From: Halorussus marinus
Lineage (GTDB): Archaea; Halobacteriota; Halobacteria; Halobacteriales; Haladaptataceae
Reading direction: 5' to 3'
Length of the DNA stretch: 64,000 nt
Assembly: GCF_004765795.1 (NCBI RefSeq)
Contig: NZ_SBIV01000011.1
Location: 1 to 64,000 of the forward strand
Part shown: positions 1 to 64,000 of the stretch, piece by piece
Layout: each line of letters begins with the position of its first letter
How positions within the stretch are numbered: position 1 is the stretch's first letter
Made by a program: the position numbers and the translations under genes
The notes under the pieces: generated by a model
The model's database searches: none
Told to the model about the DNA's origin: nothing
What the model saw: the letters and a program-made list of their open reading frames with translations, nothing else

Positions 1-2
1 GC

Positions 3-95
3 TTCGCCGTGCGAGCGCGGTCATGGTTTCGTGAGTTCCGCGAGATCGCGCTGATGTGTGTCGTCTATAACATCAAACGCTTCGTCAAACAGTGA
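3..95 (+). CDS. IS5-type (ISH) transposase, C-terminal end only
   Basis: Only the last 30 codons lie in the window, ending at TGA 93-95. The peptide contains WFREFREIAL and VVYNIKRFVKQ, which is how haloarchaeal IS5/IS4-superfamily DDE transposases end. The 5' part lies beyond the window edge. Shortly downstream, the sequence gattcaacacag (114-125) is a plausible terminal inverted repeat of the element; that is inference, because the other end is not visible. The reading frame directly after is the remains of an interrupted gene (126-1352), so this element appears to have inserted there. Catalytic residues are outside the window, so activity cannot be judged. Confidence 0.7.
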   Translation, partial: FAVRARSWFREFREIALMCVVYNIKRFVKQ

Positions 96-125
96 ATCTC
101 TCCGCCTTACAGCGATTCAACACAG

Positions 126-1352
126 CCGCTGTATATTATCGGCTACTTCACCGTAGAGTCCGTTCACGATCTGGAGGAACTAACGCCCGAGGAGCGTGGC
201 AGCGTCTTGGACAAATACCCGAATAACGCGCATGTCAAACGGGAAAGATTGGCATCAGACAGTAGAACACCTGGTCGAGACAGCTATCCAATAATCGTAA
301 GTGGTGATCCAGACCGGAGTGAACTGCTGGAGCATGCAGTTCCGCTGACCTCTCCGACCGTCTCTGGCTCTGGACTGTGGTACAGCAAGTACCGACCACT
401 CTCAACGCCGAATACTTTGCTCGGTATCAACGCTACCGATCTCAAACGGTCTATGCCAAAGAAGCTGCGAGGGAAGCCAGACGAAATCAGATCGTGGTTG
501 GAGGGTGATGTTTCGTATGAGGTTCAATCTCGTGCGAAGCCGCCGAAGCATTATCTCTCTGACGGAGAGAAAGCAGGTTCGGATCAAGCTTCCAAGTCTT
601 CAACATCGAGAGGATACGTCATCGCTACAGATACCGGGTTCGCACCACACGTGCATCAAGGACTAATCTCTTTAGCGACTTGTGCACCGCAGGTTCGGAG
701 TTCAACGAAACCAGGAGACTGGGTGTTTGCTGTCGGTAATCGGCACTATCCAACTCGACGTGAACTGGTGTACGCTTTTAGAACAGAGTATGTTACCAAG
801 ATGGATGACTACTATTCTGATCCCCGATTCCACGCCCGGAAACCTCTATCCGAGAATAGTAATCGCGCTGGAGATAACATCTATGCTCCCCGCTCTGCAG
901 TGGAAGAGATCTCCATCGTAGACGGATCTGAACTCCCAGACGGTTCTGGAGCGACGGCAGGAACGCGCTATGAACGAGGCGAGATTGACGAGGAGCTATG
1001 CTATACTCACCAGGGAGGAGACTACTTCCAGCTCCATTCGGGATATCACGACCTATCGAATTACTCGACAGATGTGGAGAAGCAAGGAAATCGGGAGAAG
1101 GTCCTCATTTCAAGTGAGTTCTATTACTTCGGGGAGAATCCGGTTACCGTGCCTCAGGAAATCGCCGACTTGGTCATTCCAGGCTCCGGTGACCACAACG
1201 GTCGAAACTCAGGACGCACCGAGAGAGATAGCGAGAAGGTAGCACCGTTCGTGAAATGGCTTCGCTCAAATCACCGTGTTGGTATCCAGGGCCATCCAAA
1301 GCACTCTGATTCTGACTTTGATTTAGAAGACACTACTGGGCCTGGCTGTTAG
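126..1352 (+). pseudogene. Nmad3/Nmad2-type nucleotide-modification protein, 5' end lost next to IS
   Basis: The frame is open from 96 but has no good start: reading back from the TTG at 207 it continues as LYIIGYFTVESVHDLEEL and then runs into the transposase end. YIIGYFTVE plus a following NNAHVKR and IIVSGDPDRSELL match the C-terminal half of the Nmad3 family. The second half, with DTGFAPHVHQG, LATCAPQVR, GDWVFAVG, YYSDPRFHARKP and GDNIY, matches Nmad2. These domains were predicted by comparative genomics to act in pathways of modified DNA bases. The Nmad3 N-terminus, which in intact relatives carries a conserved RVGIDxG-type start, is absent. I infer loss by the adjacent IS insertion. A TTG at 207 could in principle start a 381-residue remnant. 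Domain identification is from memory of family motifs. Confidence 0.65.
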
Positions 1353-1391
1353 TGTTTCAAGCCAGTCCTGAGTCCCTCACGGGAGACTACA

Positions 1392-2291
1392 TCAAGTAAG
1401 TTGGTTCGCCAGTGATTCGAGTTCCTCGGCCGCATCGAGAGCAGCAAGCCACCGGTCAGGAAGCGTCGATGCTCCGAACCGTGCACCGGCGACCGCGCCC
1501 GCTACCGCGCCAATCGTATCGGTGTCGCCGCCACGGTTGACAGCGGTCACAATCGCCTCCTCAGCACTCTCGGCGAATAACCCATCGTGGAGTGCTGTTT
1601 GCAGCGAATCGATGACGTACCCTGACGTTTCCAATGCACCGGGGGACTCACCGCGAGCGAGTGATTCGAGCGCCGCTATGAGTTCGTCAGGTGCGTCTGA
1701 ACCGACGTAGTCAAGCGCGTCTCCCAACGGCGTCTCCGTGTCGTCAAGTATGCCTGCTATGGTGAGATTCAGAACTGCACACCCGTACGTGCACCGTGAA
1801 TCCGCGTGTGTGATCTGTGAGGACTGCCGGCTCACCTCTGCGAGTCGGTCCCAGTCAGTCGCGTACGGGATGGCGAGTGGTGGACACCGCATCACGCTCC
1901 CGTTCCCCGCGTTCTGGCCCTCGCGGCTCTGCTCCCAGACGTGCTGGCCTGCCTCGTCCCATTCGTCGCCGTGTTTGAGGCGGCTGAGCGACCGCATCGT
2001 CATACGCCCGATATCGAACGGCCCACTGTCATACCACGCGACGAACCGCTCGGCGATATCCGCTGGATCGAACACTTGGTGTTCGACCAGACTTCGGGCG
2101 ATGCACAGCGCTTGTTCGGTGTCGTCTGTGATCGTCCCGGCGGGCTGGTTCCACGTCCCGTCCCCAACCATCTCGTCAAGCCGTCCGTGCTCAGTCTCGA
2201 TTGCTGCCGCCGAAGAGAACTCAACTGGCCGGCCAAGCGCATCCCCACACGCGAGACCGAGAAGTACGCCACGAGCGTAATCCGAATCCAT
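1392..2291 (-). CDS. ADP-ribosylglycohydrolase family protein (DraG-like)
   Basis: A 299-residue protein of the usual size for the family that removes ADP-ribose from proteins or nucleic acids using two Mg2+ or Mn2+ ions. Visible signatures in order are GDALGRPVEF near residue 17, TITDDTEQAL near 54 (metal-binding TDD), NGSVMRCPPLA near 130, ITHADSRC near 160 and the C-terminal NRGGDTDTIGAVAGA (metal-binding GGDTD). All metal ligands expected for DraG-type enzymes are present, so it should be active. It stands alone, convergent with the Nmad remnant and 166 bp from the next gene. The substrate cannot be told; relatives reverse arginine, serine or DNA ADP-ribosylation. A possible link to the ART-like protein at 16690-17238 is only speculation. 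Confidence 0.88.
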   Translation of the reverse strand: MDSDYARGVLLGLACGDALGRPVEFSSAAAIETEHGRLDEMVGDGTWNQPAGTITDDTEQALCIARSLVEHQVFDPADIAERFVAWYDSGPFDIGRMTMRSLSRLKHGDEWDEAGQHVWEQSREGQNAGNGSVMRCPPLAIPYATDWDRLAEVSRQSSQITHADSRCTYGCAVLNLTIAGILDDTETPLGDALDYVGSDAPDELIAALESLARGESPGALETSGYVIDSLQTALHDGLFAESAEEAIVTAVNRGGDTDTIGAVAGAVAGARFGASTLPDRWLAALDAAEELESLANQLT

Positions 2292-2457
2292 ACGTCATCA
2301 ACGACAACCGGTGAGAAAAATGTAGGGTGGCAGTCACTCGTCGGACTTCGTTCCCTCAGAGGGACGACGTTCAAGGGGTACCGATCATAACGGATTCAAT
2401 AGGGAATAACAGCTCTGCCGAGTCCTGATTATTAAAACCAGAATAGAGGAAGTTGGG

Positions 2458-3924
2458 TTATAACGGGGACTGGTCACGGATCGTTTGGACTGCGAGACGG
2501 GATAGGAGGCGTGCGGGCCCGCGCTTGGGCAGGTCGCGGAGCGTGTCGATCCCGCCTGGTGGGGATCCGCCACCGACGTCCAGCTCCCACTCGGTTTCGT
2601 CGGCGAACCGTTCCACGGCGCGTTCCACGCGCTCCTGGACCGCCCCGGCGTCCATCGTCTCCACGACGCCGTCCCGCAGCACGAACTCCCCATCCACAAT
2701 CACCGTCTCGACATCTGCTGGGGCGGCGTTGTTCACCACGTGTGCGGGAACGTTAGTTAGCGGCGTGAACTTCGGCTTGTCCACGTCAAGAAGAATAATG
2801 TCCGCGCGCTTTCCGGGTTCGATACTGCCGATCTCGTCCCCGATACCGAGCGCTCGGGCCCCCTCAATAGTGAGCATTCGCACGAGTTCCATCGACGAAT
2901 ACTGGCCGGTCGTCCGCTTGACGTTGGCAGAAAGACGGGCTTGGCGTGCCTCGCCGAACATGCTGTAGGAGTCGTGCCAGTAGTGGTCGTCAATCCCGAA
3001 CCCGACATCGACGCCCGCGTCGCGTAACTCGGGGACTGGCGTCCACTGCATGTCGGCGTCCGGGTTCCAGTACGCGAACACCGACGGGCAGTGCGCGACT
3101 GACGCCCCCGCAGCCGCCGTCCGCTCGATATCGTCCGCGTCGGCGACCCGAAAGTGCGCGGCGAGCAAGCGGTCGTCCAGGAGGCCGACGTCATCGAGCA
3201 GCCCTAGTGAGTCAGCGGCGTCGTTCGCACGCGCCATCGTATTGCTCTCCTCAAGTTCGAGCAGGTGGGTGTGGACGAGCAGATCGGGATACTCGGCGGC
3301 GAGGTCGGCAGTTCGCTCCCATAACTCGCGGGTACACGACCAGTCGTCGTGCGGGCAGATCGTCGCCCGAATCCGGCCCTCGTAGGTGTCGTGATACGCC
3401 TCGATGAACGCGCAGGCACGCTCGAACTGCTCGTCGAGGGGGACATCCCAGAACAGGTCCGTCATTGTCGGTCCGAAGAACCCGCGGAGGCCCGCCTCCC
3501 CGAACGTGTCAGCCCCCGACGCGGGCCGGACATCCATCGAGTTGACCGTCGTCACGCCCCCTAGGAGGAAATTCAGCGCGGCGAGGTCGTACCCGGCGTC
3601 GACGAGATAGTCGAACTCACCCTCGCCGATCCGGCCGTAGAGGGCGGTCATACTCCCCATCATCTCCAGGAGGTCGAGGTCGCTGAACGCGCCGATCAGG
3701 GGTGTGAGTTCGAGATGCGTGTGGGCGTTGACCAGCCCCGGCATCACCACCTTCCCGTCGCCGTCAATCGTGTGCGTCGCTTCCCCGTCCGTCTCGTCCT
3801 CGTCGGTCTGTCGGACGGCAGTGATGCGACCGTCCTCGATGAGGACTGTGCCCCGCTCGTACAGCCGGTTGCGCTCATCGACCGTGAGCACGAGCGCATC
3901 AGTAATCGCAATGTCAGCAGCCAT
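2458..3924 (-). CDS. amidohydrolase, adenosine/SAH/MTA deaminase-like
   Basis: A 488-residue metal-dependent hydrolase of the amidohydrolase superfamily, cytosine-deaminase/S-adenosylhomocysteine-deaminase-like branch (ATZ/TRZ). The composite beta domain starts with AADIAITDALVLTVD and closes with GKRADIILLDV. Metal ligands are visible as NAHTHLEL near residue 68, HTHLLELEE near 217, AHFRVAD near 255 and the catalytic Asp in GFGIDDHYWHD near 308. Relatives deaminate S-adenosylhomocysteine, 5'-methylthioadenosine or 5'-deoxyadenosine, or act on guanine or s-triazines, so the substrate is uncertain. The C-terminus is extended by about 50 residues with an acidic then basic stretch. ATG at 3924 fits the conserved beta-strand start. 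No operon partner is evident. Confidence 0.82.
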   Translation of the reverse strand: MAADIAITDALVLTVDERNRLYERGTVLIEDGRITAVRQTDEDETDGEATHTIDGDGKVVMPGLVNAHTHLELTPLIGAFSDLDLLEMMGSMTALYGRIGEGEFDYLVDAGYDLAALNFLLGGVTTVNSMDVRPASGADTFGEAGLRGFFGPTMTDLFWDVPLDEQFERACAFIEAYHDTYEGRIRATICPHDDWSCTRELWERTADLAAEYPDLLVHTHLLELEESNTMARANDAADSLGLLDDVGLLDDRLLAAHFRVADADDIERTAAAGASVAHCPSVFAYWNPDADMQWTPVPELRDAGVDVGFGIDDHYWHDSYSMFGEARQARLSANVKRTTGQYSSMELVRMLTIEGARALGIGDEIGSIEPGKRADIILLDVDKPKFTPLTNVPAHVVNNAAPADVETVIVDGEFVLRDGVVETMDAGAVQERVERAVERFADETEWELDVGGGSPPGGIDTLRDLPKRGPARLLSRLAVQTIRDQSPL

Positions 3925-4007
3925 CTTGGTTCGTCACTGACGTGGCCATCGCGTCAAGGTTCGGGTCGCGTCTTTCTTGAATACGGGCCTCGTACAGAGG
4001 ACAGACG

Positions 4008-4277
4008 TCACTCGTCGGGTTTCGTCCCCGTGCGGAGATTCTCCCGGTACTCCGCCCATGCCTGGTACATCTCCACTCGTTCTTTCTCCGTCATCGTGTC
4101 GTGCTCGTCCGCGTCGTAGAACGGGAGTTCGTCCTTCTCAGGCATCGCCATCACTCGCCCGAGCGGGTACAGTTGCTCGTAGTAGTGTTCGAGCACCCAG
4201 TCTTCGCCGTGTTCGTCGACGGCTTGCTGGATGTACGGGGCGGCTTCGGGATACTCGTCGGCGAGTGTCTCAGTCAT
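4008..4277 (-). CDS. small acidic hypothetical protein
   Basis: An 89-residue protein I do not recognise. It is rich in Glu, Asp and aromatic residues, predicted mostly helical, and has no cysteine, signal peptide or membrane segment. The amino-acid composition is typical of haloarchaeal cytosolic proteins, and the third-position GC preference supports real coding. It lies on the same strand as the amidohydrolase (stop 84 bp from the amidohydrolase start) and 54 bp downstream of the next unknown gene, so the three may be cotranscribed. Confidence 0.6.
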   Translation of the reverse strand: MTETLADEYPEAAPYIQQAVDEHGEDWVLEHYYEQLYPLGRVMAMPEKDELPFYDADEHDTMTEKERVEMYQAWAEYRENLRTGTKPDE

Positions 4278-4331
4278 TGGGAGTCGTGTACTGCTGGCGT
4301 TGTTTGCGTCAGTACGTCCAAGCGTTGGAGG

Positions 4332-4688
4332 TCAGGCGTCGGTGAACTCGGCGAGTGAGTGATTTGCGCTGGTACTGTTCCACTTGCCAATCTGGATGAG
4401 CTCGAACGTGTCTACGGGGTCGTCAAGCTCGGTGGCAAGCTGGGTCTGAACTGCAGTGGAGATACTGTCGACGGGGATTGCGGTCAGCGCATGCCCGGTG
4501 AGGAAGTAACTAGTTGCAAGGCTTGTCGGGGCGACGACGATTACGTCTGAGCCATCGACGTCATCGAGCGCGAGTTGGGCATCTCGGTACTGGAGCACGG
4601 TCGCATCCAGCTCATCGACGGGGAAGAGGCAGCCCGCAGCACCGTACTCGATACTCGCCCCCGCCGACTCAAAATGCCCTTTGAGCAT
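4332..4688 (-). CDS. hypothetical protein of 118 residues
   Basis: I do not recognise this protein. It alternates short hydrophobic strands such as DVIVVAPTSLA with acidic segments, suggesting a small alpha/beta fold without membrane segments. The ATG at 4688 is preceded, on the minus strand, by an AT-rich stretch (4689-4726) containing a TATATC-like box at 4700-4707. That box is closer to the ATG than usual for a leaderless start, so the exact start is uncertain. It is divergent from nothing nearby and lies 177 bp from the stop of the copper ATPase gene, which it may follow as an unrelated unit. Confidence 0.5.
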   Translation of the reverse strand: MLKGHFESAGASIEYGAAGCLFPVDELDATVLQYRDAQLALDDVDGSDVIVVAPTSLATSYFLTGHALTAIPVDSISTAVQTQLATELDDPVDTFELIQIGKWNSTSANHSLAEFTDA

Positions 4689-4865
4689 AATAATACACAG
4701 ATATATGCTCCGAGAACATTATTCTTGTGGTGCGTGGGTTCCTTGACCCGGCTTTGTCGAACCCTACACGCAATAACGGGTATTCGTAGTCGTACTGAAT
4801 ATTCAAAGATAGTCCGAGAGACAGTGTTCGCCAGTACTGGGGTAGGGGAAGAGACACTCGGAAAA

Positions 4866-7082
4866 TCAACCAGTCGGACGGGTATCGGCTGGCGACGACA
4901 CCTCAGGAAGGCTCGGAACGGTGAGATCGGCTCGCCGAAGGAACTGTGCATTAATAGCAACAATAACTGTGCTCAAGGACATCAGTAACGCTCCGACGGC
5001 CGGAGACAGAAGAATACCCCACGGGAAGAGGACACCCGCTGCCAGCGGGATGGCGAAGACGTTGTAGCCAGCCGCCCAAACGAGATTCTCCCGCATCTTC
5101 TTGTAACTCGCCCGGCTCAACTTGACGAGTCGGACAACGTCCATCGGATTGTTCTGGACCAGAATGATGTCCGCCGATTGAACCGCCACGTCCGTCCCGC
5201 TCCCGATAGCGATGCCGACATCCGCCCGGGTGAGCGCTGGTGCGTCGTTGACGCCGTCGCCGACCATCCCGACGCGTTTGCCCTGATCCTGCAGTTCGGT
5301 CACTTTCTTGTCCTTGTCTTCGGGAAGGACCTCCGCGAACACGGTGTCGATGCCGAGGTCCTCGGCGACGGCGTGCGCCACGTCCGCGGAGTCACCCGTG
5401 AGCATCGCCACTTCGATATCGAGATTGTGGAGCGCTTCGACGACCCGATAGCTATCCTCCCGAATGACGTCCGCCATTGCGAACGCGGCGACTGGCGAGC
5501 CGTCGCGGACGAGGTAGACGACCGTCTGGGCGTTCGCGCCAGCCTCGTCTGCGAACACTTGAAGGTCGGACGGAACGTCGCTATCGAGGTGTTCGAGGAG
5601 GTTCGGTCCGCCGACGTGGACGGTTTCACCTTCGACTGTCGCCCGCACACCGCGTCCTTTGAGCGCCTCGAAGTTCGTTGCGGCCGGTGAGGTGACGCCG
5701 TTCTCATCAGCTGCGTTCCGGACCGCTTGGGCGATCATGTGTTCGGAATCACCCTCGACTGCGGCGGCCAGTGCAAGCGCGTCGTCCTCGCTGATGGCGT
5801 CGGTTGTCTTGATTCCGACGACGCCGTGTTCGCCTTTCGTAAGCGTCCCTGTTTTATCGAACACGATAGTGTCGAGGCTTCGCGCCTGTTCCATAGCGAT
5901 GCGGTCGCGGATGAGCATCCCGTTTCGTGCAGCCATCGAGGTGTTGATGGCGACGACGAGCGGGATGGCCAGCCCGAGCGCGTGCGGACAGGCGATGACG
6001 AGAACGGTGACGACCCGCTCAATGACGGTGGCGTCGAACTGGACCGCAAGCGTCCACGCGATACCGGTCACGACTGCTGCCCCGAGAGCGACGTAGAACA
6101 GCCACCCCGCTGCCCGGTCAGCGAGCATCTGCGTTTTGGACTTGCTCTGCTGGGCTTCTTCGACGAGTCGCATAATACCGGCTAACGTGGTTTCATCGCC
6201 GGTCGCGTCGATCCGGACGCGGAGACTGCCGTCGCCGTTGACGGTGCCGCCGATCACCTCGTCGCCGGGTTCCTTCGAAACGGGCCGGGATTCGCCGGTG
6301 ATCATCGCCTCGTTCACGTCGGAGTCTCCCTCTTCGACCACACCGTCGGCGGGAACGCTCGCCCCGGGACGAACGAGCACGAGATCGCCGTCTTCGAGTT
6401 CGCTCACGGGGACATCTTCGGTGTCACCGGAGTCAGTAATACGCTCGGCGGTATCGGGCATCAGTTTCGCCAGTTCGTCAAGTGCACTGGAGGCGCGCCG
6501 GACCGACCGCATCTCGATCCAGTGCCCGAGTAGCATAATGTCGATGAGCGTCACGAGCTCCCAGAAGAACGCCGACTGCGCCGGGTAGACCACGCTCGCC
6601 AGACTGTAGACGAAGGCGACGGTGATCGCCATGGAGATGAGCGTCATCATCCCAGGCGACCGGTCTTTCAGCTCGGGGAGGGCCATCTTTAGGAAGGGGA
6701 TGCCACCGTAGGCGAATACGATCACTGCAAAGACAGGGTTGACCCATTCACTGCCCGGAAACGCCGGAACGGAGAAGCCAAGCCACTCCTGAAGCGTTGG
6801 GCTGTAGAGGAGGACAGGGATTGAGAGGAGCGTCGAGACGAAGAAACGCCGGCGGAACATCTGCTCGTGGCCTTCGTGCATCCCACCGTGACCGTCATGG
6901 TCACCGTGCTGGCTGTGTGCGTCGTGATCTTCTTCGCCGGGTGGCTGGGGCTCAGCCTCTGTTTCGATGAGCGACTGTTCACTGCGCTCCTCAGTATGCG
7001 ACTCGTCGTGGCCACTATGTGCGTCTTCCCCGTGACGCGTATGGTCAGTCCCGTCAGTCGAGCGTTGAGAGTCGTCGTCCAT
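4866..7082 (-). CDS. copB: CopB-like heavy-metal P-type ATPase (P1B)
   Basis: A 738-residue cation pump that uses ATP to export a soft metal, probably Cu+ or Ag+, across the cytoplasmic membrane. Residues 1-75 are a His/Asp/Glu-rich tail in place of CxxC metal-binding domains, as in CopB. Membrane segments start near residue 82. The actuator motif TGES is at 262-265, the transmembrane metal-site motif CPH at 365-367 (the CopB signature) and the phosphorylation loop DKTGT at 409-413, followed by TGDS and GDGVNDAP hinge motifs. The nucleotide-binding HP-type motif reads SEHM at 446-449, with Met where most P1B pumps have Pro. It belongs to a metal/stress block with the YHS-domain permease at 9660-11045. 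Transcription from the 226-bp gap upstream (7083-7308) is likely, but I see no clear operator. Confidence 0.9.
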
Positions 7083-7308
7083 TACTCGATAATTGACCCC
7101 GCGGGGGTTTCAACGTGGAGGTCACTTCGAACTGACATACTCGCTGAACGGGCCTCAATCGGAGCGGTTCCGAGACTGATGTGGTCGAATAGCGTCCTCC
7201 GCCACTCTCCGACGTCACTGTCCGATTTCCCGTCAAAACGACGTAGACCGTCCCCGGTGCCCCTCCAGAACTGACGAAGCACTCTCCACCGACGGGCACC
7301 GTTTTGGC

Positions 7309-7584
7309 TCAGGGGTTGGGGGCGTAGAGGGCGTACAGAATAGACAGCATCCCCGCTGCCGTGACGAGTGCCGCAACGAAACCCGCTTGGAAAATCGATA
7401 CTTGGAGTATCTCGAAAAGAACTCCTTCCAAGAGTCCGCCGAGCCCGACCAGAGCGAAGCCAGCGGCGACGTACAGGAGTAACTGCGTGCGATGCCGTTG
7501 ATATCCACGATACGCCTGGTACGCGATGACCAGCGCTAACGCAGTCGTGAACAGTTTGCCGATGACGAATAACGTGTGTTCCAT
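7309..7584 (-). CDS. DUF7521-type small membrane protein
   Basis: A 91-residue protein with three predicted membrane helices (roughly residues 5-23, 34-56 and 63-87) separated by a short basic loop YRGYQRHRTQ. This matches the haloarchaeal DUF7521 family, whose function is unknown. Its ATG at 7584 is three bases after the stop region of the wHTH gene immediately upstream (7588-7944), so the two are almost certainly one transcript. Pairing of this family with an ArsR-type regulator is frequent in Halobacteria as far as I recall, suggesting a sensor-like or regulator-associated role, but no biochemical function is established. Confidence 0.78.
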   Translation of the reverse strand: MEHTLFVIGKLFTTALALVIAYQAYRGYQRHRTQLLLYVAAGFALVGLGGLLEGVLFEILQVSIFQAGFVAALVTAAGMLSILYALYAPNP

Positions 7585-7587
7585 AGG

Positions 7588-7944
7588 TCAGTCTCCCCGC
7601 ATCTCCTCGAAGATGGACGTGATCCGGTCGGCGGGGTCCGGCCGGACATCGATCTGGACGTCGAATCCCTCCGCCTGCAGAAGGACTTCGATGCGTTCGA
7701 GGCGCGCCTCGTACTCGCTGTAATGTCGTCCCCCGGGATCGACGTGCGTGTACTCCTCAAGGAGGCCCTGCTCAACGAGGCGGGTGACGCGACGGGAGAC
7801 GGTCGGGCGGGACATGTCGCATTCCTCGCTGAGCTCCTTCGCGGAGAGTCGGTCGGTCTTCGTCGCCACGAGGATGTCACGGGCGTACTCGTCGTCGAGT
7901 GTGGCGAAGACCTCCGGCGGGTCGGGCTCCTCGGTCACACGCAC
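7588..7944 (-). CDS. ArsR-type winged-helix transcriptional regulator
   Basis: About 118 residues with a winged helix-turn-helix at residues 10-65: DDEYARDILVATKTDRLSA then a recognition helix in MSRPTVSRRVTRLVEQGLLEE. The C-terminal half is acidic and likely a dimerisation segment. There are no CxC-type metal ligands, so direct metal sensing of the ArsR kind is not supported. Two in-frame GTG starts exist, at 7944 and 7938. A TATA-like element on the minus strand (7962-7971, ggtatattac) lies about 26 nt before these, fitting a leaderless GTG start at 7938. It heads a two-gene unit with the DUF7521 protein and is divergent from doxX-like 8053-8613. Confidence 0.82.
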   Translation of the reverse strand: MRVTEEPDPPEVFATLDDEYARDILVATKTDRLSAKELSEECDMSRPTVSRRVTRLVEQGLLEEYTHVDPGGRHYSEYEARLERIEVLLQAEGFDVQIDVRPDPADRITSIFEEMRGD

Positions 7945-7961
7945 CTACTCACGACAGGAGC

Positions 7962-7971
7962 GTAATATACC
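7962..7971 (-). promoter_or_regulatory. TATA-like promoter of the wHTH-DUF7521 pair
   Basis: On the minus strand the sequence ggtatattac is centred about 26 nt upstream of the GTG at 7938-7944, the spacing of haloarchaeal leaderless promoters. This decides in favour of a GTG start, as no ATG fits. Confidence 0.5.
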
Positions 7972-8052
7972 CTACCGATTTTCTGACCCAGAACGCTGGC
8001 TCGCTATTATATCGTGTCCGCACTCGTACTGATAGTTGAAGGTGCAATAATT

Positions 8053-8613
8053 ATGTCTACACTCGACTCCGGCATGAACCAGCTTGAGAGCAAAGTCGGC
8101 GGCCTGACCGTCGGCGGGAAAGTCCACAGCCTCAGCGCGTGGTTCGTACTGGCGCTCCGCCTCATGATGGGGTACGCGTTCGCGTACTCCGGGTTCACGA
8201 AGATCACCGGCGAGTTCGCTGCCGGCGGCTACCTCTCGAACGTCGCGGCGACGAACGGAAACCCGCTCGCGGGCGTGTTCGCGTGGATGGGGTCGACGCC
8301 GTGGTTCGTCGAGTTCGCCAACGTCGCCGTGCCGTACGGTGAGCTCCTCATCGGTCTTGGGCTGCTCGTCGGTGCGCTGGTCCGCCTCGCGGCGTTCTTT
8401 GGCGCGCTCATGATGCTCATGTTCTACTTCGGGAACTGGGAGATGGCGCACGGGTTCATCAACGGGGACTTCGCGTACATGCTCGTGTTCCTCGCGGTCG
8501 CCGCGTTCGCCGCGGGCCGCATCCTGGGCCTCGACCAGTACATCGAGAACTACGATGTCGGCGGCGAGACGCTCGTCGAGCGCTACCCCGCCCTTGAATA
8601 CATCCTCGGCTAA
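8053..8613 (+). CDS. DoxX-family membrane protein
   Basis: A 186-residue integral membrane protein with about four hydrophobic segments. The typical DoxX signature is visible near the N-terminus: AWFVLALRLMMGYAFAYSG followed by FTKITGEF, then PYGELLIGLGLLVGALVRLAA and a second half with MLMFYFGNW. DoxX relatives are thiosulfate:quinone oxidoreductase subunits or oxidative-stress membrane proteins; haloarchaeal copies are of unknown role. The open frame extends to a GTG at 8014, but I prefer the ATG at 8053: a TATA-like ctattatat at 8004-8012 would start transcription near 8035, leaving a short leader. It is followed 28 bp later by the SHOCT protein gene on the same strand, suggesting a two-gene unit. 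Confidence 0.85.
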   Translation: MSTLDSGMNQLESKVGGLTVGGKVHSLSAWFVLALRLMMGYAFAYSGFTKITGEFAAGGYLSNVAATNGNPLAGVFAWMGSTPWFVEFANVAVPYGELLIGLGLLVGALVRLAAFFGALMMLMFYFGNWEMAHGFINGDFAYMLVFLAVAAFAAGRILGLDQYIENYDVGGETLVERYPALEYILG

Positions 8614-8641
8614 CCACGCCGAGACTTTTGGTAGTACAACT

Positions 8642-9037
8642 ATGCAAAATCCAATTCACGCACGCGGGATTCGTTCTCTGGGACTCATCGTCGTCGGAGC
8701 GCTGGCTCTGGCCGTCGTCGCCGGAATGGCGCTAACGCACGCGACCGTCCCGGATGCAATGATGTGGGGCTGGCACGACGGTATGTGGAACGGCGGCCAT
8801 ATGGCCGGGTGGGGCGGATGGGGCTGGGGGATGATGCTGTTCGGTCTCCTATGGATGGCCCTCCTTGTCGCTCTCCCCATCTATCTCGTCTACTGGCTGG
8901 CAACGCGATCCCAAACGGATGGCCGCTCTGCGGACAGCGCGCTCGCCGTCCTCCAGGAGCGGTACGCCCGTGGCGAGATCGACGACGAGGAATTCGACCG
9001 CCGGCGCGCCCGTCTCACACCTGACGACGGCCGTTAG
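8642..9037 (+). CDS. SHOCT-domain membrane protein
   Basis: A 131-residue protein. Residues 12-32 form a membrane helix, followed by a Met/Gly/Trp/His-rich stretch (MMWGWHDGMWNGGHMAGWGG) and a second membrane helix near 60-82. The C-terminal 30 residues, ALAVLQERYARGEIDDEEF, are a SHOCT domain (short C-terminal domain, bi-helical, thought to mediate oligomerisation). The Met/His-rich loop could bind copper, which suits the CopB and YHS-permease neighbours, though this is inference. The ATG at 8642 is chosen over a longer frame from 8555 because the latter overlaps doxX-like coding and the hydrophobic start fits 8642. A paralogue of the same architecture lies at 11226-11597. Confidence 0.82.
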   Translation: MQNPIHARGIRSLGLIVVGALALAVVAGMALTHATVPDAMMWGWHDGMWNGGHMAGWGGWGWGMMLFGLLWMALLVALPIYLVYWLATRSQTDGRSADSALAVLQERYARGEIDDEEFDRRRARLTPDDGR

Positions 9038-9051
9038 CGGCTCTTCTTTGG

Positions 9052-9501
9052 CTACTCGTTGACTTCGGTCTTCACGACGGTCGCTGGACGAGTCGTCAGG
9101 CGGAGGACGCGGTCAGTGACACTCCCGAGCAGCGCACGATATTCGTCCGGCCGCCGTTTGGTGCCGAGTACGAGTAGGTCTGCGTCGTGGTCGTCAGCAT
9201 ACTCGACGATAGTTTCAGCAGGGCGGCCGTGGTGCATCGCCGTCTCGACGTCTACGTTGGCCTCTGATGCTCGGCGGCGGAGCTCTGTAAGCGTCTCTTC
9301 GCCGTGTTCTTCGAGGCCGTGTTCGGGGCCTTCGGCTTCATCGACGTATTCGTCGCCACTGTATGCAGTCACGACGTCCTCGTCGACGACGTAGAGAACG
9401 TGGAGGACGGCGTCGTGTGCGGCCGCGAGGTCGAGTGCGTGCGCTTCAGCGCGTTCAGATGCGACCGTGCCGTCTGTCGAAAGCAGGATCTGGTCGTACA
9501 T
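9052..9501 (-). CDS. universal stress protein UspA family
   Basis: A 149-residue single-domain UspA protein starting MYDQILLSTDGT, with the ATP-binding C-terminal signature LVLGTKRRPDEYRALLGSV (the G-x2-G-x9-G-S loop, here GTKRRPDEYRALLGS) and ending RPATVVKTEV. This loop is slightly unusual in having RRPDEY in place of the common HGRxGL. Proteins of this family bind ATP or AMP and respond to stress; many haloarchaeal copies sit beside transporters and redox genes. On the minus strand a TATA-like ttttattg at 9527-9535 is about 28 nt before the ATG, consistent with a leaderless transcript. It is convergent with the SHOCT gene (14 bp between stops). Confidence 0.88.
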   Translation of the reverse strand: MYDQILLSTDGTVASERAEAHALDLAAAHDAVLHVLYVVDEDVVTAYSGDEYVDEAEGPEHGLEEHGEETLTELRRRASEANVDVETAMHHGRPAETIVEYADDHDADLLVLGTKRRPDEYRALLGSVTDRVLRLTTRPATVVKTEVNE

Positions 9502-9659
9502 TCACTCGGATTTCAAAGGCGCATACAATAAAATCGGCTTCCGATTCTCGACACGTTGGAGGGACTCACCACGTGTGAGATGCGCTGGGAATCGGCGGAG
9601 TCGAAATGAGAACCACGGATAATACTCTGTACAGCGAGGAATCTTCGATGAAACAGACG

Positions 9660-11045
9660 TTAGTGGTCGTGGCCCTCCATCACCATCGGATGCCCGGTGG
9701 CGTATTCGTCCGGGTCCTCCTCGAACGTCTCCTTGCAGGTCTGCGAGCAGAAGTAGTACGTCTCACCGTCGTGGGTCGCCGATGGCTCGCTGTCGTCAGT
9801 TCGCATCCCACAGACGGGGTCACGGTACTGGCCAGGCGCACCGAGGCCGCGACGATACACGTACAGGAGAAAGCCGGAAAGCGCGAACGCAATGAGGTTG
9901 AGGTAGAACGTGTAGTTGAGCTCGAAGTACGTCTGCTCGGTCGCCGTCTCGCCGCCCGCCAGATCAGGGACGATGTTGAGGACGTCGAACAGTAACTCCA
10001 TGAGGAAGCCGGTGAACGCCATTGTGACGAAGAAGACGCCAAGAATGTACAGCATCACCTTCCAGCCGTAGTACTTCCGGTAGACGTTCAGCACGGGGAT
10101 CGTGATGAGGTCGGCGTAGACGAACGCGATGACACCGGCGAAGCTGATGCCGCCGCCCCAGAGTGCGACGGCGAACGGGACATTACCCATGCTACCGACG
10201 AAGCTGAGGACGGCGATGGCGACGCCCATAATCGCGTTCTCGGCGGTCACGAGCAGCCCGTCGCCCTGGATGAACAGGGTGTTCCAGACCGACTGGGGGA
10301 CGAAGACGATGACGAACCCCGAAATGAGGAAGCCGGCGATGACGTCCTTCCAGATCATCGACCACTCCTTGCGGTACTGGTTCCCGATCTTATACCAGCC
10401 GCCCCACGACAACAGCTCCTCGCGCCACCCGCCACGACTCGACGTCTCCTGGAGGTAGGTCTCCATACAACCCTTCGAACAGAATTTCAACGTCTCACCG
10501 CCGTCAGTCGTGAGGGAATACTCGTCTTTGCCCTCCATCCCACAGGTCGGGTCCTCGGTGATACCAGCCTCGCGGTCGCGCTCGTTGAGCGTCTCCCGGA
10601 CTTCGTCGAACAGATTCTCTGGGAGCGTCAAGTGCACGATGGCGGCCATGACGGCGATGAGAATCAGGCCGCCGAGCAGTTCCGCGACGAGGAACTCCCA
10701 GCCAAGCAGAATCAGAATCATCAACCCGAGTTCGACGATGAGATTCGTCGACGCGAACATGAACGCGAGGAAGTTCACCGCGTGGGCCCCCTTCTTGAAC
10801 AACCCCTTCCCGATGGCGACAGCGCCGAAACTACAGCCACTACTGGCCGCGCCGAACGCAGTCGCCTTGGTGAGCCCACTCAGATCGCCGTCGCCGAGGA
10901 CCTGTGCCATTCGCTCCTTGGAGACGTAGACCTGGACGAGACTCGTGATCGTGAGGCCCATGATGATCGCCCACGCCGCCGTCCAGAGGAAGCCCACACC
11001 GATACGTAGAGCTTCGAAGATACCATCAATCATCGTCGCTACCAT
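9660..11045 (-). CDS. DUF318/ArsP-like permease with two YHS metal-binding domains
   Basis: A 461-residue multi-pass permease. The first membrane half carries GAASSGCSFGAVAIGKGLFKKG-type features of the predicted permease family (short stretch SSGCSFGAV near residue 68) that includes ArsP and SO_0444-type metal exporters. Two YHS/TRASH-like metal-binding modules are inserted: one between membrane blocks near residues 163-200 with DPTCGMEG and FCSKGCMETY, and one at the C-terminus near 415-452 with DPVCGMR and FCSQTCKETF. YHS domains bind copper or other soft metals, so metal export or handling is the likely function. The C-terminal GHDH adds histidines. Two Met starts are close (11045 and 11033). 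Neighbouring SHOCT, UspA and CopB genes support a metal-stress role. Confidence 0.85.
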   Translation of the reverse strand: MVATMIDGIFEALRIGVGFLWTAAWAIIMGLTITSLVQVYVSKERMAQVLGDGDLSGLTKATAFGAASSGCSFGAVAIGKGLFKKGAHAVNFLAFMFASTNLIVELGLMILILLGWEFLVAELLGGLILIAVMAAIVHLTLPENLFDEVRETLNERDREAGITEDPTCGMEGKDEYSLTTDGGETLKFCSKGCMETYLQETSSRGGWREELLSWGGWYKIGNQYRKEWSMIWKDVIAGFLISGFVIVFVPQSVWNTLFIQGDGLLVTAENAIMGVAIAVLSFVGSMGNVPFAVALWGGGISFAGVIAFVYADLITIPVLNVYRKYYGWKVMLYILGVFFVTMAFTGFLMELLFDVLNIVPDLAGGETATEQTYFELNYTFYLNLIAFALSGFLLYVYRRGLGAPGQYRDPVCGMRTDDSEPSATHDGETYYFCSQTCKETFEEDPDEYATGHPMVMEGHDH

Positions 11046-11212
11046 AGGTATCAGTTCAAAGGGATCATCTATTGCAGTTTTCCTTCAGATAGTTCGGGTC
11101 AGAGCCGTGGTGAGTAGGAATTCAAAAGAATAGTGGTGGGTAGAACACGCAGGTCAAAGGCACAACCGCATTGAATAGTTAGATCGTAGTATTACCTGAC
11201 ACCCGAACTAAC

Positions 11213-11217
11213 GGAGG
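11213..11217 (+). promoter_or_regulatory. Shine-Dalgarno site before SHOCT gene
   Basis: GGAGG lies eight bases before the ATG at 11226. Most genes here look leaderless, so this clear ribosome-binding site is unusual and fixes the start. Confidence 0.6.
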
Positions 11218-11225
11218 GATACAAT

Positions 11226-11597
11226 ATGCCGACAAATACAGACGATACGCGACTTATTACGCTCCTCCTCGTTATCATCGGTGCCGTATTCATCGTCCCG
11301 TTGTTCTTCATGGGCTTCGGGATGATGGGGTTCGGTCCGATGATGGGCGGGATGTGGGGCGGTCACATGTGGGGCGACGGGACGATGCCTGGCTGGATGT
11401 TCATCGTCGGCATCGTGATGCAGCTGCTGTTCCTCGCCGCCCTCGTCGGTGGTGGGTACCTCATCTATCGCGCAGTCACGGGAGATGCGAGTGACTCGGA
11501 CCAAGCACTCGAAGAGCTTCGGCTTGCCTACGCTCGCGGCGAGCTGACCGACGAGGAATACGAACAGCGACGCGAAGCACTCGAACGAGACACTTGA
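11226..11597 (+). CDS. SHOCT-domain membrane protein, second copy
   Basis: A 123-residue protein with a membrane helix at residues 10-30, a Met/Gly/His-rich central stretch (MMGFGPMMGGMWGGHMWG), a second membrane helix near 62-82 and a C-terminal SHOCT domain (ALEELRLAYARGELTDEEY). It has the same order of parts as 8642-9037, and both contain YARGE followed by D and EE, so they are paralogues. A GGAGG Shine-Dalgarno precedes the ATG. The next gene starts 17 bp after the stop on the same strand, suggesting cotranscription. A role in metal or envelope stress is inferred from neighbours and the Met/His loop only. Confidence 0.82.
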   Translation: MPTNTDDTRLITLLLVIIGAVFIVPLFFMGFGMMGFGPMMGGMWGGHMWGDGTMPGWMFIVGIVMQLLFLAALVGGGYLIYRAVTGDASDSDQALEELRLAYARGELTDEEYEQRREALERDT

Positions 11598-11614
11598 CCC
11601 GATACATCTGAAGC

Positions 11615-12250
11615 ATGGCCAGCTTCCCTGATCACCGTCAACAGTCGACCCGTCCGCAACTTCCAGCATGGCTTGACCAATACACGACGCTGGGATTATA
11701 CGGCCTCCTCGTTGGCACGGGACTCTGCCTGATCGCCTTCCTCACGAATCCCGTTCCCGACCCCTCGTTCCCGTGGGCGACGCTACCGGAGTCGCTTCGA
11801 TTCCCCTTTGAGCAGCCACGGATCGAGCACTGGCCAGTCACGTACACCATCGGCATCTGGCTGTGGATCATCGGGTTCCCGGCGCTGTTCCTTGCTGGCT
11901 ACCGGCGATTCGGAACTCGAACACCGTTCGGCTCGATGTTCTGGCTTACTGGCCTCCCCACGCTGGCGATGCTCGGGTGGACGACCTACTGTCGATTCTT
12001 CTGGCCAAAACTCCATCCACCGACCTGGAATGCTCCCTCCTATACACTGATTTGCTGGTTGTACTGCTCCTCGTACAATGTGGTTTGGAGTAACACCGCG
12101 TATCTGATCGCGCTGTTCGGTATTATCGCAACGCTGCTCGCCGTACGTAACCAGAACGCAGACGGAGTCGCTCTTCTCGGGTTTGGGATCTTGGCACTCC
12201 CCCTCGGATTACCAGCAGTGTACGAAGGGTATCGCCGAACGACGACCTGA
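11615..12250 (+). CDS. multi-pass membrane protein of unknown function
   Basis: A 211-residue protein with about five hydrophobic segments (near residues 27-47, 80-97, 110-128, 160-180 and 183-200) and no motif I recognise. Conserved-looking aromatic and Cys residues occur in the loop LGWTTYCRFFWPKL and the helix ICWLYCSSYNVVW. It has the GC-rich third positions of its neighbours and begins 17 bp after the SHOCT gene, so it is probably in the same transcript. It may be a partner of the metal/stress block, but no function can be assigned. Confidence 0.68.
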   Translation: MASFPDHRQQSTRPQLPAWLDQYTTLGLYGLLVGTGLCLIAFLTNPVPDPSFPWATLPESLRFPFEQPRIEHWPVTYTIGIWLWIIGFPALFLAGYRRFGTRTPFGSMFWLTGLPTLAMLGWTTYCRFFWPKLHPPTWNAPSYTLICWLYCSSYNVVWSNTAYLIALFGIIATLLAVRNQNADGVALLGFGILALPLGLPAVYEGYRRTTT

Positions 12251-12352
12251 GAGAGTGACCGACTCAGAAATAGTGCGCTTTAGGAACCGCTGAGAACGCG
12301 AACAAATGCACGTTGTAGGACACTCCGGAGACCAATCTACTGGATTTGTCGA

Positions 12353-12574
12353 TTAGCAACAGTCGGTTACATTGGGGTTCCACTCACACGAATTGCCTGT
12401 CGTAAGGTCGTTCTCGTCGATGTACGCTGAGAGACAAGCGTAGTTACAGAAGTACAGCGGAGATCCACAGTCGTCGTCACAATCGCGGACACAGATCGGG
12501 TCGTGGTCGAAGATACGTGACTCACAGTACACACATGTCTCCTCCGCGTCGGGAGTTACAACAGTCGTAGACAT
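12353..12574 (-). CDS. small Cys-rich zinc-finger-like protein
   Basis: A 73-residue protein with eight or more cysteines. CVYCESRIF and CVRDCDDDCG are followed by YFCNYACLSAYI, and it ends CEWNPNVTDCC. The FCNYACLSAYI part resembles treble-clef/TRASH-like metal-binding modules such as those in the permease at 9660-11045, so metal binding is likely. I chose the ATG at 12574 because residues upstream in the longer frame (to 12739) look non-coding and overlap the divergent CBS-HEPN promoter region. It may belong to a haloarchaeal Cys-rich DUF family, but I cannot name it with certainty. Confidence 0.6.
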   Translation of the reverse strand: MSTTVVTPDAEETCVYCESRIFDHDPICVRDCDDDCGSPLYFCNYACLSAYIDENDLTTGNSCEWNPNVTDCC

Positions 12575-12744
12575 ACCGGTGCCACGGATGCTGGAATGGA
12601 AAACGTATCGTACGAGTGTGAGCAGCGCTTCTGTATCACGCACGCAGGTACTGCCAATTATTAGGGATTTCAACGATGACCTAGATTCACGAATCATGCA
12701 AGCCGGGTCCCCAGTTTGACTATCCCTCCCTCCCACCATGGAGT

Positions 12745-13566
12745 ATGTCCCGCGATCTCTATGACTGCACCGCGGCTGAACTCGCTACCCACTCCGTCGA
12801 ACACCTCCAACACGACACGCCACCACGCACCGCTGCCGAGTGGCTCGCCGAGAACGGCTACGACGCCGCCCCGGTCTACGCGAACGACGACCCAATCGGA
12901 TTCATCCACAAAAACGACGTCACAACCGACGACGACGGCGACACCCTGGACGACCACCTCACCCCGCTGACCATCGGCCACATGATCAGCGGCGACACAC
13001 CGTTCACCGACATCCTGTCCGCCCTCATCGAGCAACCAGTCTACTTCCTCGGCGGCCACAACCACGTCACCGGCATCCTCACCCGCGCCGATCTCAACAC
13101 CGCCCCAGCACGCATCTACCTCTTCGACCGCATCACCTACCTCGAAGAACACCTCCGCGAACTCATCCTCGACACGAAACCAGACTGGAAAACCACGCCC
13201 GTCACCGCAGACGAACTCGACGACATCGAAGACCGGTACGAAGACGCCCAAGCCGCCAACGTCGCGCTAGACGAACTCCACTACGCACAATTCTCCACGC
13301 TCGAAACCATCGTCACCAGCGTCGAAGCCTGCTGGCAAACCTGCGGGTTCTCCACGAAAGGCAGCGCAGGCTCACGACTCCACGAAGTCACCCAACTCCG
13401 CAACGACGTCGCCCACGCCAACCTCCTCGTCGAAAACACAGATAGTAACGAGTTCCTCAGCACCGGCCGCACCACAGAAAACCTGTATGACACTCTCGAC
13501 ACCATCGACCAAGTACTCACGAACCTGCAGGAAGCCGGGTACGCCCCAGAGACAGTAGAAGCATAA
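12745..13566 (+). CDS. CBS-like and HEPN-like fusion protein
   Basis: A 273-residue protein. Residues 1-125 look like a degenerate CBS pair: AAEWLAENGYDAAPVYANDD with GFIHKNDV, then the second half TIGHMISGD with GILTRADL. The C-terminal half (residues 130-260) is helical and contains QLRNDVAHANLL near residue 225. RNDVAH fits the R-x4-H motif of HEPN RNase domains found in toxins and abortive-infection proteins. CBS pairs usually bind adenine nucleotides, so ligand-controlled RNase activity is a reasonable hypothesis but unproven. The gene is single, GC-rich, and begins the defence-rich half of the window. Alternative view: a Swt1/RiboL-PSP-HEPN-like structural helical domain without catalysis. 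Confidence 0.6.
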   Translation: MSRDLYDCTAAELATHSVEHLQHDTPPRTAAEWLAENGYDAAPVYANDDPIGFIHKNDVTTDDDGDTLDDHLTPLTIGHMISGDTPFTDILSALIEQPVYFLGGHNHVTGILTRADLNTAPARIYLFDRITYLEEHLRELILDTKPDWKTTPVTADELDDIEDRYEDAQAANVALDELHYAQFSTLETIVTSVEACWQTCGFSTKGSAGSRLHEVTQLRNDVAHANLLVENTDSNEFLSTGRTTENLYDTLDTIDQVLTNLQEAGYAPETVEA

Positions 13567-13690
13567 CGTACAGTGAACCCGGGTCGAATCGCGCTCTCCA
13601 TCTAGTCGACACGGCTCAATTAGAACTGCTCGTAGAGAGACTCACAGAAGGAACGATGATGGGAACCCCCTCGCATCCTCCTCTTGGAGA

Positions 13691-13700
13691 ATCTATAAAT
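13691..13700 (+). promoter_or_regulatory. TATA box of the SF1 helicase gene
   Basis: The sequence tctataaatg is centred about 28 nt before the ATG at 13724. This spacing predicts a leaderless transcript and decides for ATG 13724 over a TTG at 13703. Confidence 0.65.
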
Positions 13701-13723
13701 GCTTGACTGGGGTTCACACTACC

Positions 13724-16588
13724 ATGGTTCCCTGGCGGGTGTACCAGCAAATCGCCACCGAGCTCGATGTCCCTCCCGAGACGATGCACCTCGTCAACGT
13801 GCTTGCTGATGGCGGCTATCTCACGGAGAACCAGCCGCCGTATCTGAACTACGACTTACCTGACTTTGGCACGCAGGTCACGTGGCTGGAAAAGCACCCG
13901 ACGCAAGGGATCGCATACTGTAAAGAACGCTACGGGGAGGACGCCGCAGTCGCCGCGACAATCCATGCTGTCGGCACAGAGGTTGCCTCCCGGACGGAGG
14001 GCGATCTCGCGGTTGGCTTCGCCATCCTCGGCAACTACATCGACGACTTTCTGCAGGACATTTCCCGGCACGACATCGCTGCCGAGGTCGAGAAAGTCCG
14101 GTCGTATTTCGATGCGAACACGATGGAGCTCAAGCGCATCGAAGACGCGCATACCGACGAGGAAACCACGTACGAGTACTGTGATTACTGTGGCGACGAA
14201 CTCGAAACCGCGTTCAGGTATCGCTGCGGAACGTGTGGCACGCGGTTCCCCGGCTGGTCGGCACTCGTCTTCGCTGAAGGTGAAGAACAGAGCGACTCGA
14301 AATGGCGCGAACAGCTCGACGTCACCGTTCTGAGCCAGAACGTCGAGAAGCGATTCCTCGTCCTCCGCTCGAAAACCTCGCTTCCCGGGTGGATCGAAGA
14401 AGGCGGGCAAATCGGTCAGATCATCGACGGCAGCCTCCACGACATGGGCCGCGTGGTGAATATCGATAACCGCGACATCCAAGTCGATTACTGGGGCGGC
14501 GTCGCAACAAGCCTTGAATCAGGACAGGACATCACGGTCTGCAGCTCCGAAACGATGATCGCCACAACCCAGCAACTCGGGTTGTTACGAGAACTACGCC
14601 GCGACTTCGCAGGCTGGCGGAACGAACAGAACCCAGACCCGACAGTGGCGAAACTCGCTGTCAACGGCCCCCACCTGTGCAACACACTCGACCAATCCAC
14701 GATCACTCCGCCGACACCTGCCGAGGTAGAGGATACGCGGAGTCTCGACGGCTTCGAACTCGACGACTCACAGCAATCCGTGCTGGCCGACATCCTCGGC
14801 CTCGACCCCGGAGACCTCTCACTCGTCGTTGGGCCACCAGGGTCCGGGAAAACCGAGGTGATCGCTAAAGCCGCGCACGAACTTGCGAACCGAGGCGAAT
14901 CCGTCCTCGTCACGTCGCACACCAACATCGCCGTTGACAACGTCATCGAGAAACTCAGCCACCAAGATTCGCATCAACTCGTCCGGGCCGGCCGGCCTGA
15001 GAAAATGTCGAAGGGTACGTCCGAAGTGATGCTCTCGAAAGTCATCGACGAGAGCGACGACGACTCCGTCTCAGAGTTGCTGGAGGAGGTCGAGGCCCTC
15101 AAATCGGAGATCAGCAACATGGGGAGTCAACTGGAGCACGACCAGGAGCAATACGAGGTGTTGCAACGAGCGGCTGAAACCGGACCTGTCAGCAACACGC
15201 AGATGAGCGAGGTCGAGGACGAGATCGATGCGAAGCAAGCCAAGCTCTCCGAAACGCGGCGGAAGATACAGGAGCTCCAGTCGGAGGCGGAGAAAACCTC
15301 CATCGAGAACGCGGACATCACCGGTGCGACGATCATCCGCTCCCAACTCGGCGGCCTCGCCCAGGTCCAGTTCGATACGGTCATCATCGACGAAGCGAGC
15401 CAAATCCCCGTCCCGCTCGGCCTCCTCGGGATGATCAACGCGAAGAAATGGGTGGTCGTCGGCGACCACCATCAACTCCAGCCAGTCCTCAAGACCCTCT
15501 CGACGAGCGACGGCAGCCCACCTGACGACGCCTCCATCTTCTCGTTCCTCCGCAACCGATACGATATCGACCAGTGGCTCGAATACCACTACCGAAGCCA
15601 CGCCGACATCATCGGCTTCTCCCAAGACCACATCTACGACGGGAACATCACCATCGACGACTCCTGCCCCAGCGGGTTCGAATGGGACCCCGCGGACGAC
15701 CCCGATTCGAACGTCGAAGCCATCTGCGACGGCCCACCCGTCACGTTCGTGGACATCACCGGCGAGCAATCCTGGCGCAAACGCTTCAGCGGCTCCGTCA
15801 ACACCGCAGAAGTCGATGTCGTCGCCGACCTCGTCGCCCACCTCATAGACGAGCACGGCATCCCAGAATCCGAACTCGGCGTCATCACACCCTACCGCGG
15901 GCAACGTACCCTGATCAGCGACGAACTCACCGACTACGGCAGCGTCGAAGTCTCAACCGTCGACGGCTTCCAAGGCCGCGAGCGAGAAACGATCATCTTC
16001 AGCGCCGTCAACACCGAGAAATCCGGGCTGCAATTCGCCGGGAACAAGAACCGCTTCAACGTCGCCTGCACCCGCCCGAAAGACCAGTTCATCATGGTCG
16101 GCAACAAAACCGCCATCGAAGAGAACGCCCCGCGGAGAAACACACTCCGCGCATTCATCCGCTACGCCAGCAAGCACGGCGGCGTCTTCAACTGGGACGG
16201 CGGACTCTGGACTGACGGAATCGACCCCTCCAACGTCCCTGCACCAGAGCCACGCGACCAACCCGACATCATCGAACCACCGGCTGGCCAGTCCTCGAAC
16301 ACAGGTCGTACAACGACCACCACCAATGGCTCCGGACACAGTAGTAGTGGCAACCAGTCAGACAGCCCTTCCGTCGATCCGCAAGTCCGCTCACGAGTCA
16401 CGGACATCGTCCAGTTAGCCCCGACATCAAACGGCGAATTAGCCGACGCATGGGGCCTCGACACCGGGAAAGAAGCCTGGCAATACCTCACCTCAGAACT
16501 CGACGACTACTACGAACGAAACGCCGACCACAAAATCCAACCAACCGACAAAGCCCACAAGCTCGTTTCGACTCCGAACACACCGTAA
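13724..16588 (+). CDS. zinc-ribbon SF1 helicase, UPF1/IGHMBP2-like
   Basis: A 954-residue superfamily-1 helicase of the AAA_11/AAA_12 type. An N-terminal region of unknown fold is followed by a zinc ribbon at about residues 150-180 (CDYCGDE and CGTCGTRF). Walker A GPPGSGKT is at about 370, with SHTNIAVDNV as motif Ia and a coiled-coil insertion at about 440-530 (EVEALKSEISN). Walker B follows as IIDEASQIPVP near 555, then VVGDHHQLQPV, HYRSHADI and the C-terminal STVDGFQGRE and CTRPKDQF motifs. A Ser/Gly/Thr linker and a small C-terminal domain close the protein. Such helicases occur as stand-alone or paired defence components in prokaryotes; the substrate (DNA or RNA) is unknown. It has its own promoter. 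Confidence 0.88.
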   Translation: MVPWRVYQQIATELDVPPETMHLVNVLADGGYLTENQPPYLNYDLPDFGTQVTWLEKHPTQGIAYCKERYGEDAAVAATIHAVGTEVASRTEGDLAVGFAILGNYIDDFLQDISRHDIAAEVEKVRSYFDANTMELKRIEDAHTDEETTYEYCDYCGDELETAFRYRCGTCGTRFPGWSALVFAEGEEQSDSKWREQLDVTVLSQNVEKRFLVLRSKTSLPGWIEEGGQIGQIIDGSLHDMGRVVNIDNRDIQVDYWGGVATSLESGQDITVCSSETMIATTQQLGLLRELRRDFAGWRNEQNPDPTVAKLAVNGPHLCNTLDQSTITPPTPAEVEDTRSLDGFELDDSQQSVLADILGLDPGDLSLVVGPPGSGKTEVIAKAAHELANRGESVLVTSHTNIAVDNVIEKLSHQDSHQLVRAGRPEKMSKGTSEVMLSKVIDESDDDSVSELLEEVEALKSEISNMGSQLEHDQEQYEVLQRAAETGPVSNTQMSEVEDEIDAKQAKLSETRRKIQELQSEAEKTSIENADITGATIIRSQLGGLAQVQFDTVIIDEASQIPVPLGLLGMINAKKWVVVGDHHQLQPVLKTLSTSDGSPPDDASIFSFLRNRYDIDQWLEYHYRSHADIIGFSQDHIYDGNITIDDSCPSGFEWDPADDPDSNVEAICDGPPVTFVDITGEQSWRKRFSGSVNTAEVDVVADLVAHLIDEHGIPESELGVITPYRGQRTLISDELTDYGSVEVSTVDGFQGRERETIIFSAVNTEKSGLQFAGNKNRFNVACTRPKDQFIMVGNKTAIEENAPRRNTLRAFIRYASKHGGVFNWDGGLWTDGIDPSNVPAPEPRDQPDIIEPPAGQSSNTGRTTTTTNGSGHSSSGNQSDSPSVDPQVRSRVTDIVQLAPTSNGELADAWGLDTGKEAWQYLTSELDDYYERNADHKIQPTDKAHKLVSTPNTP

Positions 16589-16689
16589 CGCATCGGTGCC
16601 CCCGCATTCCGATTCCTCCAGATCCTAGAAAATCTAAAGTAAACCGTTTCTACAGCCACAAACGCTATTACTGAATACGCGCTCTCAAT

Positions 16690-17238
16690 TCAGCAGGATC
16701 CTACGACCTCTTTCAATGAGAAATATTCGGTGATACACGCGGGAGAGATGCCGTCCTCAACTACGACTTCCGGACGGTAGTACTGTTCGCTAAGCGGTTC
16801 AATTCTATCTAGCGCGGGAATCTCAGCCAAGGATGTAACATACTTCGTGAGCGCGTCCTCGTACGACTCTGATATCATCACGTCGTCGGGTTCCTCTAAA
16901 TATTGGAAGTCAATCGCATCGGAGATGAACTGGAATTCCGCCATATACAGTGGCCGCTCAATTTTCGTCGCGTCAATAACAACCACTATCTCCGGAATAG
17001 AGAGCTCACGACCATCTGCTGGAGACAAATTTTCAACTGCCAGTTCCAACGAGGGATAGAGAAAGCTACACTCTTGACGATCAATGGGGAACGCGATGTC
17101 TTTTTCAGCGGCTATTGCAGCCAGATCGGCCTCAAGCGAGTCACGGTGGGTACTGTCGGACGGCTGAACCCCTTCTTGTGTGATCGCCTCAAGTGCTTGC
17201 CGGGGAGCAAGATGATAGAGATACACAGAAGGTGTCAT
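16690..17238 (-). CDS. hypothetical protein with ART-like features
   Basis: A 182-residue protein. The N-terminus LYHLAPRQALEAITQEGVQPSD resembles in part (YHLAP, ITQEGVQPSD) the first strand-helix of ADP-ribosyltransferase-fold toxins such as DarT or RES-like proteins, followed by FLYPSLELAVENL, EIVVVIDATKI and a terminal VVEDGISPACI, where such proteins have a catalytic Glu before IxPxxI. This is a weak fold-level resemblance and not a firm assignment. The gene is AT-richer than its neighbours, suggesting separate acquisition, and has no partner on the same strand within 180 bp. If an ART, its targets are unknown. Confidence 0.5.
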   Translation of the reverse strand: MTPSVYLYHLAPRQALEAITQEGVQPSDSTHRDSLEADLAAIAAEKDIAFPIDRQECSFLYPSLELAVENLSPADGRELSIPEIVVVIDATKIERPLYMAEFQFISDAIDFQYLEEPDDVMISESYEDALTKYVTSLAEIPALDRIEPLSEQYYRPEVVVEDGISPACITEYFSLKEVVGSC

Positions 17239-17423
17239 AGAACAGCTTCCAAAGAGAGTCTTACAGTACTTCTCGTTGAACTATCCGTTAGGAAAGTCTG
17301 CGTACCGAATATGGGACTTTCAATCAACGTCGGGTAACGGTTATCCACTCGTACTGAAATACTGGGCACGTATACTGCGCATTCTCGATTCGTCCAAATC
17401 ACGCGAATCTACGTGAGGGAACG

Positions 17424-17948
17424 TCACTCGGAGTCAGGTTTACTGAATCCAAGGATTACGAGTTCATGGAGATCGAGCATTGGTTCCATAAATCTGAGCA
17501 TCTTCCGTGTCCCGGAAAAGACTGTACTACCCGAATAGTAGTCCGGTACCACGAGACACCCAAATTCGACTTTTTTCCGCTCATTTACTTCGGTGTGTGC
17601 ACCTCGCCCGAACTTTGCGAGATCCTTCCAGACATATTTTCTCTCCGATTTTTCCAACTCTATGGCGATTCGCTGCTCTGGATGATACAGGTCTACACTA
17701 TGATTGAATCCCTCGTCGTCCCACAATGCGCACTCATCCGATCCTTCAAGCGAGTACTTCGTCAAGCTTTGTCCGACTCTTCGGTCAAACTCTGTAACTT
17801 CGCGGCCAGACTCAGACTCTAAAAACACATCTTCTGGGACGGATTCAATTGCTCGTCGAATCTGCGAAAGCTCGTCTTGAGGGAACACATGTTTCTCATT
17901 ATTGTCTCGAAATTCACTCAATCGGTGTGTTCCAATAATCTCGACCAT
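17424..17948 (-). CDS. PD-(D/E)XK nuclease-like protein, BglII/BstYI-type hint
   Basis: A 174-residue protein if the ATG at 17948 is used; the frame is open to 18038, but the extra 30 residues are Trp/Ser-rich and unlike haloarchaeal coding sequence. The central part, NHSVDLYHPEQRIAIELEKS followed by KDLAKF, has the order Asp, 10-12 residues, E-x-E-K of a PD-(D/E)XK active site. IELEKS plus DLxKF resembles the BglII/BstYI group of restriction nucleases. No methylase is adjacent. Base composition is AT-richer than the flanking genes, like 16690-17238. Function is inferred from this motif alone. Confidence 0.5.
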   Translation of the reverse strand: MVEIIGTHRLSEFRDNNEKHVFPQDELSQIRRAIESVPEDVFLESESGREVTEFDRRVGQSLTKYSLEGSDECALWDDEGFNHSVDLYHPEQRIAIELEKSERKYVWKDLAKFGRGAHTEVNERKKVEFGCLVVPDYYSGSTVFSGTRKMLRFMEPMLDLHELVILGFSKPDSE

Positions 17949-18050
17949 ACACGATCCGTTTTCAGGAGAATGTATAGTATCTATGGACGGAGCGGGTCTA
18001 CTTGCTGACCACACCCACTCTATCCAGCAACACGACACCCGATTCGTCGG

Positions 18051-19103
18051 TCAGAGGGTCGAGTTTGCCTCTTGTAACGACTCGATAGCTTCCTGTAGGT
18101 GTGCCCGCAATTCATCGCTCATACGGTCATCATCTCCGGGTCGCCCACTCCGGGAGTCACTATCACGCGATACGTCCGCTGCCGAGTTCGATTTCGGTGT
18201 GCCCCATGTCTCAGTCCGTCCCAGATCGATGCTCTCCTGTTCGGCGACGTCGTCGAGCCGTTGCTGTTGGTCAGACTCGTGTTCAGCCGTCGCTGTGCTC
18301 TGTTCCGGGCGGGACCCAGTCGGACGTCCGCCGCGTCCGAACGCGTCCAGCGGGAAATCGTACGCGTATGCTCGCTTCACTTTGTTGAACGTTGTACGGC
18401 GGGAGATCCCGAGCACCTCCGTGATGTTACTCCGGTCGCACCCGCGTTCTAACGCCTGCCGAACCTGCTCGTCCTCCATCCGTTGCAACAGTAATTGCTG
18501 GTCGTCTGGGATGTGGCCGCGCGCTGAGTTCTCGATCTGATCGACGAGCCCCCACTCGCCAGTCTCAATGTCCTTGTCGACGATCTGCCGGTCGCGCGAC
18601 TCGATCCGGTTATCGAGCCCCATCAACACCCAGAGGCGCTCCCGGACCGCAGACACTGACAGGTCCGCGGTCATCCCGGACGCAATGTCTCCGGTCCGTG
18701 TCGGCCCGTGTGTCGCCAAGTACTGCAACACTTCGACGTCCTGCGGGAGGAGGACGCTTCGGTCTGCTTCCGTAATCGTGACCGGTGACTCACCCGGCGT
18801 CGCCTGCTGATGCACCCAGCTGTGACAGGGGCGGCACAGCAGCGTCAAATTCTCCAGGTCGTGCTCGCCCATCCCGTCTGGATCCCGCTCAATATGATGG
18901 ACGTGCAGTGTCGCCAACCCGCCTTCCGCCGGGCTGCGCCGCCCGCACGACTGGCAGCGGTGCTTGTACTCCTCTAGAACGTCTTGACGCGTATCCGGGT
19001 CAACCGTCTCGTGACAGTTACAGTGCCCGGGCTGTTCGGACTCGCCGCTCTTCGTTCGGTCACCGCTCGATTCGCCGTGTCGTCGTGCCGTAGTTTCTGC
19101 CAT
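18051..19103 (-). CDS. HNH endonuclease with helix-turn-helix region
   Basis: A 350-residue protein. The HNH domain occupies residues 38-95: CQSCGRRS, then LHVHHIERDPDG (catalytic His pair) and LCRPCHSWVH, with the two CxxC pairs that bind structural zinc. Residues 105-185 look like a winged-helix region (VEVLQYLATHGPTRTGDI). Around 215-245 the segment CDRSNITEVLGISRRTTFNK is a probable DNA-binding HTH. The last 90 residues are low-complexity and end in a coiled coil. It is the most downstream gene, on the same strand, after the HRAMP-type operon, separated by 186 bp. HRAMP loci were reported to carry varied nucleases, so this is a candidate effector of the system. Confidence 0.8.
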   Translation of the reverse strand: MAETTARRHGESSGDRTKSGESEQPGHCNCHETVDPDTRQDVLEEYKHRCQSCGRRSPAEGGLATLHVHHIERDPDGMGEHDLENLTLLCRPCHSWVHQQATPGESPVTITEADRSVLLPQDVEVLQYLATHGPTRTGDIASGMTADLSVSAVRERLWVLMGLDNRIESRDRQIVDKDIETGEWGLVDQIENSARGHIPDDQQLLLQRMEDEQVRQALERGCDRSNITEVLGISRRTTFNKVKRAYAYDFPLDAFGRGGRPTGSRPEQSTATAEHESDQQQRLDDVAEQESIDLGRTETWGTPKSNSAADVSRDSDSRSGRPGDDDRMSDELRAHLQEAIESLQEANSTL

Positions 19104-19289
19104 GCTTCGTCCTCGTGGTGGTCAGTTACGCGCCGATACGCCGGGTACTGCGTGCTGTATCGCTTCAATCCGCACGTGCGCAGGGATCGCTACGACTGGG
19201 TCGAGATCGGTAGTCCAGCTGGGCTGAGTGGAGTGCTGGAGCCAGGGTGCTGGCGTGCCGATCTCGGGGGTGGGTGTGTGCGACGCATG

Positions 19290-19958
19290 CTACACCTCTC
19301 TGGTCGGGGTGAGTGACTTCACTTGGAACTCGGACTTGCTACAGTATCGTTCGGCGATACGGCCGAGCGCTCGCGTCCGCAGCACGTCCGCGACGTTATG
19401 CAACACGAGCTCCGCGAACCGCCCGTCCTCAAACGCCGCTACAGCCGCCGCACTATCATCGAACGGGTCGAGATCACCGTACGGGCCGTCGCACAACACG
19501 TCGTACGCCGTTACGAGGCCACCCTGGTCGGCGCCATCCACTGTCGTGTTGAATCGGTCCGTGACGACCGGCATCATATCCGCATACGGCGCGTCCACGA
19601 ACGGCCACGCCAACTCACGGTGCGCGTACCGCGTTCGAAGGAACGGTAAATCGAACCCGCCGTTCCACGTCTCCCCGTTGTACGCGACCAGCAGGATGTC
19701 CTCATCACGGAACCGCTCCGCAACGAACTCGGACACCGCGAGCAACAGCTCTCGTTCACACGCGTGGGTAGACACGCTCACAAGCGTCTCTGACACTGCG
19801 GACTCAACCGCCGCCTCAATACCTGACGCGTCTCTCCCGTCAGTCTGCACGAACACTCGCACACCCAGCGGCACCGCAAACCCGACCGTCGTCACGACAT
19901 CAACCGCGTCGAACCCGGTCGTCTCAATATCAAACGCCACTTGCTCCAACACCATCAC
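19290..19958 (-). CDS. DEDD-family 3'-5' exonuclease in HRAMP locus
   Basis: A 222-residue RNase H-fold exonuclease. AFDIETTGFD (residues 8-17) is motif I with the DxE pair, VAYNGETWNGGFDLPFL near residue 92 is motif II, and LVLHNVADVLRT near 186 supplies the last Asp of a DEDDh/DEDDy-like site. Its start overlaps the stop of the cas5-like gene by four bases (19955-19958), so the two are translationally coupled. In a CRISPR-derived system lacking Cas3, Cas10 or Cas6, such a nuclease could process guides or degrade target nucleic acid; that role is inference. All catalytic acids appear present. Confidence 0.75.
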   Translation of the reverse strand: MMVLEQVAFDIETTGFDAVDVVTTVGFAVPLGVRVFVQTDGRDASGIEAAVESAVSETLVSVSTHACERELLLAVSEFVAERFRDEDILLVAYNGETWNGGFDLPFLRTRYAHRELAWPFVDAPYADMMPVVTDRFNTTVDGADQGGLVTAYDVLCDGPYGDLDPFDDSAAAVAAFEDGRFAELVLHNVADVLRTRALGRIAERYCSKSEFQVKSLTPTREV

Positions 19959-20938
19959 ACGTCACCCCCTGCGTGCGTAGCGTCCCGCTCGGGAACACGG
20001 TCCTCGGTCGCCGGGCGGACGCGGAACTCACCGAATCCGAACCGCGAATGCGTCCCAACCCGCAGCACGCCGTTCCGTGCCGTCTCAACCGGATCATCAC
20101 CAGCATACTCGACGATTTGCCCGTGATCTACCGTGTCCACCACGTACGACTCGGCACCATCTGCGAGCCGGGTCTCCCGGCGCCGTAACTCGCCCGTCGA
20201 CAGCCCGGACCTCGTTTCCGCCGTGTCGACACGCCACCACCACGGCACGCTCTGCGGATCACCACTCGGATGCTCGGAATCCAGCACGTACGGGGACACT
20301 AACTCGATCCGGCAGGCCTCACCGCTCGACTGCGCTGCCTCCAGCCGTGAGTAGTCCAGCGAATCCACGTCCACGACCTGCGTTGCAACGACCGACAGGT
20401 CGCCAAACCCGTAGTTCCGCGCGCCGCCGACCTGCAGTCCGTCGAGCACGTCCGCATCGACCGGGACGACATCGTCGCCGCGCGACTCGCTGTGGAGATA
20501 GCAGTGCACGTACCACGACACCGACCGCCGCTGGTTCCGCTGCCCGGCTGGCCGGCCAAACCAGCACGTGTCGTCGAACGCCACTCGGCCACCGTGCCGT
20601 TGCAGGTCGAGCGCGTTGTGCGCGTCTCGCGGCCGCGAATCCAGCAACCATCGCTGCGCCGCATCACGGAACACGAACAAATCCTCGTACGCCTCAACAG
20701 CAGGCAGCGACTGCCCGAGCTTCCCTGCATACCCATCCTGCGACGCCGCCGCAGGGTACGCACCGTACTCGCCCGGCAGGAACACGCCGTGACTCACCTG
20801 GAGCGACCGCCGCGTCTCACCGTCGACACGCCGCGCAACAGCGTTGAACAACGCGTTCCCCGTCACGAAATACGGGTGCCCGAGGTACTGCCCGTCCAGC
20901 TCGAACAACACTTGTTGAATCCGCGTCACGCACACCAC
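19955..20938 (-). CDS. HRAMP Cas5-like RAMP protein
   Basis: A 327-residue protein with two glycine-rich RAMP loops, GGARNYGFGDLSVV near residue 170 and HSRFGFGEFRV near 303, typical of Cas5/Cas7-superfamily ferredoxin-like folds that bind guide RNA. The N-terminal YLGHPYFVTGNALFNAVARR resembles the first RAMP helix. Size and position (between the conserved unknown and a nuclease) match the diverged Cas5 of HRAMP systems as I recall them. The start is uncertain: GTG codons occur at 20938, 20935 and 20929, the last giving MTRIQQ. The interspersed repeats at 20981-21286 lie directly upstream and would be in the same transcript. Confidence 0.7.
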   Translation of the reverse strand: MVCVTRIQQVLFELDGQYLGHPYFVTGNALFNAVARRVDGETRRSLQVSHGVFLPGEYGAYPAAASQDGYAGKLGQSLPAVEAYEDLFVFRDAAQRWLLDSRPRDAHNALDLQRHGGRVAFDDTCWFGRPAGQRNQRRSVSWYVHCYLHSESRGDDVVPVDADVLDGLQVGGARNYGFGDLSVVATQVVDVDSLDYSRLEAAQSSGEACRIELVSPYVLDSEHPSGDPQSVPWWWRVDTAETRSGLSTGELRRRETRLADGAESYVVDTVDHGQIVEYAGDDPVETARNGVLRVGTHSRFGFGEFRVRPATEDRVPERDATHAGGDV

Positions 20939-20980
20939 CCCACACGGCGCTGGGCAACCACGTCGCTAGGCGGCCGGCAC

Positions 20981-21286
20981 GCACCCACTCCGTTTCCAGT
21001 GTCTTTCACCCCGCAGCGCGACCACGATCTGCCACCCCACCACAGCACTCCACCACACACCCGGTTTCCAGTGCCACGACCCACAGAGACGCTCACACGC
21101 CCGAATGTAGCACCTCCGGATACGGTCGAAGCAGACTGCAGCCGGACACACACCCTGTTTCCAGTGTCATCTCGACGACCGCCCACGCTTGAACCACACA
21201 CCCCATTTCCAGTGTCATCGACACAGCAACCACCGAACACGGTCCCCCGCCGACCGACCGATCCACACACCCCGTTTCCAGTGCCA
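20981..21286 (-). repeat. five 24-bp interspersed repeats inside the HRAMP operon
   Basis: This is the content of the 417-bp gene-free stretch 20939-21355. Units lie at 20981-21004, 21053-21076, 21146-21169, 21194-21217 and 21263-21286. Read on the minus (operon) strand each unit is TGRCACTGGAAAC, then one variable base (G in two copies), then GGGTGTGTGG. Matches to the consensus, counted by eye, are 20, 23, 22, 23 and 24 of 24 in coordinate order, so the unit nearest the cas5-like gene is the most degenerate. Spacers are 48, 69, 24 and 45 bp and do not resemble each other. Repeats are direct. They could be a short CRISPR-like array, protein-binding sites, or origin-recognition-box-like elements (core ACTGGAAAC plus G-run). 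No canonical haloarchaeal CRISPR repeat is present. Confidence 0.8.
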
Positions 21287-21355
21287 CGGGCCAAACAGGC
21301 ACGCTCCCCGGAGAAACCAGCCGGTCTCTCACCACCAGCACCCACGACACCGTGA

Positions 21356-22270
21356 TCACGCATCACGCGCATCACCCCCAGCACCAGCAGCCGCTCCAGC
21401 ACCCACCGGTCCCAGCGCCGCGACATACTCCTCGATGTACTGGAGCGCCGTCGACCACGACCGGATGCGTCGCAACTGCGCATCCAGCACGCGCCACCGC
21501 CGCTCCTCATCCACAGCGAACGGTACAGCCGGGAGCCGCGACCACACATCCGCAAACGACCGCGCCGGCCCGGCACCAAGCCGCGCCGCCAGCCGCCCAC
21601 CCGGCGCACCCGTCACGTGCACCGCAAACGACGGCGTCGTCAGCACCGTCCGATGCGGCACAACCACTGAATCAGCCGGTCCATCACGCTCGCTGACCGC
21701 GAGGAACAGCTCATCGAACTCGAACCCCGACCGGTAATTATCCACGAGCGCCGCGACCAGCAACGTGTGGTACTTCAACGACGTGTACGGGTAGTACGGC
21801 GACTCGTTGAACAACGACGGCACCGTTGCATCCAGCCACGCCGCGTGCAGCGCCGTCGACTCCTCACCACTGATCACGTCGTACAACGCTCCGCCAATAT
21901 CACCGACCGGCTCCATCGCCGACGCCTGCTGCCCAGTCAACAACGACACGCGGAACCACGACTCGTGCGCATCCAGCGTCTGCTCCGGTTCTCCACACGG
22001 ACGACTGAGTAACGCTGCATCCCGATCTGCACCTAGCGGCACCGCCTCATTCACCCGCACTCCGCAGAACGACTCCGCAGCATGCTCATGCCCCCGCATT
22101 CGCGCTTTATGCACGTCATGCCGGTACACTGCGACCAACGGATCGACACTCAACCCGTCGACCTCCACTTCAGCAGCCTCCCGCTCCGAGTCCGTCCGTG
22201 ACACGAACGGCCGGATCGACTCCGTCGGCGGCTGCAACCCTTCCTCAGTCGACTCGTCAGGATCGGTCAT
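21356..22270 (-). CDS. HRAMP conserved protein of unknown function
   Basis: A 304-residue protein without a motif I can name. The N-terminal 40 residues are acidic and probably disordered. The rest alternates strands and helices, with KYHTLLVAALVDNYRSGFEF and FDELFLAVSERDGPAD-like segments, and ends in a Gly/Ala-rich tail. It sits between the Cas7-like and Cas5-like genes and overlaps the Cas7-like stop by four bases (22267-22270), so it belongs to the operon. Makarova and colleagues described HRAMP as Cas5 and Cas7 homologues plus an uncharacterised conserved protein; this gene fits that third component by position. It could be a large-subunit analogue, but nothing in the sequence proves it. 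Confidence 0.6.
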   Translation of the reverse strand: MTDPDESTEEGLQPPTESIRPFVSRTDSEREAAEVEVDGLSVDPLVAVYRHDVHKARMRGHEHAAESFCGVRVNEAVPLGADRDAALLSRPCGEPEQTLDAHESWFRVSLLTGQQASAMEPVGDIGGALYDVISGEESTALHAAWLDATVPSLFNESPYYPYTSLKYHTLLVAALVDNYRSGFEFDELFLAVSERDGPADSVVVPHRTVLTTPSFAVHVTGAPGGRLAARLGAGPARSFADVWSRLPAVPFAVDEERRWRVLDAQLRRIRSWSTALQYIEEYVAALGPVGAGAAAGAGGDARDA

Positions 22271-23223
22271 GCCGACCCACCTCCGGGCATCGACACATCA
22301 CCATCACGCGCCGCTACACGCGCCTGCAACGCCTTGACGAACGCCGGTCGGCACTCCGAGGTCCACAATTCGTCCTTCTCCTCCATCGCCTGCGTCACTG
22401 CCTGCGCACGATTGAACACCCGCCGCACCTCCCGCTCACTGTACAGCGGATTCATCACCCACGCGTCCGCGATGCCGGCACCGAAATTCCGAGCGCCGCC
22501 AACTTGGAACTCGAACTCGTCGCTGTGCGCGTCGAGGAACGACACCGCTTCTAACAGTAGCCCGACGAACTCCGGCTTCAGCTCGCGGAGCGTCAGCTTC
22601 CACGTCCCGTCAACGTTCCCGAGCACGTCACGATCCGCCTGGCGGAGCGGCTGCCCACCGTCCTCCTCGTTCCGCGACCGCACCTGATTCGAGATTTGTC
22701 GATAGTGCGCCTCCGCCTCTCCATCTAGGACATCCACCTGTCGCCGGATCGGTGAGAATGACACCGGGCGACGCAGCAACTTCCCCGGCTGATCACCGAA
22801 TCCACCGAACAAGTCGTAGACGACACATCCATCGTCGTGTTCGTCGAGACACTCACCTTTCTTGTGGTACCCCGATTCGAGGTCGCGCTCGTACACGTTC
22901 GCGCGCATGTAATCCGCGTTCGGTTCTCCCGGGTGGCACGCAGTCGCGCCAGCGATCTGGACGACTTCCTCGCACCCGTGCCGCAGCCAACCTGACAGGG
23001 TGAATGGTGAGATCTGCCCCTCGATCTGATTCATTGGATCGTCAGACTCGTACCGCTCCGCCGACGCGTGGTGCCGGTCCGTGACGATGCCATCACCAGG
23101 AGACAGCAGGTCGATTTCGAGCCCAATGTACACGTCCGGCAGCAACATCTCCTCCACTGACCGCGGCAGCTCCACCTCGACATCGAGATGTGAATCAACG
23201 AGCCCCGACTCATCCGATGTCAT
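22267..23223 (-). CDS. HRAMP Cas7-like RAMP protein
   Basis: A 318-residue RAMP-superfamily protein. ISPFTLSGWLRHGCEE near residue 71 is the SxxRG/WLR-like first helix seen in Cas7/Csf2-type backbone subunits, CVVYDLFGGFGD near 132 matches the typical DLFG turn of Cas7 proteins, and FQVGGARNFGAGIADAW near 243 is the glycine-rich loop before the last strand. PVSFSPIRRQV follows the DLFG turn. Together these support a Cas7-family guide-RNA-binding backbone protein, closest in look to type IV Csf2 or the HRAMP Cas7. It overlaps both neighbours by four bases (23220-23223 and 22267-22270), so the operon is tightly coupled. Confidence 0.75.
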   Translation of the reverse strand: MTSDESGLVDSHLDVEVELPRSVEEMLLPDVYIGLEIDLLSPGDGIVTDRHHASAERYESDDPMNQIEGQISPFTLSGWLRHGCEEVVQIAGATACHPGEPNADYMRANVYERDLESGYHKKGECLDEHDDGCVVYDLFGGFGDQPGKLLRRPVSFSPIRRQVDVLDGEAEAHYRQISNQVRSRNEEDGGQPLRQADRDVLGNVDGTWKLTLRELKPEFVGLLLEAVSFLDAHSDEFEFQVGGARNFGAGIADAWVMNPLYSEREVRRVFNRAQAVTQAMEEKDELWTSECRPAFVKALQARVAARDGDVSMPGGGSA

Positions 23224-23753
23224 CGCTCACCACCCCAGAACAACCCGCGAACTACATCACCCTCTGGGCGACTCGCACGACGCCTCGCCTCGTCACGGGA
23301 CAACTTCGCCCGCGTCTCGGACGTTTCTGGCTCCTCAATGTCCGACGCGACGTTCGCAGGTGATCCACCATCTGGGATCTTCCGAACCGACTTCGTCGCC
23401 TCCGCACTCACTCCCACCACTTCGGGATCCAACAGCACCGGCCACGACGACTGCGTAGCCCCGTCCGAGCACACTCCGATGCGGCCCTCGACAAGCAATT
23501 CCCGCACACCAAGCGTGTACTCCTTGGGAAGCTCATGACCCTCGTCACCGCACACTACGTGACCGATCTGAAACATCACCTCACCAGCCGGCCGAAACAC
23601 GTACACTGCGACCGCTTCACCCTCCCGAAGAGAAGAGCCGCACACTTGACACGTCGCGGCCCCTTCCCCGAGCGAAATATAATTTAATTGATGTATGTCT
23701 TCAATCAGTGGCCTGTCGCTACCTTCTTGGGTTTTCGAAGTTGAGTTCTTCAT
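23220..23753 (-). CDS. first gene of HRAMP operon, Cys-rich small protein
   Basis: About 178 residues from ATG 23753. A metal-binding element is visible as CQVCGSSLREGE and IGHVVCGDEGHELP (Cys-x2-Cys then Cys and His), followed by strands and a basic Arg-rich tail (SRDEARRRASRPEGD). Type IV CRISPR Csf1 proteins also begin with a zinc finger, but other resemblance is not evident, so I call it unknown. The frame is open to a TTG at 23852 inside the palindrome. I prefer ATG 23753, because a TATA-like tttatg in the palindrome loop (minus strand, 23864-23869) would start transcription near 23840, downstream of the TTG. It overlaps the Cas7-like gene by four bases. Confidence 0.6.
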   Translation of the reverse strand: MKNSTSKTQEGSDRPLIEDIHQLNYISLGEGAATCQVCGSSLREGEAVAVYVFRPAGEVMFQIGHVVCGDEGHELPKEYTLGVRELLVEGRIGVCSDGATQSSWPVLLDPEVVGVSAEATKSVRKIPDGGSPANVASDIEEPETSETRAKLSRDEARRRASRPEGDVVRGLFWGGER

Positions 23754-23840
23754 GGGTTCTCGGACGGTATTCGGAACCCAGCCTGGGTGCTGCAACACCC
23801 GGGCACTTCTGTTGATCAGTGCCCAACGGCTGAGTTCGTG

Positions 23841-23892
23841 TCCATTAGTCAATCGTCCATTGGCATAAACCTTTGGACGCTTGACTAATGGA
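23841..23892. promoter_or_regulatory. 52-bp imperfect palindrome, candidate operator
   Basis: Arms at 23841-23863 and 23870-23892 match in 20 of 23 positions around a six-base loop, CATAAA. The outer 12 bp (TCCATTAGTCAA and its complement) are perfect, as is the inner CGTCCA. It lies in the divergent gap between the HRAMP operon and the wHTH gene at 23938, so it is a likely binding site for that regulator. The loop on the minus strand reads tttatg, a possible TATA element for the HRAMP operon. Confidence 0.7.
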
Positions 23893-23937
23893 GGGCTATC
23901 CAGCAGTCATATGTGAAATGGCACTCACGTCAGTACT

Positions 23938-24168
23938 ATGGCCGACCGGGACCGGGACGAAGAAAGTGGGAAATTTACTGAGGAATATCCTCCCCAAGAG
24001 TTCCTAGATGCGATAGCCGAACTCGGTCCAAGTGGAACGACGGACATCTCCGATTATGTTGGCTGTGACCGTCGAACCGCCTATCTGAAATTGAAATCTC
24101 TCGAAGAGGAAGGGGAAGTTAGAAGCAGAAAAGTTGGGAATTCTCTTCTTTGGGAGCTAGCTGAATAG
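23938..24168 (+). CDS. small winged-helix DNA-binding protein
   Basis: A 76-residue protein: an acidic N-terminus followed by a winged HTH. PQEFLDAIAELGPSGTTDIS is helix 1-2, DYVGCDRRTAYLKLKSLEEE the recognition helix, and GEVRSRKVGNSLLWEL the wing. This is the MarR/PadR-like minimal wHTH typical of haloarchaeal local regulators. It is divergent from the HRAMP operon, with a 52-bp palindrome between them, so control of that operon is the simplest inference. A catatg-like box near 23908-23913 is at the right distance for a leaderless ATG. It could alternatively control the downstream DISARM-like module, which starts 119 bp later on the same strand. Confidence 0.75.
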   Translation: MADRDRDEESGKFTEEYPPQEFLDAIAELGPSGTTDISDYVGCDRRTAYLKLKSLEEEGEVRSRKVGNSLLWELAE

Positions 24169-24237
24169 TCATTTGTCCGTCGCCGTATCTGGCACAAACT
24201 CTATTCCCGGTAGAGATAAGTGCGCTCTCTCTGCAGG

Positions 24238-24244
24238 TTATAAG
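24238..24244 (+). promoter_or_regulatory. TATA-like box before the drmD-like gene
   Basis: TTATAAG lies about 47 nt before ATG 24288, predicting a leader of about 20 nt. It is the best promoter candidate for the helicase-methylase pair. Confidence 0.4.
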
Positions 24245-24287
24245 CATCTTCAGAAGCCAACGTAGGACTATCTTAAGCCTCTAACAA

Positions 24288-27164
24288 ATGAGTTCACAAC
24301 TCCCTTCAAATATCCAGCCAGGAACAGTCGTAGAAAACCGTAACAGACTCTGGAGAGTTGACGCTGTCGACGGAAACGTTGTCACGGCAACCCCCCTGGA
24401 TGGGAACACAGCTGACCGGCATCGATTCTATACGCCTGTTGAGAACATCAAGGAAGGTAGTTTAGAACCGCCAGACCCGAAGAAGCTCGGCAATCCCGAG
24501 TTTCAGCGGTTACTGAATCGGGCATATCGTCTCTCTATGCTCCACGGGACGGCCCCGCTCGTGAGCCTCCAGCGATCACGAGTAATCCCAACCGAGTACC
24601 AACTTACCCCAGTTGTGATGGCTCTCGATATGCCCCGGGTCCGGATGCTACTGGCGGACGACGTCGGTCTCGGGAAAACCATCGAGGCGGGTCTTATCAC
24701 CAGTGAGCTTATGGCTCGCAACAAGGCTGATCGAATCCTCATCATCACGCCTGCGAATCTTCGGGAACAATGGCGTGAGGCGTTCAATTACTTCTTCCAC
24801 ATCGATGCGGACATCATCAGCCGACGCCACCGAAAGGCGATGGAAAAGGAGATCCCGCCAGGAACCAGTCCGTGGGAACACTTCTCGAAGCTCATCGTCA
24901 GCATCGACTATGCGAAGCAGAATAGCGTCCGGCACGAGATTCTTGATCAAGATTGGGACCTCGTCATCATTGACGAGGCGCACCAAGCGGCGAAGCCCCA
25001 CGAATCCGGGGCGAACGAAACGGTCGATATGCAGCGCTGGGACTTTGCGACTGAGATCACCGACCACGCCGAACACTGTCTCCTCCTGACGGCTACGCCT
25101 CACAACGGGTACACGGATTCGTTCGCCAGTCTGATCCGGATGCTCGACGTCGACGCTGTCTCCGGGCCTCGACACAATCCCACTATTCATCGAGACGTTG
25201 CCCGAAAGCACGTGGTTCAACGCCGGCGAGATGACGTCAAGCAGTGGTTCTCCGATAGCGAGGGGAAGAGTCCCTTCCCGGAGCGTGACCAAGACGAGGT
25301 TCGGGTCACACCCACGGAGTACGAGAAGGAGACGTACGACGCCGTTCGGGAGTACGGTGAACTGCTGATGTCCTCCGCACAGCGTTCCAGTTCCAAGAGC
25401 CAGACACTGGCACGCTGGTCCGTTATTCACTTCCTCAAGCGAGCGCTGAGCAGTCCCGAAGCCCTCCGACGATCTCTGAAGAACCGCCAGGACAAACTCG
25501 AAGGTCGGTTGGAGGATCTTGACGAGGAAGACACCCAGACTGTAATCGAGGAAACAGCCGGAATCTCTGAGTCGATGGCACAGGCAAATGCACTCGACGA
25601 CGACCCCGGTGAAGAGTACAGCGAGGAGGAGGTCGGGGAACGAGTCGAGCGAGTCGTCACGGGTGACAAAGCCGCCATCGAACAGGAGCTGGACGTTCTC
25701 GAAGACGTCGCAGAGAAGGCGGAGCGAGTCACCAAAACCCGTGACGCAAAGCTTCAGCGGCTTCTCGACGAGACACTTCCCAATCGGTTCCAGTACCCCC
25801 GTGTCATCATCTTCACGAAGTACGTGGACACGCTGGAGTACCTCGAAGAGCAGATCAAGGACTCGCAGAGCGACGAAACAGAGGTCTTCACGCTTCACGG
25901 ATCGCTGAACGAAGCCCAGCGGAAGGAACGGTTCAAAGAGTTTGAGGACTCTACACGGGGCGTTCTCATCGCCACCGACGTGATATCGGAGGGCATGAAC
26001 CTCCAGCACGCGGCGAACCAGATCATCCACTACGAGCTGCCGTGGAACCCCAATCGTCTGGAGCAACGGAACGGCCGAATCGACCGGTATGGTCAGAAGA
26101 CCGACGAGGTCGTCATCCGAACGATGGTGGTCGAGGACCAGATGGACGTCGCCATCCTCGAAAAGCTCGTCCAGAAAGCGAACAACATCAGGCAGGAGTA
26201 CGGCTTCTCACCGCCGTACTTCGGTGACGACGAGGGTATCCTCGAACTCCTCAAAGACGAGGGGATCGACGCGGGCGTTCCACAGGCGACACTCGAAGAG
26301 TTCGGAGGCGGTTCCGCACCAGCAGAGCGTGAGAGTGCAAGCGTCTTCGACGACGAGACACTCGACCGGATTAAGTCCGAGTCCTTCTACGGACACACCG
26401 AAGTCGGACTGCAAGAGGTTCAGAAGCGCCAAGAAGAGACGCACCAGCGGATCGGCGGTCAGGGAACCCTGGAACAGTTCGTGAAGAGCGCTTTGGACTT
26501 GTTCAGTTGCTCGTACGAGATGAACGTCCAAGGCCACCTCGACATCAAGATTACTGCTGACCGGCTTCAAGGACCGGATATCGACCGAGAGTACGAGGAC
26601 GTGACGTTCGATCCGAACGAGGCGTCCCAGTCCTCGGACACGGAGATGCTCGACATCGCCCATCCGCTCGTACAGCGGCTCATCGAAGCCGTCAAAGAAA
26701 CTGCGTTGACCGACGAGGATCGCTATGGGCGGACAGCCATACGGGGAACCGATGAGGTGAGTGAGCCGACGGCAGTGTATACAGCACTGGTTCGATATGT
26801 GGCAGACACCGAGCCTGACCCAACGATTATGGAGGAGTTGGTGCAGGTCGGGTTGCCGATCTACAGGGACGAGCCCCTCAATCAGGACATCGTCGAGGCG
26901 CTGGAGGAAAGCGAAGCAAAACCGGTTCAGCTGACACAGATGGAGAAGGAAGACGATCTCGAAGCAGCACTCGGACACGAGGCGTTCGAGCAGACGCTCC
27001 AACACCGGGCGGAACAGCGCCGTGACAAGATCGTCGAACAGCGAACGGAGATGCGAACGGAGCTTGAGAAATCCGGAAGCGGAAGCTGGCTGTCCGGCAT
27101 CGACGACGTCGAGATTGCGAGTAAAGATCTGCTGACTGTCACCGTCTACTACGGAAGCAACTAA
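24288..27164 (+). CDS. drmD: SNF2-family helicase, DISARM DrmD-like
   Basis: A 958-residue SWI2/SNF2 superfamily-2 helicase. After an N-terminal SH3-like region (PGTVVENRNRLWRVDAVDGN), the ATPase starts with the Q-like element TEYQLTPVVMALD, Walker A LADDVGLGKT (residues 122-131) and the DEAH box IIDEAHQAAKPH at 229-232. LTATPHNGY is motif III, and the second RecA lobe ends ERNGRIDRYGQ-like as EQRNGRIDRYGQ near 600. A long helical C-terminus follows. This architecture and length match DrmD of class 1 DISARM, also found with Eco57I-type methylases in haloarchaea. It ends two bases before the methylase gene, so the two form an operon. It probably translocates on or remodels incoming DNA. Confidence 0.8.
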   Translation: MSSQLPSNIQPGTVVENRNRLWRVDAVDGNVVTATPLDGNTADRHRFYTPVENIKEGSLEPPDPKKLGNPEFQRLLNRAYRLSMLHGTAPLVSLQRSRVIPTEYQLTPVVMALDMPRVRMLLADDVGLGKTIEAGLITSELMARNKADRILIITPANLREQWREAFNYFFHIDADIISRRHRKAMEKEIPPGTSPWEHFSKLIVSIDYAKQNSVRHEILDQDWDLVIIDEAHQAAKPHESGANETVDMQRWDFATEITDHAEHCLLLTATPHNGYTDSFASLIRMLDVDAVSGPRHNPTIHRDVARKHVVQRRRDDVKQWFSDSEGKSPFPERDQDEVRVTPTEYEKETYDAVREYGELLMSSAQRSSSKSQTLARWSVIHFLKRALSSPEALRRSLKNRQDKLEGRLEDLDEEDTQTVIEETAGISESMAQANALDDDPGEEYSEEEVGERVERVVTGDKAAIEQELDVLEDVAEKAERVTKTRDAKLQRLLDETLPNRFQYPRVIIFTKYVDTLEYLEEQIKDSQSDETEVFTLHGSLNEAQRKERFKEFEDSTRGVLIATDVISEGMNLQHAANQIIHYELPWNPNRLEQRNGRIDRYGQKTDEVVIRTMVVEDQMDVAILEKLVQKANNIRQEYGFSPPYFGDDEGILELLKDEGIDAGVPQATLEEFGGGSAPAERESASVFDDETLDRIKSESFYGHTEVGLQEVQKRQEETHQRIGGQGTLEQFVKSALDLFSCSYEMNVQGHLDIKITADRLQGPDIDREYEDVTFDPNEASQSSDTEMLDIAHPLVQRLIEAVKETALTDEDRYGRTAIRGTDEVSEPTAVYTALVRYVADTEPDPTIMEELVQVGLPIYRDEPLNQDIVEALEESEAKPVQLTQMEKEDDLEAALGHEAFEQTLQHRAEQRRDKIVEQRTEMRTELEKSGSGSWLSGIDDVEIASKDLLTVTVYYGSN

Positions 27165-27166
27165 CG

Positions 27167-30100
27167 ATGAGTATCGATACCCCCTCCACCGAAGACGAAA
27201 CAGAATCGAGTTCCAGTACGCCACGAACCGGGTCAACGACGTTTATCAACACTAGCGGCGGCCTGCTCACGGACGAACTGGTGAGCAAACTCCGCCAGCG
27301 TCACTGTGGGGAGTCGGCCGTCCGACCGGAGACCTTTGCGTTACCGGACACGGAGCCGCCCGAAGAGGCCGACATCGAAGCGGAGATCGGGAATACGTGG
27401 GACACGCTTCGAGAGCGGTGGGACGAGCTCACGATGGACGAGACGCTGTTCCATATGGACATCTCGGACGCTCGTACGAAGTGGATCCTCAAGCTGTTCC
27501 AGAATCTCGGCTTCGAACCGGTCTTCCAGCGTGAGAATCTCGAAGCAGGCGGCATCGAGGCGAATCTCTCCCACAAGGGTTGGCCCGACGGTGACATCGA
27601 AAGCTACGGCGAGATGGAGGGGCGGACGGCTCCGATCATCCATACCGTCGAACCTGAGCAGAAGCTGGACGAGAAACCAGAGGACGCTCCCCGTGGAGCC
27701 AAAAGTCCACACGACACGCTCCAGGAGTTCCTGAACGCCAGCGACAAACACGACTGGGCCGTCGTGACCAACGGACTAACGCTCCGGATTCTTCGAGACT
27801 TCTACCACACGTACACCCGTGGGTACGTGGAGTTCGATCTGGAGAATATGTTCACGAGCCGGGATTACGGAGACTTCCGGGCGCTCTACCGGCTCTGCCA
27901 CGCCACACGGTTCATCGAGCCCGTTGTCGCCGATGATGAAGAGGATGACGTCGAAACCCCGCTGGAGCAACTGTATCAGGTCGCTCTATCAACCGGGGTC
28001 AAGGTCGGTCAAGACCTCCAGTCCAACGTCGTAAGCGCCATCGAGACGCTAGGAACTGGACTACTCAATCAGGAGATTCGAGAATACCTCGAAGAAGGTG
28101 GAGAGGAGGAAGCCAAGGAGTACTATCAGGAGGTTCTCCTGGTGGTGTATCGCCTGCTCTTCCTGATGTATGCAGAGCAACGGGGAATGATGGCTTCTCG
28201 TGATAGTCTGTACACTGACGAGTACAGCATTACGAACCTCCGTGAGAAGGCCGAAACACGCACGAACAGGAGTGACCGGAACAGCGACCTGTGGCACGGA
28301 TTGCAGTCCACGTTCCGTCTCGTCGAGAAGGGCGATGATGAACTGGGTGTCCCCTGTTACAATGGGATGCTCTTCGACTCGGATCGGTTAGAATGGGTGT
28401 CAGAAAGCGAGTGCTACAACGACGATCTCTTAGACGCAATCGAGGATCTAACGCTGATCGAACACGAGGGGACTCGCCAGCGCATCTCGTACGCCGACCT
28501 CGGCGTTGAGGAGATTGGCTCCGTCTACGAGAGCCTTCTCGAATTCACACCGAAGCTTGCAACCGAGGTTGTTGAGCTAGAAGACCGAACGGTCTCTCAC
28601 GGTGAGTTCTATCTCGATGATCGAGGAACCGAACGGAAAGAGACCGGGAGCTACTACACGGATCCCGGACTGGTACAGGAACTCGTTCAGAGTTCGCTCA
28701 AGCCCGTCGTAGAAGATCGCCTCGAAGATGCTGCCACAGCTGAGAAAAAAGAAGATGCTCTCCTCGATATCTCGGTCTGTGACCCAGCAAGCGGAAGTGG
28801 GGCGTTCCTGATAGCTGCAAACAATTTCCTCGCACAGCGACTCGCTCGTATTCGGACTGACAGTGACTATCCACCTGAAGAGCAGATACGTGAGGCACGT
28901 CGTGATGTCCTCCAGCATTGTATCTACGCCGTTGACCTCAACCCAATGGCCGTCGAACTGGCGAAGGTCAGCCTGTGGATCAATTCCGCCGTGGAAGACA
29001 AACCGCTGAACTTCCTCGACCACCACATCAAATGCGGAAACTCCCTGATTGGAACCAATTCGAAACTTCTGGAAGGAGAATTCCCCGTTGATGCGTACGA
29101 AACCGCCGGTGGCCGTGATTGGCACGTCGGGAATGAGATTCGGAAGCGGATTAGAAGCGAAAACAAGGAACGGTCTAAGGGTTCCTCAGAGTCGTCGTTG
29201 CAACAATGGGGTGCGGGCAAGGAGGAGTATGTGGATATCGCTGAACAGATTGATGAGATCGAAGAGGAAGATACGGAAGACATAGAGAAAAAGAAGGAGC
29301 TGTACGACGAACTCCAGCAGTCAGAGGCGTACCAACAAGAGAAACTCGCGTACGATATCTGGACAGCAGCGTTTTACTGGCCAATGGATGGTTCAGCGAA
29401 GGAATATCCATCCCCTTCGACAATCGAAAAAATCCGTCGTAACCCGTATCCGAATGACGAAGAGCTTCGGGATTTGATAGATATAGCTACTGAGCTTGCG
29501 GAGGAGCAGCGATTCTTCCACTGGGAACTTGAGTTCCCGGAAGTGTTCGGTGGGTCTTCATCTGGTTTTGATTGTGTCTTAGGCAATCCTCCGTGGGATA
29601 AAGTAAAAGTAGAAGAAAAAGAATGGTTTGCCGGAAAGGTTCCTGAAATAGCGGAGTCTGACTCGAAAGGGCACCGTTCACAACTTATTAATGATCTGGA
29701 AGAATCGAACTCGGATCTTTATAAGCAATGGGAGTTAGCGTCCAAACGGTCTTCCCAAACGTCCAAATTCATACGGGAATCTGGACGCTATCCGTTATCT
29801 GGATCTGGTGAAGTCAATACCTATCCCATATTTACAGAACTCTCAAACTCTGAGTTAGTAAGCGATCTTGGAAGAGTAGGGATGGTCGTCAAGACAGGTA
29901 TTGCAACAGACTATCGGACGAGAGATCTATTTGCTCATTTCGTAGAAAACAATCAGTTATCGACTTTATATAGCTTTGTTAACAGTGAAGGACTCTTCCC
30001 TGACGTTCATCCAAATGAGCGGTTTTGCCTACTCACTCTCACAGGGGACGAAAACCCAGTTTCCGAATTTGAGTTGTCATTCTATAATACAAATATCGAA

Positions 30101-31240
30101 ATGCTAAATGATAGCAATAGAAAGTATACATTAACCCCGGACCAGATAGAAGCGATAAATCCGAATACAAAGGGCTGCCCGACCTTCAAGAACAAACGTA
30201 TTAGGGATATTTCAGTTTCGATCTATGATAAATTCCCTGTATTAGTTAATGAGGAGTCAGAAAATAATCCGTGGGGATTAACATACCATCGGGTCGTCGA
30301 TATGACGGGAGATTCAGGCTTATTCGAAAATAACACGCTTGAATCTCTTCGGGAGCGAGGATATGAACTTGATAAGAACGGTATCTTCCAAAGTGACAAT
30401 CCTGCCGAGGAAAATTACCTTCCGCTATATGAGGCGAAGTATATTCATCAATTCGATCATCGTTTCGGGACTTTTGAAGGAGTCTCTAAAGACTCTCGAT
30501 TTACTCGAAGAGCCAGTACTAGGACTCCGTCTACTACAGAGAAACAGAGTGTGGATTATGAAATTGTTCCTCGATACTGGATAGAAGAGGGCGACTTTGA
30601 GAGTCTGAAATCTGAAATGAATTGGGACCGTGAATGGATATTTACCTTCCGAGATATTGCGAGAGTTACTAGCGATCAGCGGACAGCAATGGGAACAATC
30701 GCTCCTTTCTACCCATTCAGTAACAAAGCACCTGTTCTTACTTTCTCTAAGGACAGATCGGGCGAGGAGGTGGTTATTTTCACTACACTATTCACCTCAT
30801 TTGCATTTGATTTCATTCTGCGACAATCTCTCAGCGGTGCGTCAATAAACCTATATATCCTAAAACAACTCCCAATGCCTGAACCAGAGTTGCTATCAGA
30901 ATACAGTGTTGAATATGGTGGAGAGGAGCAATCTCTTGATCAGTTCCTATTTGAGCGCGGGCTCAAACTAATATGGACTTCCCACTCATTAGATCCATTA
31001 GGAAATGATGTCGAGATCGAGTCAGGGCCTTATGTGTGGGACGAAGAAGAGCGAGCCCAACTCAGAGCTGAAATCGATGCCGCAGTCTCAAAGTTATATG
31101 GACTAAACCGAAGTGACTTCGAGTATGTTTTAGAATCATTTGACATATTAGAGAAAAAACAGAGGGAAGAGTATGGTGATTATAAACAGAAGAGAAATTG
31201 CCTACGGACATATGATGAAATAGAACTAGTGAGCGACTGA
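27167..31240 (+). CDS. drmMI: Eco57I/PglX-type N6-adenine methyltransferase, DrmMI-like
   Basis: A 1357-residue DNA methyltransferase. The N-terminal 500 residues include a helical region (LKLFQNLGFEPVF, HDWAVVTNGLTLRILRD) seen in PglX/DrmMI and Eco57I-like enzymes. ETGSYYTDPGLVQELV and CDPASGSGAFLIAA near residue 535 form the SAM site, and CVLGNPPWDKV near 807 is the catalytic NPPW of N6-adenine methylases. The final third holds the target recognition region and ends in a coiled coil. Coding DNA from about 29,560 onward is visibly AT-richer than the first 2.4 kb, suggesting a swapped specificity part. No frameshift is seen. It should mark host DNA for self/non-self discrimination in the DISARM-like module. 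Confidence 0.85.
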   Translation: MSIDTPSTEDETESSSSTPRTGSTTFINTSGGLLTDELVSKLRQRHCGESAVRPETFALPDTEPPEEADIEAEIGNTWDTLRERWDELTMDETLFHMDISDARTKWILKLFQNLGFEPVFQRENLEAGGIEANLSHKGWPDGDIESYGEMEGRTAPIIHTVEPEQKLDEKPEDAPRGAKSPHDTLQEFLNASDKHDWAVVTNGLTLRILRDFYHTYTRGYVEFDLENMFTSRDYGDFRALYRLCHATRFIEPVVADDEEDDVETPLEQLYQVALSTGVKVGQDLQSNVVSAIETLGTGLLNQEIREYLEEGGEEEAKEYYQEVLLVVYRLLFLMYAEQRGMMASRDSLYTDEYSITNLREKAETRTNRSDRNSDLWHGLQSTFRLVEKGDDELGVPCYNGMLFDSDRLEWVSESECYNDDLLDAIEDLTLIEHEGTRQRISYADLGVEEIGSVYESLLEFTPKLATEVVELEDRTVSHGEFYLDDRGTERKETGSYYTDPGLVQELVQSSLKPVVEDRLEDAATAEKKEDALLDISVCDPASGSGAFLIAANNFLAQRLARIRTDSDYPPEEQIREARRDVLQHCIYAVDLNPMAVELAKVSLWINSAVEDKPLNFLDHHIKCGNSLIGTNSKLLEGEFPVDAYETAGGRDWHVGNEIRKRIRSENKERSKGSSESSLQQWGAGKEEYVDIAEQIDEIEEEDTEDIEKKKELYDELQQSEAYQQEKLAYDIWTAAFYWPMDGSAKEYPSPSTIEKIRRNPYPNDEELRDLIDIATELAEEQRFFHWELEFPEVFGGSSSGFDCVLGNPPWDKVKVEEKEWFAGKVPEIAESDSKGHRSQLINDLEESNSDLYKQWELASKRSSQTSKFIRESGRYPLSGSGEVNTYPIFTELSNSELVSDLGRVGMVVKTGIATDYRTRDLFAHFVENNQLSTLYSFVNSEGLFPDVHPNERFCLLTLTGDENPVSEFELSFYNTNIEMLNDSNRKYTLTPDQIEAINPNTKGCPTFKNKRIRDISVSIYDKFPVLVNEESENNPWGLTYHRVVDMTGDSGLFENNTLESLRERGYELDKNGIFQSDNPAEENYLPLYEAKYIHQFDHRFGTFEGVSKDSRFTRRASTRTPSTTEKQSVDYEIVPRYWIEEGDFESLKSEMNWDREWIFTFRDIARVTSDQRTAMGTIAPFYPFSNKAPVLTFSKDRSGEEVVIFTTLFTSFAFDFILRQSLSGASINLYILKQLPMPEPELLSEYSVEYGGEEQSLDQFLFERGLKLIWTSHSLDPLGNDVEIESGPYVWDEEERAQLRAEIDAAVSKLYGLNRSDFEYVLESFDILEKKQREEYGDYKQKRNCLRTYDEIELVSD

Positions 31241-31255
31241 CCTCGCTAATAGAAA

Positions 31256-31636
31256 TTATTGTTGAGGGTCAGTTCTTAGGGTTTCTAAAGGCACCCACTC
31301 TTCTTTTTCCTCACCAAAAAATTCCCACCATGTCCATCCATTTATTTCATATTCACTATTCGTAACATCTGAATTCGCTTCACGAGCGGCCCCCGATGGG
31401 GAGAATTTCTGATTATTATAAATTATATGCCCATCTCGTATTTTGGCTTGAACCGCTTCACCGGCTTGCTCACCCCGTTTATACTGGTGACGAATTACAA
31501 CTTTCCTTTCGAGTTCCTTTAGCCTTGGATGGCCATTTTCCGATGTGTAGGCCTTCTCCGACATAAGAGAAACTATTAAACATATCTTCTTAAGCAATTC
31601 GTCAAGTGGCCTTCCTAGAGCACCCCCCGTCGACAA
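31256..31636 (-). CDS. RAMA-domain-like small protein, antisense in DISARM-like module
   Basis: A 126-residue protein on the opposite strand, between the methylase and the TBP-like gene. Residues 60-125 read AVQAKIRDGHIIYNNQKFSP, then SGAAREANSDV, NGWTWWEFFGEE and PLETLR. The order of an alterable base-contact loop, SPSGAA and NGWxxW is that of the RAMA domain (restriction enzyme and adenine methylase associated) and related DUF4357 modules, which are thought to bind modified DNA. The N-terminus is helical and contains a Cys. The gene is AT-rich like its neighbours. It stops 15 bp from the methylase stop, convergent with it. It may recognise the methyl mark or regulate the module; this is inference. 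Confidence 0.6.
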   Translation of the reverse strand: MSTGGALGRPLDELLKKICLIVSLMSEKAYTSENGHPRLKELERKVVIRHQYKRGEQAGEAVQAKIRDGHIIYNNQKFSPSGAAREANSDVTNSEYEINGWTWWEFFGEEKEEWVPLETLRTDPQQ

Positions 31637-31681
31637 GAAGCAACATCAATTACCCTTGCCCTCGTAAAGGAAGTTAGTATC

Positions 31682-32245
31682 GTGACTGATGTTGAGTTAG
31701 CGAATATTGTCGGGATTCTTGATTTCCATAGGGAGTTAAACTTAGAGGCAGTTGCTGAGTTATTAGAATCTTCTAGTGTAGTGTCTGAGGTCAACTATTC
31801 TCCTGAAGAAAACCACTGGCTTCAAACTAGGTTTAGATTTAATGAGGGGTCGAAATACGTGGCTTTCTATCGATCTGGAACCTGTGCATTAGTTGGTTGT
31901 AGTTCATTTGAACAATTGAATCAGCTTGTAGAACTGGTTGAGAACGCAATGGAGCCAGTAATACGAGATACCCCTTCACTGGATATTAAGAATTTGGTGT
32001 GTGTTGGTGAGTTAAGCCAGAAGCTTAACCTCACACACTTAGCAATTGCTGCGGGCCTTGAACATGTGGAATACGAACCAGAGCAGTTCCCGGGATTAAT
32101 CTATAGAGGTAATGAATCCGATCCAGTATTTCTTGTCTTCGCTAGTGGAAAAGTGGTTATTACAGGGGCAACTTCAAGAAAGGAGGCAAATCAATCATTT
32201 CAAGATTTCACAGAGAAGTTAGTAGAATTGGGGTTAAGGGACTAA
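31682..32245 (+). CDS. TATA-binding-protein homologue (TBP fold)
   Basis: A 187-residue protein of normal archaeal TBP length with the two-repeat TBP saddle. The second repeat is well conserved: LDIKNLVCVGELSQKLNLTH-type strand, YEPEQFPGLIYRG, VFLVFASGKVVITGA and a terminal helix ending KLVELGL. The first repeat keeps ANIVGILDFHRELNLEAVAE but lacks the YEPEQFPGL and SGKxVxTGA consensus, showing HWLQTRFRF and YRSGTCALVG instead. It starts at GTG 31682, is AT-rich and sits in the same direction between drmMI-like and the giant helicase gene. It may be a dedicated transcription factor for the module or a repurposed DNA-binding subunit. It is not the housekeeping TBP. Confidence 0.8.
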   Translation: MTDVELANIVGILDFHRELNLEAVAELLESSSVVSEVNYSPEENHWLQTRFRFNEGSKYVAFYRSGTCALVGCSSFEQLNQLVELVENAMEPVIRDTPSLDIKNLVCVGELSQKLNLTHLAIAAGLEHVEYEPEQFPGLIYRGNESDPVFLVFASGKVVITGATSRKEANQSFQDFTEKLVELGLRD

Positions 32246-32288
32246 CCCAGCACAAGCATTTTGTCGCACTTGGCCATCTGACAATGTA

Positions 32289-35200
32289 ATGGCCACTCGT
32301 CTCAATCCTTTCGACGCCCTCGATAACGTCCAATCCTCCTATCGGTCCTACGTCGAGACGTTCCAGAACGTCGACGACGAGACGATTAACGCCTGGATTG
32401 AGAACCGCATCGAGACGGGGAAGGTGCTGTGGAAGGAACCGTTCGTCCAACTGAATCAGCGCTTCCAGTACGGCGATACCCTCGAAGAGTTCGTCGCAGA
32501 CGATAAACTTCACGAGGGTATTCTGGACGTGTTCACCGGTGCTGGCGGCGATCCAATCGAGCCGTACAAGCACCAGACTGAGGCAATCCAGTCCATCCAA
32601 TCTGGGAACAACACCATCGTCTCCACGGGCACGGGCTCGGGGAAGAGCTTCGCTTTCGGGATTCCCATCGTCAGCCATTGTCTCGAAGCCAAAGAGCGCG
32701 GTGAGGACGGGATCAAGGCGGTCATCATCTATCCGATGAACGCTCTGGCGAACTCCCAGTACGAGGACTTCGCAGAGCGACTCGCCGGGACTGGCCTCCG
32801 GCTGGGGCTCTACACGGGTGACACGCCACACAACCCTGACGAAGCACCTGAGTTCCTCCGGCAGTTCGGCCGTGAGGAGGCGTTCGACTCCGAAGTCGTC
32901 TCTCGGGAAGAGATGCAGAACGACCCGCCGGACATCCTGATGACGAACTACGTCATGCTCGACCTCATCCTTACCAGGCATGACGACAAGAAGCTCTTCC
33001 CAGAGATGCACGAGGGAGTCCTGCAGTATCTGGTCCTCGACGAGATCCACACCTACACCGGCCATCAGGGAGCCGACGTCGCCGCACTCGTCCGCCGGTT
33101 GAAGCAGAATACCGACGCCGGAGAGGAGCTCGTCTGTGTCGGTACCTCTGCGACGGTCCAGAGCGACGAGGGAATCGACGCCAACGACGAGATCGCCGAC
33201 TTCACCGGGAAGATCTTCGGCGAGGAGGTTGACGCCGACAACGTCGTTCGGGAGTCTCACTATCCGCTCCCCCTCTCTGACGACGAGCCGCTCCCCGACG
33301 ACATCGAAGTCACCGAGGACGACATCGCAACCTTCGATGGGAGTCTCGAAGCCGCACAGGGCCTCACCGAGAAGCTCCTCGACCGGGATCTGATGCCGGC
33401 GGAAACGACCGATGCTTCAGCACTCGGAAACACGCTGGAGGATCACCCCACGATCAAGTTCCTCGACGAAGAGCTCAGCTCCCAGAGCCAGCAGATCTTC
33501 GCCGGCGAGGACGACGAAAGCGAAGACGGGAAGGATCTCGTCAGTAGCTATCAGGAACAGTACCGACCCGATACATCTCGGTACGACATCGAGCAAGAAC
33601 TTCAGGCCGCTCTGCTCGTCGGAACGGTTGGAACGACCGAGATACAGGGCGAGGAACAGCCGATCTTCATCCCGAAGCTCCACACCTTCTTCAGCCAGGG
33701 GAGTGGCCTCGTCTCCTGTCTTACTGAGGAGTCTTTCCAGGACGACGAGCCGCATCTGAGTGACGCCGGCGACATTGAGTGCCGTACGTGCGCACAAGAA
33801 CACGACCGCACCCGGACTGCCTACCCGCTCTCGTTCTGTCGGGGATGCGGTCAGGAGTACTACACCACGGTCGTCGATCAAGAGAACACCGTCACACAGG
33901 GTGCGCTGAGTACCTTCGTGGACACGGAGGAGGACGAAGAGGAGGCGTACCTGATGCGGGGCGATTGGGACCGAGAAACCGCTCCACTCCCCGATGAGTG
34001 GCTGAACGACAACGGGCAGCTTCGAGACACCTACGTCGAGGCTGAACCCCGACCAGCTACCTATTGCCCGGAGTGCGATCAGCTTACCCCCGGACGAGTG
34101 GAACAGGGACAGCTCGAATGTGGATGCTTCGCTGCACAGGGCGTCGAGGTAATGCGAGTGAACCAGCCGTTCCTGTTCTGTCCGAACTGTGGCGTCCACT
34201 ACACTCGCCGAGTCAAGAACGAGTTCAACAAGCTGTTCACGTTCGGGACGGTCGGTCGCTCGACGGCGACGGACGTTCTCATCGGGAACACGATGCGGAA
34301 CCTCCCCGACGACCAGCAGAAGACCATTGCCTTCTCTGACAATCGACAGGACACTGCGTTACAGGCGGCTCACCTCAATAATCTCTACCAGCGGGTTCGA
34401 TTCCGACGCTCACTGTACCATACCCTCGCACAGGAGGAAGACGATGTCAGCCTCACCACGCTCGGGAACGACGTCTTCGATCTCCTCGATGACGAGGAAG
34501 CCCTTCCGCCAGCCATAGACACGGGGATGTTCGGGCCGTCGGCGGAGGACCGCCAGAACTACAGCGACTACCTGCTGTTCAACGTCATTCTCGAACTCGG
34601 CCGTGAACAGCAACGCACCCAGCAGAGCCTCGAAGATGTCGGGCTGATCGATGTCGAGTATGAGAACCTCGATAAGCTTGCGGACGTCGACGATGTCTGG
34701 GAATCGATCCCCGTGCTTTCGACTGCAGATCCGACGGTGCGGGAAGAGTACGTCCACGGATTCTTGGACATCTTCCGCCGGAGTATTGCGATAGACCACG
34801 AGAGCACCACGAACTTCGCCGACTTCAAGCGGAACGTAATCAACCAACTCGACGAAGAGGTCCATTTCCACGGGCAGGAGTTCTTCAACTTCCCAGTCGG
34901 ATACAGCGATACAGCAAGTACTAGTGGGAGACACCGTGTCCGTCGCCTCACTCACCCTCGCTCTCGACACGTTCGTTGGACAGCCCGTGCGTTAGACGTC
35001 GACACCGATACTGCGAAAGCGATCATCAATAGCGTTATCGACCTCATCAGCGATGACGAGGTACTCAAGCTGTTGACGCAGGAGTCGCTGAAGTACACCG
35101 GGAAGGTGTATATGCTGAACCACAGTGCGATTCGAGTTACTCACGCTGACCCCGATGACGTGCGGGTCTGCCCGAAGTGTGGAACACCGACGACTCGGGA

Positions 35201-37595
35201 TGAACTCGACGTCTGTCTGAACTACAGTTGCGGCTCGATCACGCCCGAGGAGACGGATCTCGAATCGTCCTACTTCTACGATCTCTATACCGAATCGTTC
35301 GACGCCGCCGTCGACATCATCGCCGGCGAACACAGCGGTCAGGTTGAGAACGAGAAGCGGAAGCAACTGGAGTCGGACTTCCGAGAGGGCGAGAAGGTGA
35401 ACACCATCGTCTCGACGCCGACGATGGAGCTTGGGATCGACATCGGTGACCTCTCAAACGTTTATATGCGAAACGTCCCGCCGAACCCAAGTAATTACGC
35501 TCAGCGCTCCGGTCGGGCCGGACGACAAAACCAACCCTCACTCGTCACGACGTTCTGTGGCCGTGGGTTCGGACGTGGATCCCACGACCAGTACTTCTAC
35601 CGAAACCCAGAACGGATTATCGCCGGGGAAATCAGTCCGCCAACGTTCCTGCTCAACAATCAGGATCTGGTTGAGGCGCACATCAACGCCCTCGTTCTCG
35701 AACAGATCGAACTAAAGTTCCAGAGCAAGCCCCGCCAGATGCTGGTCATCGAGGAGGGAAGCAACTACGAGATTATGCCCGATTACCGGGCAGATCTGGA
35801 GAATGCCGTCAAGAACAACCGACAGAAAATCATTCAAGCGGTGAAGCAAGCGTTCACCCGTGAGCGTGAACAGGATACCGTCGGGGAGTGGTTCACCGAT
35901 GCCTTCATCGAGCGCCAGGTGGACAACTTCGTCGAGAATCTCGATGAGGCATTCGAGCCATGGCGGCGTGAATACACCCGACTGAGCCGTGAACTACGGC
36001 GCTTGAACCAACTCCTCGCCACAGAAGGAGGATCGTATCAGGACCGGATCGAGCGCAACGCCATCGAGGACCGTCTTGAGGATATGCGCTCGGGGAAGAA
36101 ACGCTTCTACACGTATCAGTACCTCCGCTCACAGGGATTCTTGCCGAACTACGGATTCCCCAGACAGAGTACGACGCTCACGTTCACTTCCCGAGAGGAC
36201 GACATTCAGCGAGATCAGACACGGGCTATCAGCGAATTCGCACCCGGAAACCACGTTTACTACGCTGGAGAGCGGTTTGCTGTTCGGTATGCCCGTCCTC
36301 GGACGAAAGATTCGGAGCCAGTCACCCGACATCTCCGTGTCTGTCCGGAGTGCGAGACCATCCTGATGGGAGAGGATGCTCAGGAGGCCGCAGCGTGTCC
36401 CTCCTGTGAGACGGCCTTCGATGGGACCCATCCGAATCCGAATGCGATGGAGCTCCCGAACCAACACGCTCGACCGGAAGAGTACATCACCAGCGACGAG
36501 GAGGAACGCCGTCGACAGGGCTACGACATCAACAGCTACTACGAACGGTCCGATCCCCAAGCATACGACTTAGAAGGAAACGGGATCGAGGCCCGAGTGA
36601 CATACGAAGGGAGTGCGAATATTGTCTTGGTCAATAGCGGGCTTCGAGATGCTGACGAAGACGACCTCAACGGATTCGCCCTCTGTATGGAGTGTAACCG
36701 CTGGCTGACTAGCGAGGACCAAATCGAGAGTCACGTCGACGAAGACGATCCGGACTGCTACGCTAATGCGTCAGAGGAGGCGATCAAGCGTGAGATCGAG
36801 TTGTTCTCTGAGGGGCAACACGACACGGTGACACTGACTACGCCACTCCCCAGCGACCTGGAGCCAGAACAGACTGAGGAATTCTATCGAACCCTCAAGG
36901 AAACCGTCTATCAGGGCATTCTGGTTGCGTTCGATCTGGACGAGGAAGAGATCGACACGTTCGTCAAACCAGCAACAGGGGAACACGGACAGGTTACCAT
37001 CGTAATCTACGAAACCAGTGAGGGTGGCGCAGGTGTACTCCACTCGTTGATGGACGAGGCACGCTTCAGAAAGGCAGTTCGAGAGGCACAGACCGTCCTT
37101 CACGGAGATCCCGATGACGATGGTTGTGAGCGAGCGTGCTATGAATGCCTCCTGTCTTTCTACAATCAGCCAGAACACGAGTTCCTTGACAGAACACTCG
37201 TTGAGTCGTGGTTAGAGAATATGGAATCTGGGACGCTGACGGAACTGCCCGGAGGAAGTGGTGGTGAGGACAAGGGGAACTTCGATAAGCTACTGGAGGC
37301 TTGTGAATCCAGCTTTGAGCGTGAAGTGCTTCATACCATCCGGGATCAAGGGTTCGAGCTTCCCGACGATGCCCAGAAAGTCATCTATGACGGCGATGAG
37401 CCAGTCGCAAAGCCGGATTTCTTCTACGAGCGGTCAGGAAGATCTATCGCTGTATTCGTAGATGGGCCTGCCCACGAGAAGGATTACGTCAAAGAAGACG
37501 ACGAGCAAAAGCGGACCCGACTCAAACAGATGGGATATCGTGTAGTCCCTATTACTGATATTGAACAAGTAGCGGACGTATTGAGAACAATTTGA
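32289..37595 (+). CDS. giant SF2 helicase with DUF1998 and Vsr-like nuclease end, DrmA/DrmB-like fusion
   Basis: A 1768-residue protein. The first RecA lobe has Walker A STGTGSGKS (residues 112-120), YPMNALANSQ and the DEIH box LVLDEIHTYTG near 255. Cys-rich zinc modules follow (CRTCAQEH, CRGCGQEYY, CPECDQ, CPNCGVHY). The second lobe carries STPTMELGIDIG and YAQRSGRAGRQNQ near 1080. The DUF1998/MrfA-type zinc-binding domain shows SEGGAGVL and CERACYECLLSFYNQ near 1620. The last 100 residues, KPDFFYERSGRSIAVFVDG and the end RVVPI, look like a Vsr/REase-like PD-(D/E)XK domain. DISARM normally splits helicase (DrmA) and DUF1998 (DrmB); Druantia DruE also joins them. I read it as the third core component of a DISARM-like system. 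Confidence 0.78.
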   Translation: MATRLNPFDALDNVQSSYRSYVETFQNVDDETINAWIENRIETGKVLWKEPFVQLNQRFQYGDTLEEFVADDKLHEGILDVFTGAGGDPIEPYKHQTEAIQSIQSGNNTIVSTGTGSGKSFAFGIPIVSHCLEAKERGEDGIKAVIIYPMNALANSQYEDFAERLAGTGLRLGLYTGDTPHNPDEAPEFLRQFGREEAFDSEVVSREEMQNDPPDILMTNYVMLDLILTRHDDKKLFPEMHEGVLQYLVLDEIHTYTGHQGADVAALVRRLKQNTDAGEELVCVGTSATVQSDEGIDANDEIADFTGKIFGEEVDADNVVRESHYPLPLSDDEPLPDDIEVTEDDIATFDGSLEAAQGLTEKLLDRDLMPAETTDASALGNTLEDHPTIKFLDEELSSQSQQIFAGEDDESEDGKDLVSSYQEQYRPDTSRYDIEQELQAALLVGTVGTTEIQGEEQPIFIPKLHTFFSQGSGLVSCLTEESFQDDEPHLSDAGDIECRTCAQEHDRTRTAYPLSFCRGCGQEYYTTVVDQENTVTQGALSTFVDTEEDEEEAYLMRGDWDRETAPLPDEWLNDNGQLRDTYVEAEPRPATYCPECDQLTPGRVEQGQLECGCFAAQGVEVMRVNQPFLFCPNCGVHYTRRVKNEFNKLFTFGTVGRSTATDVLIGNTMRNLPDDQQKTIAFSDNRQDTALQAAHLNNLYQRVRFRRSLYHTLAQEEDDVSLTTLGNDVFDLLDDEEALPPAIDTGMFGPSAEDRQNYSDYLLFNVILELGREQQRTQQSLEDVGLIDVEYENLDKLADVDDVWESIPVLSTADPTVREEYVHGFLDIFRRSIAIDHESTTNFADFKRNVINQLDEEVHFHGQEFFNFPVGYSDTASTSGRHRVRRLTHPRSRHVRWTARALDVDTDTAKAIINSVIDLISDDEVLKLLTQESLKYTGKVYMLNHSAIRVTHADPDDVRVCPKCGTPTTRDELDVCLNYSCGSITPEETDLESSYFYDLYTESFDAAVDIIAGEHSGQVENEKRKQLESDFREGEKVNTIVSTPTMELGIDIGDLSNVYMRNVPPNPSNYAQRSGRAGRQNQPSLVTTFCGRGFGRGSHDQYFYRNPERIIAGEISPPTFLLNNQDLVEAHINALVLEQIELKFQSKPRQMLVIEEGSNYEIMPDYRADLENAVKNNRQKIIQAVKQAFTREREQDTVGEWFTDAFIERQVDNFVENLDEAFEPWRREYTRLSRELRRLNQLLATEGGSYQDRIERNAIEDRLEDMRSGKKRFYTYQYLRSQGFLPNYGFPRQSTTLTFTSREDDIQRDQTRAISEFAPGNHVYYAGERFAVRYARPRTKDSEPVTRHLRVCPECETILMGEDAQEAAACPSCETAFDGTHPNPNAMELPNQHARPEEYITSDEEERRRQGYDINSYYERSDPQAYDLEGNGIEARVTYEGSANIVLVNSGLRDADEDDLNGFALCMECNRWLTSEDQIESHVDEDDPDCYANASEEAIKREIELFSEGQHDTVTLTTPLPSDLEPEQTEEFYRTLKETVYQGILVAFDLDEEEIDTFVKPATGEHGQVTIVIYETSEGGAGVLHSLMDEARFRKAVREAQTVLHGDPDDDGCERACYECLLSFYNQPEHEFLDRTLVESWLENMESGTLTELPGGSGGEDKGNFDKLLEACESSFEREVLHTIRDQGFELPDDAQKVIYDGDEPVAKPDFFYERSGRSIAVFVDGPAHEKDYVKEDDEQKRTRLKQMGYRVVPITDIEQVADVLRTI

Positions 37596-37698
37596 CCAGC
37601 TAGGTCTGCTGAACGTGTTTCATCAAACTCCCTCAATATGGACGTGAATGCTACGGAATACCGAGTGCTGATAACCATCGCTGTCGTCTGATCCGATA

Positions 37699-37941
37699 AT
37701 GCAGCGCTTCTCTGAGGGAGATCGCGTCCGGATCGATATTCCTGATGAGACGGATCCCGATCATCAGGAGTATCACGGCGAGCACGGGCGAGTCGTTGCA
37801 GTGTTGAGTGATGATGCGGATTCAGTTACTACTGACGAGCGGGATGCGCAGCTCTACCGGGTCGCATTTGATTCAGGTGAGACGGGTGATTTCCGGTGGC
37901 GTGACTTGCGACCGCCCATCGACGACTCCTCACAAGTATAG
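37699..37941 (+). CDS. small SH3/KOW-like protein
   Basis: An 80-residue protein beginning MQRFSEGDRVRIDIPDETDP, with GEHGRVVAVL and QLYRVAFDSGETGDFRWRDLRPP. This is the pattern of a small SH3-like barrel (KOW-type GxVV turn and a final hydrophobic strand ending in DLRPP), found as stand-alone proteins in haloarchaea. Function unknown; nucleic-acid or protein binding is plausible. It follows the giant helicase by 103 bp on the same strand and may be transcribed with it. Confidence 0.65.
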   Translation: MQRFSEGDRVRIDIPDETDPDHQEYHGEHGRVVAVLSDDADSVTTDERDAQLYRVAFDSGETGDFRWRDLRPPIDDSSQV

Positions 37942-38019
37942 TCCTCGGCAGCCCTCGACCAGTTTCAGGACAGATCTGGCGGGGAAAGGATCATCATCCC
38001 GCTCTGTTACTGTTTCGTC

Positions 38020-39006
38020 ATGCCTCCGGATCGGCTCCGTAGTATCGTCCCGATGTTTGGTGGTGGAACGCGGTATGTCGACACGCTGGATGCGATACTT
38101 GAGTTCGTTGAAGCGCATCAGCCGACGACGGACGAACTCGTCGGATGGCACCGTGGTTCGTTCCAGAACGTTTCCAGTCAGGACTCGATCCTGCGGCGGG
38201 TGCGGTATTTACAGCAGGTCGGGTTTCTCCGTCAGGCGAACGATCACTGGGAGCTTGGTGATGCTGGTCGGGAGTACGTTGAGCAGGATGACGTGGCGAC
38301 GCTGCTGCGAATTATGTGTGATCGGAACGTCGGGCTGAGGAGTCTCATGTATGCGTTGGCTGCTGGTCCGATGACGCTCGCAGAGGTGAGTGAACAGCAG
38401 CTCGATACGCATCCAGAGTTAGGGTGGAGCCGTGGAGAGACCGACATGGCGAAGCAGCGGGTGAATTGGCTGCGGAGTATGGGGCTCGTTGAGAAGCGCG
38501 GCGACGAGTACGCGTTGACGGAGGACGGCCTACAGTTCGTTGAGAGCGCGGTGGAGGAATGGGCTGACTCCGAGTGGACACCGTCGGTGGGCGATGCTGG
38601 AATGGGTGCTGGGACGTACGAAACGACTGTTCACGCACGGTCCGTCGATCCGGAGTTCCGCGCGACAGTACTGTCCCGTCACGACCGGACGTGTCCGATT
38701 TCCGGGATAGACCATCCCGGCCTATTGGACGTGGCGCATGTCCTGTCGTGGAGTGATTACCCGGAATACAGGGCTGATCTCTCGAACGTGCTGGCACTCA
38801 GTAAGACGCATCACGCGGCGTTCGACCGGGAGTTGTTCACGATTGACCAAGATTACCGACTACGCGTGAATCCTGAGTTCGAGACTGAGAGTGACGTGTT
38901 ACAGCGGACGATTATTGACTGCGAAGGGGAGCGAATCTCGCTTCAGGAAGAGAGCCTGAACCCGCAGTACGTCTCGCAGCACAATGCGGCGCTTGAGTGG
39001 GTGTGA
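38020..39006 (+). CDS. HNH endonuclease with wHTH N-terminus (HNH_2)
   Basis: A 328-residue protein. Residues 20-185 contain two winged-helix-like units (RVRYLQQVGFLRQANDHWEL and KQRVNWLRSMGLVEKRGDEY), and residues 210-300 an HNH_2 domain: RHDRTCPISG, LDVAHVLSWSDYPEY (catalytic His) and SKTHHAAFDRELF. The HNH_2 group is common in restriction-like and mobile nucleases and often sits in defence islands. The wHTH part may give DNA specificity. ATG 38020 begins the folded region. It is followed by an inverted repeat (39018-39041) that could end the transcript. Confidence 0.78.
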   Translation: MPPDRLRSIVPMFGGGTRYVDTLDAILEFVEAHQPTTDELVGWHRGSFQNVSSQDSILRRVRYLQQVGFLRQANDHWELGDAGREYVEQDDVATLLRIMCDRNVGLRSLMYALAAGPMTLAEVSEQQLDTHPELGWSRGETDMAKQRVNWLRSMGLVEKRGDEYALTEDGLQFVESAVEEWADSEWTPSVGDAGMGAGTYETTVHARSVDPEFRATVLSRHDRTCPISGIDHPGLLDVAHVLSWSDYPEYRADLSNVLALSKTHHAAFDRELFTIDQDYRLRVNPEFETESDVLQRTIIDCEGERISLQEESLNPQYVSQHNAALEWV

Positions 39007-39021
39007 GTGGGACGAACAAGT

Positions 39022-39041
39022 GGAACAGCAGGGCTGTTGTT
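39022..39041 (+). terminator. inverted repeat after HNH gene
   Basis: gaacag and ctgttgttc flank a short GC loop just after the HNH stop at 39006. It could form a terminator-like hairpin. No T-run follows, so it is weak. The rest of 39042-39266 holds a tttataag-like box near 39063 and no convincing gene. Confidence 0.3.
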
Positions 39042-39266
39042 CGCTCCGTTTGCGGGCCAAGTGTTTATAAGCGAGCTGGTGATAGTACGGGTTACGCGAC
39101 GCCCGAGACCACCCCTGCATCTGTACATCGGACGATGCGTAGATCTCTCTGGCAGACCCCCTCGATACCTCAAACCCTGGTATCATAGAACGTTGCCGGC
39201 GCGGTGCCAGCGCGCCATCGGACGTCGCATGCTCGCTGTGCGGACAGCGGCTAGCATGTGATACCA

Positions 39267-39995
39267 ATGACGCGAGAACACCCAGCTGAAGATGACGAAT
39301 GTACAGTGCAGGACAAGGACAGTCAGCAGTTCCAAACAGTAGAGGAGAAAGCGAGAGAAGCGCTAACGCACGATGATCCGATGGAGAGTTGTGCTGTTAC
39401 CGTTCGCGCGCATAACCGGTACTGTGACAACAATGGCGTGACGCACCATCTCATTAGGACTACGGAAGAGTGGATGGCGATTCGAACGTGGGTAGAGGCT
39501 GGCGGCGACACCGGGATCACGGTCGACAGTCACGGTGAAACGCTGACGTTGGACGTGTTGGAGCTTGACCAAGACAAGGTCGCAGACCGGATCTGTACCG
39601 AAGCGCTTGACGCGATTGATAGTCACGACGCGGTCGGGCAACCCGTGGAGCCGTTCACCGAACTGGTTCGGCACGCCGAAGGTGTCGCAGAACTCCTCGT
39701 GACGGAGTGGGAAACCGGCGCAGACCATGTCGTCAGAGAACGACTATACGAAGGGGTGGCCGGGTGGATTGACCGCACTGCGTGGACCGCTCATGAAGAG
39801 GAGGCCATGTACATTGAGGCAGAACGGGCAACAACGCAGTTCATCAAGAACCATGTCGGGTGCGAGGTGAGTGATGACGTGGAAGCGACCATCCAAGACA
39901 TCTCGAAAGAGGCGTTATACGACGCGGTCGCCAGACACCGCGAACGTGAGACCCCGCACTTGGACTACGCAGCGGAGGTGACGCTCACAGACTGA
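39267..39995 (+). CDS. hypothetical protein, acidic and helical
   Basis: A 242-residue protein from ATG 39267 (a GTG at 39258 is also in frame). It is very acidic and predicted largely helical. A short segment, HHLIRTTEEWMAIRTWVEAG, could be a DNA- or protein-binding part, but I recognise no family. There is no membrane segment or Cys cluster. It lies between the HNH gene and the restriction-like gene on the same strand, so it may be a partner of either. Confidence 0.5.
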   Translation: MTREHPAEDDECTVQDKDSQQFQTVEEKAREALTHDDPMESCAVTVRAHNRYCDNNGVTHHLIRTTEEWMAIRTWVEAGGDTGITVDSHGETLTLDVLELDQDKVADRICTEALDAIDSHDAVGQPVEPFTELVRHAEGVAELLVTEWETGADHVVRERLYEGVAGWIDRTAWTAHEEEAMYIEAERATTQFIKNHVGCEVSDDVEATIQDISKEALYDAVARHRERETPHLDYAAEVTLTD

Positions 39996-40108
39996 CCTTT
40001 GTTTAGTGACCGGGGGTTTGGTGACAGCGAAAGCAAGAACGGAAGGTTCGGTGAGTGTCTACCCCTTTGATTTTTCTCCTGGCCAAGTAGTGATTCTGTT
40101 ACACACGA

Positions 40109-41455
40109 ATGACGGGAATTGCCATTATTACAGCTGGACGGGAGGACGCCTATCAGGATTATCTGCAGTCTGTGAAGGAAGGGCATGACCCGGCAGAGTT
40201 TGAGGAGTATCTTTCTGATGGCGAAGTTGACGCGGTTACTGATTCGGAGACGGGGAAAGTGCATCTGTGGGGGACATCAGTTGACTCGAAGTGGCAGTTC
40301 GTGGAGGGTGGGGACATCGCGTTAATCTACCGGGATGGGAGGTACATCGCGCAGGCAACGGTTGTGCGGACACGTGAAGATCTTGACCTGGCTGAGCACC
40401 TCTGGCGTACTGAGGGGAACCCGTGGGATCCTGAAAGTCCGTGGCGGTATTTGGTGTTCTTGACTGGGGTGGAGGAGATTGATGTGGACGTTGAGTCGTT
40501 CAACGAACTCGCGGGGTACCAAGACAATTATATCCCGCAGGGATTCAGTCGTGTGTCTGATTCGCGTATCCGCGACATAGAGAATGCGTACGAGTCCGTT
40601 GAAACCGCGGTTAATGAGTTGACAGGGAGCGGTGTCCGGGTTCATGAGTTCGATGAGGAGCCGTCGCAAGAGGAATCTGAAGAGGTACAAGAACTAGATC
40701 TGGGAGAGCGTATTGTTGCGGCGAGTCGGGATGGTGACCAATATGAGGAGTTGGAAGAACTGGTCGCCAAGGCGTTCTCTCGGTTAGGGTTTGAAGCGCG
40801 ATGGATTGAAGGCGGAGATGATACGGACGTTGAAATCACGGCTCCAATTCACGCAGTCATCGAGGTAAAGGCGCGAAGCAGTGGGACATTGGCCTCGCCG
40901 GATGCGACCCGAATCCAGGGGCATAAAGAGCGGCACTCGGCCGACCAGGCGATTGTTGTTGCGCCTGGCTTCACTCCGGCCGCAATTGAAGATGCGGACC
41001 GACAAGGGATTGTCCTCCTTGCGACCGATCACCTCCAGGCGCTCTTAGAACGGCGTGATACCTATGGGATTCCGCCGGAAGCACTCTCGGCATATCTCAC
41101 CGAACCGGGGGCGTTCCAAGATGACCGGCTTGACCAGATCGATGATGAACTCCGGACTCGCCTTGGCGGTACTGAGGACTTATTGGCCGTGATGGAAGCG
41201 CTTCAACGAGCAGATCCAGAAGAAGGAACCGCCAACCGACTCCGCTTGATTTTGAAGGGCATGTACAATGAAGAACGAGTTCCGGAGCAGCACGTCATTG
41301 AACAGTCACTCAACCTATTAGCTCACCCGAGTATCCAACTGGCAGAGTACAAAGAGGGGCAGTACCAGCCGACAACAACCAAGGAGAATGCAGAAGTCCT
41401 GCTCCGACGGTTCGGGAATCTCATCACCGAGGTGAGTAAGTCAGGCGAAGAGTGA
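40109..41455 (+). CDS. PUA/EVE-like domain plus Mrr-type restriction endonuclease
   Basis: A 448-residue protein. Residues 45-130 (HLWGTSVDSKWQF, EGGDIALIYRDGRYIAQATV, WRYLVFLTGVEEID) have the order of the EVE/PUA-like base-reading fold, which recognises modified bases. Residues 205-310 are a PD-(D/E)XK nuclease: YEELEELVAKAFSRLGFEAR, DVEITAPIHAVIEVKAR (the D...ExK active site) and DQAIVVAPGFTPAA. The C-terminal 130 residues are helical. Reader plus nuclease suggests a modification-dependent (type IV-like) restriction enzyme; the modified base is unknown. It lies near Nmad-type and methylase genes, so targets could be marks on phage or plasmid DNA. The gene ends 6 bp from the convergent neighbour. 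Confidence 0.68.
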   Translation: MTGIAIITAGREDAYQDYLQSVKEGHDPAEFEEYLSDGEVDAVTDSETGKVHLWGTSVDSKWQFVEGGDIALIYRDGRYIAQATVVRTREDLDLAEHLWRTEGNPWDPESPWRYLVFLTGVEEIDVDVESFNELAGYQDNYIPQGFSRVSDSRIRDIENAYESVETAVNELTGSGVRVHEFDEEPSQEESEEVQELDLGERIVAASRDGDQYEELEELVAKAFSRLGFEARWIEGGDDTDVEITAPIHAVIEVKARSSGTLASPDATRIQGHKERHSADQAIVVAPGFTPAAIEDADRQGIVLLATDHLQALLERRDTYGIPPEALSAYLTEPGAFQDDRLDQIDDELRTRLGGTEDLLAVMEALQRADPEEGTANRLRLILKGMYNEERVPEQHVIEQSLNLLAHPSIQLAEYKEGQYQPTTTKENAEVLLRRFGNLITEVSKSGEE

Positions 41456-41460
41456 GCCAG

Positions 41461-42693
41461 TCAGATCCCGACTGCTTGATGTAGCGCCCACTCGTTCGAT
41501 AGAACCTCGTCCTTGTCGTCGGTCCCACCTTCCGTGAGCAGTCCAATATGCCGGAGGTGGTATTTGAACTGAAAGTGAATGCCGGATTTGTACACGGTCG
41601 GATCGGTAAGCACGGATTCGTTGATGTCGCCGTCGGCCATGAGCACGTCCTCGCGCCTGGATTGGGTGATGAATACTTCTACGGCGAGTGGTTGGTTGAT
41701 GCGGCAGGCTTCTCGGACGACGGCGTCGATAGTAGCGGGTTTGATGCCGCGATGGTGGAGGCGTTCGAGAGCTTCGATGATGAGCTGCGTTGGCTCGTAC
41801 TGGATGGCGACTGAGCGGGCGAGTTGCGCCCAGCGAGGTGCGAGGTCGGTGAACGGTGTGGATCGGCCTTTCCAAGAGGCGAATTCGTCAAGTGCAGCAT
41901 CGACGGTTCCGTGTTGAGTGCGGGCGAAGCGGACGACTTCTGCACCGAGATGCGTGAGGGTCTCTCCACCGGGCTGATTATCGACGAGACCGAGAAGGAT
42001 AGCCCCGCGGCGGCCACCTGATACGCTGTTGATCACGTGCTCGGAGTAAACGTCAGGCGTGTCGTCATCTGCAGCGAGGGAGAGGGCGTAGCCGAGGTAG
42101 TTCTTCGGATGGTTGACTGGAAAACTGCCTTCGGTGAGTTGGTGCGTCGTGGCTTGAAACCGGATTGCGTCGATAGTGGTGGAGAAGTCGCCGACGCCCG
42201 TGACGCGAGCGGGTTCGATGAGCGTTGCGTCGTACGGGCTTTCGACGCCGATGACACCGATGTTAAGGTCGCGGGCCAGTGCCCGTGCCTGGTCGGTGAT
42301 GCTTTGGATAGGGGCAGCGACGTACCCGATGTTGACTTCGGACAAGTGGCCGTGCGCCTGGTTAATTCCAGTTCGGACATCAGCAGCACTCGGATCGCTG
42401 TTGTGGCCTTTCGCTTCGATTACCGTGACTGGGGTTGTTGCGGCGTCGGCGTTCAGGACTTCGAGAGCGGGCATTCCGACACCGAGGAGATCAGGTTCTC
42501 CGTCCGTGAGGCGAATCGTGTTGTACGGCGCGAGGCGACGATGTAATTCGTCAGGAATCTCCCACCCGCCCCACGAGGGTTTCGTGAACTGCGTTTCCGT
42601 GACAGCGTAATGGTCCGGGCTCGTATCGAGATCAGGGTAGAGAGTGTCCTTCGCGGCAGCGAGAACCGTGGGCTCGGTGAGAGTAGCTGCCAT
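41461..42693 (-). CDS. protein with N-terminal PD-(D/E)XK-like domain
   Basis: A 410-residue protein from ATG 42693 (an in-frame TTG at 42711 would add six residues). Residues 70-105, DGEPDLLGVGMPALEVLN followed by VTVIEAKGHNSD, show the EPD-x(n)-ExK order of a PD-(D/E)XK site, and GYVAAPIQSITDQARALA continues the fold as in restriction or Holliday-resolvase-like nucleases. The second half is helical (wHTH-like near 300-390). A TATA-like box on the minus strand at 42721-42730 is about 30 nt upstream. It is convergent with 40109-41455. I do not recognise a specific family; a DNA-degrading or competence-associated role is guesswork. Confidence 0.55.
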   Translation of the reverse strand: MAATLTEPTVLAAAKDTLYPDLDTSPDHYAVTETQFTKPSWGGWEIPDELHRRLAPYNTIRLTDGEPDLLGVGMPALEVLNADAATTPVTVIEAKGHNSDPSAADVRTGINQAHGHLSEVNIGYVAAPIQSITDQARALARDLNIGVIGVESPYDATLIEPARVTGVGDFSTTIDAIRFQATTHQLTEGSFPVNHPKNYLGYALSLAADDDTPDVYSEHVINSVSGGRRGAILLGLVDNQPGGETLTHLGAEVVRFARTQHGTVDAALDEFASWKGRSTPFTDLAPRWAQLARSVAIQYEPTQLIIEALERLHHRGIKPATIDAVVREACRINQPLAVEVFITQSRREDVLMADGDINESVLTDPTVYKSGIHFQFKYHLRHIGLLTEGGTDDKDEVLSNEWALHQAVGI

Positions 42694-42817
42694 TGCTACA
42701 GTCTTTCCCAACCTGTCGTCATTAAATTGGGCTGTCTGAGAATCATTCTAACCGTTCAAACGGGGACTCTTGTACAGAAAGCAGGGTCAGCTGGATATAG
42801 ACTTGATGCTAATGTCT

Positions 42818-45292
42818 CTATATCGAGTCGGTGTAGCTAATGATCGATTCCAACTGTGGTGTTGGGTCGTTCGCCCCTTCCATTAGCCGAACGATTGGGT
42901 CGAACGTCCCTTTTCGTAGACCCTCGTACTCCCGCCTGTCTTCGACTCTCTGCTTTCCCCGAAGCGCGATACGTGCCATTTCGGCTAGTCCAGCAGGATT
43001 GTAGTGTTCAAAGATGGCGGGATTGTCGAACAGGTCCGTGTCGCGTTGCTGTGAGAGTTCTCGATACCAGAACCCGTAGAACAATAATTCGAGCCCGGTA
43101 TCGAGGTCTCCCGGTAAGGAGAGGTCACGGTCAACTCGGTCGCCAAATGCAGAAAGTTGGTCTTCTAAGGTGCGTTCAAATTCAGACATCCGTCGTGAAA
43201 TGTGTTCACCGTTAATTAGAAGCTCTCCAATGAGCGGATCAGCTACTGTGAGGGCTTCGTGGTAGTGTCGGAGGAACCCGAACCGCTCAACGAAGGCGTC
43301 ATCGTGCCATTCCATCAGGGATAGAAGGGTCGCCGGATGGACGGCGAATACGCCTGTCAGCTGGTCTCTATCGAGCACGTCAGCGGTCGTGTCTGGTTCG
43401 ATTCGACGGATTTGGTTGAGACGAATTCTACTGCGTACCAAGAATTGGGAGGCGATGATCGTCTGAATACGATTTACACAGATCGAGTGAAGCCTCTCGA
43501 CGTTCAACTCGGTTTCGTAGGGTTCGTCGCCCGCCTGAAGTTGTGGAGAGAGCGCAGACCGAATTAATCCTTTAATGACGTAGTACCAGAGGTTGTCGAA
43601 GTGATCGAGGAGTTCTTCGACTGAGCGGACAGTTGGTGGTTCTTCGAGAAGCGTTTCAATTCGCTTCTGTGCGTAGTCCATCCCGTCTTTGAGCTCCAAA
43701 TGCGGTTTTCGTCGCTTTGTTGTGATTCGAGTGCCGCCAGTTGCCCAGCTTCCTTCCTCGGCGTCTTGATCAGCTATAGGGGCATCTGGGTTGTCCTGTC
43801 GCTGCTGGTATCTTTCTGTGAGTTTAGACGTTGCTTGGGAGATGGCTGCGGTCGCAACTCCGACGTCAAAAAAGAGGGCTTCATCTACGAGCGACTGGAT
43901 CCCCGCCCGGCCGTCGCTCCGTAGCAATTCGGTTACTTCTCGGGTTCCCTCGGTCGGTTCCGTCGTGATTTGGCGGAAATTTGAGTGTCTCTCATCGGAG
44001 AGACGGAGGCGAACGATTGACTGGGCCCACGTTTCTGGAAGCGAGATAGTAACGCCTTCTTGCTCATCATCACTATCTCGTTGCCAGTTGATCTGAAGGG
44101 TCTCTCCCCCGTCTGATTCGAGAATGACAGCATCTCCGTCGTCGATTTCTGGTGCGACGAACCGTGCTGTAATCATCTCACTTTCGAAGCGTTCGACACG
44201 CGCATCGTGAAGAGTTAGCGTAGCTGTTGAATTCTCCCGGCTGGCCGGCGTGTATTCGGCAAAGTCGAACGAGTCAGGGTTGCGCTGCTGCCCCGGGTGT
44301 GCGGGAAAACTCGATTGATGCCATAGCGATGATTCACCGTGCGTTTCGTTGGTCACCGAGAGCAGGGCGGCTTCAAGATTCCCGGATGACGCTGTATCGA
44401 GGAGAGCACGACCGGTGATGTTTGGGCTTCCATAGAGCGTTGCTCTGCCCCAGGGGCCTTCGAGCAGTAGTCCTTTGGCGTGAATCCAGCGGGAAGTATC
44501 GTGTTCAAGGGGTCGAAACGTGACGCTTTCACCAAACGCTGCGACTGCATCGCTAGGGCTGAGGTGCGTATTCCCATCAGAGACGAGCAGTTCGTATTGA
44601 TTGGCTTCAATTATCGTCTCGATGTTGGATAGTGTCTTTTCACTTCCAAAGAATGGCGCAAAGAATACTGCGGTAGTGATGTCACCTAACTCATCAATGA
44701 CCTGCTGGAGAATCGGTTCTTCGAGGTTGTGGAAGAAGCCACCGGAAACCTCAGTCGGTCGGTCGAGATCTTCCAGCCACTCGGTCGTATTCACTGCCCG
44801 GTCGATTTGCGTCCGAACGTCGTGTCCTGAGACGTGATCGGCGGCAAGATGTTGTATAAACCGGCGCACATCTTTTGTTACGTGAATCGCTTCTGGGGGA
44901 CGTGAATCTTCGTCGTCGTCCAATTCCTTTGAAACCGTTATCGTTCGTCCCAGTTGTGCTGCCGTCGAATATTCTCCAAGGGTAAGATTGGCCGAGGAGA
45001 CTCCGACGTGACATGCCTCCTCTCCGGCGAGGAAATTGACTTTTGGATGGAATGTGCCGCTGACGCTGATTGGCTCTAGGTAGTAGTGGTTGCCGATTGC
45101 GCGACTCGACAGCTGATTGCGACGGGCTAACTGTTCGTATTTCTGCCCGTCCATGAGGACGACCGGTGTGACGACGCCCGCGTCTTGCAGCGGGTCAATT
45201 GCGTAGTTCCCGAAGAAAAGCGGCTCAAATGGGAACGTGGTGCAGACTGCGTATTCTACGTCTGCACCACCAAGGGCATCGATAAGATTCAC
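42818..45292 (-). CDS. phospholipase-D-superfamily nuclease-like protein
   Basis: An 824-residue protein with two PLD (HKD) half-sites. The first is FHPKVNFLAGEEACHVGVSSANLT near residues 85-110 (HxK followed by SxN). The second is WIHAKGLLLEGPWGRATLYGSPN-like near 270-292 (HAK then GSPN). The remaining 500 residues are helical and unassigned (KRIETLLEEPPTVRSVEELL, RLNQIRRIEPDTTADVL). PLD proteins act as nucleases or lipases and serve as effectors in DISARM (DrmC) and other systems. Its start overlaps the stop of the upstream 634-residue gene by four bases (45289-45292), so the two work as a pair. The wording PLD is from motifs; the substrate is unknown. Confidence 0.7.
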   Translation of the reverse strand: MNLIDALGGADVEYAVCTTFPFEPLFFGNYAIDPLQDAGVVTPVVLMDGQKYEQLARRNQLSSRAIGNHYYLEPISVSGTFHPKVNFLAGEEACHVGVSSANLTLGEYSTAAQLGRTITVSKELDDDEDSRPPEAIHVTKDVRRFIQHLAADHVSGHDVRTQIDRAVNTTEWLEDLDRPTEVSGGFFHNLEEPILQQVIDELGDITTAVFFAPFFGSEKTLSNIETIIEANQYELLVSDGNTHLSPSDAVAAFGESVTFRPLEHDTSRWIHAKGLLLEGPWGRATLYGSPNITGRALLDTASSGNLEAALLSVTNETHGESSLWHQSSFPAHPGQQRNPDSFDFAEYTPASRENSTATLTLHDARVERFESEMITARFVAPEIDDGDAVILESDGGETLQINWQRDSDDEQEGVTISLPETWAQSIVRLRLSDERHSNFRQITTEPTEGTREVTELLRSDGRAGIQSLVDEALFFDVGVATAAISQATSKLTERYQQRQDNPDAPIADQDAEEGSWATGGTRITTKRRKPHLELKDGMDYAQKRIETLLEEPPTVRSVEELLDHFDNLWYYVIKGLIRSALSPQLQAGDEPYETELNVERLHSICVNRIQTIIASQFLVRSRIRLNQIRRIEPDTTADVLDRDQLTGVFAVHPATLLSLMEWHDDAFVERFGFLRHYHEALTVADPLIGELLINGEHISRRMSEFERTLEDQLSAFGDRVDRDLSLPGDLDTGLELLFYGFWYRELSQQRDTDLFDNPAIFEHYNPAGLAEMARIALRGKQRVEDRREYEGLRKGTFDPIVRLMEGANDPTPQLESIISYTDSI

Positions 45293-47193
45293 TCGTATTC
45301 ACCTCGGAACCGGTCGAGGATGATCTCACCATCCTGCGTCGGTACCCAGAGGTCTCGGTCCTCATTGTACGTCAACAACCCCGCATCCCGCATGAGCCGA
45401 CGGAGGTCATTGTAACGGAGGGCTTGGGTTCCGGGTTGTTTCGTCCCTCCTGCGGCGTAGAGTGTGTCATCACTGTACTCCGTTGCTTCCCCACCAGAAT
45501 CTGCCCCGACACCGAACACAAGCGAAATCGGTCCGCTTCCAAGCCGATCATGGATCACTTGGTTGTGAACGTCGATAACCCGATCCGCCAACACCTCGCG
45601 TGCAACAGTGATGAGTGGCGTGTCTGGAGGAATGCTACCCACGTACTGAGCGGTACGGACGATTGAAGAGGGTCTACGCCCGTATTGGGCCTGCATATAT
45701 CGATTGAAGAGGTCATTATGAGCGGTCAAGTGGTTGTACTGTCTGACGACCGCGAGAAGTTGAACCAAACTCCGAGCGACGAGGGTGCTCATTGCGTCAA
45801 ATGCCTCGGATGGCGAGGAGGCAGCTTCAATTCCCGTAAAACTGTGCTCAGTCGCGTGTAGCAGCGTCCAACAATTTACGGTATTGTCTGTCGTTGGTCG
45901 CCATTCGCCAGCGAGATTTGAGTCCAACCACTCTTGAATCTCTCCGAGCGTCGTGCCGATTATTGTGGTTGTCTCCGGAACAGTGGTCTCGTAGGTAGTG
46001 GGTTTCACGCGGCCTGCAAGAAGCAATTCCTTCGTAACTCCGGACTGACTCATGCGTCCATCATCAAGTATGGTTTCGGTCTGAAGAACTGCGTTTGCCT
46101 CATCGACGAGTAAAGGTTCTTTCAGCCCAGAAAGTAGCTCCGAGCGGGACGTGCCGCCAGGAGCTTCGCGTTCTAGGTGAGCAGACAGACCCCATAGCTG
46201 AGATCGGAGTGCGTGGGCCAGCAGTACTTGAAGGAAGTAGGCGCGTCCGATTGGACGAAACGGTTGAAATCGCTCAGCGTCAACGTCGTCATATTGGAGC
46301 ACCTCTTGGTCGGTGTTACCTTGCAGTAACTGGTGAGCCCTCAAAATCGATAGGCACCAAGCACGTCGAAAGTAGTGAACCCCGCCGACGACAGCATCCT
46401 TCAAATCGTTTGAATGCCGTTCTTCAGAAATGAGGTAGCGATAGTGATCTCCGATGGGGATGTCGAGTTGAGAAGGCCACTCGGCGAGTGATACAGTCTG
46501 TTCTCGTTCTTCCCAATCGAGGACTCCGAGAACTACGCGCTGTAGAGAATCCCGTTCAGACGGGTTGTCTGAGCCAGTAAAGCATCCCTGGTGACTAAAG
46601 GCATCTGCCAGTTCGTCAAGTAAATCAAGCGAGACTTCCCCGGTCTGAATTGCTTCAAGTATCTGGTCGAAATATTCGCCCGCGACGACATCCAAACTCT
46701 CTGCGAGTGACCGTCCAGCAGCCGTGAGAGCGAACTCCCCCTCTTTTAACGAGAAGTTCCCGAGATTGGACTGGAATCCACGAATTGCGTACTGGCTTTT
46801 GTCCAACAGCGAGAAAGACGATAGGTCAATGCTCTCCACTTCGTACAGATTGTCGTCTGAGGCGTTCGTTTTCCCCGTTAATCCCGAGAGACCATCTCGG
46901 ACTTCACCATTGACTTGCTGACGCCGATAGCTTGCGAGCGCGAGGATTTCTTCGAACCCCTTCAGAAGCCGTCGCTTTTCTGATCTGGGAAGTTCACCAG
47001 TTGTTGACGCAGTCGAAATTCGATGCATTGCCCAGCAAAATCCCGAAAGATACCGTCCTCGTGCGCGGACATCTGTAGTTATTCCTCGTGCAATTGTGCT
47101 TGCGATCCCATTACGGACGCTATCAGCCCGGAGTGGCTGTTCTGGTGGCCCCGTTTTAGATAATCGCTCGCTCCATTGCGGGTCGAGCGCCAT
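45289..47193 (-). CDS. hypothetical protein, partner of PLD protein
   Basis: A 634-residue protein I do not recognise. The first 90 residues are helical with a Trp/Arg motif (YLSGFCWAMHR). The centre contains VVGGVHYFRRAWCLSILRAHQLL and RPIGRAYFLQVLLAHALRSQ-like hydrophobic helices that look cytosolic rather than membrane. The last 100 residues end in a wHTH-like unit (ALRYNDLRRLMRDAGLLTYNEDRDLWV) usable for DNA binding. It is coupled by a four-base overlap to the PLD gene, a usual sign of partner proteins. I infer a two-gene defence-like module, with this protein as sensor or scaffold and PLD as effector. Confidence 0.55.
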   Translation of the reverse strand: MALDPQWSERLSKTGPPEQPLRADSVRNGIASTIARGITTDVRARGRYLSGFCWAMHRISTASTTGELPRSEKRRLLKGFEEILALASYRRQQVNGEVRDGLSGLTGKTNASDDNLYEVESIDLSSFSLLDKSQYAIRGFQSNLGNFSLKEGEFALTAAGRSLAESLDVVAGEYFDQILEAIQTGEVSLDLLDELADAFSHQGCFTGSDNPSERDSLQRVVLGVLDWEEREQTVSLAEWPSQLDIPIGDHYRYLISEERHSNDLKDAVVGGVHYFRRAWCLSILRAHQLLQGNTDQEVLQYDDVDAERFQPFRPIGRAYFLQVLLAHALRSQLWGLSAHLEREAPGGTSRSELLSGLKEPLLVDEANAVLQTETILDDGRMSQSGVTKELLLAGRVKPTTYETTVPETTTIIGTTLGEIQEWLDSNLAGEWRPTTDNTVNCWTLLHATEHSFTGIEAASSPSEAFDAMSTLVARSLVQLLAVVRQYNHLTAHNDLFNRYMQAQYGRRPSSIVRTAQYVGSIPPDTPLITVAREVLADRVIDVHNQVIHDRLGSGPISLVFGVGADSGGEATEYSDDTLYAAGGTKQPGTQALRYNDLRRLMRDAGLLTYNEDRDLWVPTQDGEIILDRFRGEYE

Positions 47194-47527
47194 TATTATC
47201 CGTTGATTCTGTAGGTGGCGTGATAAAATAACGGGCTCACAGAAATTCTAGGTTGTAGCACGCCAGATGGTAGAACAGTGGTTCAGCAGACGATGATTAG
47301 GAGTAGAAGACGACGGGTGTCGAGTGGTTCTTACAGCATCGTTATAGCTATTGAAATTGTCGCAAGTCATCTGTCTCAGCTATAGCATTCTCTACCCGGA
47401 CAACTTAGCGCGGGGCATAGACGCTTTACTGACAAACTGCAAGGCTGGAACGAACACGCCTTCTAAAAGGGCCGTAAGGGTACGACTCAGAGGACGGAAC
47501 AGACCACCGGCAGAGACGTATGGGTTT
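47194..47527. other. gene-free stretch, no recognised content
   Basis: This 334-bp gap upstream of the 634-residue gene holds no convincing coding frame (a 63-codon frame at 47351-47542 has non-haloarchaeal composition). It includes the promoter region of 45289-47193, for which taaaataacgg near 47223-47234 is a possible TATA element on the minus strand. I see no repeat, tRNA or IS end. Confidence 0.5.
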
Positions 47528-49204
47528 TCAGCAGATCAGTAAGAACAACCAGAACGGCAGATAGCAGATGCTGATCTCGTCCTTCTCGATGACTAAGGAT
47601 TCGTCCTCTCTAACTTCCTTCGGCAGGCTGTCGGTGATGATGAACCGGTACGGTGCCTGGTAATCCAAGTCTCGGAGATCTTCACTATCGGATTCGGTGT
47701 GTTGGCCAGAGCCGGGGTCGAAGTCTTCGGCGATTGTTTCGGCGTTACCGGTGTGTGGGTGGTAGGAGAGGATGAAGGGGAGGACGTCCCCGTTGCGGTG
47801 GAGGATGTAGTCAATAAGGCCGGATTCGGTTTCTGTGTATTCGACGTCGTATGCTCCGACGGTGTATGCGAGGCGTTTGGCGTGGTCGAAGGCGACGGTG
47901 CGGGCGAGTTTGTACTCGAATTCATGGTTGAGCGTGTCTTGCTGTTCGTAGCCTTCGAAGCCGTGGTGTTCCTGCCGCTGTGAGAGGAGGACGAGGTGAC
48001 GTGGGTTGCGGAGATACAGGCGGGTGCGGCGGTAGCGTCGCAGGGAGTAGTCTTGTGATTCGGTGACGGCGATGCCTTCATCGAGTACGTCGAGGTAGTT
48101 GTCGACGGTTCGCCTGTCGACGCCGATTTGATCGCTGAGGTCAGTGTACTGGAGTTCTTCACCGGCGTTGGTGGCGGCGATGGAGCTGAGGCGGTGGAGG
48201 TTTTCGGGTTGTTGGATGGACCGGTACTTGGCGAGTTCTTTGTAGAGGAAGAGGAGGAAGTGAGATTTGGAGAGTTCGTTCCGGATCGATGGGTTGTCTG
48301 TCTGATGGAGAGTGCCGCCTGTGCGGAGGTATGCGCGCGCGGCGTCGTGAAGGTTGTCGCGGTCGTCCGCACCGAAAATGTCGAAGCAGAGTTCTGAGAG
48401 TGCCTCAACGGCCGTGTCGAGCCTGGTTTCAGAATCTCTTCTGGACAGCCCGGTTCGAATCGTCTTGATCGGCGATGGCCCGTCTAAGTCTGATGATTGG
48501 TATTGTTCGAGTCGGGTTCGGAATTCGTCATCGAAATCGACGCCGAGGCCTGCGCCGATTTGAACCGTGTCGATGAATTTCATCGGGAGGATCGGCCACA
48601 GTTCGAATTCCTCGACGGTGTCGGCGGATTCGGTAGTGGAGAGATCGACTTGGGATTCGACGATGCCGGTCAGGAATACGTACGTGTTCTCGTCAACGAG
48701 ATCGAGTAGCTCCGCTTTTTGATCCTCGTTGAGGTCAAGGGCTTGGACATCGTCGAGGAGGATGAATTTTTGTCCTTGCCGGGGTGCGACGTGGGTCTGG
48801 AAGTAGTCGATGACCTGGTTGAGGCGTTTGATGTCGTCGCCTGCGCGTTCGAGCTGGTAGAGGGAGTCTTCTAGGGGGATGTAGAGGATTTGCCGCGGTT
48901 CGATTGCAGAGGTGAGTTCGAGGTCTGTGTTTTGGTGTGGGAAGTTGGTCGTGTTGAGGAGCGCTGCGACGAGTTGGTGGAGAAGGGTGGTTTTGCCGAT
49001 GCCGGTCTGGCCGTGAATCGCGTAGACGAGACTCTCGACGCCGTCAGTGTAGTGGGCATTCGTCGTTTTGAGAACGCGGTGGAAATCAGATCGTGGGATG
49101 AGGTCTGTGGCTTCCGATAGTTCTGGAGAGGTGCCGTCACTCCACCACTGGTTGTGGTGTTCGGCGTCGTCGATGAACTCTTCTGCGCTCCCTGTCCCGA
49201 GCAT
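47528..49204 (-). CDS. P-loop ATPase with wHTH, AAA_14/DUF4143-like
   Basis: A 558-residue archaeal-type ATPase. Walker A is AIHGQTGIGKTTLLHQLV near residue 62, Walker B KFILLDDVQALDL near 147 and the sensor VFLTGIVES near 178. The middle part is helical. A winged helix near 350-390 (DLSDQIGVDRRTVDNYLDVL) and a C-terminal portion with PLPF-like FEYKLARTVAFDHA and VEYTETESGLIDYILH resemble the DUF4143 nuclease-like end of AAA_14 proteins, although the catalytic residues are not clear. Such proteins occur on mobile and defence regions. It is divergent from the Argonaute operon with 259 bp between them. Confidence 0.75.
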   Translation of the reverse strand: MLGTGSAEEFIDDAEHHNQWWSDGTSPELSEATDLIPRSDFHRVLKTTNAHYTDGVESLVYAIHGQTGIGKTTLLHQLVAALLNTTNFPHQNTDLELTSAIEPRQILYIPLEDSLYQLERAGDDIKRLNQVIDYFQTHVAPRQGQKFILLDDVQALDLNEDQKAELLDLVDENTYVFLTGIVESQVDLSTTESADTVEEFELWPILPMKFIDTVQIGAGLGVDFDDEFRTRLEQYQSSDLDGPSPIKTIRTGLSRRDSETRLDTAVEALSELCFDIFGADDRDNLHDAARAYLRTGGTLHQTDNPSIRNELSKSHFLLFLYKELAKYRSIQQPENLHRLSSIAATNAGEELQYTDLSDQIGVDRRTVDNYLDVLDEGIAVTESQDYSLRRYRRTRLYLRNPRHLVLLSQRQEHHGFEGYEQQDTLNHEFEYKLARTVAFDHAKRLAYTVGAYDVEYTETESGLIDYILHRNGDVLPFILSYHPHTGNAETIAEDFDPGSGQHTESDSEDLRDLDYQAPYRFIITDSLPKEVREDESLVIEKDEISICYLPFWLFLLIC

Positions 49205-49431
49205 ACAGTCGATTATTATAGGCTAGTACAAATATTCACGCATCTCGATGTCGCTATTCAGATTCTACTGTAGCTCTGCTGGCTATCTGGCCCAGTGTGG
49301 CAGTCTTTCGGTCCTCGGCGTCGTTCGACACTCCCTCAGAAGTGCCTCATCGGCGCGTCCCGAGGCGCTTTCTTTGAGTGTATTACCGCTAAAGTTGAGT
49401 TACCGTGTCTGAAGTTCGCCTAGTGGAAACC

Positions 49432-49439
49432 TATTTATT
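49432..49439 (+). promoter_or_regulatory. TATA box of the Argonaute operon
   Basis: TATTTATT is centred about 28 nt before ATG 49464, as expected for a near-leaderless haloarchaeal transcript. It would drive the five-gene Argonaute operon. Confidence 0.65.
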
Positions 49440-49463
49440 CTGGGCGTCCGTTGGTGGGCGTAG

Positions 49464-52142
49464 ATGGCAGTCAAGGCTGATATCGAGGATGGGAAAGAGA
49501 TCGACATCGCGCTGCGCGTCACAGGGATTGACGAGTGGGAGCACGATGCCATCGCTCGGAAGGTCCAGTTCGAGGACGTCGACGGCGCGGCGGTAGATCT
49601 GACAGTGTTCCACAACAACGATGTCGCGGACTTCGAGTGGCAGATCGGGGAGTGGTATCTCCTGGAGAACGTCGTCGGGAACGAGTTCCAGGGGGAGATG
49701 CAACTCAACCCAGGGTATGACCTCACTGTCACGCTGTTAGACGACCCTCCAGCCGCTGCCGAGAACGACGAGTTAGCCGAAGGTGATCCCGCGGAAGACT
49801 CTGTCGAGCAGTCCAAAGGGAGTGGGACTGCCGCGACAACATCGGATGCGTCCGATACTGAGGAGTTCGTTCGCGGAAGCGAGGTCGATGGTAATTCGCG
49901 GCCGACGGCTGATGGAGGCGGCGAGCTCCTGCATCAACAGCCGCTCTCAGACGGGAACTACCTGCTGCAGTTCGAGCTCGGAAAGTTGCCGGAGCTAACG
50001 GTCCACGAGTACGAACTCCGAGCGAGCGGGAGTGGCGGGATCGACCCTGACGATTTCACGAACGGGATTGAGGGGTTCTCGGCGAAGGCGGCGAACTACT
50101 ACCAGTCGCGGATCGGGAGTCCCGTGACGACGGCCGATGCGTCGCAGCGGCGTATCTACGCGACCGAGAAACTCAACAGCCCGATCTCGATTCACGGGTA
50201 TACGGTGAAGCCGGTCCATCAGGGCGAGACGACACTGGAAGCGCGCTCGTACACGGACGATGGGCCGCTACAGGAGTTCGTCAAGCAGGACGTGAAACGA
50301 GCCGTTACCGGGCGGTTCGAGGTGTCGGGGATCGATTCGATCATCGAGCCCACGCCGCAGCGGACCGCGAACAGCGGGCTGTTCGAAGCCTATCGGAAGT
50401 ACAAGTGCCGGATTCGTGTCGATGCTGACGGGACCGTGATTTGCGGCGTGAACGTCGCGTACCACTTGGAATCGACGTTCTCAGCCGCCGAGTGGGTGCA
50501 ACGCGGACAGGACATCGCCGATGTGACCGTTGAGCACGACACGGACCTGTACGACAGTGCACGCACGGCGACAGTCCAGGAGATCATCGACATGGACTAT
50601 GATGATGTGCTGGACGGGCCGGGCGTCCCGATGTCGGAGTACCACGAGAAACACGTCGATCAGGACGTCATCGATTCGATGCGAGCCGGCGACCCGGTCA
50701 TCGCTGATCTGCAGTACGGAAGCGGCGAGGACTCGATCTTCCCGCAGCTCTTGGAGTACTGTAAGGTCATCCCGACGTTCGACCAGTTGGGTCGCGTCGA
50801 TGACGCGTTCCTGGACGTCATCCACAACGAGAGCCGGATGAAACCCGAGGAACGTTTCAACGTCGTCACGTCGTTCGTCGACTTGCTCGGTCCGACACCG
50901 TACTTCAACTTCGACCCAAGCCCCCAACCCACGAACGCCGGGTATCGAGAACACAAGACGCCGGACATCCCGAACCTGCGGTTCGGTGGCGGACAAACGG
51001 GGTACTACGGGGCTGGCGGGCTGGAACGGAAGGGCTACGGCGTGTACAAGGCTCCAGAGTCATTCGACATCATCGCGCTGTATCCCGAAGACGAGGAGGA
51101 TGACGCGCGGCCGTACGTGCTCTCGCTGCTCAACAAGCTCGCAGAGTACAATGCGAGTCCAACAGCGTTCGACCGCGACACCTACGAACTCGGTTCGGAG
51201 TTCCACTACTCCCAGCCCGCGCAGAAAGCGAGTGACTACGATGCGGCACTGATCGTCGTTCCGGACGAAGACGAGGCTGCAGAAGCGGACTACGACGACC
51301 CGTATCCCGAGTTCAAGCGACGGCTCGGCCAACTCGGCGTGCCGAGTCAGATGATCTCCGTCGACAATCTCGGCAACGACAACTACCGCGGGAACATCTG
51401 CTCGTCCCTCATCGGGAAAGCGGGCGGGGTGCCGTGGCGGATCGACGACGTTCCTGGGGGCGTTGACGCGTTCGTCGGCCTCGACGTGACCTACGATCAC
51501 GCGACCAAGCAACACCTCGGCGCAGCCGCGAACGTCATCATGGCCGACGGAACCATCCTCGCGTCCGAGGCCGTCACGAAGCAGGCTGGCGAGACGTTCG
51601 ACGAGGACGACGTAGCGAACGTCATCAAGCACGTCCTGGAAATCTTCGCCGAAGAGGAAGGCCGACCACCGCGGCACGTGGTCATCCACCGTGACGGGAA
51701 GTTCTACCTCGACGTCGAGAGCCTCATCAACCGCCTCGACAAAGCCCGGGATCTCATCCAGCGGTTCGACCTCGTCGAGATTCGGAAATCCGGGAATCCC
51801 CGTATCGCCGAGTACGACGAGTCGAAATCCCGGTTCGATATCGCGGACAAGGGCGTCGCTTTCCACGTCCACAACGGCGACCACTCCTACCTGACCACGA
51901 CCGGTGGGAAGGAGGGCAGCCCTGGTACGCCACGACCGCTGCAGATCGTGAAACGCCACGGGTCGACAGACCTCGACACGCTCGCGGAGCAAACCTACTG
52001 GCTGTCTGAAGCGCACGTCGGGTCGCTGAGCCGCTCCACCCGGCTTCCCATCACCACGTACTACGCCGACAAGTGCGCCGACTTCGCCATGAAGGGCTAC
52101 CTCACCAAGGGGAGCGTCATCCGCGGCGTCCCGTACATCTGA
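49464..52142 (+). CDS. ago: long prokaryotic Argonaute with N-terminal OB-fold, NgAgo-like
   Basis: An 892-residue Argonaute. Residues 1-95 look like an OB-fold single-strand-binding domain (IDIALRVTGIDEWEHDAI, WQIGEWYLLENVV), the repA-like extension known from Natronobacterium gregoryi NgAgo, followed by an acidic linker to about 150. N and PAZ-like regions follow. The MID domain lies near 560-660 (GVPSQMISVDNLGNDNYRGN). The PIWI domain has a complete DEDD-type tetrad by alignment: D674 in FVGLDVTYD, E710 in QAGETFDED, D744 in VVIHRDGKF and D869 in TYYADKCADF. NgAgo ends with the same RLPITT and KGYL pattern, so it is a close relative in architecture. It probably cuts DNA or RNA using nucleic-acid guides. 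It heads a five-gene operon. Confidence 0.9.
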   Translation: MAVKADIEDGKEIDIALRVTGIDEWEHDAIARKVQFEDVDGAAVDLTVFHNNDVADFEWQIGEWYLLENVVGNEFQGEMQLNPGYDLTVTLLDDPPAAAENDELAEGDPAEDSVEQSKGSGTAATTSDASDTEEFVRGSEVDGNSRPTADGGGELLHQQPLSDGNYLLQFELGKLPELTVHEYELRASGSGGIDPDDFTNGIEGFSAKAANYYQSRIGSPVTTADASQRRIYATEKLNSPISIHGYTVKPVHQGETTLEARSYTDDGPLQEFVKQDVKRAVTGRFEVSGIDSIIEPTPQRTANSGLFEAYRKYKCRIRVDADGTVICGVNVAYHLESTFSAAEWVQRGQDIADVTVEHDTDLYDSARTATVQEIIDMDYDDVLDGPGVPMSEYHEKHVDQDVIDSMRAGDPVIADLQYGSGEDSIFPQLLEYCKVIPTFDQLGRVDDAFLDVIHNESRMKPEERFNVVTSFVDLLGPTPYFNFDPSPQPTNAGYREHKTPDIPNLRFGGGQTGYYGAGGLERKGYGVYKAPESFDIIALYPEDEEDDARPYVLSLLNKLAEYNASPTAFDRDTYELGSEFHYSQPAQKASDYDAALIVVPDEDEAAEADYDDPYPEFKRRLGQLGVPSQMISVDNLGNDNYRGNICSSLIGKAGGVPWRIDDVPGGVDAFVGLDVTYDHATKQHLGAAANVIMADGTILASEAVTKQAGETFDEDDVANVIKHVLEIFAEEEGRPPRHVVIHRDGKFYLDVESLINRLDKARDLIQRFDLVEIRKSGNPRIAEYDESKSRFDIADKGVAFHVHNGDHSYLTTTGGKEGSPGTPRPLQIVKRHGSTDLDTLAEQTYWLSEAHVGSLSRSTRLPITTYYADKCADFAMKGYLTKGSVIRGVPYI

Positions 52143-52205
52143 CCATGCGCCAGTACAGAACCACCCAACCACTCACGCATCCGTCGACACACCGGTAACC
52201 CTCGC

Positions 52206-54326
52206 ATGCCCAAGACTGAATTTGAAGCAACGGTCGAGTTCGATGACGGCAGCACCGCCGATCTGGAGATGGCTGCCGACAAATCATGGGACAGTTTCCT
52301 GAACTACTTCGGTGACGCCCAGCACGTTTACTGCGTCACGTACAGTCAGTCCCCCGCGTTCATCTACAAGATGTTTCAGAACCAGGACCTTGCAGTGGAT
52401 TCACTGGAGGTCATCGTCGGGGACAACCAGCACGACGACTACCGGCGGTCGCTGAAAAACACGAACAACGCGAAGAAAATCGCCGCGCAACTGGAATCTC
52501 TGCGCCAAGACGGTGATCTCCTCATTCACACCGTCGATTCCGCGCGCGTCCTCCTCCACACGAAGCTCTACATCGTCGAGAACCAGGACGGGTCTCGCAC
52601 ACTCATCTGTGGGTCGGCGAACCTCTCCAAGCAGGCCTGGCAGGGGAGCAAACAGACCAACGTCAACATGGCCTGGCGTACCGACGGAGATACGCCCGTC
52701 GACGAGTGGTTCGAACGGCTCTACGCGTTCCACAAGGACTACGCGACGCCGTTCATGGAAGACCTCACAGAGGAGATCGAGGACGCCGACACGGCAGAAG
52801 AAGAGGCGAAGATCTACGACATCTGGCTAGGCGGCGACGAGTTCAGTGACGACCCGGTCGCCGAGCTGAACGCCCGGCTCGATGAAGCAGTTGACGACGA
52901 CCAAGTCAATACGTACAACGTCGTCACTGACGCCGAAGACGCAGAGAAGGCGGTGTTCGCCGCTGAAGATACGGATACCGACCCGACAGAGATCAGTCCG
53001 GACAAGCGTGTGCGGCTCTCCCCGCAAGGTCTCGAAGACGCCATCTCGAATCTGGACGACACGCTGTCGGCCAATAACATCCGTATCAACGACGGGGAAA
53101 TCGTAGCGACACCAGCCGGGATCGCACGGTACAAAGAGACCTTCACGGGATACCCGGACCTCAACGTCGACAAGGAGGCAAACACGGTCGGGCTCCGGGT
53201 TGACGACTCCGTCCTCGAATTAACGGCACCGCTCCCGGATGACCCGCAGGAAGTCGCTGACGCGCTCGACCTGATCGAACAGTACGTCGAAACGGTCGGC
53301 GAGTTCGGCGAAACGCGAACGACGAAGGAGACGCGCGCGCACTTCTACGAAGGGGTAATCTACTTCTGCTGGGCTCCGTTCGCCAACTACTGCGCCCACC
53401 ACTACGCCGAATACGAATCCGCGGAACTGGACAAGGACCTGCCGTTCCTGTTCCTTCACGGCGACAACGACAGCGGGAAAGGCATGTTCCTACGGTTCGG
53501 GGCGCGACTCATCTCGAACGGGTACGTACAGGAGGTCACGACCGGCGACGACTTTGTCAAAAACAACATCGAGCGTGCTCGTGCATCGGACACTGTTTTC
53601 CCGTACATCGTTGACGACGTGGCGAAGTCGAAGATCGACCGAGACATCATCAAGTCGTACTGGGAGGGGAAGTGGGACGGCTCTATCCAGATGCCGACGT
53701 TCATCTTCTCCTCGAACGACTCGACGAAACCCAAATCCGAACTCCGGACCCGCATGAAGACGCTGGACTTCAACGTCAACTTCTCCGAACTGGAGAAGGA
53801 CGAACGGGAAGCCGCCGCGCAGATCGCGGGGGAAGCGGACAGCTGTAACCTGTTCCCGTGGTTCGCCCACCTGTTCCTGCAACGGGATATCTCGCTGCCA
53901 GACCAGGCAGACCGGCTCGCGGATGCTCGGGATGTGTTCGCGGAGCTGTACGCGTATGCCGAAAAGGAACCACCAGAGTATGTGCCACTGGAGAAACCCG
54001 CCGAGCAAGAACACGACCCGGGGCGTCGAAAATGGATCAGCGCGCTGTCCGACGGGCTGTGTGAGCTCGACTTCAAGGACGACGGGCGTGTCATCGCTGA
54101 TTTCTCAGCGAATCTGGATCAGCAGCAGTGCTGGGAGTTCCAGAAAGCCACGCCAGCCCATATCCGGGCAGGGATTTACGGGCCGGCGGTTCAGTTTGAA
54201 AGCGCAAACAGGTTCAAGAACTGGATAGATGAGCCCAGTATCATCGAAGATGCACGACGCGACACGGAGACGGCCGCTGACGACACCGGTGTTCTGTCTC
54301 GGGTCACACGGCTCGTCCGAGGATAA
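52206..54326 (+). CDS. PLD domain fused to P-loop ATPase, Argonaute operon
   Basis: A 706-residue fusion protein. The first part (residues 1-200) is a PLD-like module: LHTKLYIVENQDGSRT near 117 and ICGSANLSKQAW near 135 form one HxK...GSxN half-site. Residues 200-400 are acidic. A P-loop ATPase follows with Walker A LHGDNDSGKGMFLR near 417, Walker B FPYIVDDV near 468 and the sensor FIFSSNDSTKPKSELRTRM near 500. This sequence resembles SF3/D5-type viral and plasmid helicase ATPases. The gene is 63 bp after ago and 5 bp before the next gene, same strand. A single PLD half-site would need a dimer. Role inferred: nuclease-translocase acting with Argonaute. Confidence 0.68.
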   Translation: MPKTEFEATVEFDDGSTADLEMAADKSWDSFLNYFGDAQHVYCVTYSQSPAFIYKMFQNQDLAVDSLEVIVGDNQHDDYRRSLKNTNNAKKIAAQLESLRQDGDLLIHTVDSARVLLHTKLYIVENQDGSRTLICGSANLSKQAWQGSKQTNVNMAWRTDGDTPVDEWFERLYAFHKDYATPFMEDLTEEIEDADTAEEEAKIYDIWLGGDEFSDDPVAELNARLDEAVDDDQVNTYNVVTDAEDAEKAVFAAEDTDTDPTEISPDKRVRLSPQGLEDAISNLDDTLSANNIRINDGEIVATPAGIARYKETFTGYPDLNVDKEANTVGLRVDDSVLELTAPLPDDPQEVADALDLIEQYVETVGEFGETRTTKETRAHFYEGVIYFCWAPFANYCAHHYAEYESAELDKDLPFLFLHGDNDSGKGMFLRFGARLISNGYVQEVTTGDDFVKNNIERARASDTVFPYIVDDVAKSKIDRDIIKSYWEGKWDGSIQMPTFIFSSNDSTKPKSELRTRMKTLDFNVNFSELEKDEREAAAQIAGEADSCNLFPWFAHLFLQRDISLPDQADRLADARDVFAELYAYAEKEPPEYVPLEKPAEQEHDPGRRKWISALSDGLCELDFKDDGRVIADFSANLDQQQCWEFQKATPAHIRAGIYGPAVQFESANRFKNWIDEPSIIEDARRDTETAADDTGVLSRVTRLVRG

Positions 54327-54331
54327 CAGTC

Positions 54332-56392
54332 ATGTCTGACCACTCACCTCACCGGCGATTCGACGGGACATTAGTCACGGCACCGTTCGGGGGCGAAAAC
54401 GTCGAACGGACAGCGCGGGACGAATACCGAGCGCTCCTCGACGAGCACGATTCTGAGGATGTGCTCGTCGTCACGGGTGCGCCGACGAGTACCGACACGT
54501 TCCGCGAGACGTTAGGTGAGGAACTGTCGGGTGCGGCGACGCCGTACGTGACCTCGCTCGTCGTGCACGCGACCGATGTCCTCAACCAGACTGATGACCG
54601 CGTCATTCTCTCCGACGCGCTGCGGCGAGAACTCCTCCACCGATTCCTCGAAGAGTACGAGTGGGACACGGAGTACCTCCAGCAGGCGTCTGAACAGCCG
54701 TCATTCATCGAGGACGTGGACGCCGTGATGAGCACGATCTCCTGGCAGACAGTCACGCCTGACGAAACCCCGGAACTCCGTGACATCACGGCTGCGCTCG
54801 ATGCATTCCACGAGTGGCTGGCCGAGCACGGCCACATGGAACGCGGGCAACTCATTTCGGAAGCGCTCGATGTCCTCACCGGGGATGCCCGCGGCGATGT
54901 CGTCGATTTCGAGGCGGTACTCGCGTTCGAGTTTGAGGAATTCTTCCCGCTCGACCGCGCGTATCTCGACGCGCTCGCAGGAGACTGTGACCTCGTCTGT
55001 ATCGCCGAAGAGAACGCGAGTGTACGCCGCACATGGGTCGAAACAGGACCCGTTACGGACTACGTCTCCTTCAGCGAATCTCGTCGCGGAGCCTCGGAGA
55101 CGTCGTCGACGCGACCGGCTGCCACAGCATCGTACTTCGCCGACGAGACGGCTCCGGCAGACCCGGAAACAGGGTCGGTGTCCGTCCTCGCTACGGACTC
55201 CAGTGACGAGCAACTCGCCGAGGTTGCCAACGAGATCGAATCCCTCGTCGGGCGGTCGGGCTGGAACTACGACGATATCGCGGTCGCCACGAAACAAAGC
55301 GGGAGTGCGGTTACGGACACTATCGAAGCGTTCGAACAAACCGGCATCCCGGCGGAATCGACGACTGTCACTGGATTCGGCGACGACCCCGCGATTCGGG
55401 AACTCCTCGCTGCCGTCCGGTATCTTGCTGCCGACGACGAGGATGAAGTGCCCGACCGCGCCCCGGAGATCGATACAGAGCGCTTAGACCGTGTCCACGA
55501 GATGGACAGCCTCGAAGATGGGCTTCGCTGGTGGGCGACTGACTCGGGATTGAAAGAGCGAATTGCGGAACGCGCGACCCCGCTGGACGCGCGGGCGCAG
55601 TTCGGGAACGTCAAGCGGGCGTTTCGGATGGCCGAGCTCCTCGAAGACACTGCGTTCGTGGATGCCACGTGGGAGTCCGTCGAGGAGATGCTCGAACGCG
55701 CCCACGAGTACGCACCGCAACAAAACCAGACGAGTGCGACGGATCTCAACGGCGGCGTCCGCGTCGATCACTTGCAAGCCATCAAGAACGAATCGTTCCG
55801 CGCGGTGTTTCTCGTGAATCTCGTCGACAGTGAGTACCCGGGTGACCCGTTCCTGACGCGGTTGTTCCCGACCGAGCGGGTCGCGGCGATGCCGGACTAC
55901 CCTGGCGTCACGGAGCTCGACGAACCGGACGTAGATGCGACGTTCCCGACGACGTCGACGGCGTCGAGCCGGCCGTTCGCCCGGTACCACACGGAACACG
56001 CGCGGCGACGCTTAGCGATTGGGGCTGATGCTGCCGACGAGCACCTGTACTGTTGTCTGTACGAATTCGAAGACACTGCGCTGGAAGAGCGTGCGCAGGC
56101 GTCGCGGTTCCTCACAGAGGCGTACGACCGCCTCCCGTGGGTCACCGACGCCGACGACCCACACATCACGAGCGAGCAAGCGGCAGAGGACTTCCTGTTG
56201 TCGCGGGTTGACGACGCGCTCGCCCAAGTGCGGCGCGCAAACAGTCAGGACCTGACGGTGTCGCTTGACGAGCTAGAAGCGGAGCTCGGCGAGATCCAGG
56301 ACCTGCTTGATCAGAGCGGAGCGCGTGGCGAGGACCTCCGGAAGGCATTGCGTGCGCGCGTCGAGTTCGCTAACGGGGAGGTGCGGCGATGA
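54332..56392 (+). CDS. AddB/RexB-like helicase-derived subunit without P-loop
   Basis: A 686-residue protein similar in layout to the AddB/RexB family. The N-terminus, GTLVTAPFGGENVERTARDEY, is where AddB has Walker A (GxxGxGKT), but no such motif is present. VVDFEAVLAFEFEEFFPLDRAYLDAL near residue 190 (short FEEFFPLDRAYL) matches motif II region of UvrD-like folds. AVATKQSGSAV and LQAIKNESFRAVFLVNLVDSEYPG (HLQAIKNESFRAVFLVN, short form) near 482 parallel motif V, and RRRLAIGADAADEHLYCC motif VI. It seems an inactive helicase-fold scaffold, pairing with the AddA-like protein. It overlaps the RecB-like nuclease gene by four bases (56389-56392). Confidence 0.65.
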   Translation: MSDHSPHRRFDGTLVTAPFGGENVERTARDEYRALLDEHDSEDVLVVTGAPTSTDTFRETLGEELSGAATPYVTSLVVHATDVLNQTDDRVILSDALRRELLHRFLEEYEWDTEYLQQASEQPSFIEDVDAVMSTISWQTVTPDETPELRDITAALDAFHEWLAEHGHMERGQLISEALDVLTGDARGDVVDFEAVLAFEFEEFFPLDRAYLDALAGDCDLVCIAEENASVRRTWVETGPVTDYVSFSESRRGASETSSTRPAATASYFADETAPADPETGSVSVLATDSSDEQLAEVANEIESLVGRSGWNYDDIAVATKQSGSAVTDTIEAFEQTGIPAESTTVTGFGDDPAIRELLAAVRYLAADDEDEVPDRAPEIDTERLDRVHEMDSLEDGLRWWATDSGLKERIAERATPLDARAQFGNVKRAFRMAELLEDTAFVDATWESVEEMLERAHEYAPQQNQTSATDLNGGVRVDHLQAIKNESFRAVFLVNLVDSEYPGDPFLTRLFPTERVAAMPDYPGVTELDEPDVDATFPTTSTASSRPFARYHTEHARRRLAIGADAADEHLYCCLYEFEDTALEERAQASRFLTEAYDRLPWVTDADDPHITSEQAAEDFLLSRVDDALAQVRRANSQDLTVSLDELEAELGEIQDLLDQSGARGEDLRKALRARVEFANGEVRR

Positions 56393-57294
56393 GCCAGGAG
56401 TCGCTCTCACCGTCGGCGTTAGCCACGTACGCGACGTGTCCACGACTGTACGACTACAGAGAAGTTCAAGACGTGAACGCCCCGGACCGAACCGAACTCT
56501 ACCTCAACCAGGGGACGATCTACCACGAGACAATCGAGGACGTGTGTGAGGCGACCGACCGCGACGACCCACCAGAGGTGATTCACGACCGGGCCATGCG
56601 GATTTTCGATGCGAAGTGGGACGAACACAGTAGCGCCGACGACTATGAATCACGCGCACACCGGGAGTACCAGCGTGCTGAGAACCGGGCTGCTATCGAG
56701 TCGTTCTTCGCGCCCGATGGCGGCGTCGGTATCAGCCACGCCCGTCGCTCAATCGCCACCGAGTGCTGGGTAGAGTGCGAAGTAGATGGGCGAGGACTCC
56801 ACGGGAAAGCAGACAACGTCATCCGGACGGACGACGGCCTGCACATCTTCGACTACAAGCGGAAAACCCACGGGATGCTCTCCGACGGGACAGCTGAGTA
56901 TCTCGGCGAGCATCTCGACGGGGAGGCCCACGAGCCGAAGCGTGTGCGGAATGCGTTCCAGACGGCAGCGTACATCGAGGGCGTGAAGAACGAACCGTTC
57001 TACGAGGACGGGATGGAGGTCCAGTTCAGTTTCTACGGTCTCCTCAACAGCACGTCGTTCGAGAGTACCCCTACCGGGTACGATGTGTCTGCACGCGGGT
57101 GGGGTCGGGAAACGACTGAGATTTACGACGACCACTATGACACAATCTGGGCGCTCATACGGGATACACACGACGGCATCACGGGCGAGACCTTCGAGCC
57201 AGAGCCGTTCGAGCTCATCAACGAGGAGGCGTGCCCGGACTGTGACTATCGAGAGATGTGTGCTGACCGCTTGTCGACGGAGGTACGCCGATGA
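56389..57294 (+). CDS. Cas4/RecB-family PD-(D/E)XK nuclease with Fe-S site
   Basis: A 301-residue nuclease. LSPSALATYATCPRLYDYRE supplies the first Cys (CPRLY) and the conserved start of RecB-type nucleases. GTIYHETIED contains the catalytic His. GKADNVIRTDDGLHIFDYKRK carries the D and D-x-K of the active site near residue 145, and AFQTAAYIEG the QxxxY motif. The end, CPDCDYREMC, provides three more Cys, as in the 4Fe-4S cluster of Cas4 and AddB nucleases. It overlaps the genes before and after by four bases (56389-56392 and 57291-57294), a sign of a joint complex. This nuclease lobe probably completes the AddB-like subunit that lacks its own. Confidence 0.82.
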   Translation: MSQESLSPSALATYATCPRLYDYREVQDVNAPDRTELYLNQGTIYHETIEDVCEATDRDDPPEVIHDRAMRIFDAKWDEHSSADDYESRAHREYQRAENRAAIESFFAPDGGVGISHARRSIATECWVECEVDGRGLHGKADNVIRTDDGLHIFDYKRKTHGMLSDGTAEYLGEHLDGEAHEPKRVRNAFQTAAYIEGVKNEPFYEDGMEVQFSFYGLLNSTSFESTPTGYDVSARGWGRETTEIYDDHYDTIWALIRDTHDGITGETFEPEPFELINEEACPDCDYREMCADRLSTEVRR

Positions 57295-60200
57295 GCGACG
57301 ACAGTGACGAGCACCCGTCGTGGTTCCCTGTCCCGGAAGAGGACGTCTCCCCGGAGCCCCAGCAGCGGACGATTATCAACTCCGACGCGTACCCGATGCG
57401 TGTGCTCGCCGGGGCAGGGACGGGGAAGACGTTCACGATGGTGCGGAAGATCGAGCACCTCATCGACGAGGAGGACGTGTCGCCGGACCGGATTCTCGCG
57501 TTGACGTTCACGAACAACGCCGCGGACTCGATGCGTGAAAAACTCAACGCGAAACTCGGCGCGGCCGGGTACGACATCGACGCGTACACGTACCACTCCA
57601 TCTGTAACGAGATCCTCACCGACTACGCGTACGAAGCTGGGATCGATCCGGATTTCGAGGTCGCCACGGACGCCGAGAAGTACGCCATCGTGCTGGACGT
57701 CCTGGACGACATCGAATACCGGTCTGTGAAACCAAACGTGTACGGGAGCGACGGGTACGCGTCAGGGGCCGCGTCGAAGCTGCTCAACTTCATCGGGTCG
57801 ATGAAGCGCAGCGGCATCACGCCCGACGACATCGACGCGTTCCTCGGCCCTGCTGACCGCGTCTACGAACTCGCCGACCTCTCGGAGCGCGTCGAAAACA
57901 TCGCCAGCGATCATCTGGGCGGCCGGTCCGTGTCAAGCGTGCTGGATTCGCTTCCAGACGCGCGTGCTGACCTTGTCGCTGAGCGCGACGCACTCGGGAC
58001 CCAGGGTATCGAAGCCAGCGTCCGCGACTTCCTCGACCGCATCATCGAGCTTTGCGACGAGTTGGAAGCAGCGTTCGAAGCCCACGAGGCGGGCGACCAA
58101 GCGTTGCCGGACAACGCGTACAAGCTCCCGAAGTATCTGCTTGGAGGGTACGCGAACGGTGCGCCGAAGGGGATTCCGGACGATCTTGACCTCGAACTCA
58201 CGGAGCATCTCGACTCGTTCCTCTCGGACTGTCTCACGGCCCGTGACCTGACAGCGGGCTATGCGGCGTATGAGCGTGAACTCGACGAGCGGAACCTCAT
58301 CGACTTCGACGGCCTCGTCGTGGAGACGGCCGCACTGATGGACTCGCCGGTCGGCGAGGAAATCGCTGACCGGTGGGACTACGTATTCTGTGACGAGTTC
58401 CAGGACACCGACCGGCTGCAGTTCGATCTCGTCACGTCGCTGGTCACCGACGACAACCTGTTCGTCGTCGGTGACGACGATCAGGCGATCTACGAGTGGC
58501 GTGGCGCGAACGTCGCCAACATCACCGACGAACTCGACCGCGCGTTCGCCGCACTTGAAGATGAACCGTTAGAAGAGAACTTCCGGTCCCGACAGCCGAT
58601 CCTCAACCTGGCGAACGAAGCAATTCAGAAGCTCGACCACCGCGAACGACACAAGACACTGAAACGCGTCAACGAACCCGCCTACGACGGCGACACCGTC
58701 GCAACCGTCGAACTGCCGGACGAGGACGATGCGGACGGCGCGACCCAGCTTCGCACCGTCGTCCAGAATCTGCTGAGCGGCGCAGCAGACAACCTCGAGG
58801 AGGCGTACAACCCGGGCGACATCGCGTTACTCGTTCGGAAGAACGACCACGCGACGCCGGTCATCGAGGAGTTCGAGGATGCCGGCATCCCGTACCAAGT
58901 TGCTGGTGATCTGGCTACGGAATCAGTCGGCGTCGGCACCGTGACTGCCTACCTGAAGGCGCTCGCGCGGCCCGAAGACGAGGTGAGTTGGAATCGCGTC
59001 CTCCTGATGCGGTACCGGCTCTGCGATGCGGACCTCCGGACGCTCAACGCGGGCGACGACCCGCTCGTGGACACACTGTGCGGGACGCCGCTCGACGAGT
59101 TCGAGGAACCCGACCGCGTCGCAGAAGCCCGCGAGCACGCCACGGAACTACTCGAACTCCGCGACTCAGCGTCGCTCAGTCACCTGTACCGCGAACTTAC
59201 GGACATCACGAACATCGAGTGGTACCTCAGCGAACAGGAACGCCGGGATCTCGCCCAACTGGAGGATGTCATCGAACAGTACGGGGATAGTGCCGTCCAA
59301 CCACCGCTCACCCCGGAGTTCATCGACTCGCTCGAACACTACGACTCCCTGTTCGACGAGAGCGGCTCGACACCGACGAGTCAGCCGGACGTCGCCGACG
59401 ACGCGGTCAACGTGATGACCATCCACAAGAGCAAGGGCCTGGACTTCCCGGTCGTCCTCATCCCGCAAGTCACGGCCGACGAGTGGGCACCGAGCTCACG
59501 TACCTACGACGCACTCGAAACGGGGCTCTCGGATGGCGCGGAGGCGGCGTTCGCCGAGGACTTCGTCGAGCGTGACGGGCGTGAAACCCGGCGCGTGTTC
59601 CACGTCGGAATCACGCGCGCCGAAGACGTCCTCGTCCTCCAGGGCGGCATCGAGGACGACGACGATGCTGCGGACGTGCACCCGGTTTCAGAGGCCGTCG
59701 ACGAGATTCTCCCAGCCCGAATCCCGTGGCAGCCAGCGCGCGGGCAGCTCCCGCTCTGGACCGACGTTCAGGAGTGTCTCCCGGATGATGCGGCAGATTG
59801 GACAGACACGCTGGCAAGCGAGACTGTCGGGCGCGTTGGAGGGACCGTCACTCACGACGGCGACGAACTCGCAGTCGAAGCTGCGCGCGACCGCGTGCTA
59901 GACCTCGCAACAGCCACCCTCAACGGAGATCTCTCACCGGGGGCCGAGCGAGAGACACTCCAAGTGACGTCGCTGAACGGCCCGTCGACACCGTCACCAT
60001 CGCTCTCGCACAGCTACACGTCGCTGGCAGCCTACGAGGAATGCCCGCGGAGCCACTACCTAGACTACGTGGTCAACGCATTCCCCGACTATCAGGATGC
60101 GACGAATGAAGCCCGGGATGGTGTTTCGCAACGTGAGATCGGGTTGCTGTTCCACGACACTGCAGAGCAAGCCGCGAACCAAGCTGTGGACCGGGGTGCG

Positions 60201-60746
60201 GAGTGGTACGAAATCTGTGAGCGCCTCGCCAGTCAACGCCGAGCCGAGGACGCGCTCCCGGCGGCGAAACAGTGTATCGACCGGTACTTCGAATTAGACT
60301 TCCCCAGCTACGAGCTGATCGATGCGGAGCGAGAGTTCGAACTCGACATCGATGGGCACGAACTCGTCGGATACATCGACGCCGTCTACCGGACGCCAGA
60401 CGATGAGTTGCTCGTCATCGACTACAAGGCCACCGAACGTCACCGCGACCTGGAGGACGACAAGCAACTCCCGATCTACCTGTTGGCATGTCGTGACCTG
60501 TACGATGAGTCCGTCGCACGTGCGGGGTACGCCTATGTCGGTGAGATAGGGCCGACGGTCGAGTCCCGAACATTCAGCGACGGTGACCTGGCGGCGGTCA
60601 GGGACGACGTGACGGCGTCGATGACCCGTATTGCCGAGTTCTCCTTCGGTCGGTACACTGCTGGTGACCACTGTCAGTGGTGTCAACACAACCAACTGGC
60701 CTGCGCGCCGGATTCGTTCACGGTCGGACCAGGATTCGAGGAGTGA
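57291..60746 (+). CDS. AddA/UvrD-like helicase-nuclease of the Argonaute operon
   Basis: A 1151-residue SF1 helicase with a C-terminal nuclease. Motif I is VLAGAGTGKTFTMVRKIE near residue 40, Ia ALTFTNNAADSM, motif II FCDEFQDTDRLQFD near 367, motif III VVGDDDQAIYEWRGA, motif IV ENFRSRQPIL, motif V MTIHKSKGLDFPVV near 708 and motif VI VGITRAEDVL. A RecB-type PD-(D/E)XK nuclease follows: YTSLAAYEECPRSHYLDY, HELVGYIDAVYR, LLVIDYKATER and DDKQLPIYLLA with CQWCQHNQLAC as the Fe-S end. It is the last gene of the operon. It could unwind and resect broken or incoming DNA and so supply Argonaute with fragments, as RecBCD does for some bacterial Argonautes. Confidence 0.88.
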   Translation: MSDDSDEHPSWFPVPEEDVSPEPQQRTIINSDAYPMRVLAGAGTGKTFTMVRKIEHLIDEEDVSPDRILALTFTNNAADSMREKLNAKLGAAGYDIDAYTYHSICNEILTDYAYEAGIDPDFEVATDAEKYAIVLDVLDDIEYRSVKPNVYGSDGYASGAASKLLNFIGSMKRSGITPDDIDAFLGPADRVYELADLSERVENIASDHLGGRSVSSVLDSLPDARADLVAERDALGTQGIEASVRDFLDRIIELCDELEAAFEAHEAGDQALPDNAYKLPKYLLGGYANGAPKGIPDDLDLELTEHLDSFLSDCLTARDLTAGYAAYERELDERNLIDFDGLVVETAALMDSPVGEEIADRWDYVFCDEFQDTDRLQFDLVTSLVTDDNLFVVGDDDQAIYEWRGANVANITDELDRAFAALEDEPLEENFRSRQPILNLANEAIQKLDHRERHKTLKRVNEPAYDGDTVATVELPDEDDADGATQLRTVVQNLLSGAADNLEEAYNPGDIALLVRKNDHATPVIEEFEDAGIPYQVAGDLATESVGVGTVTAYLKALARPEDEVSWNRVLLMRYRLCDADLRTLNAGDDPLVDTLCGTPLDEFEEPDRVAEAREHATELLELRDSASLSHLYRELTDITNIEWYLSEQERRDLAQLEDVIEQYGDSAVQPPLTPEFIDSLEHYDSLFDESGSTPTSQPDVADDAVNVMTIHKSKGLDFPVVLIPQVTADEWAPSSRTYDALETGLSDGAEAAFAEDFVERDGRETRRVFHVGITRAEDVLVLQGGIEDDDDAADVHPVSEAVDEILPARIPWQPARGQLPLWTDVQECLPDDAADWTDTLASETVGRVGGTVTHDGDELAVEAARDRVLDLATATLNGDLSPGAERETLQVTSLNGPSTPSPSLSHSYTSLAAYEECPRSHYLDYVVNAFPDYQDATNEARDGVSQREIGLLFHDTAEQAANQAVDRGAEWYEICERLASQRRAEDALPAAKQCIDRYFELDFPSYELIDAEREFELDIDGHELVGYIDAVYRTPDDELLVIDYKATERHRDLEDDKQLPIYLLACRDLYDESVARAGYAYVGEIGPTVESRTFSDGDLAAVRDDVTASMTRIAEFSFGRYTAGDHCQWCQHNQLACAPDSFTVGPGFEE

Positions 60747-60920
60747 CAGTCAAAACCGCGCGATTGGACTGACGGACGGTCTTCCGGTCTCTCCAGCCCT
60801 GATTCGCTTGCATATGTCGCCAGGCTTGGTTCGGGACGCTGTTCGCAGTCCGAGCAACTGTCGGGTGGACCTGGGTGACCGAGTGTTTAGGTCATTATCG
60901 CAGTAATCATTACTCAAAGT

Positions 60921-61204
60921 ATGATCGTCTACGACCGGGAGGTGGAACTCGATACCTTCACCGACGCAGTGGAGTTCCCAGGCTCGGACTTCATCTTCGT
61001 GTATGGGCGACGTTGAGTCGGGAAGACCTCGTCGAGAGCCTACGAACGAAGGCCGAGCACGTCCCCTGGGGGACCGGCTGACCGGGACGAACGGTTCGCC
61101 CGTTCTCGAAAAATAGATACGCCAACGGACTCGAAGACCACCTCGACGACTCCTGGTCCCTGTTCAGCGTACCGGACATCGACGATCCCCTCACGGCGTA
61201 TTGA
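60921..61204 (+). pseudogene. decayed archaeal AAA-type ATPase gene
   Basis: From ATG 60921 the frame reads MIVYDREVELDTF and SDFIFVYGRR, the start of haloarchaeal P-loop ATPases (GRRxVGKT), but TGA at 61014-61016 replaces the Arg codon (probably CGA) just before VGKT, which resumes in frame. After a further frameshift the peptide NGLEDHLDDSWSLFSVPDI (61124-61180) follows and ends at TGA 61202-61204. Intact relatives are over 400 residues, so most of the gene is deleted. A TATA-like region before 60921 (near 60888) remains. This is a relic next to a transposition scar. Confidence 0.65.
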
Positions 61205-61443
61205 GTACTCCGGCCTCCGGTCCAGAGAGCGTCTGGTTGAGTCGTTTTGATGCGTGTCGCCTTCCAGATTCCGCACCTCCTCGGTGCTGTACTGGCATTC
61301 CAAAGGTTTCATCGAGGAAGGTAGGGATTCCCGGTGATGCGCGCGGTGTGTTGAGCGCTCCACCGTCTTTTCGCGGGTGAAGTAGTTCCCATATTGTCAC
61401 TATCGGCGATATGGTCGTGCTGTCAGTCGGACAGCCATGCCGT

Positions 61444-61483
61444 GAATCCGGATTCGTGCTTCTAACGCCCTGTGGCGTTAGAA
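61444..61483. repeat. palindrome plus hairpin upstream of small gene
   Basis: GAATCCGGATTC (61444-61455) is a perfect 12-bp palindrome. TTCTAACGCC, a CTGT loop and GGCGTTAGAA (61460-61483) make a perfect 10-bp stem. They end about 24 bp before the TATA-like box. They may be an operator, a terminator for an upstream transcript, or a subterminal hairpin of an IS200/IS605-type element. No transposase is adjacent. Confidence 0.65.
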
Positions 61484-61506
61484 ATATCGAGTTCTCAGGG
61501 CGAGGG

Positions 61507-61517
61507 TTTTTATTTAA
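61507..61517 (+). promoter_or_regulatory. TATA box of the 104-residue gene
   Basis: TTTTTATTTAA is centred about 28 nt before ATG 61540, predicting a leaderless transcript. It rules out the longer frame from 61411. Confidence 0.65.
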
Positions 61518-61539
61518 CCATGTAATTTCCAGGTCTACG

Positions 61540-61854
61540 ATGCAACGCGTCATCGACCGGAAACTGTACGACACGGACCGAGCCGAACAGATCGCCCAGT
61601 ATGCTCCAAACGCGGATCGAGGTGACCTCTACTACCTCATCGAAACGCTATACCGGACCGCAGGCGGGGAGTACTTCCTCCACTGTGAGGGCGGTGCGGC
61701 AACCAAATACGCCAAGTCGTGTAGCGGGGGCGGTACGACAGGCGGTGCGGAAATCAACTCTCTCGATGAGGAAGCGGCGCTGGACTGGTGCGAAGAACGC
61801 GGCATTGACGGCGAGATCGTCGTCGAGGAATTCGGACACCTGATCGAAACGTAG
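61540..61854 (+). CDS. small conserved protein of unknown function
   Basis: A 104-residue protein starting MQRVIDRKLYDTDRAEQIAQ and containing DLYYLIETLYRTAGGEYFLH, GGAATKYAKS and ALDWCEERGIDGEIVVEEF. I have seen this pattern (DxKxYDTxxAEQIAxY and LYRTxxGxYFLHxEGG) in small haloarchaeal and bacterial proteins that occur on plasmids and in accessory regions, but the function is unknown. The start ATG 61540 is set by a TATA box about 28 nt upstream. The fold looks alpha/beta without membrane segments. It stands alone. Confidence 0.7.
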   Translation: MQRVIDRKLYDTDRAEQIAQYAPNADRGDLYYLIETLYRTAGGEYFLHCEGGAATKYAKSCSGGGTTGGAEINSLDEEAALDWCEERGIDGEIVVEEFGHLIET

Positions 61855-62067
61855 CGTCGGTCAGCGGCTGCCTCGGAAACCACTCCTCTCTGAGTGGCTG
61901 GCGTACTGCGGATCGTGCCCGCAGCGAGGTATGTGAGAGACCCAAAAGAAACTAACCGGCTTCACCGCCGGGGAACCAGTAGCGACGCTCGTCCGTATCC
62001 GCCAACCCCTGTCCCGTCCCCGATAACGAGCGGCGGGACAGCCCACTCACCGGTCGCTCCAGTAGGG

Positions 62068-64000
62068 TTGGACGCACGGCGGCGTGAACAGGTAGACACC
62101 GTCATCCAGCGGTTGACGAGCGACGGACACGAGATTCCAGCACCGTTTTCGAAGCGAGAGCTGTACCAGACTGCTGCAGACGTTGGAATCGAGGTGTGGA
62201 AACCCGCAGTAAAGAACCGAGTCACCGAGCGTGTACTCGACCGACTCAGCTACGAGTGGGACTCAGCCTCTCGAACCTTCGCACCGGTCGTCACGGATGA
62301 ACTCATCGAAGACATTCACCGAGCAGCAGACACCATCAGTCCAGCATTCGACCCGAAACTGTCCGAGTCGCTCCACAAACAACTCCAGGAGTGGTGCGAA
62401 CTGCACGGAATCGGGTCGATAGAAACAGGGGCGGTACAGAGAACTGTTGCGCGACACGCCATCCTGAGTGTTCTTCTAAAAGCGACGGTGTACGAGTGGT
62501 ACCGGTGTCACGGCGTTGTTCCACCACTCACCAATTCGGTACAACAGGCGTTTCACAACGCACGGAAGCAGACACTAGACAGAACGTTCGATCAGTTCGT
62601 TCTTGACCACGTCGCGGAACTGGCTGATGAGGACCTCCTGGAATCTACGTTGGCTCACCGGGATCGATTGCTCTTCTCACCCCAGCCAACGGAAGAGATT
62701 GGGAAGCTCTACGCGGAGCTAACACCGAGCGAGTATCGACAGTCACTCGGGCAGTTTCGGACACCGCCGGAAATTGCAGTGACGATGAAGTCCTGGGCAA
62801 ACCGCGATGTCGACCACCTTCTCGACCCTGGAATGGGAGCCGGCGTACTATCCAGCACGTTTCACCCGCGCTGGAGTCTGAACACTGACCCCACGCACAT
62901 CGACGGGATCGAACGTAGCCCCCTCGCACGGCTCATGGGCGCGACAGCACTCACGTTGGGTGGACAGCTGAATACGCCACGAACACACGACTTCCTCACT
63001 CTTGATCCAGACGAACTGCAACACGACATCGGCGGGATCGTGTGCAACCCCCCATACACGAGCGGGGACGCGCTCCCGAAAGAGTACAAAGAACAGATCA
63101 ACGCCGACATAGAGCAATCGACAGGAATCGACGTCAGTGCGCGATCACCACTCTACACGTACTTCATGTACCACAGTCGGTCGTTCCTATCTTCGGGCGA
63201 CCGTGCAGCGTTCCTCACGCCGGATAGTTTCCTCACGACAGCCTACGGCGACTCACTCAAACAGTTCCTACTTGACGAGTTTTCCATCACTGCTCTCGTC
63301 CAGTTCGACCCCGAAGGCGAGTCGGTCTTCGAGGACGCCCAAGTCACCGCACTCGCTTGCTTCTTAGAAGCAAGTTCTGGCGGTAACGAGGGGGTGACGC
63401 GCTTCATTCGCGTGGACGAGTCCATCGATTCGAGTACGCTTCGTAACGCAGTGCAGAATGGGGAGCAGGGTGAGACTGAGTGGGGATTCATCAATCACGT
63501 GCCGCAAGCGGATCTCGTACCCCGGCAAAACTGGGCAGCACTATTCGATCCCTGCGACGTAGATACAAGCGAGCTGACTGAGCTCGGCGAGTTCGTCACG
63601 ATCCACCGCGGGAAGTCCACCGGCGATGTAACCTTTTTCTGCCTGACCCAGGACGAAGTCGACGAGTCCGGAATCTCTGAGAAACACTTGTCTCAACTCA
63701 TTCGCCAACCAAAGCTCGTCCAGGGGTACGATTTCCGTGGAGAAGATTGGGAGAAATTACAGGCTGCTGGTGAGGAGGTGTGGCTACTAGACCCAGACAA
63801 ACTACCAGAAGTCCAGAAGTCACGGGAGGACTTCGAGAAGCAAGTGCTATTCAACGCTGACTCGCTCCCAAGGAACAGCAACGGCGAGGTGCCGAACGTC
63901 GTTTCGTATCTACAGGATAGCGTCTACCGGACCAATCCGCTCGGAGCGAACGTAATCGAGAACCGCCCGTACTGGTATCGCCCCCGTCGACAAGCCTCAC
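62068..64000 (+). CDS. class I N6-adenine DNA methyltransferase, runs off the window
   Basis: An open frame of about 644 codons to the window end with no stop. The N-terminal 240 residues are helical. DPGMGAGVLSS at about residue 255 is the SAM-binding motif I, IDGIERSPLARLMGA a motif II with the acidic residue, and IVCNPPYTSGDAL near 328 the catalytic NPPY of N6-adenine methylases. RAAFLTPDSFL and FLLDEFSITALVQFD follow as in Eco57I/TaqI-like and PglX-like enzymes, and a specificity region with GEFVTIHRGKSTGDVTFF begins near 505. The start is uncertain: TTG 62068 is one option, and the frame is open back to a GTG at 61933 with low-quality coding. No ATG fits. It could be a stand-alone type IIG-like or BREX/DISARM-type enzyme. 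Confidence 0.78.
   Translation, partial: MDARRREQVDTVIQRLTSDGHEIPAPFSKRELYQTAADVGIEVWKPAVKNRVTERVLDRLSYEWDSASRTFAPVVTDELIEDIHRAADTISPAFDPKLSESLHKQLQEWCELHGIGSIETGAVQRTVARHAILSVLLKATVYEWYRCHGVVPPLTNSVQQAFHNARKQTLDRTFDQFVLDHVAELADEDLLESTLAHRDRLLFSPQPTEEIGKLYAELTPSEYRQSLGQFRTPPEIAVTMKSWANRDVDHLLDPGMGAGVLSSTFHPRWSLNTDPTHIDGIERSPLARLMGATALTLGGQLNTPRTHDFLTLDPDELQHDIGGIVCNPPYTSGDALPKEYKEQINADIEQSTGIDVSARSPLYTYFMYHSRSFLSSGDRAAFLTPDSFLTTAYGDSLKQFLLDEFSITALVQFDPEGESVFEDAQVTALACFLEASSGGNEGVTRFIRVDESIDSSTLRNAVQNGEQGETEWGFINHVPQADLVPRQNWAALFDPCDVDTSELTELGEFVTIHRGKSTGDVTFFCLTQDEVDESGISEKHLSQLIRQPKLVQGYDFRGEDWEKLQAAGEEVWLLDPDKLPEVQKSREDFEKQVLFNADSLPRNSNGEVPNVVSYLQDSVYRTNPLGANVIENRPYWYRPRRQAS

What the first reader, a model, noticed from the sequence alone, without database searches (positions are those of the whole stretch)
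49464..60746. NgAgo-like Argonaute in an operon with AddAB-like machinery
Seen: OB-fold-Ago with a full catalytic tetrad (D674, E710, D744, D869), then PLD-ATPase, AddB-like, Cas4/RecB nuclease and AddA-like helicase-nuclease, with spacings of 63, 5, -4 and -4 bp from one TATA box. Known: some bacterial Argonautes obtain DNA guides from RecBCD-processed ends. Inference: here the helicase-nuclease complex is dedicated to Argonaute, making DNA fragments that become guides, or degrading targets after cutting. This gives a natural context for the NgAgo type, whose biology is disputed.
Basis: partly seen in the sequence, partly recalled or inferred. Interest (0 to 1): 0.75.

Follow-up and report, generated by a model that had tools for sequence, protein, structure and literature searches.

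The report
Argonaute operon with attached DNA-degrading machine
In salt-loving archaea, an Argonaute gene, a nuclease-ATPase gene, an AddAB-like DNA-unwinding and -degrading machine and a divergent ATPase gene travel between genera as one six-gene block with sharp edges, which makes a link between Argonaute and DNA-end processing directly testable; but the degrading machine also lives on without Argonaute, and the famous Argonaute NgAgo does not have it.

Summary
In detail: genes, spacings and catalytic tetrad check out. It is more than chance. DNA homology to other copies starts at or near the stop of the divergent upstream ATPase gene (47528) and ends at or near the AddA stop (60746), with differing flanks, in 15 loci from many haloarchaeal genera. 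It is a new variant of the haloarchaeal Argonaute-PLD ('APAP') defence system, extended by a three-subunit AddAB-like helicase-nuclease.

Against 'dedicated to Argonaute': the AddAB-like trio is widespread without it; four Ago-free copies carry remnants of the lost PLD gene, and such trios stay under purifying selection. Against 'context for NgAgo': NgAgo is about 26% identical and lacks these neighbours. For coupling: other Ago lineages sit beside different end-processing machines (fused AddAB-like; Mre11-Rad50-NurA-HerA; SF1 helicase-Mre11-Rad50), 10 of 32 Ago loci against 1 of 42 methylase loci within 8 kb.

Most likely mechanism (inferred): Ago and PLD cut invader DNA, and the AddAB-like enzyme destroys it from the ends, perhaps recycling fragments as guides.

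The parts
47528..49204 (-). Divergent AAA-type ATPase with DUF4143 (called U1 here), 558 aa; sixth member of the module
   Evidence: Pfam AAA_14 2.9e-11, DUF4143 6.5e-9; homology between copies begins at or near its stop codon; 61-66% identical copies beside Ago-PLD loci that lack the trio, 57% beside Ago-free trios
49205..49463 (.). Shared divergent promoter region; 259 bp here, 255-260 bp in other copies
   Evidence: Conserved mainly at both ends: TATTTAT 49432-49438 preceded by CTAGTGGAAAC (49420-49430) for Ago; CTAGTAC/CAAATATTC 49223-49237 for the minus-strand ATPase gene
49464..52142 (+). Long-A prokaryotic Argonaute, OB-fold N-terminus, catalytic DEDD tetrad D674 E710 D744 D869
   Evidence: PDB nearest CpAgo and CbAgo
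52206..54326 (+). AgaP-type protein: N-terminal PLD nuclease (H118xK120, GSxN at 136) and C-terminal P-loop ATPase (GDNDSGKG at 419)
   Evidence: 32% identical to the PLD protein of the N. pellirubrum locus (L045)
54332..56392 (+). AddB-like subunit, SF1 helicase fold without a Walker A motif, nuclease domain split off
56389..57294 (+). RecB/Cas4-type PD-(D/E)XK nuclease with the Cys pattern of a 4Fe-4S cluster (C17, C282, C285, C291)
   Evidence: Pfam PDDEXK_1 5e-23, motifs
57291..60746 (+). AddA-like UvrD helicase with Walker A (40) and C-terminal PD-(D/E)XK nuclease with Cys pattern
   Evidence: homology between copies ends at or near its stop

Best explanation
A mobile six-gene anti-invader module: a haloarchaeal Argonaute-PLD (APAP-type) system extended by a three-polypeptide AddAB-like helicase-nuclease and a divergent ATPase. 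Shown by sequence: the six genes form one discrete inherited unit; Ago, PLD, both RecB-type nucleases and the AddA motor keep their catalytic motifs; the AddB-like subunit is a helicase fold without a Walker A motif. Inferred: Ago, guided by short invader-derived strands, and the PLD-ATPase cut or nick plasmid or viral DNA; the AddAB-like complex loads on the resulting ends, unwinds and degrades the DNA, and some fragments may be loaded into Ago as new guides. The trio is a modular degradation engine that can also serve other cutters (McrBC) or act alone, not a dedicated guide factory.
For: Common edges near 47528 and 60744-60746 in 15 copies with differing flanks; synteny in 14 of the 15 loci that are informative for the trio outside the plasmid set, plus a plasmid copy; near-identical copies in different families (96% DNA identity between the window and G272); dN/dS 0.04-0.17 in all six genes; conserved promoters at both ends of the intergenic region; motifs. 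Coupling: other Ago lineages next to AddB-fused+AddA (L049, L051, L053), Mre11/Rad50/NurA/HerA-type genes (L054, L059-L061, L063, L068), SF1 helicase-Mre11-Rad50 (L174; L042 similar); 10/32 vs 1/42 within 8 kb. PLD-ATPases without Ago also sit beside such machines (L152-L158, L167-L171). Degradation rather than guide supply: trio kept after Ago loss and found behind McrBC. Precedent: CbAgo, a near relative among Agos of known structure, is reported to degrade invader DNA in collaboration with E. coli RecBCD (PMC10164581); NpAgo-AgaP restricts plasmid and virus (PMC11442185).
Against: No experiment on any trio member. NpAgo-AgaP works in a heterologous host without a trio (PMC11442185), so the trio is not essential to the basic mechanism. 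One Ago 80% identical (L041/L079) has none of the partners. AddB has been exchanged in at least one copy (G088: AddB 75%, Ago 89%), and Mantel correlations of AddB with Ago and PLD are weak (r 0.30 and 0.23), so trio and Ago-PLD are not tightly co-evolved. Defence-island clustering could explain part of the association.
Confidence: 0.55

Rival explanations
1. Dedicated guide factory: the AddAB-like complex exists to make DNA fragments that become Ago guides.
For: Contiguous, partly overlapping genes behind one conserved TATA; guide loading of CbAgo is reported to depend on its own nuclease activity and on the cell's double-strand-break repair machinery (cited in PMC9040764).
Against: The trio occurs in 20 surveyed genomes at 75% identity or more without this module, survives Ago loss under purifying selection and sits behind McrBC, which needs no guides. 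The studied APAP locus of N. pellirubrum has no trio.
Confidence: 0.2
2. Independent neighbours: two or three separate defence systems (APAP; an AddAB-like system that works alone; the ATPase) stacked in a transferred defence cassette without functional coupling.
For: The trio alone, with McrBC, with the AAA/DUF4143 ATPase, or after Ago loss is common; the window is a defence island; weak co-evolution of AddB with Ago and PLD.
Against: 5-bp spacing of PLD to AddB and 4-bp overlaps; fixed gene order and common edges in many copies while flanks change; recurrence with unrelated end-processing machines in other Ago lineages.
Confidence: 0.25

Closest known systems
APAP system (Argonaute + AgaP PLD protein) of Natrinema pellirubrum, Cheng et al. 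2024, PMC11442185
   Same: Long-A catalytic haloarchaeal Ago followed by a PLD-ATPase of the same family, 63-bp gap inside the published 31-64 bp range; same divergent ATPase gene near the N. pellirubrum locus (63% identical, L045)
   Different: Ago 37% and PLD 32% identical; PLD motif spacing 18 residues from H to G (118 to 136) instead of about 50; no AddAB-like trio in N. pellirubrum. The paper mentions only that a helicase gene neighbours some ago-agaP operons
Bacterial AddAB (and RecBCD, AdnAB)
   Same: AddA-like motor with C-terminal nuclease; AddB-like helicase fold; second RecB-type nuclease with Cys pattern
   Different: AddB nuclease is a separate polypeptide; archaeal; carried in defence modules; no evidence on Chi-like control
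CbAgo working with host RecBCD
   Same: Related catalytic Ago, link to a RecBCD/AddAB-type enzyme
   Different: There the enzyme is the host's general repair machine, not encoded with Ago
NgAgo of Natronobacterium gregoryi
   Same: OB-fold N-terminus and DEDD tetrad, haloarchaeal long-A Ago
   Different: 26% identity over 834 aligned residues, separate clade, DUF2797 gene upstream, none of the five neighbours
Gabija GajB and other UvrD-type defence helicases
   Same: PADLOC GajB and RTasHel models hit the AddA helicase core
   Different: No GajA match among the module's proteins; fused RecB nuclease; AddB-like partner

Membership tests
APAP (haloarchaeal Ago-PLD) system | Long-A pAgo with complete DEDX tetrad | tested here: met
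   D674, E710, D744, D869 aligned with NpAgo
APAP (haloarchaeal Ago-PLD) system | Adjacent PLD-family gene of the AgaP family with short gap | tested here: met
   63-bp gap; 32% identity to the PLD protein of the N. pellirubrum locus in a common alignment
APAP (haloarchaeal Ago-PLD) system | Split HxK / GSxN motif (about 50 residues apart), reported as a feature of AgaP | tested here: not met
   H118, G136; the split is limited to the N. pellirubrum-type branch and some Ago-free relatives. Hence 'variant of', not 'the same as'
APAP (haloarchaeal Ago-PLD) system | Restriction of plasmid and virus; AgaP toxicity relieved by Ago | not testable with these tools
   needs experiment
AddAB helicase-nuclease | AddA: SF1A motor plus C-terminal RecB nuclease | tested here: met
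   UvrD 9e-61, PDDEXK_1 2e-23, Walker A, D-DYK
AddAB helicase-nuclease | AddB: helicase-fold subunit with its own RecB nuclease and Fe-S cluster | tested here: inconclusive
   Helicase fold and AddB similarity found; nuclease with Cys pattern is a separate gene (P0004); complex formation unknown
AddAB helicase-nuclease | Chi-regulated DNA-end resection | not testable with these tools
   needs biochemistry
NgAgo clade | Groups with NgAgo in an Ago tree | tested here: not met
   NgAgo (L066, with L067) falls in the other major clade (quick tree)
NgAgo clade | Shares genomic context with NgAgo | tested here: not met
   DUF2797 neighbour, no PLD/AddAB genes in the stretch read around L066
Gabija | OLD-family nuclease GajA together with GajB | tested here: not met
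   no GajA/OLD match among the module's proteins

The most novel reading that the evidence does not exclude
Haloarchaeal Argonaute/PLD-ATPase systems are built on a common principle: guide-directed or PLD cutting coupled in one locus to an exchangeable DNA-end-resection machine (AddAB-like; Mre11-Rad50-NurA-HerA; SF1 helicase-Mre11-Rad50), so that target destruction and guide supply form an amplification loop comparable in logic to primed CRISPR adaptation or piRNA ping-pong.
Probability: 0.3. Interest if true: 0.8.

Novelty: new variant of a known kind. Interest (0 to 1): 0.62.

Why it matters
Where prokaryotic Argonautes get their guides, and what destroys the target after cutting, are open questions; in the bacterial case studied in E. 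coli the host RecBCD is involved. Here nature has put an AddAB-like enzyme in the same operon, and other resection machines beside related Agos, so the coupling can be tested genetically in a tractable haloarchaeon. I found no earlier description of this operon in the held literature: Cheng 2024 notes a neighbouring helicase in some cases; Ryazansky 2018 (PMC6299218) lists UvrD/PD-(D/E)XK, Cas4 and PLD proteins near pAgos but could not define operon compositions.

Tried and rejected
Reading the five genes as the whole unit: rejected, because homology extends to 47528 and includes the divergent ATPase. 'Trio specific to Ago': rejected. NgAgo as closest relative: rejected. The fused AddB-type gene as an Ago-specific partner in the second lineage: rejected as general, since it is in 79 of 392 genomes, mostly without Ago; only its adjacency in three loci stands. 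RNase H-like + Hrq1-like helicase pair beside several Agos: noted but not counted as evidence, since I could not exclude that it is a housekeeping pair. One search was a malformed alignment request and gave nothing. Fold search of the PLD protein gave clear hits only for the PLD domain; its ATPase resembles a SaPI primase-helicase only weakly. Literature searches for Ago with AddAB in haloarchaea and with HerA/NurA or Mre11-Rad50 brought up no paper whose title or abstract describes such loci; those papers were not read through.
Full report
Observation. All five ORFs, their order, strand and spacings are as stated, the tetrad residues are at the stated positions, and the domain calls hold. AddB is the weakest call by sequence alone; a profile of 20 relatives has AddB of AddAB as its best PDB hit (1.4e-8), and a predicted model has the UvrD/AddB helicase fold. 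It lacks a Walker A motif, and a RecB-type nuclease like the one at the end of bacterial AddB is the separate 301-aa gene, so the trio resembles one AddAB enzyme in three polypeptides with two nuclease sites.

Is it more than chance? In 392 Halobacteriales genomes, 45 hold an Ago relative at E below 1e-20; 12 (the window's genome included) have one at least 80% identical. Eleven of these 12 have ATPase-Ago-PLD-AddB-nuclease-AddA in the same order (one with a broken PLD gene, G326); one (G389/L041) has Ago alone. Further complete copies are in Halosimplex salinum, Halosimplex pelagicum and Natronomonas gomsonensis and on a plasmid of Salinigranum marinum; the Haloferax profundi contig ends inside the PLD gene. 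DNA homology with the window starts between 47358 and 47532, that is, at the stop of the divergent ATPase gene (47528) or slightly beyond it, and mostly ends between 60697 and 61027, at or near the AddA stop (60746); a few copies share more on the right (G272 to 63463). The closest copy (G272, another family) is 96% identical in DNA over 16 kb. This is a discrete, horizontally moving unit of six genes. The intergenic region between the ATPase gene and Ago has nearly the same length in all copies and is conserved mainly at its two promoter ends. dN/dS is 0.04-0.17 for all six genes in the pairs tested.

Is the trio dedicated to Ago? No. AddB relatives occur in 136 of 392 genomes (a lower bound, as only two candidates per genome were scored), at 75% or more in 31, of which 11 have the module. 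The trio stands next to McrBC genes (L113, L122; a McrC gene in L146), MoxR-type AAA genes, a sacsin-like giant gene, or the AAA/DUF4143 ATPase without Ago (L132-L138). Four Ago-free loci keep 3' remnants of the PLD gene directly upstream of an intact trio, starting at different points (window 53382, 54037, 54150, 54166; loci L118, L115, L119, L113), and L113 also keeps the ATPase gene's 3' end joined to the PLD 3' end. In an AddB tree, Ago-linked and Ago-free copies are interleaved (quick method, moderate support). Between pairs of Ago-free trios dN/dS is 0.06-0.32, mostly 0.09-0.20, not far from the Ago-linked ones. So Ago and PLD were lost repeatedly, while the trio stayed under selection.

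Is there coupling at all? Other Ago lineages have other resection machinery. L049, L051 and L053 have a 1.1-kaa AddB-type protein with fused nuclease plus a UvrD-PDDEXK protein, directly upstream of Ago in the first two and on the opposite strand in the third. L054, L060, L061 (same strand) and L059, L063, L068 (convergent) have Mre11-, Rad50-, NurA- and HerA-like genes, not all four in every stretch read. L044 and L048 have Mre11-Rad50 and further genes, with HerA seen in L048. A Salinigranum rubrum plasmid with a 51% identical Ago has an SF1 helicase-Mre11-Rad50 set instead of PLD and trio. Using only the AddB, fused-AddB and NurA searches, 10 of 32 Agos outside the window clade have one within 8 kb, against 1 of 42 N6-methylase loci of the same genomes not near an Ago (Fisher p = 7e-4; 12/32 vs 3/42 at 12 kb, p = 0.003). 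The test ignores relatedness of the loci and uses a single control family, so the p values are too small; several separate arrangements are involved. PLD-ATPase genes without Ago also sit beside such machines: with the AddAB-like trio (L152-L156) and with Mre11-Rad50-NurA-HerA-type genes (L157, L158, L167-L171). The constant partner may therefore be the PLD-ATPase rather than Ago.

NgAgo. The Ago of L066 (887 aa; its N-terminus and contig length fit, from memory, NgAgo and the N. gregoryi SP2 chromosome) is 26% identical to the window's Ago over 834 columns, lies in another clade and has DUF2797 and none of the five genes in the 20 kb read. About 20-35 kb away the same chromosome has a PLD-ATPase with Mre11-Rad50-HerA genes (L171), which may or may not be related. 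The N. pellirubrum locus, where Ago+AgaP were studied, is NC_019963.1 = L045/L175: the ATPase gene, Ago and the PLD gene are there, with a DEAD helicase, but no trio.

Mechanism. Shown by others: NpAgo+AgaP restrict a plasmid (needs AgaP's catalytic site) and a single-stranded DNA virus (mainly needs Ago's) (PMC11442185); CbAgo is reported to cause DNA degradation together with E. coli RecBCD (PMC10164581). Shown here: a complete AddAB-like set encoded with such a pair. Inferred: cutting by Ago/PLD makes ends, and the trio degrades from them and may feed guides. Its retention without Ago and its place behind McrBC favour a general end-degrading role over a dedicated guide factory. The role of the divergent ATPase is open; its 57-66% identity across loci whose Agos and PLDs are only about 33% identical points to recent exchange or strong constraint.

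Verdict. Real, well conserved, not described in the literature held here as far as I could search; a new variant of the APAP kind.

Noticed in passing
window 24288-42711 and 61894-64000: The Ago module lies in a defence island: DrmD-like SNF2 helicase (24288), DrmMI-like methylase (27167), DruE-like 1768-aa protein (32289), HNH (38020) and Mrr-type (40109) nucleases, and a methyltransferase after the module (61894).
   Followed up: partly
L157, L158, L167-L171: PLD-ATPase genes of the AgaP family next to Mre11-Rad50-NurA-HerA-type genes without Argonaute, in several haloarchaea including the presumed N. gregoryi chromosome: possibly a defence system of its own.
   Followed up: partly
L132-L138 with L152-L156: Plasmid-like contigs with divergent AAA/DUF4143 ATPase, AddAB-like trio, a 375-aa unknown gene and a PLD-ATPase, but no Argonaute.
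   Followed up: partly
L059-L070: A DUF2797 gene lies upstream of Ago, mostly immediately, in all loci of the NgAgo clade seen.
   Followed up: no
L055, L056: Ago directly behind a 1276-aa Eco57I/MmeI-type methylase-restriction protein and two unknown genes.
   Followed up: no
L046, L048, L055-L057, L069, L070, L152-L156: A pair of RNase H-like (HHH) and Hrq1-like (MZB) helicase genes is a frequent neighbour of Ago or PLD-ATPase loci; whether it is a housekeeping pair was not tested.
   Followed up: no
L113, L122, L146: AddAB-like trio beside McrBC-type genes, in L113 behind them on the same strand: a restriction-plus-degradation combination.
   Followed up: partly
window 49223-49226 and 49420-49423: The motif CTAG lies beside both divergent promoters and is invariant in 11 copies; possible operator.
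   Followed up: no
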